From positions 2,762,501-2,826,500 of the forward strand of contig CM072344.1 in the NCBI GenBank assembly GCA_036874045.1: a stretch of DNA of 64,000 nucleotides. The letters are read 5' to 3'. Below are positions 1-64,000 of this stretch, one piece after another. The position numbers were made by a program, and so were the translations under genes. The stretch comes from Cymodocea nodosa. Lineage: Eukaryota > Streptophyta > Magnoliopsida > Alismatales > Cymodoceaceae. The notes under the pieces are model-generated. The model searched no databases. It was not told where the DNA came from and was given only the letters and a program-made list of their open reading frames with translations. Positions within the stretch are counted from its first letter, which is position 1. Each line of letters opens with the position of its first letter.

Positions 1-2300
1 CTAATTTCTTGCTTGTGTATTATTATAGGCTGTAGATGTTGGAATTTTATTGTTGCAAGAATTAATTATCTCCTCATGCATATGCTTTTCATGTTAGTTA
101 TTTCCACAAGGTTACAAATAGGTGGTAGGAAGGACACAATCACTCCCCTCATTTGTTAAGCGTGTGGGAACTAATGAATTCACATAGGCTTATTACTGTT
201 ATTATTTTGTTTTGCTAATTATGAAATTAACCACCGCATAGTGAGATTATAATTTGGATTATACAAAATTATCACAACGCATATCCTTTTACCAAAAATA
301 TGGCCGTAGAGAAAACTGAGGTGGTGGTATTCTCAAAGTTATTGTTAAAAGTAACATTGTTCCTATCAAGTAAAAGAATAGACCAAACTATAAATGTGGT
401 AGGATAAAGGGGTTCCACACAAAACTAAGAAGTGATTCAATTAAAATACGGAGACTTGAGGTTAAAAATATTCTCTGGGTTATTATTAGCATTCAACATA
501 AATAGGTTACCTTGCGGTAAAATTTGCCAAATTCTACAGGGAACGAGGAATTCAAATGATATGTGTGCTGTAGTTCTTGACAGAGTTTGCATACGTACTT
601 GTTGGGCAAATGTTGAAGATTAGTTTGAGATAATGATTTGCCACCTAAACAATTTTCTTTTATATAATGACTTCCGTTCACTCTTCAACTTGTTGAGACA
701 AAATTCCACATGGATACAAAATATAGAGAAGTTGATCGTGCCAATTTATTTTTAAGTTAGATTTTCACTTAATATCAGAGTTGATTTTTATTGTTGACCA
801 TTTGTGGCTATAAAAAATATAAAAAATCACAATTGAAGGAATATATATATTAAGACAAAGTTGATTTTTATTTTACATTGCTGCAAAATAAAGAAGACTT
901 GACTTTGCATCAAAGAGAACCCTCCACCTCATGCCAATTGATATTAAGTTCTTTGATCAAATATTCAAATTATTCGGCGGATGTCACATGCGCATCTTTT
1001 TTATTGAAGAAGCTTCCTTGCGAGGCCATGGTTGTAGCAAAAGGATGCATGTTTCCGTGGCTCTGTGGTAAAAATGACCTTAATATATTAAATCCTCGTC
1101 TGATGCAATCCCTGGAATTTTATACCCAACCTAAAGAATGTAGCCCCGAAGAAGTCAAGCCATCTTTTTGAAAAGGATGGTGTGGGATTTGGGCATGCAT
1201 GAATTAATATAACAATAAAAAGCACATGCTTATGCCAGCCGCCGCGAAACTGACGCAGCCGGTGCTTTATTAATTAATTGTCTTCCTAAATTAAGTTGAA
1301 GAATTAAACCGAGTCTAATTAATTAACCAACTAGCTTGCGTATCATTGGATGCATTCTTAGTATACAGCCACCAGCATGAGATTAATTAATTAATCCTAC
1401 TGTTCATTCTTTTTCTTTATAATTGATAGTTGAGTAGTGTTGTTGAGTGATTGATTGATTTCCTCTTGATTGTTCCTTTTTGATACGTTTGTTGAAATGT
1501 GGAGATCTAATTTAAAATCTATTGAAAATAACTGGAGACGTTCCTTTCTATATTAATTTATTTTTTTATTTTTTTAACTGGTATGTATATGTAGAAGCAT
1601 CTTTTCCAATTCTCCTCTTCACCAAACGGTCTTATTAAAATCTGAATATCTAATTTAAAATTAATTAGGAATGAGTGAAGAAGACTTTTTCTATGTTAAT
1701 TATTTTTCATCATTTCATGTTTAACTATCTTTTCCAACGACATGCACCCTCTAGCCGAACCCTTTTTTATTAATTACTTTGTAAGACAAAGCCATTCCAA
1801 TGGATAGATTTTTAGGAGGATCAACAATGGAATTTTGTAAAGAAAGGTGTTTCACATTCGAATTTAAGCAAAAATACTATCATTATCATCACAAAAAGGG
1901 TTCAAGAGGTGGGATCCATTAACATTCCTCGATCTATAATGCCCCATCTAAAGTTCAACAAATCTAGACCCTTAATATTTTCTTTGTTGGAATTTAATGT
2001 TAGAACACAACAAAAATCTGAGTGTTTTCGTTGAAAAATGTTTGTAGTTATATAAAATATTGCAACAATCTGAAAAAATCAGTTTCAGTAACGATATTTT
2101 TTTGTACAAAGAAAAATAAACATAACGTTATTAAGCTATGGAAAAGGTGGCAAGTTTAGAATGACAGAGTTATGCATAATTCTACAATTTTTTTTGTTTA
2201 CAAGATGATAAGAATCTCCTTACCATCAGATTAAAGTACACATTTTTGTGGGTGCATAATTCTACAATTGGAAATAATCTATTGAAAAACAAGCATTTTT
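1..2300. other. Intergenic stretch without a supportable gene
   Basis: AT-rich sequence with no recognisable protein family on either strand. The longest open stretch (about 881-1171, plus) gives a 97-residue product without a recognisable motif and without splice context, so it is not called. Short poly-T and ATTAATTA-rich segments occur, as in ordinary plant intergenic DNA. Confidence 0.6.
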
Positions 2301-2310
2301 CTTTCTAAAG

Positions 2311-2940
2311 TTGGAGTTGAAATTAAAGCACTGTTTAACTATATATATAGATCTTGATTGTTTACTTACTACCACCTTTCTTATAAATAGAATGCCAACT
2401 AAGATTCTCCAAGGTATTACTCCATACGAGGCCCTCTATCATAATATTACCTGCCATAACCATACTAACAGACGATGGATCAGCAATGGTAATAGAATTC
2501 AACATTCTCATGATCTTATCAAACTCTCCCTAAGTGATGGATGATCCTGGTGGTTGATTGTCCTAACCTACAACTACATTGTTAATTGCTAGAGACTGAG
2601 ATTTGTTGCCTGTAGGTTTGAATATTTGTCTTCAAGGAAATACTTTGTGTGGCTTGTGGCTGGGTGGAAAATTAATCAACCAATAACATTTATCGACTGA
2701 GTGCCCATTCTGTTCACAGTGAGTGTAGAAAAGTTTTTTATTGTTGCCTTTGTTGTTGTTGGAGGTTTTGTTTCCACCCTTGTTATTGTTTTTACCTTCT
2801 ACATTGACATTAATCGGACACTAGAGTAAACATAATCCTTTAAGTAAGATGGGGGTTGTCTGGACCTTTGTGACCTTCTGAGATCATGCTCAGAAGGTCA
2901 CAAAGGTCCAGACAACCCCCATCTTACTTAAAGATTGATA
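2311..2940. mobile_element. Broken Copia fragments in mixed orientation
   Basis: Fossil pieces of a Ty1/Copia retrotransposon. On the plus strand about 2335-2440 reads like the C-terminal part of the Copia integrase (FLINRMPTKIL followed by a TPYE motif). On the minus strand about 2640-2735 carries a CCHC zinc-knuckle of a Copia Gag. A piece of the linker before the reverse transcriptase is present in both orientations at 2838-2933. The fragment is heavily decayed and no LTR was seen. The mixed orientation indicates rearrangement or two separate insertions. Confidence 0.7.
2838..2933. repeat. Perfect palindrome, 45-bp arms, 6-bp spacer
   Basis: Bases 2838-2882 and 2889-2933 are exact reverse complements, separated by atcatg. 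Single-stranded it would fold into a near-perfect 45-bp hairpin. Both arms read outward from the centre as the same Copia pol linker (RRSQRSRQPPSYLKD). The palindrome is therefore an inverted duplication of one retrotransposon segment, not a terminator or a protein-binding operator. Confidence 0.9.
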
Positions 2941-3950
2941 ATATTTTGAAGTGGCGGTTGCAATCAAAATATTTGTGTTTTGTGGACAATGCTATTCTAG
3001 AACTGCTTAGGGTTATCATTGTTCGTAGAGAAGCAGCGCCCCAACTTATGTGATGTGGTTTTTGGTTGTTGGTGTAATTTCACATTTAAAAGTAATGGCA
3101 CAAATAATTATTTTTGAGTGAGAAATGCGCATTTTTGTTAGGAGATTTAAAAGTGGCAACACCACTATATATAAGGAATTTTTGTGTAGCAAGAAAAAAT
3201 ATAAATAAATATTTATAAAAAGAAAACCATGTTGGCAATGTTGTCTAAATATTGAGAAAATTGATCAAAAAATTTTGAAAAATCATTTTTTGTGATGTAT
3301 GGATGATTTTTTAGTGATTTTGAAAATATTTTAGATATTACTAAAATTATTTTATTTTCTCAAACATTATTTCATACACTACTTTTGTGTAGTGTTGGTA
3401 TTTAAAAATGGCTTATGAAATCACACAGCAGGAATATGGGGTTTAGGGTTTATATATATATATATATATATAGACACACAAATTCAAAGAAAGGGAGAGA
3501 GAGAGTGTGTGTGTGTTGATTGATTAGAATTAATTAAGAAGAGTGTTGAAATAATCTAACATTAAAAGTAGGAAGGATGTGACTTTTGTGTGTCTAATTG
3601 TAGAAAAATAATTAATCACTTGTAACAATATTATTTTAGGTAAAATATCAACATTTCACGGAGTCACAACTTCAAATGCGTCACATGCATTTATTAAAGC
3701 CAGGAAACTAACCAAATTCTAGCTTAGACTGTTCAACAGATAACGTATTCAACTTGTAAATTATTCTCCAAAGGCTTACGGCGGCTTCAACTGATCAAAG
3801 GCGGCTATGGTTATTGGATAAATGGACAGAAGAAAAAGGTGCACAAGGAAGGAAACTCGTCTCCAGCAGCCTCTTAAATTAACATTAAATCAATAAATAA
3901 AATAATCCCATAATACACATTGCAGGTATTTAAAAAACCCTATCCTTTGT
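2941..3950. other. Intergenic stretch with simple repeats
   Basis: No gene seen. It contains a (TA)n run at 3451-3472, then (GA)n and (GT)n runs at about 3494-3516. The rest is AT-rich and unremarkable. It ends at the 3' flank of the minus-strand GARP gene. Confidence 0.6.
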
Positions 3951-3989
3951 TATATATTTATGCTTCTTTGATATGCACATTGCCTATAT

Positions 3990-4032
3990 ATATAAATACA
4001 TATACATATATATATATATATATATATGTATA
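3990..4032. repeat. TA-rich microsatellite downstream of the GARP gene
   Basis: Alternating TA/CA tract, mainly (TA)n at 4008-4028, just beyond the stop codon of the minus-strand GARP gene. A second short (AT)n block at 4330-4347 lies in that gene's last intron. It has no coding meaning. Confidence 0.85.
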
Positions 4033-4035
4033 TGT

Positions 4036-5617
4036 TCAATGATAGTACGAAGAGGAGAGTGTCAGCTCCAAGTTTACACATCTTGGATCGTAGGGGTGGA
4101 CACCAGTAGGACTGCAACCAGCAGATTGATCAGAAGCGGCATATTTTTTGTTGGAATCAAAAAGATGACGAGGGAGGTGGACGTGTTCGTTGGGATCGAA
4201 CTCGATGCTTGATCCCGTCTCACTCTTTTCTTCACATCCTTCCTTCTTTCCAATGTGGTTTTGATCGCCGGTAAACCACCATAACTTGAGCTTGCATTCT
4301 TCTTTATGGGGCTCTTCCTCCTGCATGCACATATATATATATATATGTGCCAGACATGAAACTTAATTTTTGGTTGCATAAGATGAACACTCAAGTGATT
4401 AAACTACTGGTTTAATCAAGTAATTAATTAATTACACTACCTGATCAACATAACGGTTGTGCCTCAATCCACATGCTTGCTTAGAAGCATTGGATTTGGA
4501 ACTTCGGTAATAATCTCTTCCCATCTTGCTTTCCGGATTTGATGACCAGCACTTCGGTGAGATCTCATCCATTGATGACCTGTATGTGCATATACGTACA
4601 GAGGGAAACCCCTAAATCAATATCTCTTCCATGCATAATTTTTTTCATATCGATAATATATATTATTTCCTAGATTTAAATTTAGCATATATATATATAT
4701 TTTAAAGGTCCAACTATATTATCGATCTGCTGTTGGCTTAAATATACATGAAGCGTGATTAATCAATCACCTTTGCAATTGGTAATCATGGATGGTCGCC
4801 CCTAATCTGATTTGCTGTTCTGCACCACAGGATGGAACATGGTGAGGACCATTGCTACTGTTGCGTGGCTTCCTCCCCCTCCTCCTGCTCTTGGGGGCAA
4901 GAGAAGAATCACAGCTTGCTCCTTGGTGATCTTCTGCACTTCTGTACATCTGCACCCAAATAAACCATCTTGTTGAGTAAGCCCATGTCGAACAATTGCC
5001 AATTTTTTCGTGTAGCTGGAACAGATCGTGAAACCCTAATTCATCAATTCACACACATAAGAAATAAAAAGTTTAGGAGCACAGCCGCAGGAATTAAGTA
5101 CCTGAAGATGGCTTTTGATATGAGAAACGCTCAATCCCTTGACGTTCATCAGCTGCTGTATCTTTTTTGGTGTTGCTTCTGCAAAATACAACACAAAAGC
5201 AAGAGATGGAAATCAATGGATGGAAAATAGTAATTAATATTCTTAACAGCATTAATTAGTGGAGACCATTCGTTCATTCGTCTCGATCATGCTTGATCAG
5301 CGAGTAACTAACAGATCAATAACAAGGAGCAATTAATTATGAGGCTCAGACTTTGCCTTTTGTGTTTCCGATTTAAATCTAATTGATTTAATTACACCCC
5401 AGTTCAAATATCACCAATATTGATCAACTACGGCGTAGATATATTAATTCATACAAACCAGGAATCTAATAGCTACTTGGAAGCTTTGCTTACTCTGTTG
5501 GCCACCGAGGTAATCGATAGCAACGACGAAGCGTTGATGGAGCTCCTCCGTCCACCGCATCCGAGGAGCTTCCGACCTGTTGTAGTGCCTGATTCCTCCT
5601 CTTTGTGGGTTTCTCAT
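4036..5617 (-). CDS. GARP/G2-like MYB transcription factor with C-terminal EAR motif
   Basis: Five exons on the minus strand: 5617-5494, 5178-5102, 4949-4771, 4579-4441 and 4320-4036. All junctions are GT-AG, phases agree, and the product is 267 residues. The start ATG is the first after an in-frame TGA upstream. Residues 19-70 form the single MYB-like domain of the GARP class: PRMRWTEELHQRF, then ATPKKIQQLMNVKGLS and SHIKSHLQMYR, with exon breaks inside the domain as usual. A basic RRRGRKPR patch follows at about residue 88, and LELTL (257-261) near the C-terminus matches the EAR repressor motif. The closest family known to me is the At1g14600-like G2-like group, which bind DNA in the nucleus. 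A repressor role is inferred from the EAR motif. The coding frame is intact. The exact orthologue is not determined, so no symbol is given. Confidence 0.92.
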
Positions 5618-5734
5618 ACCCTTTAATTTCCCTTCTTCACAACCTACCTCTCAGCAAAAGCAAAAGGGAATTAATACTGATCCGCCTGTAATCATGAAGT
5701 GATAAGATGGATGGAGATGGGAGGGTTTGGCAGC

Positions 5735-5746
5735 CTATTTATTCCC
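5735..5746 (-). promoter_or_regulatory. Candidate TATA-like element of the GARP gene
   Basis: On the minus strand the sequence GGGAATAAATAG lies about 120 bases upstream of the start ATG of the GARP gene, a plausible distance for a TATA-type box with a short leader. The NAC gene has nearly the same AATAAATAG word at a similar distance. It is inferred from position and composition only. Confidence 0.4.
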
Positions 5747-5749
5747 ACC

Positions 5750-7140
5750 CACATGTGAACATGGAGCTCTGGTCTGCTTTATTGACCAGACCAAGTCAAG
5801 GGAGCCGATGGACGTCCCTGCACTTCCATATATAAAATATCAACCGAAGTTCTCATCTGAGTTCAATTCAGAGAATAAAACAAATCCCCTCGCCATCAAC
5901 TAGATGAATGTTTTAATTTTTGGTAATTAATGTTTTTCTTGGATTTGAATTGAAAATATCTTCTTCTTCTCTTTTGATATTAATAGTTTTTCCTCATTAA
6001 AATTCAAACCCTAAGCACTCTACTCATAATCGACTGAGTTATTACAACTGGTTAAATATCTGATTTTGTTATAAAGTGGAAGATTAACAAAATCCTTGAT
6101 CTTCAAGACACGTGAATATTGCTTCGATAATGATGGTATTTTTTGCATTCTTCAACATTCAAACCTTAGAAAAGAAAATATGTAAGTGTGCATGCATTAC
6201 CTGAAATCTCACCTAATAAAAGCAGTTTACAACACGTTTGTTCCGACCCAACTGTGGAGGCGTGTGATTTCTGTGCAGAATTAATATGTATCTCAGGCAT
6301 GTGGCTAGAGTTCGGTGCGTGTGGAATAAGCCAGCACTTGAGGGGGTAGATCAATACAGACATGTCAAAGCTGCGGCCACACATGCATGTCAAACAAGAT
6401 ATGCCTTTTCTCTATCTCCTAAACTCCCTTTTGCTGCCGACCCCAGTAGCATGTTACTTAACTTGTTATGTACAGATACCTATTCGATCGATTTTTGGGC
6501 GCGCAGTTGATCTATACACGCATTGCTTGGTTGATTCCCAAGGTAAGGAAGAAATCCTACCATGCATGCATAGCTTTTACTTAACAAAGAGAGTGAAATC
6601 TATTATTTACAGAAATGGTCTTACGTTAGAAAAAGTGAAGACATGACTCTAAGAGATTTTTGCAAATGGATTATCATACAATCGTTGCTTTTTACACTAA
6701 TCATAGGTAGAAAGAATCCAACTTATTTGCACGCTGTTAAGCATAACATCTGGTAATCATCGATTCTTCTCTTTAAGAAACAAAAGCACCATTGAAAGTT
6801 GTCATGTCGTATATCGAAGATTTGCAAAATCAAAGTCTTCGTGATAGTTTACAAACGATACATTACTTAATAATCAACAAGTTTTGAATTAGATGTTTAC
6901 AGTTAATCACGATATCACTATGGGATGAGAGTTGGATCCCTTTTTTTTGTCAACTGATAGATATCATGACTTATTTGGTGAAGTTTAGTTTTATTTTGTG
7001 TAAGAATTTATTAAATCTCTTTAACAAGTCTTTTAGTCTTATAATATTAGAAATTTTTTATTATATACTTTTATGAATATAAAATTTCTTTGAAATATTA
7101 CGATAATTATCATTTTTTGAATTTTTACGGTGCTTAAAAA
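5750..7140. other. Intergenic stretch upstream of the GARP gene
   Basis: No gene recognised. Open stretches around 6166-6646 on both strands encode nothing familiar and lack splice logic. It is presumably promoter and spacer for the minus-strand GARP gene. Confidence 0.5.
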
Positions 7141-7960
7141 TGATGTTTTGATGTGCTGTCACGGGCATGCCAATTAATTAACCATCGTCGATCATCTTCA
7201 CGTACAGTATTCGAATGTCACCTCATCGATCCAGAGTCTCAAATGGTTGCGTTGGACGAGATCATCGCCAAGTCCACGTCGACCAACAGTATAATCACAT
7301 ACTTCTACCAATATCCATATTCACCACCTACTTCTGCTTGCCATGGAATACATACATATATATATCTTGAACAATAGGTTTGGCCATTGAAGTGCCTAAG
7401 CGACGAATATATACGACCAGTACACCAATCACTCATTCTTTTAGTCCTACAAGGTGAATGATTGATTGATTGATGCATTGTGTTGATAATGGTGCAAAGG
7501 AAGGCAACTAAGTCAAAATATTTGACTTTTGGGGCGGAGGCCGCACACATAAGGGCGCGTAATTTTCTCAACCGATCTTTCTTACCTGCGCTACCCATTT
7601 TGACGGTGCCAACCTTTGTCTCCGTCTGTTCCGTGCAGCTGCCGTAGCGCTGCAAGCAACCTCTCTCTTCGTCCGCAGATTCCAAATTCCGCAAGCGACG
7701 TCGACGCCAACGGAAGGGAATGTTTCCGAGTCGAGTACGAAGAGGCCGCGTACGCCGCCGGAACTTGTCGTCGTCCCCGATCGTCCGATTCCGATCTGTG
7801 GGTCGGCCGGTGGAAGAATCATCGATCATTTCGGCGGCAGGTCGTGGTTCACACCTCACCATGCATGCGTACGTCAATCACACGCAGGACTAACGGGGAA
7901 CGAGAAAAACGTGTGGCCATCGATCTAATCAGCGCTCGTGCTTTCTTTAAATATATACGT
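7140..7960. other. Unassigned GC-rich island, possible gene remnant or leader
   Basis: The segment 7550-7890 is clearly more GC-rich than its surroundings and is open in several frames (minus 7305-7877 and 7568-7822, plus 7616-7963). None gives a recognisable domain. On the minus strand an ATG at about 7600 is followed by a good donor (GCAG followed by GTAAGAAAG), which would give a very short first coding exon. No matching downstream exon was found. A second, less AT-rich patch at 7150-7310 is also open but unrecognised. It could be a promoter or leader exon of an unrecognised gene, a non-coding RNA or a gene relic. Confidence 0.3.
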
Positions 7961-10090
7961 TGATAAAAAGTGAAGATATGGCTGTCTTTTATATATGATA
8001 AATAAACTACAAATGAAAAAAAAAATGTTACAAAAATTTCATATTGATGAAAGTAAAGACAAGTCTAAATAATCTTTTCACTTATTGATTTTTGAGTTGA
8101 AATTTCAAAAAAAAAAAAAAAAAAAAACTTGTTTTACATTTCTCATAATAATGATAGTATTTTTTACATTTTTTATAGTTTAATTTTTTTTTAAAAAAAA
8201 TTACAAGTAATATTAACTTGGTCAATTCAAAAATTTTATCACGTGTCAAGCACGTAGAACTTGAAAATTCACCCTAATAATTGATGAATACTCTTCTATC
8301 GATCGTATGCATCGATCAGCAATTTGAACATGGAACTTTTCAAACTATATATCTCAGTTAAGATAAAAAGTTGTCGAACAAGCAGATTTCCGAGAGCGAG
8401 AGACAAAGACGCGTATCGTACAATTGAACCCCATTCTTTGAACGCAGCAGCAGCACTTCTTTACTGATCAACTAAAAGGCGCCTATCAGGCAAATGTCCT
8501 GGAATCATTTTCCATCAGCAGCCGATCATATGCATCGATCTTCGAAGCTTCCGTATGAATGATTGGTGCGCTCCCAAAGAAACATATATACTGAAGAAGA
8601 AGATAAAAGGAGAGGGAAGAGAAGAGAGAAGTCAAGGGTATCGACGGCAATATGTTTGACATTTTGGTGCATCTCAAGAAGAGCTTTTTGTTTTTTTTTT
8701 ACATGATAATAATATGTTGTTGATGACGAACTAGTTAGGTTACGTCATTCCAGGAATTTTTGTAATAACACGGATATCGACAACATTAGTGCATTTACGG
8801 ACATTATTTGGACAGATAACCTTAAAATCATTTTACTTATTTTTTATAACGATAATTCTTTCATTTGAATTGTAATAAAAACAGCGTGTGCAACTGCTCG
8901 CAGAGTAACGTAAAATTTCACTTTTCTCACTAAAAAAAAAACATGAGATCGTGTACTTGAATAAGGAAGAAATTATCGTTGTTTTTTTATTTATTTATCG
9001 TGAGTTTAAATCCCGTAGAAGATAAAAGTTCATAAAAAATATTTAAATCTTGAGAAAACGAAAATAATCAAATTACGAGAAGTCAAAAGGAATACCATCG
9101 ACGTTTGATGTCAATAAATGAGGCCGCCGAAATCTTGTTCCTTCCCACAACAGCCGTGTTCGAAACCACTGCACCGCACATTCTCCTCCACAAAAACAAA
9201 CGCAAACCAACGAAAGAGACCCCAACCCAAGCACAACGTGCGAAAATAGTACGCGATAATTGTAACGTGAAAAATTCATCTACCATAACATAAATAATAA
9301 ATGATAACATAAATCTCATTAAACTATACTAATATAACATCAACCTCATTAGAGTCACACCAGTGATGTTGTTATCCAAATTTGCTGTAGATGCCAATTT
9401 AGGAATTCGGGCGGATTTTATGTACGATGGCATTGGGCGAGTGATTCATTGGGCAAGGGGTGTGTGATTAATCTCAACTCTTCGTTAAGAATGCTACACA
9501 ACATTTCTGTAGTTTTCATTTCATTAATTTATATTGTCTTAATCCTTCGTTAACGGTGCAAACAACATTTTTGTTATGGGAACTGACATTTACATTTTTC
9601 TCATTTTATTAACTTATATTGTCTTAACCTTCCCATATTTCTATCGTCGGCATTAACATTTTTGTTTTTCTCATTTTATTAATCCGTATTATTATGACTT
9701 GAATAAGAAGGCAAAGTGAGTAGTTTTCCGGTAGAGGAAGATAAGGTGTTTGGGGGGATTTATTTAAGTGGAGATCTTTTGATCTTGCTGTGTCTTGGTT
9801 GTCTTCTTCAGGGAGCTTAACCATGATTAGATGGAGGAGATAAGGTGCTGAGTTGGATGAGTGAGAGATCATATTTATTTGACTTGATGGAAGAGTAAAG
9901 GGAGAAGTTCCCATAGATTGCCATGCGACTAATAAACGATCAAGATTTGAGATACACCTCGTAGCGTGTAATAAAGAAATATCATGCTAAAACTTCAAAA
10001 AATTTTCCTTTCTTCCTATCAAATATAATCCTACAAAATCCGATACTACTATATTTTTTGAAAATTAAAGTAATTTCATGCAAATGGTAA
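7961..10090. other. Intergenic stretch with A-rich tract and short direct repeats
   Basis: No gene supported. A run of about 20 A sits near 8108-8127. A TCATTTTATTAA...TATTGTCTTAA unit recurs at about 9518, 9599 and 9670 (third copy partial). A less AT-rich patch at 9100-9250 is open on both strands but unrecognised. Confidence 0.5.
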
Positions 10091-10099
10091 AATAATAAA

Positions 10100-11545
10100 C
10101 GCTTCGTCGATTTCCAAATGTTTTGTGCATCAGCTGGTTCCTCTACGATCGTGCGACTTACATTACATTCTCCTCCCCAAAAGCTTCACGCGTCGTCGCA
10201 AACCTACGATGCGCACGATCATGGGATTTTCGTAGACTTGTTCGTTCACTCCTTTGCGGTTATGTTGCTCGGGTGACTTTTATAAAAAGGGAAATCTAGC
10301 GAACATAAGCTTTTTCAACTCGATGATTTGAAGAAGAAGAAGAAGAAAGAAGGAGAAATCTGTAAGAATCGGTCAAGAAGATCAATTTGAATTTAGAAAT
10401 TTAATTTGAAATGTAAATTTGTTTAAAGGAGGATGCAGAGGTAGAGATTGTGGAAGAAGTTATAATCCTCCCAATGTTATATAAATAATGAGTGATTAAA
10501 GGAAAATAAGAATCTAGAGAAATCACCAAAAAAAAGGAACAAGACCTACAATCAGAACCCCCAATCCCACCATCATCGACTTGTTGAAATAGGTATCAGA
10601 GCCAGGTCAACCTTTGTTGTTCTATGTGCACCAAGCTAGTTGCCCTCCACGCATGTCGATGCTTGGCCCTCTACTTTCTCCATCTGCATGCGAGTTTTCT
10701 TTCCCTCTGCTGCCATGTCCATCACACACCTCCATTGTCGCCCGTCTACCCCCCCTCTACAGGAAGGCCTACGCACTTCCTCAAGCTCTATTTTCACTTG
10801 CACACGTTGGTCCTCCACCTGAATTAGGGGTGATTGGTTAGGGTTTTATCTCTCCTTTTACATATATATATATATATAATATTGGAAAAAATGCATTATT
10901 TCTAAAGGTTAATTTTGTTAGTTTCAATTTTAATTTACTTGATTAGAAATTTCATGATAGATTAGTTAAAAAAAAGGTTTTTATGCTTTGGTAATTTAAA
11001 TTGAATATTGATTAAAATTTTGGAATTATTTTAGGAAATTTAAATTCAAATCTAATTGAAATTTTTTTTTTTGAAAATTGTATAAATTTTTGGAACTAGT
11101 TTTTTCTCAATTGAAATTAATTAATTGTTATAATTGGAAATTTTGTAGAATTTATTTTGTTAAATTCTTGGAATTTATTTTTTACTGAAAATTAATTTAT
11201 TAATTGCAAGTAGAGTTTTTGAATTTGGAAATTAATTTTTATTATAGATTTAAAATATGGTTACTAAAATGTTTACAAGTGAATTGGTAAGGATTGATAA
11301 ATTGAATGAGGTAAATTATGAGACGTGGTAGAGAAAAATTAATAATGCATTAGAATTTGACAATATAGAACATGTAGAAACTAGTCCTTGGAAATTAATG
11401 ATAATGCTTTTGAAGTAGAAATAAAGAAAGTAGAAAAATGAAAAATTGAAGATAAGAAAGCTACAAGTCTTATGTTCATGTTTATGAAGGACAGTTTGGT
11501 AAGATGCTTTGAAATTATAGAAGATCAAAAGACTATATAATATAG
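10100..11545 (+). mobile_element. Copia fossil: 5' LTR-like part, primer-binding site and start of gag
   Basis: A primer-binding site like that of most plant Copia elements, matching the initiator-Met tRNA complement (GGTATCAGAGCC), lies at 10592-10603. Upstream, about 10100-10590, is LTR-like, with a TATA-like TTTATAAAAA at 10279-10288; its 5' edge was not fixed. Downstream, 11260-11545 reads as the N-terminal part of a Copia Gag (KLNEVNYETW and following). The element stops abruptly at about 11545, where a second element in the opposite orientation begins. It is broken, and no 3' half was found in this window. Confidence 0.65.
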
Positions 11546-14500
11546 GGGTGAATTGTGTTTTTCAATAATTTCAAAAATAATTGAACCTTCAAAATTAAAA
11601 TAATTTGAAACATTGTTTTATTCAATACTTTATATTCAAGGTTTCAATTATAATTTACAATTCAACTCTCTTAAGAAATTTTAGATGTAATGATATAACA
11701 ATACAATACTTCATCTAATCAATTTCATAATTACAAATAGAGATAACTAAATTGCGGAATTAAAAACATTTCTCCTTGTTTGAGATTTTTCTTTTCTTTT
11801 TCTTCTACAAATCTATAGCGACAAATATTTATCATTTTACTCTTCACCGAAGTTGTTGAATTTTCTTTCTTGTAAGAGTTTTTCTCCTGAAAGGTGTATC
11901 CCTGTAAGTGTATTTCTGTAAGATATGTAGAATATCTTGATCAATGAGAATTCTATGCCCTATATAATCAATTTCCATTGCATGTATATTTTTCATGTTC
12001 ATCCACGATCAATATCCACTCTTCATGTCTTCTATTTTACTTTTAAATTCAAATTTTGAAATACACACGTTTTAGTCTATGTTTTCCTTTCGAATTTTCT
12101 TGAACCATCTTGAATCATCGATCTTGGATTATTTGAAAAATTTTCTGCAAAATAAACTTTCTCATCTAAAATTTTTCATCAACTGTAATAACAAGATGTT
12201 TTGTTAATACTAACTAAATGCATAAAATTGAATAGACTTATAACTCAATGCGTCTAACTCAACTAGTTTAGCATGTGACATACACATGATATGCTTGTTG
12301 ATAACTTAGCAAACTAACTTTGTTGGGTTACTATGTTAATCAATGAATTGAATTGAATGTTTTAAACAATAAATAATTTTATCACGAGCAAAAATTATAA
12401 CTTTATAAGTTTATAATGCTAACCTAACTTATTGCCTTAGTATTCAATTAAGCAACTCAATGCATTCAACAATAAATACAAACATTACATTTGTATTTAG
12501 AAAACAAGTAAAATAGAGAAATGATAGTACATTCATCTATTCCTCTTTAGAATATTTTCTATTGCATTACAAATCTTATCTCCTAGATACCTAATATCAT
12601 TTCTGATTTTATTAAGTATTGTATCTAAGTTAGGAGGTAGCTCGGATTGCTATTGTACTTGGTTTGAATGAGTTTGCTATTGTTGTTGTTGTTATCGTTA
12701 GTATCTTTGTAAATCTTTTATACTAAAAGTTCTCATGCTTTTTATTTCAAACGACCATTTAGATAAATTCAATTAACATGCAATTATTCAACATATAGTA
12801 TCACCATAAAATAACTTTGAACTCTTATGCTATAGTTGATATGTGAAAGCATCAAACCAATTTAATTGTATTCTGTGAAGTATTTTATAAGTTGTATATA
12901 AACAACTTTTGCTTATTTCTAGATTATGTCCAACTCTTTGAAATAAATTAGTATGCAATATATTTGCAATGAACTTAGCTTCTACATTCTGATTTTTCGT
13001 AAGTCTCATTTTAGAATATACATCTAGAATCTTAGATAAGGTTTGAATGTCCCATTCCAATTGTCTTATTATGTAAAATCTATTTGTATCAACAACTCAT
13101 TCATTTTGTAATCCTAAAACTTTAAAAATCAATTCAAGAGATAAAGTAAACTGAGTTGACCTATTTGAGTTTGCAAAACATTTTCATTATTTACCAGATT
13201 ACTGTAAAAAACTATAATAAGCTCTTTGCATTATTTCCATCGAGTTCCAACTAGTAAGAATTGTGTTAAACCTTGATATTCAAATAGATCTTTGATGTCC
13301 AATAAATTTTAGAATTTAATTGGTCTAGTATGTAGAATTTGACATGTGATCAAATTGTTATATTTTTGTAATGCTTCATTAGATCTAAAATATAGTAAAT
13401 TTCCTTGAATATTCAGTATTTGGTATTCAGAAGGTGATACTTGAAGCCTAGTTTTTGAATTTAATTATTCTTTAGGAATCTCTTTTGAAAATGAATGTTA
13501 TGTTGTTCCTTTGTTAAAATTGTTTCTTGAAGCTACTTTGGTAAGCTTGATTCTTTAGCTTCAATAGTGTAAGGAATATTTCAATATCCGCAACATCTAC
13601 TAATTCAATCTCTACAAAGTGTTCAAAATTTACATTTTCCTCAGATTCAATAGCCATTGTATTTGTTTGTATATCTTCATTTTCTTCAACAGATATTGGC
13701 ATTTCGTCCTACTATGAATCTTTAGTTTTTATATTTGTAGATTCTGATATAGGCCAATTAACATTAATCCTTTTTGGAGTCTTTTGTTTTTCAATAGATT
13801 CTACTCTAAACAATCTAGCCTTTGAACTAGTTACTACCTCAATATTTTTGGGTACTTTTGCAATAACCTGTTCAATATCATTTGCTTGACGCTTTGATTT
13901 TTCAATTTCCTCATCATTAGGGTTTGTTTCCATAGAAAAACTTGAATTAACTTGGTGCTTTTTCATCTTTTCAAGTTTTCTGATTTTCAATGTCTACAAA
14001 GTTTCATTATCACTACTAAATTCTGTATTTTCAGAATGTAATGAAACTTGTGGACTAACAATCTTTTCAGATGCAATAAACTTAATTTCATCTGTAATTT
14101 TGGCAATAATTTTACATACCTTATTTTCAAACAACACATAATATCCATTATCAATTAGTTGTATAATACTTATCAAATTAAATCTTAGGTTTTCTACATA
14201 TAATACATTCAAAATAACATAAGTAGAAGTTATTCAAACATTGCCTATACCTATGATTTTATCCTTGCTTTTATTTTCAAATGTTATACTTCCTTTATTT
14301 GCATTTGTAAAATCTTTAAATAGACTTTTCTGTCTGGTCATGTGACTTGATGCTCTATTGTACAAGATCCATTTTGATATTATTTTCTCCTACAAAATAA
14401 ATTAAGAAGAAGTCTTTTTGGTACCTAATGTTTTTGAGGACTAAGTTCATTAAAAGTCGTTTAAGAACAATCCGACATTGTCAGTTATAATCTTATTTTG

Positions 14501-16010
14501 TGTAAGTACTACTGATTTATCATTAACTCCATACTTACTTTTAGAATTATTGCTCTTACTAACATTCTTTTTATTTCAGATGAGTATAACCAAGACCAAA
14601 CCGATTTTTATTAGATGTGAATTTATTTTGGTCATGCTCATACATTTTGGTAAAATCATACCAAGATTTTGTACTTTATTTAAATTTTTAGTACATACAA
14701 AATCTTTTTCTACATAAGAATTTTCAGGTAAAGAACGTGTAGAAATAGTAATGAGTCTAATACCCTTATTTTGAATTTCATGCATAGGTTTTTGAATTTC
14801 TTAATTACCACAAGAATTTAAAATTTTAGAAACATTAGTAACAAAATTTTTAGAATATGAAACAAGATTTTTAGAAACATTAATAGTCATGTCAAAAGTA
14901 CAATTAGATAATTCACATTGATTTATATTATTACTATATGATTTATCCCTTGAAGTTCATACTACATATTTATCACATTATTTCATAATAAAAGGAATTT
15001 TAGTTTTTGACTTGCTTAAATTGCTACTAATAAATCCTTTGTTGGCTTGAGATTTAGAATTTTCAGAATATTCAAATCCTAAGCTAATTTTTTATGACAC
15101 TCTTGGAGTACTAGTTAGATTATCTAATTTAGTTTGACTTGAATTTCACTTATCAATTGTGGAATTTAAATCCTATTATCTCAATTTTAATTTATCAATT
15201 TCTAAATTAAGATCATTTATACTAATTCTCAACTTTTCATTTTTTGATTCTATTTTTAATTTCTCAGCATTTATATTCTATATTTGTTTATGCAAAACAA
15301 ATTCATTATTTTTCAAGCTATAGAAATTTGTAGTATGTTTTTCATTTTCACGTTTAAACTTTTTTAAGGTTGTAGACAGGAAACAATTTTATTCTTCCCT
15401 AGTGGATAAAGAATTTCTGATATTCTTATTTTCTAGTTTACAAGGTTTAAGTTTATGCAATAATGCCTTGTAAGTGCATAATAATTCGTCAAAGTCAAAA
15501 TCTGAATGATTTTTAAGATCAAAAATTATCCCAAACTCATTTGCCATAAAGCACACGTTGACAACACCTTCTGACTCTTGTTCTTCTTCTTAATGTGATA
15601 TTTTGATGATGATTCCTTAGATTCAAACTCTTCTAACAAGCCATCACAAGTGACTTTTAAAGTTTTTTTCTTGTAAAACTTTTTCATAGTTTTTGAACAT
15701 TCTTCTTCTGATTTATCCTACTTTGTTTTTCATTTTTCTTTATAGGATAGTTTAGAGAAAGATGTCTAGATTTCTTACAATTGTAACATACACATTTTTT
15801 GGATGAAGAATATTTTTTATTCAGAAATTTTGATGATGAGGGCTTATCCTTTTTATTCTTTTGTTGTCTCTTAGCTTTTCATACTTTCTTGAATTTTCTA
15901 GTTAACAAAGTCAAGACCTTGTTAGAATCAATTAAAATATCAGAATTTGAATTAATTAGAAAATCATGCACGGAGGTACCTAACTCTATCTAACAAGATG
16001 CACAAATGCT
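11545..16010 (-). mobile_element. SIRE/Maximus-like Copia fossil on the minus strand, truncated
   Basis: Read on the minus strand, the element ends in an LTR whose boundary (AATTCACCCC at about 11545) resembles the SIRE-type LTR end; the LTR probably spans about 11545-12540. Internal parts seen are a Gag zinc knuckle (CYNCKK) near 15770, a lysine/asparagine-rich coiled segment at 15160-15720, and a GAG-pre-integrase segment (VLYVENLRFNLIS) near 14150-14215. The C-terminal pol half is poorly preserved or missing and the 5' LTR was not identified. The coding part has many breaks, so it is old. It interrupts the plus-strand Copia at 10100-11545. Confidence 0.7.
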
Positions 16011-16890
16011 AGAAAGCCAATCTTGAGTGTTAGACAAGTTAGGCCACTATGGGTTTGGGGTCACATGTTGTTCATAGCCATGGAACTTGCATTCATAAGG
16101 TGGATCAACATCACATCTTATGGCTAAACATGGGTTAGTATTGTTCACTAATCCATTGAGGTGAGATGGTTAAAAGATAAATCTGACAAGATAGATTTGT
16201 ATTTAACATGAAGCTTGTTTGGTGTGTGCATATATAATAAATGCTAAAGGGTTGCAAGCAAAGATAATTATAGATGTATACAATGGTGGAGGCTTCAAAA
16301 TCTTTAGGTAAGATTTGGTGGTGATAATGATTTTTTGATGATAGAGGTAGTGGTTACAATGGTGGTAATGGTGGAGACGAAAATAGAGCTATTGAGTTCA
16401 ACGAAGTTGGCTACAACAAGTCGAGTGGTGGAGCTAGCTTACTTAGCAATAGAGGCAATAATAGAACTCATGGTGGCTTGTAGTTATCTCAATGAAGGGT
16501 TTAGTAGAGTAGGTAGAGGGTTTGGTGGAGTGGGTGGAGGCTTCAATGAAGGCTTTGGTGTTAATGGTGAAACTTGGCAAAGTTGAACAAAGGCTTTGAC
16601 GAAGGCTTTGATGTCAACAACAAAACTTGGTGGAGATGAGTGAAGGCTTAGATGGGGGTAGCAATGAAACTTGGAAAATGATCTAACAGAGCTTGTGGAG
16701 GCTTTATGGAAGGGAAGGCAACAAAGCTCATAGGATGAGTTTTTTCTACTTGGGGATATAAGGTAAAATACATATATGTGAGTTGTATAATTTATAAGAT
16801 TTGCAAGTGGTATGACCAAGAATTATACGATTTATAGAATTTAGAAGTTATAAAATTAATATTAAATAATATATCAAAATTTAATTTAAT
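16011..16890. other. Non-coding stretch with a degenerate Gly-rich repeat
   Basis: Between the Copia fossil and the DUF1068 gene. At 16330-16690 the plus strand is G-rich with an imperfectly repeated GGCTTTGATGAAGG-like unit that reads as glycine-rich peptide in several frames (for example GRGFGGVGGGF). No known domain is seen. The last part, to 16890, is AT-rich and probably the promoter side of the next gene. Confidence 0.4.
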
Positions 16891-17122
16891 GAATGTCCCC
16901 GACCGGATTATTCACAGATAATTATTGTAAAAGTGTCGCACAAACTTCGTATGCTAACCGATCGGATCCGTTGAAGATCCGATTACGAGATGGAGAAAAT
17001 GGAAATATCACATCTGCCACTGCCCCTATCGTATGCTCGCCTCGGCAAAAGCTGCTCTGTACCATCACTTCTCCGCGACGATAATCTTCTTCCGGATCAC
17101 CCCCCCTGAAATCGTGACACTA

Positions 17123-20100
17123 ATGACGAGTCCGCGCCAATTCGGCGGCGGTGGCTCGGTGAGCCCCAGAGTGGTGAAAGTGGTGCTGGTCGTGATGGGG
17201 CTTGGCATTGCCGCCTACATTCTCGGTCCGCCTCTCTACTGGCACCTTGCAGAGGCCCTCGCCAGGGATAGTGACGGTGGATCCTCCTACTACGGGTCCT
17301 CCCCTGGGTGCCCCTCCTGTTCTTGCGACTGCTCCTCCCAGCCGCTCATCTCCATGCCGGAAGGTATGACACTAACATTATATCTTCAGCCGGGTAGATC
17401 TGAGGGAGGTAATCTGAAACCTGCGAGGAGTGGGTTTAGGTTCTATTTGGGATTTGTGGATATTTACGGAGATTTTTTTTTTAGAATGAGTAGTCTTCTT
17501 TAATAAATTTCCGAACTTGTGTTTTTCTGTTTCTGTTGATTTCTACTGACGTGTATTTCTTTCGTGATGTTTTTATTTTGCAGAGCTGAGCAATGTGTCA
17601 CTTACAGGTTGGTCTTGATTGAAGTAATTACTCAATTTTTTTTACAATTTACGTTGATTCCTCACTGTCATGGAAGTTAACTTGCTCTTAGTCTCTCAGT
17701 GATAATCGATTGTTTTGAGTTTGGATTCTTGTGGCCTTGCTTGTCCTAATCTTCAAATATTTCTTTTTCGAAAAAGAGCCTCTTCTTACTAAAAATTCAT
17801 AAGGTTAATCAACGTCCTCTTGCAATCGCTGTAAAAACACTTATCCACACTTGCATTAGGAACAACCGCCCTGAACATTTGTTGGGGGTTGCTTGTATTG
17901 GGATGATACCCAAATCAGGTGAAGCCTTGAAAGTCGCATGAAGCACCCTGTAAAATCACTTATCCAAACTTGCGTTAGGAACAAATACAAAATACAAATT
18001 TTGATTTGTGGTTTGTAACTGAAGATCCTACTTGACGGAAGCCAAGATCCTTGGTGAAGAAAAGGTTGAAGATAACTCTTGCTTCCCATAAAAGAACAAA
18101 GCATATTAAAGTTGATTGTCACTTCATTAGAGATAATGTATTAAAGAAAGTCATCTCAACTTCTTTCACCTGTTCCATAGATTAGCTTATAGATATTTTC
18201 ACTAAAGGTCTCGGGAATGAGAATTTTGATACTTTATGTAATAAGCTGGACATGTTTGATATATATACTTTAACTTGAGGAGGAATGCTAAGTAGTATAG
18301 TTATATTATGTATCTTAGAGATCACTTCTTGTTATTGTGGTCCACTACTCTTGTATATATGTGTAAACACATCATTTGTACACATATGGGTGAGAATAAT
18401 AAAGGAAATTAGGGATTCAACTAGAACATTAATGACATGCTGTATAAATTCAGAATCAGAACCTGTGATGATTATATCATCAACATATGGAAGAATATAT
18501 ATAGTTATATCATTCTAATTATATAAAAATAATGACACATCAGAAATAGAAGTTTTAAGATCAAGCTCATGCAAGCCGAGTTCCTTGATAGATTGGCAGT
18601 GAGGCTTTTGGGTTTCATGTCATCAATTGAGGGTTTGATGCTTGGCAGAGGAGAGGAAGAGGAAGATCAAGCTCATGCAAAACAGAGGAAAATTTATTAT
18701 ACCAAGTTTTAGGAGCTTGACATAATCCATATATAGCCTTGACCATTTTACATACATGATCAGGATTCTGTTTATCTCTATAATTGGAGGTTGTCTCATA
18801 AAAACTTCTTCTTCAAGTTCTCCATGAAGGAAAACACACTTCACATTGAACTGGCTTAATTCCCAATTTTTTGTATCAACAATAGATAAAATAGTTTTAA
18901 GTGTAGTATCTTTTAAAACAGGGCTAAATGTTTCAAATAAATCAATACCAGGTTGCTGTAAGTACCTTTTAAATTTGTGCCTAGCTATATTCCCATCAGC
19001 ATCTTTCTTTAATTTATATACCCACTTACAGTTAATAATATTCATACTTGGCTGATATGGGACAAACTTCTAAGTATGTTGTTTCATCAATGAATTACAT
19101 TTTGTATCCATATCTTTACGCCATTGTTGATCTCTAACGGCTTGATTAAATGAACTTGATTCAATTAAAGCATTAGTAATATTAGACATACGAAATTTTG
19201 ATGTTAAAACCTTTCTTTTTAAAATGCTAGGCTTGACTCTGGTCTGCATTGGATGCTCATTTATGGGATTTGTTTCTTCAATAGAAGTTTTTTGTTCAAA
19301 TTGTTTCACCTCTTGATCCTGTTATTGCTCTTCCTATTCAAATTGTTCAATCACTTGATTTACCTTTTTAGATTGATCATTTTGTTTAGTTATATCTTGT
19401 GATTCTTGACGGACTTCATTGCTTCCATCATCTGCATTTTCTAAGCTTCTTGTTTTTGAATTATTATTATTATCAAAACAATTTTTAGTAACATTTTTGG
19501 TACAAACAGGCAACCAAGAAATGTTAATGTTATAGCTAGCCTTTTCCAAATCATCAGTCTTGTCTTTGATTTGATTGTAGAGAAAAACATCATCAAAAAA
19601 TTCAAGTTTGGAAGTATACATTCAATTAGTCTTAGGATTAAAACATCTATAACCCTTATTCTGAGTACTATATCCCAAAAAGATACACTCTATAGATCTA
19701 TTATCATGCTTAGACGAGTTATATGGTCTAATCCAAGGGAAACATAAACATCCAAAAGAATGCAAATGAGTGTAATTAGGTTTTTGAGAAAACATTATTT
19801 CATAAGGAGTAGTGGAAGACACGATTGACATTCTATTGATAAGGTATATAGCAGTATGAAAAAATTTGAATCAAAATTTTTGTGATAAAGAAGAAAAATT
19901 TAAGAAGGCTAATCCAGTTTAATGACATGCCTATGTGTTTTTTCTTCATTTTGTTCTAGACTATAAGGACATGTAACCTGTTGCAAGATACTATTATTAT
20001 GAAAATATTCAGTAAACCTTTTATTTACAAAGTCTCTTCCTCTATCAGTTCTAATAATCCTAATTTTCTTGTCAAAGAAATTTTCAACAAGATTTTTGAA

Positions 20101-23100
20101 TTGAATAAAAACATCATAAACATCAGATTTATGTTTTAAGGGAAAAAGCCAATTATATCTACTGAAATCATCAACAAAAATAATATAATACTGAAATCTA
20201 GATATTCATTTATATGTGGTAGACCCCCAAACATCACAATGTATGAATTCTAAAATGTTATGAGTTTCAGACATGAAGTTACTAAAGGGTAGTTTATGAC
20301 TCTTGCTTGTCTGATAAGAGATACATATCCCATCGTTACTTATAACAGTTCCAATATTCTTTACAATTTTGTTCTGAATACAGTTAGATGGACGACCCAA
20401 TTTATGATGCATGTAGTCTCAAATTAATTTTCTAGCTCCCAAAATGTGTAATCTTGTCTTTGAAAGCTTTATTGGATACAGAGTTTCATCAAACTTACCT
20501 TTTAGCATCTTCGGCTTTGTCCTTAACATAGAAATCACCACTATTAAAATTGAAATAGCAATTATTATTTTTAGAAACAGAGTTAATTGAAAGCAAGTTA
20601 AATGGAGCATAAGATAATGTAAAAAATTGTTCATCTTAAACATCTTGGAATCATGCGACATAATAGAAGAACCAATAGAATTTATTTTCAAACCTTGACC
20701 GTTGCCTACCTGCACCATGTCCTTGCCATAATAGGGTGTAGATATTTGAAGATTGTTGAGATCAGGAGTGATATGATTGGTGGCTCCAGTATCGGCATGT
20801 CAGATTGAATCATCAATAATGTTCTTTCTTGAGTTGGTGGCAGCCATTGTAGTAAGTTTTTTCGGTGGCTGCTTACCTACAAATGACATGTTTAGACAAT
20901 GATAACAATCAAGAACAATGTATCTAGGTTTATTGCAAATTTGATAGACTGGACAATTGCCATCATTTTTATTAAGCTTTCTTCCTCCTCTACCTCCTCT
21001 ATTGTTTCCTCATCCAAAACCACCTTTAGATCTTCCAGTATTTTGTGCAACAGTAGTAACATTTTCATTCTTCTCATTCTCTTCATTAAAGGTAGAAATA
21101 AGAGTACCTCAATCTCTGATGGAAGAATAGAATGGTTTATGGACTTGGGGTAAATCATTTAGCATATGCATTTGAACTTCCTCCTCGGTTATTTTAAATT
21201 CGTTAGCTCTAAGTCAATCAGCGATAAGTTTCACTTCATAAAGAAAATCTTGCATGTTCTTTTCTCTTTTTCTAACATGCATGAACTTTTTTCTTAAAGC
21301 CGTAACATGGGCAAGGTTACAAGGCCTAAATCTAGCAACAAGTCGATCCAAAGCTTCTTTAGTAGTCTCGGCATTCAAAATATATGGTAGTACATTTAAT
21401 GATAAAGAAGTGTTCTTCCAGGACAAAAGATCCTGGTCGCTCTCAAACCACTCCACGTAAGCTGCAGATCCAATTTCAGGAGAAATAGTAGTCCCATTTA
21501 TATGATTCAAATTATTGAAACATCAGATATGCATATTCACAAAAGAAAGAAATAGAAAAACAAATGCAAGATTATTTTTAGCCAACCATCAGATCTGCTC
21601 TGGTGCGAGTCCTTTTTCCTCTTTGATTTTATTAGTCAAGAAGAAAGACAGTAGTTGGAGAATGTATTTCAATTATTGGAAACTTAATAAAAATAACAAT
21701 TAAGGATAAATATCCTATGCTAATAATTGATGAGTTACTTGATGAGTTGGGCTAAACACAATAGTTTTCAAAAATTGATTTGAAAGTGGGTTATCACCAA
21801 ATAAGAATGGAAGATATTCATAAAACTACATTTCGAACACATAGTGCTTACTGTGAATTTGTGGTTATGCCTTTTGGACTACATAACACCCCAACAACAT
21901 TTCAAGCAGCCATGAATGAAATTGTCAAGCCATATTTGAGAATGCTTGTGTTAGTGTTTTTCGATGATATTTTGGTTTATAGCACTTATGAGAATCATCT
22001 AATAGAGTTGGAAAAGGTACTTGTGATTTTGATGAATAACAAGTTTTATGTTAGGAGGAGCAATGCTAATTTGCTACGAATACAGTTAATTATTGGAGAC
22101 ATGCGATAGGACCAGATGGTCTTGCCATGGTGGAGGAAAAAATACAAGCTATTGTTGGATGGCCTACACTAACGTAAAAGAACTTCATAGTTTTTTGGGG
22201 TTGGTGGGTTATTACTGCCATTTCATTAAAGATTTTGGGAAAATTACCCAACCCTACAATGTAGCATTGCAAAAAGGGGGATTCTAGTGGGAACCCAATA
22301 TGCAGGAGGCTTTTCAAACATTAAAGACTGCTCTTACACAAGCACCTTTATTAGTGTTGCTAGATTTGCCCAAGACTTTTGTAGTAGAATGTGATGTTTC
22401 AGGCAATAGAACGGAGGCTGTTTTGATGCAGGAAGGTAAACCAGTTGCTTATATGAGCCAAGCTTTTAAAGGAAAGCAATTTTTTCTATCTGTGTATGAA
22501 AAAGAGATGCTTGCAATCTTAAACAAAGTGAGTAAATGACGACAATTGTTAGTGGGGAGGCGGTTTGTTATTAAAACAGATCAGGTCAGCCTTAATTACT
22601 TGAAGACCAACAGATTCATAGTCCTGCACAAGAAAAATGGTTGGTCAAATTACTCAATTTCGACTACAAAATTGAATACAAGTCCGGTATCTCTAATGCC
22701 ATAGCTGATGCATTGTCTGGGAGGGGTCCCAACTATGATTTATGTATATAGTCCTAGCCCCTACATGGTTCCAGCACATTAAGGAGGCACATTTGAATTC
22801 TGATGCCTACAAACAACTCTTAGTGCAGTGGCAGGAGGGCAAATTACACCCAGATAAATATTCATTGATAGATGGGGTGCTGTTTTATAAAAGGTGGTTG
22901 TTGATTGGTCTGAAATAGAAGTTACCATAGGAATTTCACAATTCCCCATTGACTGGTCATGTTGGTTATCAAAAGACAATGCAACGGATGCAATCAAATG
23001 TTTATTGGAAGGGTTAGAGAGCTAACTTGAAGCAACATGTGCAAGAGTGTGATGTGTGCCAACGTAACAAGTATAATACACTGCAGTCTGCAGGACTTTT

Positions 23101-25034
23101 ATAGCCATTGTCTATTTCTCTACGGGTATGGATTGATATTAGCTTGGACTTCATTAATAGGTTACCTCCATCAAATGGAAAAACCACAATTATGGTAGTT
23201 GTTGACCACTTTGTATGGTCATTTTATTACTCTTAAGCACCTCTATATGGTCAAGGATGTGGCCTATTATTTTGTGGAAGCTGTGGTTCGTTTACATGAC
23301 ATACCTAGCTCTATTGCTTGTAAGAGGGACCTAATCTTCACAAGCACCTTTCGGTGAGAGTTGTTTCACCTACAAGGCTCTAAATTATGCATGTCTTTTG
23401 CTTATCACCCACAAATTGATGGCCAAATGGAGATACTTAACTGTACTTTGGAGACATATTTGTATTTTTTCACTTCCTACCAATAAAAAAATTGGAGTTA
23501 CCGGTTGCCTTGGGTGGAGTATTGGTATAATACTTCGTGGCATAGTGCAACAAAAGTAATACCCTTTGAAGTCCTCTATGGAATCCCGCCTCCATCACTG
23601 TTATCATATGTTCCAAGGATAGCTAAAGCGCAAGTAGTAGAGGAAGAACTCCAATTCAGAGATGCTATATTGTAGAAAGTTAAGGAAAATTTCAATAAAG
23701 CACAATAGAGCATGAAAGTGCAGGTAGACAAGAAGTGGTGAGATGATTCATTTGAGGTGGACGATTATGTATTCCTCAAGTTACGGCCTTACTGATAATT
23801 CTCTACAGGTGATTGTAGCAATAAGAAACTGTCCCCTAGATATTATGGACACTTTGTAGTCTTGGATCGTGTTAGCAATTTAAGTTACCTCTCGACTCTA
23901 GGATGCATCTAGTTGTCCACATATCACAGCTGCGTAGAAGGCTTGGGCAGGTTGATAATTTGATGCCATTTTAGATGCCAATTCCAGAGATCAATCACTT
24001 CAAAGCACCTATCAGATTGCTGGCACGTCAGATGAAGAAAAAGCACAATTTAGTGGTTATAGAAGTGTTGGTGCAGTGGCAAGTTGAGGGAGAAGAATCA
24101 ACTACGTGGGAGGAGTATTCCAAGCTTTTATCTAGTTACCCAGACCTTGAGGACAAGGTCTTAGAGGGTAGGGAGTAATGTAATGTTTGTTATAAGGAGG
24201 ATTAAGTGGGTAATTGGGTATTTGGGCATAAGGTATGGAGTGATATTTATATATTTATCGTTGGTTATTGCATTAGGGTTGGACTTTTCCATTCTGGGCA
24301 AGATTATCTTGTAAACTTGGAGAGTTTTGCGTATCAAATAGCTGACCATATTAGTATCTATCATTCCTTCACCATAGCTAATCTTCCTCATAAGCATCCC
24401 TACCACTTGAGATCTTCCATGCATAGGGAGTTCTCCCACATTGACTAGAGGACTATATGATTCGAAATTCTTTACACCAATTCATGTTGTCAACAAATCC
24501 TATATGTCTAATTTCTGTTGTTTGTTTATAGATTTGAAAATTTATATTTTATATTTTGGTAGCAAACAAGGAAAGTTATGTATCAGTTTCTCCTTACCAG
24601 ACCTTCAATGGCATGAGTTTGTAACACCTGTCCTTTCATCAACAGCAATCATCACGTCTTTTATGCTATCTTTTCTTTGTAATATTTTGCCGTCCTTCCA
24701 TTGTTAATATTGTTGCTCAAAGTTAACCACAGATTGTTCGAAACACGATCCTGGCGTTAGCAAAGAAATCGAAAAAAGTTTCACGGATCTCCTAACAGAG
24801 GAGTTGAAGTTGCGTGAAGCTGAGGCAATGGAAAGTCAGAACCGAGCTGACTTGAAACTATTGGAGGCCAAGAAATTTGCATCTCAATATCAAAAGGAGG
24901 CGGACAAGTGCAATTCAGGGATGGAAACCTGTGAAGAAGCAAGAGAAAGAGCCGAGAATGCTTTGCTTGAGCAAAAAGCCTTGTCTGCACTCTGGGAAAC
25001 GAGAGCACGACAGCTCGGGTGGAAAGATATTTAA
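17123..25034 (+). CDS. DUF1068-family single-pass membrane protein with giant second intron
   Basis: Three exons: 17123-17363, 17584-17607 and 24733-25034. All junctions are GT-AG in phase 1 and the product is 188 residues. Residues 17-38 form a hydrophobic membrane segment running into the family signature GPPLYWHL. A cysteine-rich linker (CPSCSCDCSSQPL, about 65-77) follows. The long helical C-terminal half includes DCSKHDPGV, LLTEELKLREAEA, ASQYQKEADKCNSGMETCEEA and a Trp-Glu-Thr-Arg-Ala-Arg-Gln end. This order matches plant DUF1068 proteins (At2g32580, At1g05070 and relatives), whose molecular role is unknown to me. The ATG was chosen because family members begin shortly before the membrane segment, although the frame is open upstream to 17033. 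Exon 2 is a 24-nt micro-exon. Intron 2 (17608-24732, 7125 nt) holds retrotransposon fossils, yet the coding frame is intact. Confidence 0.93.
17584..17607 (+). other. 24-nt micro-exon of the DUF1068 gene
   Basis: Bounded by TTTTGCAG upstream and GTTGGTC downstream, it supplies eight codons (E-L-S-N-V-S-L-T, with the first and last codons shared across junctions) and keeps phase 1 on both sides. It joins the MPE end of exon 1 to the DCSKHDP start of exon 3, as the family sequence requires. Confidence 0.85.
17831..17984. repeat. Short direct repeat in DUF1068 intron 2
   Basis: A unit of about 34 bases (TAAAA.CACTTATCC.. then ACTTGC.TTAGGAACAA) occurs at 17831-17865 and again at 17950-17984 with few differences, about 120 bases apart. 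It lies just before the Copia 3' fragment and may belong to its internal sequence or to a local duplication. Confidence 0.6.
17990..18410 (+). mobile_element. 3' end of a Copia element: RNase H tail, polypurine tract and LTR start
   Basis: On the plus strand 18070-18270 reads as the C-terminal RNase H region of a Copia polyprotein (KRTKHIKVDCHFIRDN ... DIFTKGL). A polypurine tract follows at about 18272-18284 and an LTR-like start at 18285. The LTR is cut off at about 18410, where a Copia piece in the opposite orientation begins. It is a truncated, broken fossil inside intron 2 of the DUF1068 gene. Confidence 0.7.
18411..21514 (-). mobile_element. Copia polyprotein fossil, minus strand, inside DUF1068 intron 2
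   Basis: Read from 21510 downwards the parts are in normal Copia order: Gag (AAYVEWFESDQDLLSWKN at about 21400-21470), a region corresponding to the zinc knuckle and protease (20750-20960), integrase core (20040-20270), integrase C-terminal part (19622-19831) and reverse transcriptase (18780-19045), ending at the active-site region YVDDIIITGSDS near 18420-18485. RNase H and both LTRs are absent, so it is truncated at both ends. There are many breaks (more than ten by eye), consistent with an old insertion. Confidence 0.85.
21515..24447 (+). mobile_element. Ty3/Gypsy chromovirus fossil inside DUF1068 intron 2
   Basis: The plus strand carries a Gypsy pol in order: reverse transcriptase (21600-22080, with VGYHQIRM and FFDDILVY), RNase H (about 22300-22540), the zinc-binding start of integrase (around 23030-23070), the integrase core to about 23640, and a chromodomain-like tail (VLVQWQVEGEESTTWEEYSKL, about 24066-24130) ending at 24178. 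The chromodomain marks it as a chromovirus. Gag, protease and the 5' LTR are missing. 24179-24447 may be a 3' LTR but has no partner to compare. It is broken at several places and old. Confidence 0.82.
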
Positions 25035-25635
25035 ATCATGCGCCCATGGCAGGATTCTCGAGGCTGGGATTCACCTACTGCTCCAGGAACCATGTCAAAG
25101 TTGCTGTCATGATATGCTTCCTCAGAGAGGACACCTGCCTTTCTTGGTAACTTTTGGAAAGGAAAATTGGTTCCACATTCAAGAATAACCTAAAACCGGG
25201 ATGTACATCTAAGCCCCGTAATACTGTCTTCTAATCGACATGCCAACAACTCATTTTTCTAATCGATATGCCAACTACTCATTTTTCTTGTACTCTGAAA
25301 CAGGGTATATATGTACGTGTTTATCAACACCTACGATCACATGCTATTACAGCGGTATGACCATTGGCAAACATGCACAAATTGTGGGACTCTTGGACCT
25401 TTTGATATTGGTAATGTTTATCCTTGGTTTTTGAAGTTATAAGATCATTATGGTTTTTGCTGTTGTTATTGTTGTCAGATTTTGGGTCATGATACTTTCT
25501 ATGTCATGATCATAATAGTTAACAAGGCAATGTTCTTTCATTATGATTTACACAATTTGCAGAGGAAAAAACATTATGATTTTCCACAATATAAAAAAAA
25601 TCACAGTCTCCATTCCTCCTCTTCCTTGTTTTCCT

Positions 25636-25696
<61 letters not shown>

Positions 25697-26845
25697 CATT
25701 ATTTCTTTGTTTTTGGTTATATTATTGTTATCATAACTTTATCATTGTCTTATTAAATAACTTTATCATAACTTTATCTCGGAGGCAAGGGGTTTCAGAG
25801 GGAGGGTTGGTCATGTGGATCAACCCTCAATAGTGGGATGCCTACAAGGTTGATTTTAGTTCTTGAATTGTACACTTATTTAATTGATACGTCCTTTAAT
25901 ACTCTACAACTTTGATTACAACACCTTGCATTTTTTAGATGAAATCTATAACCGACAAAGAAGATGATGATGGAGTTGTGGACATCTGATCAAAATCATC
26001 AATGTCAAATACGTGCAAATGAAGTAAACATTTTGATTTTGAACGCGACCAAAATTCTACGTTCCACGCGCCCCCAAAAAAATTCTATTGAACAACATTT
26101 TCGTACGGTACAGACAAGTTTGTTGAACTTTTCTGCCCTTTTTCTTTGTAATACTTATAATGAATGGAGGATGCTGTTATAAGTCAAAATTACTTCTTAA
26201 TTTTATATTTACGGCAAATTACTTACGAAAGAAAATTTGACCAAGAAAGATAGGAAAAGATTTACCATTCGTAACGTTGATAATGAAAACTATAAATCAT
26301 CTTTTTATGGCCCCGTCTTATTGCTAATAATATCTGGTCTTTTTTGACTGCTAACGATCCATCTCTTTTTTCTAATCATTTCGGTTGTTGCCTTTTTTCT
26401 AAAAAATCTTATTGTTTGGAGATTGTTTCTTAATTTAGATATGTTGGACAGAAAGGAATAGTTTTATCTTTAGTCGCCCTGTTAAGAATATTACGTTAAT
26501 ATTTAATACTAGGGTTTCCTTAACGAAAATTTAACCATTGCATTTGAAGCGGATATTTTCAAAGATATAGAATTTACCTGGGATAGACTTGCGACAAGTA
26601 ACTTTAGAAACATTGATAACGCTAGCTAGTATTGAAGTACACTTGTCACCTCCGAAAGATAAGAAGTATGCTTTGGAACTCTTTAATAGATGTGACTTAG
26701 GTAACCAGTGATTTTCTTTTATTTAATCTAACAAACTCATTAAAAAAAGGCAAGACAACTTAGGTTACATACATCCTTTAAAAGGTCTGAGATGACCAAT
26801 CGAAGGATGGGACCGAAGATTATGACCGTTCAAAGAGCGTCCGTC
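25035..26845. other. Spacer between the convergent DUF1068 and NAC genes
   Basis: No gene supported. The first few hundred bases are the 3' untranslated region and downstream flank of DUF1068. A 53-bp (AT)n microsatellite lies at 25642-25694. The rest is AT-rich without recognisable coding sequence. Confidence 0.6.
25642..25694. repeat. (AT)n microsatellite
   Basis: Uninterrupted AT dinucleotides for about 53 bases. The length is likely variable between individuals. Confidence 0.95.
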
Positions 26846-27898
26846 CTACACACCGGGAAACATGAAGTTCGTCGCGTCCGGCGGCGGTCTTCGTGCCAAC
26901 GTTGCCGTCGGGTCGCAGTAGTTCTTCCACTGTGCTTCGTGGCAGCAGTCCTGGTACTGGTACAGCTGTTGCTTCTGCCGCATGTATCCGGGGTCCATCA
27001 CCGCAGGACGATACTCGTCGTGAACTGGTTGAGCCGCCGGATCAGAAGTGACGACCGACGAGTATGGCCGCAAGAAACCTTGATGTTCATCAATGATGTT
27101 ACTGCATGAGTTGGGACCAGGAGGAGGCGAACGGTGCTGCCGTTTGGTAGCAGCTGTGGTACCACTACTACTTGCACCGGTCCTCTTGAAGATCCTGCAT
27201 ATCGTCCAAGTTTCCTGCAGATACGATATATCAGATGAAATAGATTTCGATTGATTGATCGGTGTGGTACTTGGTTTGGTTACCGCTTCGGAGATGTGGT
27301 GGGCAGGGACGCCGACGTCCGACGCCGAGGTCTGTCGCTGTGGGAACCGGAACTCATGCATCATCCAGTCGGTTTTGTGGTTGCTCTGGCTGGACCTTCC
27401 CAAGTAGTAGACCAGGCATTTCTTGAGGCCGATGCAGTCGTCGCCGGAAGCCCTTATCTTCTGGTCGATGCCGGTGGCCTTCCAAAAGCCGGACCCGTCC
27501 GTGACGCGGTTTGGCCGGACGCTGTTCCGGTATTTCTTCCTTCTCATGCAGAAGAAGTACCACTCGTTGTCTTCAGCTCCATGAACGGCGTTTTGCCCTT
27601 CCATATGTACACGTATGCACATCAGAATCATTAACAATAATACATGCAAACAAACATGGGGGAGGGGGGGAGTGATGATGATGAAGGGAACGCAGGTACT
27701 TGGAAGATCCCATGGATGGTACTTGTAGATATCCATCTCCTGTATGAATTCGATGCGGACGTCCTTCTTCTCCACCTTCCGGCGGAGGTAGAACCCGACG
27801 AGCTCCTCGTCTGTGGGATGGAACCGGAACCCGGGGAGGATCATGTTACAAGATTCTTGAACTGTGGGCAGCCATGACGATGTTTGCACATCATCCAT
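26846..27898 (-). CDS. JUB1-like: NAC transcription factor of the JUB1/NAC042 type
   Basis: Three exons on the minus strand: 27898-27700, 27597-27284 and 27214-26846, giving 293 residues. The NAC domain runs from about residue 21 to 180: [22 protein letters not shown] (subdomain A), [11 protein letters not shown] (B), [21 protein letters not shown] and [11 protein letters not shown] (C), LVYYLG and [12 protein letters not shown] (D), then [11 protein letters not shown] (E). The words FFCMR, KATGID and YYLG are those of JUB1/NAC042 relatives, which are stress- and longevity-linked regulators in Arabidopsis. Intron positions match NAC genes. The C-terminal part is Ser/Pro/Gln-rich, as expected of an activation region. 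Both introns (102 and 69 nt) are multiples of three and contain no in-frame stop, so the unspliced frame is open for 350 codons. The orthologue assignment is by eye. Confidence 0.93.
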
Positions 27899-28000
27899 CG
27901 CTCCTCCTTTACATGTAACGTATCTTGTTAATTATACCCAGGAATTAATCATCGATGGCAGTCAAGGTTGGCGAACTGGACTTGTTTGTGTGGTGGATTC

Positions 28001-28010
28001 CTATTTATTC
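28001..28010 (-). promoter_or_regulatory. Candidate TATA-like element of the NAC gene
   Basis: The minus strand reads GAATAAATAG about 105 bases upstream of the NAC start codon. This is a suitable distance for a core promoter, with a (CT)n tract just upstream of it at 28063-28087. It is inferred from position and composition. Confidence 0.4.
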
Positions 28011-28062
28011 ATTATTCTGCTGTAAGAAGACAAGACAAGAGTGGTCTCTCTCGTCCATACGT

Positions 28063-28087
28063 AGAGAGAGAGAGAGAGAGAGAGAGA
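28063..28087. repeat. (AG)n tract upstream of the NAC gene
   Basis: About 25 bases of AG repeats, which read as CT repeats in the gene's sense. Such tracts are common in plant core promoters and 5' leaders. Here it lies about 60 bases upstream of the TATA-like word. Confidence 0.85.
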
Positions 28088-30361
28088 TCTTGACCATACA
28101 TAATAATTAATGCCTGCTGTAAGTTTTTGACGAGATTCGAACTTTTAAGAAATTCTGAAGTTATAGTGTGATTAATCTACAATTAAAATATTATTATAAT
28201 GTTAACTGTTAATCATCAATGTTAATATTATATTATATTTAAATTGTTTAAAATAAATAATGGGCATAAGATTATTTAATTATTGAAGTCAATAATTTGT
28301 TGATCTAATTAATATTCGTTGGTCTTATCACCACTAGTTAATGATATACGTTAGATGTAAAAAAATAGGTAAAATTTATAAAAGGTATTCATTAATCTAA
28401 ACCATTATCTACATATCAAGATGATCAACAAAAATCTATTTAGTATTTTATTCACGATTTACTACAAATTGAATTTCAAGAGTCAAAGGGAGGAATCACT
28501 TTTTAGGGGTTAAGGTTTTGTTTCTGCCTGAGAGAGAATGAATGGAAGTTTTTGTAAGATTTTTTTTTTTAAATGGCCTAAAATGTGGAGGCCAAAATTT
28601 ACTTAAAAGTTATTCCATACAATAAACCAACTAAATAAGGATAAATAAGGATTTTAAATAGTCAAAAGTAAGAGGAGAGAAGATTATAATTAAAAGAATA
28701 ATTAAAGAGTAAGAAAGTTATTTTTACACAAAATTTATGTAAAAGTTGTCACATGAAAATTTCTTTTCTATCCATATAATAGATTTCTCAATAATTTAAC
28801 ATGTTTATAAATTTCATTTGAAAGTGTTGCATATTATGATCATTTGAAAATTTAAACCTGTACATGCATCCAAAGAAATGTAAGAATTATAAAATTCTAT
28901 TCTTATTGTAATTACTTTATTTCTTGCATATATGGATTTTGAAAGTTTGAAGAAGTTCATAAATATGTATAATTCATGAGAGAATTAATCCAAATAAATA
29001 AAAATGTTAAAAGTAATAAACAATAATAAGATGGATGAATATAATAAAAAAGAATAATTGAACTATCAAATACAATCTACTATTATATCCACATTTTATA
29101 AAAATTAACGTGAAGCTCGTGACTCCGAAGCCTCCTTTGTTGGTATTATAATAATATAAAAATAATGAAAGAACTAATGCAAAATAATTAAGATGTTAAC
29201 ATTGAAGTATAATGTTAATTAACATCAAAGTATAATAATAAGAGAACCAATGCAAATTACTTGAGACGTCAATATGATAATACTGTAATGTCAACAACAG
29301 AGGAAGTTCTGCCTTCCAACGAGACTATAATATGACTATTTTCTTCATGTCATTAAGAATATACGAGTCCTATTAGAATATACACATGATTTAATTTCAT
29401 TCAAAAATGATGATAACGTCCATGCTGTTATTAGTAAGTTAGTATGGTTAATATAACCATGAAGATATTGTAAATTTGAGTTTTTTATGGTATCAAATAA
29501 ATGAGTTTTTTGAATGACATACAAGTAAATATAATTACCAAATTACCATCACATGCAAGTAAATACCAAATTTTTAAAATGTTCCACATATCTATGAACA
29601 TGGTTGTGACCTTTATTTTGTAATATAAACTTAATTTTACACATGAAATTCAAAATTAATTGATAAAAAAAATGTTAACAGCACATCATCGTCAATGTCT
29701 TTTACTTTTCCTCGCTCCCTAAGCAAATGGGAATATTTTCATGGAACAAGTAACCCTGAGGATTTTCATCCCTTTCCATTAAAAAAAAAAATTTACATGC
29801 TTGGTTGAAGTCAATAGAAGAAAATGTACTCGCTGACATAATACAACAGCTTGATTTTCCACGTATGCTCTCTTTTTTCTCCACCACCAAGTCCAACATG
29901 GAAAACTGCTCGACAAATATCTTTAAGTAGAACGTCAGCGTTTAAACTTTGAACGATAAGAATCATGATTGAACTGACATATACTTATACATAGATGCTA
30001 TTGACTACTACTATTCCATCTAAAAAAAACTATAGTTTTGACGATCATACATCAAAATTTCTATGCAAAGGTCATGATCATTGAAATTCAATGCAATTAT
30101 CTGCATGTATATTGCTTATTGTATCTTCTAATAAAAGAAAGAAATTCGATGTTGGTTCCTTCCTTCCCGAGGAGCTTTATCTTGCAAGGAAGAACTACTT
30201 GACAACACACTACACAAAAATCTGATAAAATGTTGCTTACATATAAAAATCCTAACCATGAATCAGGATGGAAAAAGACAATGCAATTCCCTTGGTGGGA
30301 TCGTGTTTGCGCACGTAGAAAATCAGAGGACGGATCTTCTACCCAAATTGGTGGAAACAAA
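28088..30361. other. Intergenic stretch between the NAC gene and the cytochrome b5-like gene
   Basis: Very AT-rich, with no gene or recognisable transposon protein. The part nearest 30361 is the probable 3' untranslated region of the minus-strand cytochrome b5-like gene. Confidence 0.6.
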
Positions 30362-33300
30362 TCATGGCTTCAGATCTCCTATGTAAAATTCATCGATCAT
30401 ATCAAAGACACGAGTAGCATGTTGTGGCCTACAAAATTAATTTGAAACAGCACATCATTTTCAGTGAGTTGAATAAATTGCAAAAAGAGGAAGAAGTAGA
30501 TGTCAAGCACCATGCAAGTAATTCGCGTTAGATTAACTACAGCAGTACAACCACGGATACAAAAATTTAGGAAATGTCAACTTTAGTACTCAACACTTAA
30601 GGCGATGGTTCTGATCAATGGAAAGGCCATGAAATGACTTGGTGTTGGCAATAAACTGAAATGAAAATTTCTCTACCGTTGATCATTTGTTATCCATGGG
30701 ATATGTTTAAATGTGAGTCTTAGAAAGTTTCAAATTACTGTTACATTTCTAATAAAGACTGGAATTTGCTTTTTTGTTCTTGAGCAATATTATTTTTACT
30801 ATGTTAGAGTCTATTATTATATCATTAGTCCTTATGTCATGATGTTGTATGTGTGTGTGGGTTATGGGGTTATTTGGATATCCATTATCCTAGCCCTATG
30901 TATAATATTGATTAGTTATCCACCCCCATCTATTACCAGCCGGCCTCTGTTGGTCAGCTTGTGAGATCAACAGCGTTAATGGCCATGTTGCTGATGGTTC
31001 AATGTTTTAGAACGAAAGTCAGCATATTCAATTTTTGTGCATGGACCTATGCGTCCACATTGGTTTGTACCTTCAAATTGTTAGGCGCGTGTTAAAGGCT
31101 TTGGTGCAATTAGACTGTAGCTTTTCCCCCCTGTTTTGGACAGTTTATTGTGATAGATTGGACTGCTTGTTGATTAATGATGGCAAATCCTTGATCAAAA
31201 ATCTTACTAGAACCTTTGAAAAATTAAATGGGAAAAATTATCTCCCTTGGTCAAAAAATTTTGAAACTTTCATTGCAAACACAAAGAGTTACATCTTACG
31301 GATAAATGAGAAGGATGACAAGTATGAAGATTGAAATGAAGATGATGTTCATATAGTTTCCATGTGAATGGTAGGGAGTCCAATATTACTCATGGTGATA
31401 TGATGCACCCTAAGGGCTACTACATATAGGTACAAGCAGAACATCTCTAGAGTGTTCAAGGTCTACAAAAATTGTTTACACTTTGGCAAGGTGAAAATCC
31501 ATTCTAGAGTTTTAATTGTCTCTACACTCTCTACTAGACAAGCTTGATATCTACCAAACCATTGAGTCTTGATGTCATGAAGATCCACCAATATAAGGAA
31601 GAGCTTGCAATAGTGGTTTTCTTTTCCAACCTCAATTTAGACTTTGCATCACAAATTTTAAAAAGACCTTTGTATTTTGATAATACAAAAATCTATATGA
31701 AGATAAATAATGTATTTCACAGATACAAATAGAAGTTACTAAAGTGCACAGAAAGGAAGATAGATTTATGAGAAAACCTAAAGAAGTAGAAACTTGGATT
31801 GTTAAGTATATGAGTTTCTATAGTAGTTATCAAGGAAAATTCAAAGATTTATAGTAAACAGTTGAATAATTATTTAGTGAGTAAAGTAGGAGAAATTGGA
31901 TAGTTATGAAATAACTGTTCGAGTTTCTCGAAGGATTATAAGCTAATTATCCGAATTTAAGTAATATCAGGAAAGAAGAATAAAAGGAGAACTCGTATAG
32001 TTACGAAATAACTATTCAAAATTTTCAAACAGTTAAGATAACTTTACGATTTTGTAGAGATCTCATGTGCAAAGCTTAAGATATCATGTGACAAATATAA
32101 GAAAATAGCAAAAGGAAAAACTCATAGTTATAGACTACCTGTTCGAGTTTCTTAAAGAATTATGAGATAATTATCCGAATTTGATAGAGAAATAGTCAGA
32201 ATCTTCGATAGTCAGTTGAATGGTAATTTTTTATTTTTAAGACTAGCAGATTAGTAATACAATAGATTCTCTAACAATGAAGAAAATTTGATCGTTACAT
32301 TCTTTGATATAAAAAGAGACTAAGAATAATAACAATATTAGAACATATATATACATACAGAAAGAATTTATCATATACGTCCAACAAGAAAGCAAGTGTG
32401 CACCAAACACAAAACATTTTTAGGCAATCCTCTATTTCAAGCTTAATCAAGCATGTCAAAACAAAGTAGAAAGTTCCCACTGTGTAACTCACATTCCAAA
32501 GATTGCAACATTTGTAGGTTTGAAGTTTTCACTTAAAAACTTCACTATGATAGGTTAGAGTTGCAACCATAAAACTCTGATTAGTGTTAATTCTTACTTC
32601 AACCTCAAAACAAAAGTTTGTAAGTGTCGTTCCCTTGAAGGTGAACTAGTCAGTTGAGTAAATTACCTAAAAATCTTTTGTGTTTTCATCATGCCATTTT
32701 TATTCTTACTGTGATTATTCGATTTATATCGTGTACATCATTTTCATAGTTAAACTTATACCATTGCAAGTTTAAATATTATCAAAGATTTTAAAATTTA
32801 ATCACATAACACCATTCACCCCTCCTTTGATATGTCATTCGATCTTAACAAGTGATATCAAAGTAGGTTGATCTCATTTATAGATTTAACTGTCTAAGAT
32901 CATAACATTATACTTTACAAAGAAACAAAACATTTATCGACCTCTCCTATTCGATGGTATCAATTATGAGTATTAGAAAAATAGGAAAGAGTATTTTTTC
33001 AAGAGTTTAGATATGAAACTTTAAACGATGGTAATTCGAGGAGCACTACTTCCAACCAATTATAAAGATAACTAGATTGAGGAAGATAAGAAACTCATCT
33101 ACTTAGATGCTCAAGAAATGAATACAATTTATTGTGCACTCATTGCTAAATAATATAATAAAATCTCTACACATAAGTTTACCTACGAGACTTAGAAAAT
33201 CCTTTAAATTACTTATGAAGGTATCAGTCAAGTGAATGATACAAAAATTAATATTCTACTTAAAAAATATGAATTATTCAATATATTTGATAATGAAAAT

Positions 33301-36300
33301 ATTATTGACATATTTTCTAGATTTATAATAAATGACCTAAAAGGCCTTGGAAAAGAATTTTCTATATGTAAACAAATATAAAAGATCCTAAGAAGCTTAA
33401 CTGTTGAGTGAAAATAAAAGTCTACGTCAATACAATACTCAAAGGATTTAAACAATTATTTTGTTGAAGATTTGTTAGGCAATCTTCTTACTCATGAAGT
33501 ACAAATGAAAGAAATGAAAAAATGAAAAGAAGAAGAATGAATCATTGAGAGAAAAATTTAAAGAAAGAAAGAATTGACATTTCTTTCGATAGAAAAGCAA
33601 CCAAACTTAGATGATGAAATACTATTGCTAACAAGAAATTTCAAGAAAATGCTGCAACGAGGGAGCAAAGCTAATACCTTCAAATCTAAAGTCTTGACAT
33701 GCTACAAGTGCAAGAAGCATGGACACATTTAGGCTTATTGTCCATTACAATAAGAAGATGATCAATAAAAAAGGAAGAAAATGACATTGAAAATTACTTA
33801 AGATGATAGTAGTTCATTTAGTAGTTCTTTAGACTCTAAAAAATATGCACCAGTTAACATGTATTTTACAATACAAAAGGTTTGTTCCATTTCTCACTGT
33901 TCAGATGTAGAAGATGAAAATTTAGATGTAGACATTTTACTTTCAACTGTAGATAATTTGTATATTAAATGTAAAAATTATAAGAAAGAAGTTAAAAATT
34001 TAAATTATATCTTAGAAGATGCATTTGTTGAATTAGAAAAGGTTTTAGTTGATAATAAGAACTTAAAAACTAAACTAGACAATTATAGTTGTAATTATGA
34101 TCTGAAACAAGAAAATAAAAATTTAAAATTTAAAATTGTTGATTTAAAGAATACTCTTTGTAAATTCACTAAAGAAGAAAATAGATTAAACAAGATCACT
34201 AAGATTAGGTGCAACTAAATTTAACCTAAGGTATGCTACACTATAGGAAATATCCTACTATGGTGGTGTGATCCATTTTTATAGAAATGACACTATAGTT
34301 TTTGCTATCAAGAGAAGATTCGGATACATATGACTGCCAAGACACAATAGATTCAATATTTTAAGGACTAATAATGCTAAACTTAAGAAGATCTCAGTAT
34401 CAAAAGACTTAATTTCAACGTAATTTACAGGAAAATAATGACAAATGAATGCTAACATCAAGATAGATCATAGATAGTGGATATTCAAAATACATGACAG
34501 GTAAGAAAAAGTTTCTTAACTCCATTAAATCAATAAATTTGGGATTTATAAAATTTGAAAATAATGTTAAATGTAAAATTATTGTTGTAGGAAATATTAC
34601 ATGTGAAAATGGTAAAATTGAAAATGTTCTGAAAGTAAATGAACTAAAACAAAATCTGTTAAGTGTAGGACAACTTTGTAATAAATGATTTATTTTTTAC
34701 TACTAAAAATGATTTCATAATTGATTAAGACTCTCATAAAATTAAATTTACTGCTTTTAGAGATAATTCAATTTATGTATTAAATTTCTCAACTGAAAAT
34801 TCTATAAGTGATGCATGTTTAATAGCCTTTAATGAAGATGATTAGTAGTGACATAAAAGATTAAGACATGTTAATATAAGAACTCTCAGAAAATTGTTCA
34901 AACATAATTTAATTAGAGGTGCCCTTAAACTTAGATTCAAAAATGATAGAGTGTGTAATGACTACATAGTTAGGAAACAAAAGAACAATATATTAAAGTA
35001 TAAATGATATTGTTACAAGTTAGCAATTAGATTTACTATATTTAGATTTATTTAGACCTACATAGACTGCAAGCTTAGGAGAAAGAAAATATACCTTAGA
35101 AATAGTTAACGACTTTACAAGATTTACTTCAATAATATTTTTGACACATAAGAATGATGATTGCACAAAATTCAAACACTTTTACATAAGAATTTAGAAT
35201 GAAAAAGAAATAACTGTAAAGAAAAGAAAATAAGAAGTGATCATGAAAGAGAATTTAAGAACACAAAATTTGAAGAATTATATAATTTATTTAGAATTTC
35301 ATATGAGTTCTCTTGTCTAATAACTCTAACTCAAAATAGAATTGTGGAAAGAAAGAATATATTAATTTAGAAATGATAAGAATACTTTTGAATGTATCAG
35401 ATTGGCCAAAGTTTTTATGGATAGAAATTATTAGAACATGTCATATAATTAACATAACTCATATTAGACCCATATTAAATAAGATAGTTTTTAAATTATG
35501 ATATGAAAAAACATCAAATGTTAGATACTTTAAAGTATTTGGTTGTAAATATTTTGTTCTTAATACAAGAGATCAAAAAAATAAATTTGATGTCAAATCT
35601 GATCTAACAGTACTAGTTGAATACTCTTCTAGAAGTAAAGTATTTAAAGTATACTTTGAGAAAGATAGAAGAGTGGAAAAATCTGTTAATATGAGTTTTG
35701 ATGAAGATCTAACAAGTAAACTAAAATAGTTGAAGATAAATAGTGACAGTGAAGATGAATCAAAAAATCAAAACAATATTCAGAAAGAGGAAAATTTCAA
35801 ACTTCAAGCATCTGATTCAACTAAACAATCTTGGAAAACCAAGTTTGATCACCTTATTGAACAAATTATTGGCAACATCAATCAGAGTGTCTAGACAAGA
35901 AATAAAACTCAAATTTTTTGTGATTACTATGTATTTGTATCTAAAATTGAGCCTAAAATAATTGAAGAGGTTTGCAATGATAACTATTGGATTATGGTTA
36001 TACAAAAAGAACTAAATCAATTTAAAAAGAATGATCTTTGGCAATTAATTGAAAGACTTACTGAAAAATCAATTAATTTGCACAAAATGAGTGATCAGAA
36101 ATAAATTAGACAATGTTGGAAACATAATCAGAAACAAAACAAGACTTGTTGCTCAATATTATAGTCAACAAAAAAGAATCGACTATGAAGAAATATTTGC
36201 ATTTGTGACTAGACTTAAAGTAATTAGAATATTGCTTGTTTTTGCTAACAATATGAAAATAAGATTATTTCAAATGAATGTGAAAAATACATTCTTGAAT

Positions 36301-39300
36301 AAAATTCTGTAAGAAGTATTTGTAAAACAATCCTTAAGATTTGAAGATAAAGAAAGATCAGATCATGTGTATAAGTTAAATAAGGCTTTATATGGTATAT
36401 GGTTTGAAACAGATACCTAAGGCATTGTATGATAATCTTAAAGATTTTTTATTTGAAAATCAGTTCAGTATAGACAAAATAGACAACAATTTGTTTATTA
36501 AATCAGTTGATTCACATATGCTGATCATTTAAATCTATATTAATATTATTTTTGAAGTAACAAGTGAAAAATTATGTCATAAATTTCAAAACTTAATGAA
36601 AAATGAGTTTGAAATGACTCTTATGGGAGAACTAAAATTCTTTTTAGAATTACAGATCCATCAGTTGTAAAATGACATTTTAGGAAAAATTATGTAAGGA
36701 GATTTTGAAGAAATTTGGATGGAAAATCCAAAAGAAGCCATCACTTCAATGAGCTCAAATGAAAAATTAGTCAAGGATATTTTAGGTATTGTTGTAGATC
36801 AAAAAGAAATATAAGGAAATGATTAGATCACTCCTGTATTTATCTACAAACAAGTCAAACATTATGTTCAATGTGTGTGCATGTATAAAATATCAAACAT
36901 CTCCAAAAGAGTCACATAAAAGCAATCAAACAAATTTTCAAGTACTTATAAGGCACCAAGGATTTTAACTTATTCTATTCATCATAGAGTGATTTAACAT
37001 TGTTAAGGTACAGTGATGTAGATTATACAAGTTACAAGTCAAATAAAAAGAGCACTAGTAAAACATGTCAGCTAATTAACCATTTATTTGTATCTTAGTT
37101 TAGTAGAAAATAAAATTACATAGCTTTGTCTATCATTGAAGTAAAATATATTATAGCTGGATTGTGTTGTGCTTAAATTTTATAGATGCAATAGACATTG
37201 ACAGATTACAAACTAAAATTTTAGAATATTATCACTTACTATGAAGTAGTAGTACTAGAAATTTATTCAAGAATATTGTGATATACTTAAGAATTAAACA
37301 TATTAAGATTAGACACTACTTTCTAAGAGATCATGTTGAAAAAAATCATATCTCACTAGAATATGTCTACTACAGATCAACTCATAGATATTTTCACTAA
37401 ACTATTAAATGAATATTCATTTACTCATATTAAATGTATTTTAGACATCTGTTCATTGCATGATTTATAATTTGAATTTCTATTTTATATCTCCTCATAC
37501 AACTCAAGTTTACAACTTAGGAGCTTGTTTTATGTTAACCCTTATTTATGTAGAAAATTAGTCAACACACATATTCAAAGGGAACCTTACCTTCATTTAG
37601 GTAGCAGTTATATAAAAGCAAGACTATAGAACTCTTTACGCCAAATGACAAAAAATAGGGAGAAGTTATATACATATGAGAAACAAGGAGAGAAATTAAA
37701 GGAGCTATGAGATCAAGTATTATAAGATATAAGGGGAGCATTTAAATAAAGAGAGAAGTTATGTAATTCTCAATAATCTATTTGAACTTTTATTTTATCG
37801 TGAGCATTTTATTGTATAGAAATGACTTAAGGAGTGAAATACCTGTACTTTATTATAAGAGTTTTTGTCATTATCAAAAAGAAGGAGATTGAAAAGATCT
37901 CTATATTTTGATAATGCAAAAATCTATGTGAAGACATATAATGTATTTCATATAATGTATGTACAGGTAGAAGTTACTAAAGTACATAGAAATTGTACAA
38001 AAAGGAAGATAGATTCACGAGGAAACCTAAAGAAGTAGAAACTCAAATTGTTAGGTTAAGTATATGAGTTTCTATAGCAGTTACCAAGGAAAATTTGAAG
38101 AGTTATAATAAACAGTCAAACAGTCATTTGGTGAGTAGAGTAAGAGAAGTCGTATAGTTATAAGATAACTATTCAAGTTTCTCGAAGGGTTATAAGATAA
38201 CTATTTGAATTTAAGTAATATTAGGAAATAGAAATAAAAGGAGAACTCGTATAGTTACGAGATAACTGTTCGAGTTTTCTAAACAATTAAGATAACTCTA
38301 TGACTTTATAGAGATCTCATGTACGGAACTTAAGATATTACATGACAAATATAAGAAAACAATAGAAGGAAAAACTTGTACAATTACAAATATAAGAAAA
38401 CAATAAGGAAAAACTTGTACAATTATAGTCTAACTGTTCAAGTTTCTCGAAGAGTAATGAGATAACTATCCACGTTTGGTAGAGAAATAGTTAGAATCTT
38501 CGATAGTCAGTTGAACAATAACTTTCTATTTTTAGGACTAGCAAATCAATAGTACAACAAATTCTATGACGTTAAAGAAAATTCGATTATTACATTCTTT
38601 GATATAAGAAGAGACTAAGAATAGTAACAAGATTAGAACAAACATATATATACATATAGAGAGAACACTTTGATCATATACATTTAACAAGAAAGCAAGT
38701 GTGCACCAAATGCAAAACATTTTTAGGTAGTCCTCTGTTTCAAGTTTAATTACACACATTAAAGTAAAGTAGAAAACTCTCATTGTGCAAGTCACATTCC
38801 AAAGATTGCAACATTCGTAGGTTTGAAGTTTCCACTTGGAAACTTCAATGTGGTGGGTTAGAGTTGCAACCATAAAACTTTGATTGATATCGATTCTTGC
38901 TTCAACCTCAAAGCAAGAGTTTGTAAGCGTCATTGATAGTGAAGTCTAAGGTGTTCTCTTGAGGGTAGACTAGTTGGTTAGGTGAACCACCTAAAAATCT
39001 TCTGTGTTTTCATCGTGCTATTTTTATTATTATTGTCATTATTTGATTTATATTGTGTACATCATTTTCATAGTTAAACTTATACCACTACAAGTTCAAA
39101 TATTATTAAAGATTTTAAAAATTAATTAGAAATCTTGAAACCAACTTCTCTAAAGTCTTGAAGATCTCCTCTACCCCCAACACCTCCAAATCAATCTGCT
39201 TTAATATGGCAAGGGGGAGGATGTACAACAGTAGTAGAGGATGTGGATCACCTTATTAGCATTGTAGATGCATGGAACATTGCTCTGATCAATACCAAGA

Positions 39301-42300
39301 AAAGTTTGAGAAGCTCTTTTAGACTAATGTTTCCATCAAGGCTACATCTACACAGTCTACACTTGGCACATCAATTTATCAGATGATATCCTTCTCTAAG
39401 GTTGACTATGAGTGCTTCCTTAAATTTGAGGCTACTAAAAACAATACCATGTCACATGGTATCACCTACCGCATCTTCTATACTTGTTTGGATCTTCCAA
39501 CATACTACAATTGCCATTCCAAAATTGTGGAATTTTTTCATGTGTTTGGAAAATCTTTTTTAATTTGTTTTGATGATACAAAATTTAATGATAAATATGG
39601 ATTTTTTTGTGTATATTAAGTTTATTGCAAGTCACACACAAGCAAGGAAGTGAATAAAGCATGGTTATAATCAAGGAAGATCAAGCTAAAACAAATCAAT
39701 GGAGATTTTAATAGATGAAAATCAATAGGGATGGAGCATAAAAGAGAGGACTTCAAACTTACACTTTATATTTTATAAAATTTATAAATCTATTTAAAAT
39801 TCTCAATGTAATTTTCCTTAAATCCTAGGATCTAAATGTAAATCCTCAAGAAACCCTCATCTTGCACACACTCACACTAGGCTTTTCATTCATACAATTC
39901 AATAGGATATATATAGAGTACATGCATAGACTTAGAAATTTTTTTTAGAGGTGTTTCATGGCATTAGGTCAACTAGATCTAGAGATGATTATATTTGTTA
40001 ATTAGATCAACCCAATTGGATACCATTTGTCAAAATTGATGATTTATTTGCTAGGGTGAATAATTAATTATAATCAAATTTCAACTTATTATGTGCAATT
40101 AAACAAATATGATGAACTCTTATGACAAATGTGATGATTGAGTGAATTTTAACAAATGAATATTGAAGAGAAGATAAGTAAAAGTGCAAAACACAATAAC
40201 AAAAGAAAAATAGTTAACCCACAATCCACACTGCCACTCTCAAGTCTCACGTTTGTGGCCTATACTAAACCATCAATATGAGGTTAATACCATACTGTTT
40301 ACACCTTTACAGGTTTAACACTAAGGAGGCCTTACCACAACCCAACAAGGAAATTTTATACAACAGTAGTTCTAATTCTCCTTGAGTAGCCTTATCCTTG
40401 ATGAATGCAGATGATATTCAATAAAGCTAAGTATATGTGCACTTTGGAGAGTGGAGAAGAATGTGATTTTTCTCTTTCAAGAATGAGAATGAAGAGCAAT
40501 AGTGTAGGCAATTAGTTAGCAAAAACCCATGACCAAAAACATTAAGTAGAGAAAATGTTAAATGCTATGCCACACCTCTAAAAATATTTCTAAGTGTATG
40601 CATGCATTATATCCTAATGAATTATATGAAAGAAAAAGTTAGCGTTAGTGTGTGCAAGATGAGAGCTTCTCAAGGATATACATTACATTCTAAGAATTAA
40701 AAAAAAAAGATAAATTTACATGGATTTATAAATTTTATAAAGTATGAGGTATAAGTCTTAAGTCCTGTTTTCTTTGTTTGATCCTTGTGATTTTTATCTA
40801 TCAATCTTCATTGATTTGCTTCAATTTGATCTTTGATCTTCCTTGATTTTAACCATGCTTGGCTTTATTCATTTGCATGCTTGTAATGTATTGTATGACT
40901 TGCAAAAAGCATAATATCCGTAAATAAATTCATATTTATCATTAAATTTTGTATCACAAAATCAATTGAGAAAATTTTTCTAACATAGGAACATAATCCT
41001 CAATTTTGAAATGATAGTTCTAGCATGTTGGAACATCATGACAAGTATAAAAGCTTGATTGAAAAGCTGATCACAATTACCCAATAGACATTGCATATGC
41101 CAACAACTTACTGTCGCATACATTAAAGGTTCCCTAGCTAAAGGTCTCATCTACAAGAAAAGTAATTACTTAAAGGTGAAGGCCTTTATATTCAAGACAT
41201 GTGAGAGATCTAAGTGATCGAAAATCTACTTCAAACTTCTGTACTTATATGCCTGCATACGTTAAGTGTTCCCTAGGGAAAGGTCTCATCTACAAGGAAA
41301 ATAATCACTTAAAGGTGAGAGATCTAAGTGACAGAAATCTGGCTTCACTTCAGACGTCTATACTTACATGCTTGGTTTTATTCATTTGCATGCTTGTAGT
41401 GTATTGTGTGACTTGCAATATACACAAATAAATCTATATTTATCATCAAGTTTTAATCATCAAAATCAATTGAGAAATATTTTTCTAGCATAGGAATAGA
41501 ATCTACAATTCTGGAATGATAGTTCTAGCATGTTGGAGGATCTGGACAAGTATAAAAGATTGATTGAAAAGTCAATCACGAGTACCCAACAGACATTGCA
41601 TATTCTAACAATTTACTCTCACTTGCCTACGTTAAAAGTGCCCTAGGCAAAGGTCTCATTTATAAGAAAAGTAATCACCTCAAGGGAAAGGCCTTTATAT
41701 TCAAAATATGTAAGAGCCAAGTGATAGAAAGTTTACTTTACTTTAGGCTTCTATACTTATATTGGCAATTGGCTAGAAGCACTCAAGTTGGTCAAGAATT
41801 TCAACCTGCAAAACAACAAACTAGATTGGCCCAATACAATCAACTAGGTGCTTTCTACTACTTAAGTCAAGCAAGTGTGATAAAAGGAGGTAGATCAGGT
41901 TTTTGGGTTGGAAAAGCATACCATAACACCACATATATTGGTATTTATAGTGACAAAGAGAAAAAGTAGTCAAGGCTCAGCAAATCATTCTCAATCATAT
42001 GGCTCTACAGTGGCAATACATAGGCAACAACTTGACTCTAGTGGCCACATCAACTCCACATGTTGACTGTATCATAAAGGTTAGACTCTACATCACATGG
42101 TGTAACAAAGTTGACTCACACGTCAAGTGTGCACACCCTAGCTAGCCTTGTTGACTTGCCCCTCTAGAGTAGTTGGGAACTCATGGCACGAACAAGATGA
42201 CCGAGATGAATTGAACAATGATTTTGGCTGAATTGTGCACACCACAAAAATAGAAGTATAGGTCATGCAAGCCAAGCAGCTAGGTGGTTTATGTGACTAG

Positions 42301-43067
42301 TTAGCATGAAGGCAACCTGTTGGGTTGGGTGACTCCAGTTTTGTGTGTGGTGCTGGTCCAATTGACCACCCACATGAGTGGTTCGACCACTGTGATGTGG
42401 TGAAATAAAAAGCAAAATGTAATCTCAAGGTCTAGTGTAAAGGCTAAATATAGATCTATGGCACAGGGTAAATATAAGATAATAATATATTTGTTTATAT
42501 ATTTTAATAATTATGCATATTTCAATAATATTCTATCAAAAATACATATATATGAATTTTACAAGAACCATTAAAAACATATGTTTGATTAAACAAATTC
42601 GACAAAAGATCCACTTAATTAAGATAATGCAAGATAAATTTTCAATGTGTAAGTCATGCCTAAGCATCTAAGCATCTGTCTTAATAAGTATGCAAAGAAT
42701 TCCTAACATGATTGTTTAAAAATTCCAAATAAAAACAAAAAATAATTAGAATAATGATTAAGAGAATATATATATGTACAAAGTCACATCATACAAAGAA
42801 TTCATAAAAAACAAACCCATAAAATCCTTCTGTGGAGTCGTCTCCAGCATGATTTAGTATGGCATCACCACCTGGATGCTCTTCCACATATGGAGTCACA
42901 TCATACACCTAACATTATTGTGAGAAGTATTAAAAAATTGGGAGTCCAAAACTAAAATCTTCCATTACAAAAATTAAAAAAGTACTAACCTTGTCTTTTA
43001 TAATGATCCAACAATCACTCCTTGACTTGTGAAGTGAAACTTCAGTCTTTGTATATGTTTTCGAGTC
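30362..43067 (-). CDS. CB5LP: Cytochrome b5-like membrane haemoprotein (CB5LP type), 3' exons, giant last intron
   Basis: Three minus-strand exons are seen: 43067-42990 (26 codons, through SDCWIIIKDK), 42908-42817 (VYDVTPYVEEHPGGDAIL, then a DDSTEGFYG end) and 30428-30362 (PQHATRVFDMIDEFYIGDLKP and stop). All junctions are GT-AG and phases 0 and 2 match exactly. Together they form the complete haem-binding core of a cytochrome b5-like protein, most like the plant CB5LP group (At1g60660). These are small anchored electron carriers; the usual partner enzymes are desaturase- or P450-type oxidases, not shown here. HPGG carries the first axial histidine and QHA the second, in different exons. The intron between them is 12,388 nt (30429-42816), full of retrotransposon fossils. 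The 5' exon with the expected N-terminal membrane anchor was not found; it should lie between 43068 and about 48300. Confidence 0.88.
30433..31185. other. Intron sequence flanking the older Copia
   Basis: Part of the last intron of the cytochrome b5-like gene. No coding match. About 30800-31180 could include an LTR or leader of the older Copia whose gag starts at about 31190, but no paired LTR was recognised. Confidence 0.4.
31190..31657 (+). mobile_element. Older Copia fossil, 5' part of gag, split by a later insertion
   Basis: The plus strand reads as a Copia Gag start (EKLNGKNYLPWSKNFETFI at about 31216-31272), and a later Gag segment (ELAIVVFFSNLNLDFASQIL) lies at about 31601-31660. It stops where the LTR of a younger SIRE-like Copia begins and resumes beyond that element at about 39130. 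It is heavily broken. Its position inside the cytochrome b5-like intron makes it the first of two nested insertions. Confidence 0.75.
31880..32190 (+). repeat. Repeated module inside the SIRE-like LTR
   Basis: Three imperfect copies of a module of about 100-120 bases (core TAGTTA.GAAATAACT, then TTCGAGTTTCTCGAA and AGATAA.TATCCGAATTT) begin near 31890, 32000 and 32125. Equivalent copies lie in the 3' LTR at about 38150, 38255 and 38415. The core contains short palindromes. As it lies in the U3 part it may be an old promoter or enhancer sub-repeat. Confidence 0.65.
38343..38422 (+). repeat. Short tandem duplication in the 3' LTR
   Basis: A unit of about 40 bases (ACAAATATAAGAAAACAATA followed by a GGAAAAACTTGTACAATT end) is repeated twice in tandem in the 3' LTR, but the 5' LTR has no such duplication, so it arose after insertion. 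Confidence 0.65.
39124..39542 (+). mobile_element. Older Copia fossil, gag continued downstream of the nested element
   Basis: Beyond the 3' LTR of the SIRE-like element, the older Copia resumes with a Gag region having a degenerate zinc-knuckle segment (about 39210-39310) and the linker to protease (to about 39480). Together with 31190-31657 it shows that the younger element landed in the older one's gag. It is cut at about 39542 by an inverted-repeat structure. Confidence 0.7.
39543..41003. repeat. Long inverted-repeat structure, arms about 0.42-0.45 kb
   Basis: The arm at 39543-39966 is matched in reverse complement by 40553-41003. The outer ends read TGTTTGGAAAATC and TGTTAGAAAAATT inward from each side. 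Similarity continues through a TATA-like ATATATAG/ATATAATGCATGCA region and stops at a shared AGAGGTGT..CAT word. The spacer (39967-40552) has no recognisable coding sequence. This fits either a fold-back DNA element or two LTR-like sequences in opposite orientation. No flanking target duplication could be confirmed. Confidence 0.75.
40851..41761 (+). repeat. Tandem duplication joining repeat-arm and Copia RT/RNase H pieces
   Basis: A unit of about 390 bases at 40851-41244 recurs at 41367-41761. Each unit begins with the outer third of the inverted-repeat arm (CATGCTTGG.TTTATTCATT) and continues into a Copia segment from the end of the reverse transcriptase to RNase H (words such as DLDKYKRLIEK and GLIYK). 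A partial third copy lies between them at about 41250-41366. The duplication therefore happened after the repeat structure was next to the Copia sequence. All copies are decayed. Confidence 0.7.
41770..42810. other. Intron sequence without recognisable feature
   Basis: Remainder of the giant cytochrome b5-like intron. It is somewhat less AT-rich at 42000-42420. It may be LTR or leader of the older Copia but lacks a partner sequence. Confidence 0.4.
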
Positions 43068-46000
43068 CTAAAAGTGTGAACACAAAATAAGAATTCTTAA
43101 TTCATACTATGTGGTGATGGGTATAGGATTGAAAAGACAAACATAACTCTTTACAAAAATTGAATTTAGATAATAAACATATAAATAGAACAGAATTTTG
43201 GCACTTGCACCCAATAATTTAGATAATAATTCATAATTTTTTGCATCACTTTTATATAGGAAACTTTGTAGGGTACTTACGAATTTAGAAGGTAACAATA
43301 ATGTGAAAATAAGAAATAAGGAAATATCATATGTCTTTTGATAAAGATGTAAAAAATCTCATGGAGTAGATGCATGAGTGCAAAAGGGTGAAGACAATCC
43401 TATAGATAAATATTGATATTTCTCCTTAGCCAAGAAAAAATCACATCAGTCGATGTAACTAGATTTTTCTCTGTATTATGCTTATGAAGTCATATTTGAT
43501 TATTTTGAGTGTAGAATGAACCCAAAAGTACGTAACTTATTTCACTGATGCATCTTCTTTTTTTTTGATTCAGGGATAATAGCTTAACTAATTGGAAATG
43601 CCACTTTGCACATGAGAAATGAGCAAGCTGAGATGAAAGCACATCATGTCTTAGAATTTCAAGTGATCTATTTAATAAAGAATGGTTCCCTATTTAAAAA
43701 ATGATAGGACTTGTCATTTATTGATGAAAAATCATGGAAACATAATGGGATTAACACAAAATTGAAAAAAAATGAAAATTTCCTTTTATGCTATATGAAT
43801 AAGAGAAAGAAATAGTATAACATAAGATTTCACTAACATAGATGTGAACATGAGACAGTGCTAGGTCTAGATGTCTTAATTACCTTTGAACCCAAGTTTT
43901 ATTAGCAGTTTAAGTTTGAAAAGTAATAGCTTTTTCAATAATGTGCTCGAGAGAATGGTTATTGTTGTTTGTTCTAATGATACAAGTTCAAAAATTATTC
44001 CTTTTAAGTACCATTGACTAATTGTAGATATAAAATCACCATGGTTTTGAGATTTGTACCTTCTGGGTAGATCCTGCCTGAGAGATTTTTTGCCCACCTA
44101 GATGAGTGGATCAAAGTAAATATCATATGCTGCCAAAAATAAGAAGTAGCACCAAAAATTGAAACTTCAAATTCTACAGAAAATATACAGTATTTCAATT
44201 TTCTTGTCATCTGCCATCATGCTCTCTATAAAAGTTACAACTCCATTTAAAAAGTAATTGTAGAATTGAAGTGTTGATACAATTCCAAGAATCAAAGAAG
44301 TCTTAGTTAATAAAATAAGAAAAAGTATGTTATGTACCTTTTATATATCATTATTATCAAAGAAAGTGCGTATCTATGGATTAAACATAATAAATTTGGT
44401 ATGGAGTTCAATAATTGAGTTCAGTTGTCAAAAACAATCTTCTAGATAATCACTAACTGTATGAAATTTTCAATGAAATAAGTCAAATATTTAGTCCATG
44501 AGTCTAAAATTTACACATTTGCTCGTAGCCCCTTTGGAATGGATAAGGATTACATTTACTTTTCACATTAGCATATGGACAAGGAAGATTGTACAGAACT
44601 TTGCTAATATTAAGGTTAGTTAATATTGAAGGAATATATGATTGAACTTGAAGGGTGGGCAATTCAAATAAAACAATCAGGATCTGATAGAACATTAGAG
44701 CCTAATGCAATTTCTTGATGGATGAATTTTAGGCATAAGTACTGAAACTAGGTCAGCAAGGACACCTTTCATTTGTAGCCTTGAGATAAAAAACAAAGTG
44801 ACAAACAGCAAGCCCAGAAATGATGTCACAATGATCACCATCATTTTCCTTTATCTGCTAATCCATTATAAAGCAATCAATATTTTACCCATGACACAAA
44901 AAAAAAGAACTGGAAATGGAAAATGCTGCAGTTTAAGACAAATGTCTCAAAATAACTGAACTAAATATACAATATAGTTCCACTTGAAGTATGTACAGAT
45001 TAAAAATACACATGAGCATAGAAATAGTATAAATATACAATATCACAAGAAATACAAATTAAAAATTATTTCAAATATAATTTTCAAAACAACCAGATTT
45101 ACAAATTCATTTGAACTAATCAATGACTTGCGAGTCACAAGAATTTAGCACATGAGCATGAACTGCAACAGTCATAGTCAGCAATGAAAAAAATGTACAG
45201 ATATAGGGCAGAAATATGCACTTTGAACTTTTAAATCAGATAAAACTCAACGTTTACTCAAACTCAACGTTTTTGTTGCACTTTCTTCTTTGAAGATGAT
45301 GTTAGATGCTAAAACTTGCAGAACTCAGTAAAGAGAATAAACCAGAATTTAGGTACAGAACTTGCATGAATTGAACCCATAGAAACTCAGAATTCTCTTC
45401 CTCCTTTATCTTAATGGCAACTCCAAAGAGATACTAGCAAAGAGGAAAATGTATAGCAAAAGAAACAATCCTTCACAGAACAACTCTAAAAAAATCTAGT
45501 GTTTCCAGAAACCATAGCTTTCCCATCCATTTCTCTTGAATTCCCAATGAGGAATCTAGAGAACACCAACGTTGTCAAAATACATCAAGCAATTATTTAA
45601 TGAAATAAATCATTATCATCCAATGAAACTAGTTAATTTAGTATTTTATTGTACTGTAATTCAGTTAAATGATAAGTAACAAATAACTAGAAAAACTTAA
45701 CATATGGAGCATTCTATTATTGATATTTTGTCTCAAACATTAGTACATCATTGGATCATCATTATTTGTGAACATATAAGGGTTATTATTGGTTTGCTAC
45801 AATACATAAAGGAATCTTCAAAATGCAAAGTTTGAATTATAGGTTGGACTTTTTGTCAGCTTTGGCTTGGTAGTTGGTAAAGCTCACTTCCTGATTCCCT
45901 GGAGAATAAACAATCTCAAGAATAAATAAATGCTACTTTGATGATTGACCATACAAGAACAACCCATGGTTGGCCCTCCCTCCAAGCACAAACATAATGT

Positions 46001-47280
46001 GACAATACAAACAATATTCAGAGATTAAAAACAATAGGTTCTTCCTTAACCATGCTCAAAATGAATAGCATGTTATTCCTACAAGTGAAAATACAATCAA
46101 AAGAACCCGAGGACATTTTCAATTTACACATATTTAAGTTAAGAGGCATTAAATCTTGGACACCTTAAGCATTTTGGCTCCTAGATGTCATTGGAAAAAA
46201 TAAAATATATATACAACGTTTCTATTATTCAGATTATTAAATGCAATATAGATTAAAATATGTATCAAAGATAGATCCATAAATGACATTAAAATATATG
46301 GTAAATGACAAGAGAACAACAAACATATAATAAAGATCAGTATAAACAACCATTAAAATCACAAGGGAGGCATGAGTTTTAAATGTTTAATATATAAGAG
46401 AACAATGCTGTTTTATGTCATGTTCAGTACGTTGTAATGCTGCCAACACCACAGTACAAATAAGGCATTCATTGTTGTTGTTGGTGCATTGGAATGTAAT
46501 GAACTCTGAAATGAAATTTCAATGGGAATAGAAGGTAACGATTATCTTCTATTTTCGTATTTTGTATGTAGAATATAATTAACGGGAAATTTATTTTCAC
46601 TGTTTGTATGTAATAAATATAGAACTGGAATGAATATAATAAATATACAATAAAAAAATCCTTCTACTATGAAATTTTTTAAGAAAATATACATGAACAG
46701 ATTATCCTTTCAACATGAAAATATCAAAGTTTTATGAACAACAAGAATATCTAAGTTCTGCAAATGCACGAAATTTAACTGCACGAATCTTTAGGATCAA
46801 CTATATAAAATGCGCATGGCTTTGTTCTTCACTCAGATTAATCAAAAGAAAAACATAAATTGATCTAAGACAAAGTTAATCAATAAATCAACAAACAAAG
46901 AAATATTCGCAACTCAAGATTGGAGGCTATAGCAATGATGCAATAAAGTGAATAAACAAGAAAAATATGTGTGAAGGAACGCAAGGAGTAGGGGATGGAT
47001 GGCGGTGAAGTCGGAAGGCTGTATGGAGGCATAGAAGATGGACGATGAGGTCATATGACGTGACCAAGCCTATGAGGTCGGATAGAGGTGGAGACGGATG
47101 AGGAGATTAGAGGATGCATTAGAAGTTGCAAGTTGCCAAGGATGACGAAGGAGATACAGAACTGGAGATGGAGTGGGTAAACAGGATTTCAGTATGGAGT
47201 GAAATTCCTATAAGAAAAAGTGAAATTCCAATATGAAATAAGAATCTCATTCTCATGTAAATGATCATTTTCACATTATA
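43068..47280. other. Long AT-rich stretch, presumed 5' intron or flank of the cytochrome b5-like gene
   Basis: No recognisable coding exon. Open stretches such as 43107-43298, 43876-44210 and 44504-44695 (minus) encode nothing familiar. The first exon of the cytochrome b5-like gene is expected somewhere in this stretch or in the GC-rich segment beyond it. Confidence 0.4.
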
Positions 47281-47281
47281 T

Positions 47282-47340
47282 CTAACAACCACGGGAATGC
47301 AATCTGAAATAGATTAAAGTGGCGAGCGAGCGAGCGAGCG

Positions 47341-47376
<36 letters not shown>

Positions 47377-47640
47377 TCACAGCAGCAGCAGCAGCAGCAA
47401 CGCTGGGTGTCTCGGCGGTGGCGAGCTGATGGTTCGACGGAGAGAGCAACGCGGGACGAAGACTCGACGCCCTCCCTTTCTTAGAATAAAACTTCAATTA
47501 TAAAATTTAATTTAACATTTGGTTTCTTAACTCTGATATTTCTCAACGTACGTCTTCGTTTGCTTCTAATCTTTTCGACGTGTAAAGATGCTCGGGTACA
47601 TCAGCGATGCTATTCGTCTTCCCATTACTCACATTGGTAG
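47282..47640. other. GC-rich segment with CT/GCTC and CAG repeats, possible leader or promoter
   Basis: After kilobases of AT-rich DNA, 47282-47480 turns GC-rich with (GCGA)n at 47322-47345, (GA)n to 47373 and (CAG)n at 47379-47399. On the minus strand this is a (CT)n/(CTCG)n leader, typical of plant 5' untranslated regions, and could be the first exon of the cytochrome b5-like gene. On the plus strand an ATG at 47588 opens a short frame (MLGYISDAIRLPITHIG) followed by a possible donor. I do not recognise it. Confidence 0.35.
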
Positions 47641-48317
47641 TTCAGCGATGACGTTTTCCCTCTTCAGCGTGTGTTATATGTTCCTTCGTTGGCTTATATA
47701 ATCTTCCACCTCTTTTGATAGTTTGCTTCTGAGATTAGTTTTGGTGCTGATAGGTTTCTTGTTAAGGAGAAGATCACAAGCAAGATTCGTCTACATGGCT
47801 ATGGATGGCAGCGGTGGTTTCTACAAAATCACCAACTCTTCCAAATGCTACTCCTAAAGCTCTCTAATGCAACTTCAATGTCTTCAAAATCTTGCCGTTG
47901 ATGCATTCCAGCGCAAGGACTAACAAATCTTTATCTCCCTGACAATGTTGATAGATATAACCAGAGCAGGCAAAGTTTTAACATGAAAAAGGAAGGACAA
48001 AACTTTAAGGATCATTTTTATTGATTCAATTTTTTTTGTGAATGGTATGAATAATAAATAGCAAAGAACCAAAGATCTAATTCAACCTTTTCCTAAGCAT
48101 TTGAGGTCTTAAACATGTAAAACAAGATGCATAATCGATCTTACATAAATTGGTACTTTATCAAAACCCTAATGATTTGCATCTAGATAATGGAAACATC
48201 ACCACAGGTGCAAATCTTCTTCATTAGAGATAGTGGCAAAACAAACTGCCGTCCACTTATTTTGCAATCTTTGTGTAAGGTACAAAAACAACCCCAATAC
48301 CGATGCATTAGATTCTG
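47641..48317. other. Spacer and 3' untranslated flank of the SWAP70-like gene
   Basis: No gene recognised. 47750-47930 is less AT-rich and partly open on both strands but matches nothing I know. The part close to 48317 is the likely 3' untranslated region of the minus-strand SWAP70-like gene. Confidence 0.45.
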
Positions 48318-51300
48318 TCAAGGTTGGATGGAGCTCCCTTCATGTTGATGGTGATCTGTTGTGGAACTTACCACCGGAATATCAAGGCTGTTACCATCCT
48401 CTGTTGATATTTCCCTGACATCGGCTACTCTGGCATCTGTGGACTGAAAATCATTCCACTCACTATCACCAATCGAACGAATATTGAGTCTGTCCACTGC
48501 CAGATGAACTCCACCATCATTGGAATCTGAATTATTTCTGGAATCACTTAAACAAGCTTTGTCGACATTGTTATCCAAAGGATCAACATGCTTCGTCAAT
48601 GGTAAGTTGCTATCAGCTGAGCACGACTCTGACTTCTCATTAATAACTTGCTTTGTATTGCTTTCAAATCTGTGTAAAGAGCAAAAGAAAGTCAATTCCT
48701 TAAGCTTGAACTTTTACTAGAAAAATCCCCTGAATTCTAAACTTGGAGGCACGGACCACATGGACAATGATAAAAATCAAGGGAACGGTGCAGCATAAAG
48801 ATCAGACCATAAGCAGAAAAAACAGGCAGAACAAGGCCAGCAACAATATATGTGGTTGGTACGTCTAATGAGATGATACTCAAAACAAATACATTGAAGT
48901 ACACCTTTGAACTTGAGACTGTAAATTATTCACATAGGCCAGAAGTTCTTCCTTTTCTTTTGCAGAAGCTAGCTCTTTTTCTGCAGAAAACTTAAGTTTA
49001 GCCTCGGCATCTGCCTGTGATACCCTAGCTCTTTCATCAGCTCGCATCACAGCTGCCTCAAGTACAACAGCATGTTCCCTAGCTTTTCCAAGCTCTGAAC
49101 GCCAAAGATGTGCCTCTTGAATTGCCGAGTCCCTCTGCTTCAGTAGAAGCTCCTTTTCTTTACTTAAAGTAATAACCTTATCTTCAGATTCTTTCAACTA
49201 AAAAAGGAAATTGTGAATTACCAAATATGTTTCTACCAGCTGGAATGGGAGAGCAAATCAAAGAAACATAGAATTACCTAGCATGCAAGCTGAATTATAT
49301 ATTAATCAGATTTACTTGGCTGGTAAAGATAAACATATATTATCATAGATTCATATTACTCAATTAATGCACAATATTTTCCTTTGATTTCATAAAATAA
49401 ATTTTTATACCATTATAAGCAAGCATGATTGCAATAACGTCCAAATGCCAACTTTTTGCTTATATATTATTAAGATAATTCTAATGTAATTAAAATACTT
49501 TATATTATAAGCATCTTTTTCTGTACTGAGGACAAACTCAGTTTGACCAAAATCTGTACATGGTTTTGAACATCATGACTCAAGGGCCAATGTTTCACCT
49601 ACGATACCATGTCATAAATTACCGTTATTTTACATTGAACTTACATGGGCCCCCATAGATATAAGGAATGTGAGGCTGTAAATCATTGAATCAAAAGGTG
49701 AAAAAAAACATAGATGCATGTTGGGAACCAAACGCTAAATTGTTAATGATACCCTTTTAATAAATCACTCCTCATCTCTCTTGCCCAGCCCACTCTCTCT
49801 GACATAATTAATTGTGCAAATGTCTAAGCCAAGAAGGTAGAACATTTAAAATCTCTCAGTTTTTCCACGTTTCAGTTGACATTTGAATGAACCCATGTTA
49901 TTTGGGGCATTCAGGATTTTATTAGATTTTGTGTTTTCAGGGGAAATCATGTTTTTCCCATAAGACCATAACAGAGAGATTTCCATAGCGTCTAACATAT
50001 ATCATATTTTGAATGGATTAATGTTTGATATGCAAAAAAGATAACAAAATTTTATTAGAAATAAAGATAAGATAAGATAATTAAAGATAAGATAAGAGGA
50101 AATTGACTTAAATGGTTTAACCACATCCCTAGAAAAACAAAATATGCACTAGTTAGGCGAGGAGAATTGATTAATATAGAAAATAAAAGTAGAGAAAGAC
50201 CAAAAATTACTGGTTTGAAATTGTACAAAACATTTAAATTTATGTAATTTAACTAAAGATTTGAAGAAGTACATAAAAGAAAAGGATTCATGTAACTAAC
50301 CCCATGTAGTGGAATTATAGTTTGGGTTGTTGTTTATGAAACCACTATTCAACACCATGCTTGAAATTGATCAAAGAAAAAACTTGTAAATTTAGTATTG
50401 AGAAATTTTTTGAGCAATAAGCAAGAATAACATTAAACTAAGTACAATACAAGATACAAGCCTATTAGCATGATGGGAGAAGAAAAAAGGGAAAAGCCAA
50501 AGAAACAGAAAACAACCAGAAAAAAGGAAAGATAGACACTAGAGATCTTGGAGACATGGCCAGCCTGTGACTACAAGCCATACAATAACACATTAAAAGG
50601 CACATGATCCAACTTGACATTGCCAAAATTGACTTTATACCATTCGTTAAGAGGACTAGCCATTCAGTCACAATAGAGGTCACCATGTTGGGTCACTGAA
50701 TTTCTTCCAAAGTGAAAACCCACTACCTTCTAGCCAACCATATTGAGATGAAAGAGGAATCATATTCCACATAGTTTTCCTCTTGCATTTGAAGTGCCCA
50801 TAACTCATCCATTCATGCCAAAAATCTTCAATGGTTGTAAATTTAGTATTGAGAATTGAAATCATAAACCATTACAACAATCAATATCTTAATTCTACCA
50901 TTTGGCCATTTGGGGTTGGAAACATGAATGCTTCCACTCTCTAGGATTCATATACATTAAAGGTTTCATGAGTGGCTAGGACTGGTTATATCTAAGATGA
51001 ATCCTTCTTTGATTATGTGTAGGAACACTGCCTACAACACAGAATTTCAATTCATATAATTTCTAAATGTTACTCCACAAGTGCTGCAACAAACATTTAA
51101 AATGAAATCAAGTTTAAGACGTTAATATGATTACAGATAAGAGGGATAAAATTCATCAAAAGAATGAAAATTATCAAAATTTCATGTTGGTATTTTTGAA
51201 ATAAGCACCTTACACATCAATGATTCAAATTTTTTCTCTGTATTCTTTGTTAGTTGTTCAATTTGTTCACACACGTGTCTCCTTTCTTCATCCATTAAAT

Positions 51301-54300
51301 GTGCTGCAGATGCTGCTGCTTCGGCAGCCTCTGCTGTATCAGATAATTTATCAGCTATCTCCTTTATTGTAGAATCACGAGCACGGATATCCCTAGATAG
51401 TTGGTGCAGTTCTTCATCTTTAACCCGAAGAGTCTCCTAAAAAAGCATTCCATGAAATGTGACAATAAAACATGAGAAATGACTAGCAAAAGTCCTCCAT
51501 GATAAAGAATCTGATGGCAAACATATTTTTCCTAAAATTTTTTAGCAGCTATTTTACCTAGAAATAAAATTGCACTTTGCAAATACAACAAAAGATGAAT
51601 AGAGATAAAAAGAATATTCTTCATGGTAATGTAGCATTAAAGCCAAAACTTTAATGAGTACCTAGGTACCTATGTGATACAGCACTTTAAAAAAGAGAAG
51701 AGAATTTATCTTATACAGAACTACAGTACCTATGTGATTGTTTGGCTAAAATCCAAGAAATAAAACAGCAATGACATTTTACTGGCTAGGAAATTCAAAA
51801 GAAAGGATGTAGCTTAGCTGAGTCAGACTAAATCATCAATGCACCATAAACTTCACAATAAATTTCTGTGTACTGCGTATTTGATTGCTGAATTCAAATC
51901 AGTGTGCAAATTATCAGTTTCAATATAAATTGTATCAATCCAAGCACTGAAAATATATAAACCATAAAAGAGTGCTTGAATAGAACTTTAGCGGAAGTTA
52001 AGGCCAAATTGTTTACCTTCATTATTGCTAAATCATCCATTTCATTATTAATTGATTTGTTTGTCATTGTGGACAAAGCTGCTCTCATTGAAATCCGCAT
52101 TGCTGCTTCAATTTCCTTAGTGGCTTCCAATGCAGCAGAATTTGCTGCTGCAAGAACTGTAGCAACTGTCCCTACTTTTGCAGAGCCACTCCCACTTATG
52201 GAATTCACTGCTTCTCTATGAGCTCTGAGTACCAACTGTGTCGCACTGGCTCCCAAGATAAGAAATCCACAGAATGAGAATTCAAAAGGATAACGAGCTT
52301 ACTGTTTGTATAATGATTAAATGAAATAACGATTTCATAGAACAGAATAAACAAAAAAAATGGACAATGCAACAGGGTTACACTGTCAATTGCTATTAAG
52401 GTGCCAAAATAATGCTGATTTTGATAACCTTTAGGACAAAATACACAACTATTACAAGCATCAATATTTTATTATCTTTAAAATTCAAAAGATTTAAAGC
52501 TGCATATTTTCTACATATTTACAACAATAATAATCAATGCCTTCTTCACATGGAACCAGACAAGCAGGAATTATCACAAAGTGATCAGTATGAGGTGAAC
52601 TATAAGTTTAAGATTGCCAAAAGAAACAAAACTTGATTAGATCTACAAGGAAATCATTGTGCAATTTGGAAGTGTAGGCACCATTGCAAATTAAATACTT
52701 TCTAAGGTTTCATTTGGTTTGAATTATAAGAAGAATAGATCATGCACAATCAAGATTATACGCATTTTACAATGTGATTAAAATCAATTTGATTTTATAG
52801 TACTGAAAATGTCCTGTAGATTATCATGTTTGGCTCAAATTAAGGATATTTGAGTAAACATAATTAAAATGATAATCTCATAATCAAACAATAAGTAGAC
52901 TATGAAATTATGCATTTTATATCTTAAAGTTACTATAAATAATTCACTCATTTTTTGCTATAATCTATCAGGTCATTGTGAGATTATACATAACCTTAGA
53001 ATCCACTTTTTGCTGGATTATGAGATTATAGATATTTAATTATAGGAACAAAAACACATAATCCAAATGATAATCTCGTAATTGAATAAAAAGTCAATTA
53101 TGAGATTATGCATTTTACATCTTGAAGTTACGATATACAACCCACTCATTTTTCACTATAATTCATCAAGTCATTATTATTTGTCATCATAATCTGTCAT
53201 TATATACGATCCACTCATTTTTCACTAGATTACTGTCAAATTATCATCATAATTTTATAACTTAAGCACCCATAATCTGAAATAAACAGTCCTAACTCTG
53301 GTACCAAAAGATTTGAGTCATTATGAAGGTTTATTGGAATAAGTAGATGGAAGGACAGATGTTATGTCTGTAATGTGCAACAGTGAATAGGAATATTGGA
53401 GCATCTATAATTTGAATGGTGGATAGCAAGCAAATGTGGACTAGTTCATTGCATTTATACTCCTTCAAAGGACAGCCACCATGCATCAGTGGTGTTTTGC
53501 ACCTCAAATGGAGGGGAAATGGGAACCAGTGACCAGAAGTTACAGATTGTTCATCATGGTTTTATTAGACAATTTGGAGAATTTGGAATGGCATCCTTTT
53601 CAATAAAAGAAGTCATGTTGAAGAAGAAATATCTTCTTTAGAATGTTGTTCTTGTTCATCACAGTGTTTGTTGGAGAATTTGGAGATTTACAAATGTCAC
53701 CCATTTTTGTGTCATAGGTTGTAATTTAGCGGTGTTGGTTGTCCTCACTAAGAGTAGGTGGAATTTCACTTTGGGATATTACGAGAGTCAAAGAATTTGC
53801 AGTGCACTACAAGAGAGAGGGAGAGAGCAGATGATTAAAATTAATTTGTTTTCCACTATTTATGTAGAGCATTATGCAATATGTGTACATTTACATTTGT
53901 ACATATTTCCACTTGAATGCTTACTACAATGAGAATCATCCCATCCTTTCCTTCAAAAACCTATTTTCTGAAATTCAATGAAAACAAGAATATTTCTTTA
54001 TTCAATGAAAAATTTCTCTTTCAACGTAATAGTGTGAAATATGAATACCACCCAAGCAGCCAAAAATAAGTGATAATTGACAAGGAGACACGTAAGCATC
54101 CAATATAAACAGGAAGACGATGGCATGATGCCTAGACAACAAACACTTCATGCCAAAAAGGTGGCTTAACTGCTGTGGAACTAAAAAATAATATATTTCT
54201 TGTAATATGCATCACATCAAAGAAGAGGATATAACTTACGGGAAGAGAACCTATTAGATATGGCATACAAAACAAAAGATGGAAAGGCTTACTGCAAAGT

Positions 54301-56009
54301 GGATACCCAAGCTCTCGCAGCACCAGGAGTTTCTGCACATAAAAAGTATTCTTTCTTTTGAGGAGTACCAATGTCTAAGCAAGTAATTAAGAAGCACTGA
54401 AAGAGTGATAAGTAAGAAAAACTTAAAAACACTAAATTATCATACATTGCTTTTATATAAAAAATATGGGTATTTAAATTATAACTGGACAAAGGGTTTG
54501 GATACAAAAACAGCAGCCATCATACTTTGGAAGACCCCTGTAGCATATTAATCAAGAAAATATTACAGTAACATTTAAACTTGTAAGATGATAGAAGAGA
54601 TGTAAGCTAAATGTCTTACTGAAAGTTTAAAGGGGATAATGTAATTGTACTGGTTGAATCAAACAGGATGGCTCCCTTAATTGCTGTCTCATTTCTCCTA
54701 GTCCTATGTTACACTTGCCAAATTGTTAAACAAGTCCAGTAAAATAACAACAACCATAAGTATAAGTATAAATTGAATGATTGATGAAAATGTAATATAG
54801 CATACTTGTATTCCATTTTTCCTGTGGTAGGATCTAAAATTACCCAGCGTTCGTTCCATTTTCTAAGCTGCTTGCAGATCAAAATATAACTAGTATTAGT
54901 TCAAAAGACCAAGAAATATATTGCAACCAAAAATATGAGTTATATGAAAATTAACTCATCCATGCAGCTTATACTAGGAAGTTGATTGCTTTGCAACCAC
55001 AATCTGTTATGACATGATGTGAAATTCACACAAACCCTGTGAGAGTATAAAATCTCTCTTTGCATGGTTATTTAACTTTTCTTATGTGCAACATCAGCAA
55101 CAACCTCACAATGTTTTTAAAATGGAAAACAAACTTTGGAAGAATTGAAGATTTATAAAAGATTTTTACATGCATATAACCACCACAATTATCAAATTAG
55201 TCGGACTTAATTCAATCACATGTAATATAGCTTAAAGGAACATGTCTTGAATATATGTAATTATCATTCATTCACAAGTCACTAAATTGGAAAAAATAAA
55301 TACATGAGAAAATAAATAAAGTATAGAATAACTAAATAATTATCTAAATAATGAAATTGTGTCAATAACAAGTCAACAGCTCAATAAGCAATGCTCTAAC
55401 TTAATGGGTAATGGTTAATAAGTGGCCATTTATAGTCCTTTTTCGGTCATTTATTTCCTTTTCTCACAAGATAATGGCTGCCTAAACCGTCAAAAGTTGA
55501 GAAGTGGCCAATTATTTCAAAACGTGTAACATTTATTGGTCAAAGACATCAGCATTTAAACTTTAAACGGCTTTTTTTCATTTTTGAAACATTGTGATCT
55601 CATTTTTTATATTTGTAAAATTTAAATTACTAAATAATTCAAATTTATTAGATTGTTATCAATGTCCATTTAGATTGTCACGATTACCCTTCAACAAACT
55701 TCAAATAAACATTTTGGTTCAATTTTGCTTCATCAATGACTGCTTAGTCTCACAAATTTATTAGTCTGACATATAACTGGTAGAAAGAATCGTCCTTCCC
55801 AATTTGAACCAGCAAACGAAGAAATTTTACGAATAGAAAATCGTTAAACAACCCAAACAAACAAACAAAATTCAGAAACCGGCAACTCTCGGAGAAAATC
55901 TTACCGTCTCGGACCTTTTAAGCAGAGGCCCCTGCAGCAGATTCTTCCCAGAGCCGGATGCCAACTGCCTCTTGATCTTCTCCAAGCTATTCTCGGTGTT
56001 ATCCCCCAT
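48318..56009 (-). CDS. SWAP70-like protein: PH domain plus long coiled coil
   Basis: Nine exons on the minus strand: 56009-55905, 54867-54806, 54703-54620, 54537-54506, 54374-54293, 52245-52017, 51436-51209, 49197-48905 and 48669-48318. Phases agree throughout and the product is 488 residues. The PH domain (about 25-130) is spread over exons 1-6: GPLLKRSETLRKWNERWVIL, DPTTGKMEYK, GCCFYIGTPQKKEYFLC and the Trp-bearing GAARAWVSTL helix. Residues about 190-375 are Glu/Lys/Ala-rich coiled coil (SDTAEAAEAAASAAHLMDEE, LLLKQRDSAIQEAHLWRSEL). An acidic Ser-rich tail follows. This is the plant SWAP70 family (At2g30880 type), described as a phosphoinositide-binding Rac/ROP-linked signalling factor in immunity. 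That role is family knowledge, not shown here. The donor of exon 7 (AAG then GTGCTT) is weak but is the one that keeps frame. Intron 5 carries a MITE. Confidence 0.93.
50058..50100. repeat. Short AAGATAAGATAAG repeat in intron 7
   Basis: Two tandem-like copies of AAAGATAAGATAAGA in the large intron 7 of the SWAP70-like gene. Simple repeat with no visible function. Confidence 0.6.
52706..53292. mobile_element. Tourist-like (PIF/Harbinger) MITE in intron 5 of the SWAP70-like gene
   Basis: A 587-bp non-coding element flanked on both sides by TAA (52703-52705 and 53293-53295), the 3-bp target duplication typical of PIF/Harbinger. The left end GGTTTCATTTGGTTTGAATTAT and the right end read inward, GGACTGTTTATTTCAGATTAT, are imperfect inverted repeats close to the family's GG..TGTTTGGTT pattern. 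Inside, a segment of about 115-125 bp occurs twice in direct orientation (52862-52976 and 53050-53174), with a short third piece at about 53199-53250. It has no transposase, so it is non-autonomous. Confidence 0.75.
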
Positions 56010-57400
56010 CTTCTGCAGCACATATCAACCAAAAAGGGGAAATTTCGATTCCGGTCAAACCAAAGGATCTAATCCACTAATTCGACGGAAAGTGGGACGA
56101 AGAACCAACCGCGGGGGATCCATTCGACGCCATTGGAGGAGGAGCCGTGGCGGAGAACGTTGATGTGGGCTGCTTCGTTGCGGGTTACCTGGTGGTCTGA
56201 CTGACTGGTAGGCGAAGCCGAATCTGGCAGATGGGTGATTTTGCAGAGTCGAGAGGAATTTGCTATTTGTTCCGACAACAGAACTTTAATTTTTTTCCAG
56301 ACCCAACTTGTTGACCCTAACATTTAACATTTCATGTATGTTAGTGTAATAAAATAAATTTTTAAAAAATAAACAGTCTTGACATGTGAGTAAATACTCC
56401 AAAATTATAAATTTTTTTGTATTTTTTTTTAGCATGCAACTATATATATCTATGATGTTGTATTGAGAGGAGATTAAATTAGTGAAGTTTTATATCATCT
56501 AAACTTTTCTCACAAGAAATTAGTTAGACATGATATCTAGATAAGGCCTCAATTCAAACTTATTCTTCTCATAGCAAACTATAAATTAAGTGATTCATCC
56601 AATTGGATTATCTACTTATCATTCTAATGTTGCTTAGCTAACCTATCACACTAGTCATGTTAATTATCTGGGTTAGTGAAGTCAAACCCTTTGCAAAGGA
56701 GTTAAATCATAGCAAATGTATCCACTAATAGTTGCACACCATGTGTTTGTTGGTGATTAAATGATCACCTACCATTGCAAATTATGTGGACCGTTATAAA
56801 TAAAGCTTAGTGTACTTATAATAAGGACAATCGATCTGGTAACTAATCCTTGAACCCTAACTCTAAATCTAATCTTCATTTTCATCTTGCTTATTGGATT
56901 TAAGTATAAAGAGCCCTTGGATACATTCACATAAAGGGCTAGCTAGTCACCTTTTGTTGGTTGAGTATCTTCCAACATTGTTATCTTCAAGTTGTCGAGT
57001 ATCACTTACCATACCATAGAGAATGCAACCAAGATTGTAGCATGGTGAAGCAACTAAGATCATTAAGTTCAATCTTAAATCTTAAACGATAAATTATAAA
57101 TAACTTTAAACTCAAATTTTAAATTCTAAACCTTAAACCTTAATCTTAGATTCTAAATCCTAATCTCTATTTCAAAACTTTAAAACTCATAAACCCTAAT
57201 TTCAAATGTCTATAACAAGATTTAGCACCTAAAAATGCATTTAAAATCCTAGGATAAGCAAGCGTTTGGCATTGTAATCATGAACTCAAAAGTGTGATAT
57301 TTGAAATTTCAAAAATGAAATCAAATCTGGATCGAAGATTGAGATGAGGAAAAGTTTTCTAATCATTGTGATATCATGATAGACTTTTCTCAAGAAGATG
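56010..57400. other. Leader/promoter side of the SWAP70-like gene, then spacer
   Basis: 56010-56330 is relatively GC-rich and lies directly upstream of the start codon, so it is the likely 5' untranslated leader and core promoter; the minus frame 56069-56323 there is not recognised. From 56330 the DNA is AT-rich. Around 57060-57200 a degenerate TTAAACCTTAAACC-like tract occurs. Confidence 0.5.
57060..57200. repeat. Degenerate AAACCTTAA/AACCCTAA tract
   Basis: Repeated words of the form TAAACC, AACCTTAA and AACCCTAA recall the plant telomere unit CCCTAAA in decayed form. A similar tract lies at 62965-63030. Confidence 0.45.
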
Positions 57401-57415
57401 ATAAAGATTGACTAA

Positions 57416-59050
57416 TTGTGGTGCGGTGATAAAAGCTCCAAGTTTTCATATGATTTGATAAATAGTAGAATAAGAAATAATCCTTTCGAGAAGAAGTTAA
57501 ATTCTCATTATTTAGATGACTATATGAATATCATAAAAGAGAAAGATAGAAATTTCTTTATGACTTTATTAGCTTTGGTGGGCATTAGTATCAAAAAGAG
57601 CCTTTTAGAAGTCGTTCATAACGAAGTTATCTCTAAGGGCAATGTAGATTTGATGAGATCTTTCAAGTTGTTAATTCAATGGATAATGAAAAGGTTCCTA
57701 GTTCAAATGGATTAAATGCAAAACCTTTCAAGAACTATTGGAACATGGTTGGGATTGATGTTTGTGTGACTTAAGAGTCCATTTGTGTTGCACAAGTGTA
57801 GAAATTGAAGAAATAGAAAGTTAGGAAATATTGGAATCAGGATGTCAAGAAATGGAAGAAACAAAAAAGTTTGAAAAGTGAAACTTAAAGTTGTTTATGC
57901 TACTATAAAAAAGTTAGAAAAATTATGTAATTTAAGGTTTTGATGGTTAACTTAAACTTTAATATTAATATTATTAACATTATAATAAATCATAAACTAT
58001 TAATAATTAAACTGATTATAACATGATAATAATCATATAAATAATAACGTAATTATTAACATATAATAAATAATAAATATGATATAGATATCAACATAAT
58101 AAATTGAAATATAATAATTGTAATTATAATAACAAATAAATAATAGCATATATATTTATAATCATAGTTATAACGTATATAAATAATGATAATTATAATT
58201 TTATATAATATAATTATAATTATACTATACTATATATATATTATAAATATAATTATAATATGTTACTTTATAATTATAATTATAAGTTATAAATATTGAT
58301 ATGTACTATATTGCTATTTATATCACTTTATACAAATTATAAATATTTATATCATATAATATTTAAATACTATAATGATATTTTTTATATATTAACATAT
58401 ATGTTAATATAATATATATAAAAGAATCTTCAGTGTTTCTCAATTTTTAAAGGTTTGAAAGTTGGAAATGACTTTTCTTTCATATCTTCTCAAATAACAT
58501 AAATACAAGAAAAGTTAGGAAAACTTTTTAATTCTTGACTTTCCTAGTCACACAAATCTCTTTAAGGTTTAGGGTTTTGGAATTTCTATGACAATAAGCT
58601 CAACTATTCATGGAAAGTTACATTCTTAGTACTCGTTCACAAGGACTAGCTAGTCAAGTAGTTCATGGACTTTCTATCATCTTATGCAATGTCACTAATA
58701 GAATCTTTGCCAAAGTTCATGGCTAAGTGCATGGCTTGACACTTCCCTAAGATAATCTCTAGTGAAAAAGAAATTTTTTTTGAAGGAAGAGTAATTTATT
58801 ATAATATAACTATGACATATGAGTTGGGCCGACAGTTGTGAAAAGGAAATAAAGGGGGAAGTGTTATTCTTATCTTGGAAATGAAGACTTATGGCTGTAT
58901 AAAATGAAAATTTTTATACAATGCGCTTTTAAAGATTGGTTTTTCTAAAAAGTGGGGTGAAACTCATCAAAAATTGCATTACAATGACTTCTCAATTTTT
59001 ACTGATTGGGGGCCTACTCCTTTCATTATAGGTAGTAGGGCTTAAGCAAA
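57416..59050 (+). mobile_element. L1-type LINE fossil: linker and reverse-transcriptase remains
   Basis: At 57430-57770 the plus strand matches the region preceding and starting the reverse transcriptase of plant L1 elements: in one frame a DNEKVPSSNGLNAKPFKNYW segment resembles the APGPDGF..FFKKFW motif. At 58666-58860 it resembles the following RT blocks (LSIILCNVTNRIFAKV, then LPKIISSEKEIFFEGRVIYY, matching RPISLCN..YKI and ..EGRQI). The frame shifts and stops several times. About 500 bp of almost pure AT (57930-58430) lies between the two RT pieces and is not part of a normal LINE, so it is an insertion or expansion. Confidence 0.7.
57930..58430. repeat. AT-only block inside the LINE remains
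   Basis: About 500 bases made almost wholly of A and T, with TAATA/TATAAT words. No coding sequence. It interrupts the LINE-like similarity. Confidence 0.7.
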
Positions 59051-59239
59051 TATTTCAAGTGGCCAGATCAAAACGACATAATCCAATACAATCAAACTAT
59101 ATCGTTAAATAGCATGACCCAATATTTTAGGTCAAATTGGGTAGCCGTCTGATGCAATCAAATTGTATTGGCATATATAACTTGGTTTGGGCAAATGCGT
59201 CAGGACGACTTGATGAAAGGTTAGCTTATTGGTCCAACT

Positions 59240-59423
<184 letters not shown>

Positions 59424-59429
59424 GGGGGG

Positions 59430-61880
59430 GGGAAGGAAGACATACATACGTGTGTATGTACAAATCTCAATATAAATAATATTGATTGATGGAAGAAAAA
59501 AAGAAGTACAACATTTCCTATTTTATATTTCATGGTTAGAAATTTTCTAATCATTCAAGTTTCTTTTACAACATGTGAACTAGTTTTAGTATTAATGAAA
59601 ATATTTTAGATGAAAGAAAATCTAGATTGAAAGAGCAATATTTTAAAAGTTATAATGTACATTAAAGATTGAAAACTTACTTAACATTGTATTTAACAAT
59701 AATATGATGATTGAAAGGATGCTTTTGTTAATATAAATATTAAAGCAAGCTAAAAAGAAGTAATTAATTTTCTTACTTTTATTTTTATAAAACTGTAAAT
59801 TTTTCTTTATTATGTATTTTTTCCTTTGTTATTTTTTTTTGTAATTTTTTTCAGCATAACGTGTTTAAAAAAATTGAACTTTGATGAAGTAAAAGTTCAA
59901 TTTTATTGTAATCTAATTTCAAAAACTACAATAAATTGTTATTTTTATTTTTATTGCCTATTATGACAATGTTTGATACCATACGATATACAAGTAGTGC
60001 TAAGCATGATTGGATTTGGGTTGGGTATTCTTAAGAAATATAGTCTTGAAAATAAGGATTATCATCTCCATTAAGAGATAAATTATTTACTCTAATAAGT
60101 ATAGTATGCGATTCCTTAAACCTTTTAGGATCACAATGCTACGCTGAAATACCATATCCAGAAGCAAAATACAAATGAGTTTGAATTTGTCTACGACACG
60201 TTTTGTGGTCTTAGCTTCACCTTTTACTAAATGTCTATTAAGATGACTTATACTACCATAAGATTTATAAGAGAAGTTTGCATGGTTAAAAAAAATCTCT
60301 CCTCTCTGTAGTCCTGTCGTCTATCGTTTCCATCTTTATTGTAAATTTGGTGTAGACTTTAGCTCTTCTAGTAGACTTCTTTACAAACAACAACGATACC
60401 ATAATGGATGCGATGGTTTGAATAGTTCCATGCATTGATTAACACCTCGTTCAACTCTTGAAAATATTGGTATTCTAAAATAAGGTTGTTAGTCATTATT
60501 GTCAAAAAATGTTTTCAAGAGAGAGAGAGGATTGGAAAGGAAGGCAGAGAGTTAAACTTTAGAGAATTGGAGTTGAGAGTTAGAAGAAGTGTGTGAGAAA
60601 ATGTGTGAAGAAATAAGAAGAGGGTAAGGTTATCGACAGGCTGAGAGGCATTTTAGATCGTTGGTAAACTTAGATGTAATTTTAGAAAATATTTTTTAAA
60701 ACAATGAAGAAAACGAGGACTAAAGCATAATTTTAACAAAGTTTTAAATTCATTTTAAAGAAATAAATCCTTTAAATTAAGAAGCAGGTCATCTTCCAAA
60801 ATAAAGAGCTGATGGTAGTCTTTGACCATTGCATGATGTTGGGTCGTTGGCATAGTTGTATTGAATGGTCACCTAACAGTCAGTCATAAATGTTAAGTTT
60901 AATTAGTCAACAATATTAGTTAGACTCGAACTTACTTGACATGTTTATCATATTATATGTCATATCATAAGTTACATATCTTGATAATTTCTACTTCCCT
61001 CCTATAATCAGAAAAACTATAGTCAAGGACATAATATGACAAGTGTCATGTGAACTTGCACATCTTCTTCTTTTCAAATTATGCAATCATTCAGAATAAA
61101 TTAGAAAATGCAATACTTCTACCTAAAAATGCACTAAATATACCAATTGCCATAGAAAATTTCCAAAAATTATCGTTAATTCCAGAAAATTTTCTTAAAT
61201 GTTTCTGGACAAAAATAGAGAGAAATTCTTGGGTTTTACATACCAAGTCCAAATTCTTGGTTTCCACACAAGAAGGTAGGAGAAACCTCACTCGTTGGAG
61301 CAAAGGAATTTAGGACGGGTTGATATAGCTTCTAGAATTTCCTTTTTTTCTGTAGAGACTTGTGTTAAATAAACTTCCCACTGAAAACAACATTACCAAG
61401 ATAGGAATTCAGCTGACATCAAAATGCTTGTATTGTGGATTCTCAAATGATAGGGAGAGCTCTAGCACTTGTTTTTTGAAGGAAAATGTGCAAGGACTTG
61501 CTGACAGTGGCTTTTAAACTTTTTTCAGATGAGCGCTTCTCATGAAAAGTACTATGAAGATTGCATGTGGAGCATTTTTGAAAGGAAAAAAAGATCAAGC
61601 CTTTTGTGACTAAAATGAGAAGAAACCTATGCACACATATGCTTTGGGGGATTTAGAAGGATAGTTGTAATATCAAATATAGAAACACCATGGCTACCTA
61701 ATGGGTATTATAAAAAGGATCAATGGCTTAGTGGCTGACTTCAAATAGCTTTATAAGAGATTGAAACACAGTAATGAATGGAAGATATATATTACTAAAG
61801 CTGTTAGTTACAAGGATATCTCTATGATGTATCCTCATTGCTAGATTAATTGTCAAATAGGAGAAACCCCCTCAGAACTA
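59430..61880. other. AT-rich stretch without a supportable gene
   Basis: No recognisable host gene. Some of it may be decayed LINE sequence linking the RT remains upstream to the RNase H remains downstream, but nothing specific could be identified. Confidence 0.45.
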
Positions 61881-61884
61881 GCTT

Positions 61885-62265
61885 TGACTAAATATAGATG
61901 GAGAGTCGAAAAAGATGTTGGGATTGCAGGTAGAGGAATCCTTCTAGATCATCATGGTAATATACTTTTGTGATGGCCTTCTTGAGGTTCTATGGAAATT
62001 TCACAAACGCTATTGCAGAATTAGGAGCTGCAAAGGAGAGCTTTGACTAGTGTGTCACCCACAATATTGACTTGAGTCCAAGTTATTCTCAAAGTGAGCT
62101 CTAAGGCAATGGTTGATAAAATCAAGCAAGATAGAAGTTCTATATGATATAAGAACAAAGAGATTGAATGTTTGATGCTGAACAACAATATGTTGGTGGC
62201 TATATACAACATCATTTCTATGAAGGCAACAATGTTGCTAATAGCCTAGTCAATTTGGGATGTTA
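61885..62265 (+). mobile_element. RNase H-like remnant of a plant LINE
   Basis: The plus strand at 61891-61971 reads KYRWRVEKDVGIAGRGILL then DHHGNILL, which resembles the start of the RNase H domain carried at the end of plant L1 polyproteins (GG.LRD..G). In another frame AIAELGAAKESF follows (compare N..AEL.AL..GL), and 62193-62262 reads HHFYEGNNVANSLVNLGC, the typical end (FREGN..AD.LAN.G). It contains stops and frame changes. Same strand as the RT remains at 57416-59050, so both could come from one element. Confidence 0.65.
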
Positions 62266-62269
62266 AAGG

Positions 62270-63820
62270 AGGAATTTCTAGGTTTATGGGCACTATTTTG
62301 AGCTTCCTAGTTTGACTTGAGGATGTTACGGTATTGCAAATGGGGCCTATGCCAGATGAGGACAAAATTCAAGTGAAGTTGACTTGGCTTGCAAATCGGT
62401 GTCCCTTGTGTTTTCTTGCCTTAAATTCAAAGAGATAGTCAAGGGAAAGAAGCATTGAAGAGCCTATCTTTAGGAATCGAAACATTCCATTGGTTAGACT
62501 TCAAACTCTTTCAAGGGAGAATGATCAACCAAATAGTGGAAATTGGGCTCTTGTAAGGGACAATCATATTCTTACCTTGAGTTTCGAGAGGCTTTCTCAA
62601 AGAATAAGGGGAAGAAACATAGAAAGGGAAAATTTTGGGAGTTTGAACTTTCCATTTTTTTCCTTCAAACTCAATCAAGGGAGGACTAACTAGGAAAGGA
62701 TCATTCGGCTCAAGTAGGGGAGAAAAAATACCTTCCAAGTTGTTGTAGAGGAAGTCCCTTGGGGCTTGGGGTTGAGATTTTTGAAAATGGCAAACACCTA
62801 GACTATCATCCAATTTGACTTTTCAAATTTTAATTGCTTTTTTATTATAGGCAAGTAAAGACACTATTTTTGCTCTATTTGGTTTTTGTTGGTTCTTCTT
62901 GCATGTATCCTCTTCTTATAGATTGAGCCCTACTCCATAAATAAATAGATTAAAGAATTTATTTAAAAAATCTTAAATTCTAAAGTCTAAAACTTTAAAC
63001 CTTAATTCTAAACCTTAAATCCAAGATTTTTGCAATATCATTCTTGTACACACTCTTGCTTCCAAAATCTTCTCCAAGATGCTCCCCCTCTAGGTCAAAT
63101 GGTTAACAAATAGGGCCCCACCTATCAACATTATAGTATGAGCTACTAGTTTCAAGCCACAGGAATGATTGCAAATAACCTAAGGGATTGCTTGTTGTTC
63201 TAAGTGTTAAGATTGGGTGACATCATTGACAAAGAATGAATAGTGAAGTTTAATGAATTAAAATTAATTATGCACTATTTACGATGTATGACAATTACAT
63301 GAGTAGGATGTATGAATTTTGAGTTAAAATGAATTATAAACTAAAGAAGAGACAATGATCCAAACCACAAATAACATAAGAAAATTTATAGTGTTTCACC
63401 CATAATCTAGATTGTACAAAACTCAACCTTGTTACAATAAAGTCCCCTCCCATTCTGTAAACATGCTTAAGGATGCAAAGAAGAGATCCTCTTTACTACA
63501 AGTACCACAATTGAGGATGTGTTTTTTCTTTGTAAGATTGTAACTAAGTACACCAATGTATTGCATGGATAGGTAAGAGAAGTCACCATACAAATGATAC
63601 ATTGGACTTCTCTTTAATTATTGCTTAGACAAACTCCTTAAGAGCTTCGAAGGAATCAAAATACTTCTAGTAATACTTTGGTAATGTGTTGAAAACTCAA
63701 AGTTTGAAAATTAATTGTTAAAGCTTTATTCCTTTGAAGTACACTAACTATACTTAATTGACTTAACAATATTTGACAAGTCAAGGAGTTTGGGGAAGAA
63801 ATAATGTTGTAGCAATAAAT
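62270..63820. other. AT-rich stretch with possible LINE-derived zinc-finger scrap
   Basis: 62335-62440 reads in part QVKLTWLANRCPLCF, weakly like the zinc-knuckle region of LINE ORF1 proteins; this is uncertain. A TTAAACC-like tract occurs at 62965-63030. Nothing else recognised. Confidence 0.35.
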
Positions 63821-63829
63821 AGAGATTAG

Positions 63830-64000
63830 GAAAGAAGGAAAGAACCTGGTTGACAAGTGGTGAGTGTGAGAGAACAATAATGAGCAACAAGCTCAAGCAA
63901 ACAATAATGAGTGGCAAACAAGAGCAAATAGTGGCAAACGATAAGCAGTGAGCAATGAGTGTGAGTGAACAATAGTGAGTGACAAGTGACAAGTGGTAAG
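63830..64000. repeat. Degenerate GTGAG/CAA-rich repeat at the window end
   Basis: Imperfectly repeated words AACAATAATGAG, GAGCAA, AGTGTGAG and GACAAGTGG fill the last 170 bases. It looks like a decayed minisatellite and continues past the window edge. Confidence 0.55.

Follow-up and report, generated by a model that had tools for sequence, protein, structure and literature searches.

A predicted cytochrome b5-like protein gene of Cymodocea nodosa with a 12.4-kb transposon-filled intron between its two haem-ligand exons

The window analysed here, a stretch of 64,000 nucleotides from Cymodocea nodosa, carries a gene for a plant cytochrome b5-like protein (CB5LP) in which the two haem-ligand histidines are encoded on either side of a 12,388-bp intron occupied by retrotransposon remains. 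The reading that we favour, at a probability of about 0.88, is that this is the only detected CB5LP gene of the genome, that an old intron was expanded by Copia-type elements, and that the transcript is spliced to encode a 117-residue electron carrier of the endoplasmic reticulum (ER). So read, the locus is a clean case of a gene known to be essential in Arabidopsis tolerating a 12-kb transposon-filled intron between two required residues. Its main use is as a warning for annotation at the junction of exons 4 and 5. The gene model comprises the following features.

44766..44844, minus strand: CB5LP coding exon 1, 79 nt, with the ATG and the N-terminal hydrophobic anchor
44060..44097, minus strand: putative CB5LP coding exon 2, 38 nt, linker, GGQKISQAGSTQK, placed from phase and splice borders
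42990..43067, minus strand: CB5LP coding exon 3, 78 nt, from tblastn and the splice model
42817..42908, minus strand: CB5LP coding exon 4, 92 nt, first haem ligand (HPGG), from the PF00173 genome match
30429..42816, minus strand: CB5LP intron 4, 12,388 bp, GT-AG, between both haem-ligand histidines
30362..30428, minus strand: CB5LP coding exon 5, 67 nt, second haem ligand and stop

Joined, the five exons (minus strand of contig C16; genome of 374.6 Mb in 28 contigs) give a coding sequence of 354 nt for 117 amino acids, drawn from a span of 14.5 kb. The introns measure 668, 992, 81 and 12,388 bp and all four are GT-AG, with a donor in intron 4 (GTTTGT) that we take to lie off the plant consensus. 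The second haem histidine follows the HPGG histidine by 23 residues, with one in exon 4 and the other in exon 5. An earlier note, made from the letters of the window, had placed these two exons correctly to the base and joined them in phase over the long intron; what it described as a pair proves to be the last two of five coding exons. It also held that they complete the family sequence, and the spliced 78-residue domain indeed fills the PF00173 profile (positions 1-74 of 74, E 8.2e-24). Upstream, exon 1 aligns with the N-terminus of Magnolia CB5LP (tblastn, E 0.004, 48% over 27 aa). Exon 2 keeps the reading frame between exons 1 and 3 and has AG/GT borders, and its sole alignment, to Vitis, is at chance level (E 12); it is the least certain exon of the model.

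Comparison with named plant CB5LPs by tblastn gave matches to the window that we judge to be far beyond chance, both for the stretch of exons 3 and 4 (E 2.0e-26, Tasmannia) and for the last exon (E 1.5e-9, Tasmannia and Magnolia). With the 78-aa domain as query (97% covered), the best relatives were the cytochrome B5-like proteins of Tasmannia (89% identical) and Magnolia (88%), and the 120 matches listed, many of them called cytochrome B5-like protein, were 82-89% identical. For the canonical CB5 genes found alongside it in this genome, the alignable pieces reach 34-68%, which by pairwise identity would place the window gene nearer to CB5LP than to canonical CB5. No protein identical to it was among the best 120 matches listed in either homologue search. 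As read off the sequence, the protein has a single N-terminal membrane segment (MMVIIVTSFLGLLFVTLFFISR), a linker, the cytochrome b5 domain with both haem histidines towards the C-terminus, and an end at GDLKP that lacks a tail anchor. On these grounds we identify the gene as CB5LP. The Arabidopsis protein (At1g60660) has the same arrangement of N-terminal anchor and C-terminal domain, and the same 23-residue histidine spacing (His81/His104), and it is described as reversed in topology relative to canonical cytochrome b5 (PMC13155568). That report further presents it as an ER-located electron donor to CYP51 in sterol synthesis, essential in that its loss is seedling-lethal, and as a proposed herbicide target; with both haem histidines replaced, it neither bound haem nor rescued the mutant (PMC13155568). 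By analogy, the window gene probably encodes an electron carrier for CYP51 in sterol synthesis.

The claim of a single copy is based on a PF00173 search of the whole genome, a method that scores the best candidates only; here all 37 candidates were scored and 19 matched, one being the window gene. From their motifs we take the other 18 to be one nitrate reductase, two sphingolipid desaturases, one RLF-like protein, one MSBP-like domain and 13 canonical cytochrome b5 exons. No further CB5LP emerged when these 18 sequences were inspected. A single copy is thus likely, if not settled.

Intron 4 contains the following features, the arms of the inverted repeat being given no strand.

31011..31331, plus strand: candidate gag remnant (PF14244, E 0.046, under its cut-off) that may belong to an outer Copia element
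31661..32808, plus strand: LTR-like repeat on the left side of the inner Copia-type element, with approximate borders, member of a dispersed family
34467..34685, plus strand: Copia Pol_BBD remnant (PF22936, E 2.3e-14)
35502..35726, plus strand: SH3_retrovirus remnant (PF25597, E 2.8e-17)
36091..36309, plus strand: Copia reverse transcriptase (RVT_2) remnant (PF07727, E 3.5e-12)
37892..39124, plus strand: LTR-like repeat on the right side of the inner Copia-type element, with approximate borders
39475..39965: left arm of an inverted repeat
40561..41053: its right arm, with 75% identity to the left
40854..41762, plus strand: duplicated pieces 40854-41250 and 41367-41762, 80% identical

Pol_BBD, SH3_retrovirus and RVT_2 all exceed their cut-offs and lie between the LTR-like repeats in this order, which we take to be the Copia order. 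The inner element (31661-39124) makes up about 60% of the intron and stands on the plus strand, antisense to CB5LP. The long inverted repeat described previously was recovered, and the three domain remnants bear out the Copia part of the earlier description. Nesting is a different matter, as it depends on the gag match at E 0.046 and on a reading of motifs; the gag-like frame suggests an older, outer Copia element.

Over 1,140 aligned sites the two LTRs share 83.9% identity (K2P 0.189), and both ends of the element are in place. Their borders are blurred in the aligned flanks, where a target-site duplication was not established. The family is dispersed: scoring of 40 out of 1722 candidate places gave 84 matching pieces, including the element's own two LTRs, and the longest match elsewhere was near-full length at 75% identity. 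Substitutions between the pair comprise 159 transitions against 24 transversions, and the CpG observed/expected ratio is 0.27 in the intron, compared with 0.66 at 1-30000 and 0.38 at 45000-64000. Both the transition excess and the CpG depletion are as expected of intron DNA that has presumably been methylated for a long time. At rates of 1.3e-8, 7e-9 and 2.5e-9 per site and year, the LTRs would be 7.3, 13.5 and 37.8 My old. We claim only an old insertion, dating back millions of years by the usual LTR clocks.

A further host gene or an RNA gene nested within the intron was considered and rejected. The Pfam scan of the 28 stop-bounded intron frames of at least 60 aa, a minimum that shorter exons of such a gene would escape, returned three domains above cut-off, all of retrotransposons and none of a host gene. 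Rfam gave no matches at gathering scores in 29500-46000, and ARAGORN found no tRNA genes in the whole window. As a separate observation, a NAC frame neighbours CB5LP; its relatives are at most 54% identical among the 120 matches listed.

The position of intron 4 looks old in flowering plants, judging from protein models. When relatives were ranked on residues 40-96 alone and the best 120 listed, 19 had models that diverge right after GFYG or GFFG, the end of exon 4. Four stop there, 12 enter other sequence that has no histidine in place, and three carry an insert before exon 5 resumes, so that the second haem ligand is absent in 16 of the 19. Among them are the monocots Eragrostis, Urochloa and Musa as well as eudicots such as Populus, Glycine and Chenopodium, and four carry an isoform label (Diospyros, Prosopis, Chenopodium, Primulina). 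In the search with the 78-aa domain, in which the last exon aids the ranking, none of the 120 listed relatives diverges at the junction. Breaks in 19 of 120 models indicate that many flowering plants would have an intron at the same place and that the last exon is often missed, in keeping with the earlier remark that a 67-nt final exon would be easy to overlook. It follows that surveys of CB5LP can lose the second haem ligand through annotation error. The coding sequence of Arabidopsis CB5LP is described as one exon (PMC13155568), in contrast to the five over 14.5 kb here, and two At1g60660 homologues in Chinese cabbage are reported with zero and one intron (PMC6913312); introns were therefore probably lost in the family of these two plants. 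A literature search on CB5LP and the CB5 gene family met no description of the intron reported here.

The coding sequence is undamaged on either side of the insertions. All eight splice-site dinucleotides are intact and the five exons share one frame. Against 172 relatives (the proteins listed from the 78-aa domain search and the residues 40-96 search), the window CB5LP keeps all 40 columns that are at least 95% conserved, including the 8 of 8 that fall in exon 5. It departs at one of the 51 columns conserved at 90% or more (K for N, residue 53); 112 of the 172 relatives depart from such columns as often or more. We also simulated neutral change since the LTR insertion, starting from the present coding sequence, with 20,000 runs per rate, and counted runs in which frame, splice dinucleotides and conserved columns all stayed intact. 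Indels were set from 6 gap openings in the MAFFT alignment of the LTR pair, for which blastn gave 10. The probability of remaining intact came to 0.0001 for the full LTR rate, to 0.013 when transitions were set at twice transversions, and to 0.08 under equal rates without indels. Because methylation-type transitions inflate the full rate, the simulation favours selection and is no proof alone; at the two cautious rates it is by itself not decisive. The view advanced earlier, that selection for splicing continues, is thus supported in part, by the intact exons, the conserved columns, the lack of a second CB5LP among the PF00173 matches and the essentiality reported for Arabidopsis (PMC13155568). 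Sustained selection for splicing over the insertions is, in our judgement, the best reading of the sequence, and CB5LP is probably functional and spliced across them.

The same evidence bears on what else the locus could be. If the insertions had broken it recently, the exons might simply be undecayed while an unseen copy does the work. Survival by chance at a probability of 0.08 under the most cautious mutation rate leaves some room for such a silenced copy; we consider it unlikely, given that frame, splice dinucleotides and all 40 conserved columns are intact, that the genome search returned no other CB5LP, and that the gene is reported as essential in Arabidopsis (PMC13155568). Alternatively, most transcripts could end inside intron 4. 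Because exon 5 holds the second ligand, an unspliced product would lack one ligand and end eight residues after GFYG, as the read-through from exon 4 is FVFYEFFV and then a stop. The four isoform-labelled models among the broken relatives would fit such a shortened protein, and intronic transposable elements (TEs) are described as able to induce early polyadenylation (PMC10241880). Against this, the conservation of exon 5 implies that it must be used, and the first sense-strand AATAAA lies 1,434 nt into the intron, although there are 19 in all (the antisense strand has 26, a small difference from which we draw no inference). The failed rescue in Arabidopsis also speaks against a one-ligand product, with the proviso that it concerned replacement of both haem histidines and that loss of one is a separate case (PMC13155568). 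We hold early ending of most transcripts to be very improbable. That foreign sequence was joined into the gene during assembly is scarcely credible: repeats and duplicated pieces inside the intron count in its favour, yet the window has no N, the LTR pair with both ends in place marks an old insertion, and other members of the LTR family are scattered over further contigs.

The favoured reading, a spliced and functional CB5LP, suggests the following course of events. Copia-type LTR elements would have inserted antisense into the old intron 4, which grew to 12.4 kb. RNA polymerase would traverse the intron, and the spliceosome would pair the original sites, exon 4 to exon 5; the insertions would be tolerated because of this read-through and pairing. 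Factors of the IBM2/EDM2 type, which are described as suppressing early polyadenylation in TE-bearing introns (PMC10241880), could act on intron 4. The antisense orientation of the Copia elements may help tolerance; for rice, intronic TEs are described as having no orientation bias (PMC7145194). The product would be an ER electron carrier, probably serving CYP51, as in Arabidopsis. It is also conceivable, and in our view very doubtful, that intron 4 is a conserved on/off control of CYP51 electron supply, possibly tuned by transposon growth. As the intron separates the haem ligands wherever it is present, ending or retention of the transcript there would give a one-ligand, probably haem-less CB5LP. 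Isoforms that break at the exon 4/5 junction in several plants fit this idea.

The length of the intron is large for the genes examined, yet not unique in the genome. As controls we used 48 myosin-head gaps (from 93 matches, profile gap -20 to 12) and 17 adaptin gaps (from 37 matches, profile gap -20 to 15), measured between match ends and so slightly different from intron lengths. None of these 65 strictly paired gaps reaches 12,388 bp; the maximum is 8,093 bp, and the median of the myosin-head gaps is 90.5 bp. Pairs with larger profile gaps were excluded from the count, among them one in an adaptin gene on contig C11, where 30.5 kb separates the matched pieces at 2420930 and 2390437. In its apparent paralogue on contig C9 the gap measures some 0.77 kb; between the two genes, the main flanking pieces are 85-88% identical and a short piece at the far border is 55% identical over 29 aa, and a small unaligned exon within the C11 gap is possible. 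The rarity implied by the earlier note therefore finds no support in this genome, nor in other plants, as TE-filled introns are numerous in the reports on grape and rice. That on grape counts 2,697 introns of 3-100 kb with more than 80% repeats, in which Copia is about 6.5 times as frequent as Gypsy, and describes mis-annotation of genes split by large introns (PMC3058033). That on rice finds heterochromatin in 5,809 introns, many within transcribed genes (PMC7145194).

Looking across these systems, the case is clear but ordinary in kind, a transposon-expanded plant intron. It resembles the TE-expanded introns of grapevine in being long, repeat-filled and Copia-bearing, and differs in the identity of its LTR pair: for grape, about 30% of intronic LTR pairs are reported above 99% identity, against 84% at aligned sites here (PMC3058033). 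Like the heterochromatic introns of rice and Arabidopsis that are handled by IBM2/EDM2, it is a TE-bearing intron inside a gene; the host genes there are described as transcribed (PMC7145194, PMC10241880), whereas its own transcription and methylation are presumed, and it may depend on IBM2/EDM2.

Among the 120 listed homologues of the cytochrome b5-like protein gene (CB5LP), the junction of its exons 4 and 5 (42817/30428) is the exact break point in 19 gene models, with ids between P0121 and P0170. The second haem ligand, a histidine encoded by exon 5, is absent from 16 of these 19 broken models, and four of the 19 carry an isoform label.

Beyond intron 4 of CB5LP, the window holds the following features.

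18623-19069 and 20419-20799, minus strand: Copia remnants (Pfam RVT_2, Pol_BBD)
26846-27931, minus strand: NAC (NAM-domain) gene, downstream of CB5LP
17033-17503, plus strand: DUF1068-domain frame (PF06364, E 2.9e-17)
59131-59554: long simple-repeat array, visible on translation as runs of IYIYIY and CICICI

In these Copia remnants the RVT_2 match has an E value of 3.7e-17, and that to Pol_BBD (E 1.3e-5) falls below the cut-off. Many listed relatives of the NAC gene are named JUNGBRUNNEN 1, and its introns seem to be read through in frame. Frames on the minus strand at 48318-52298 presumably resemble a plant SWAP70-like protein; the three tested gave no Pfam match at E 0.001.

Elsewhere in the genome, a 30.5-kb gap separates matched pieces of an adaptin-family gene (contig C11:2384501-2423500; L022-L025), and the corresponding place in its apparent paralogue (contig C9:9930001-9937000; L026) measures about 0.77 kb.
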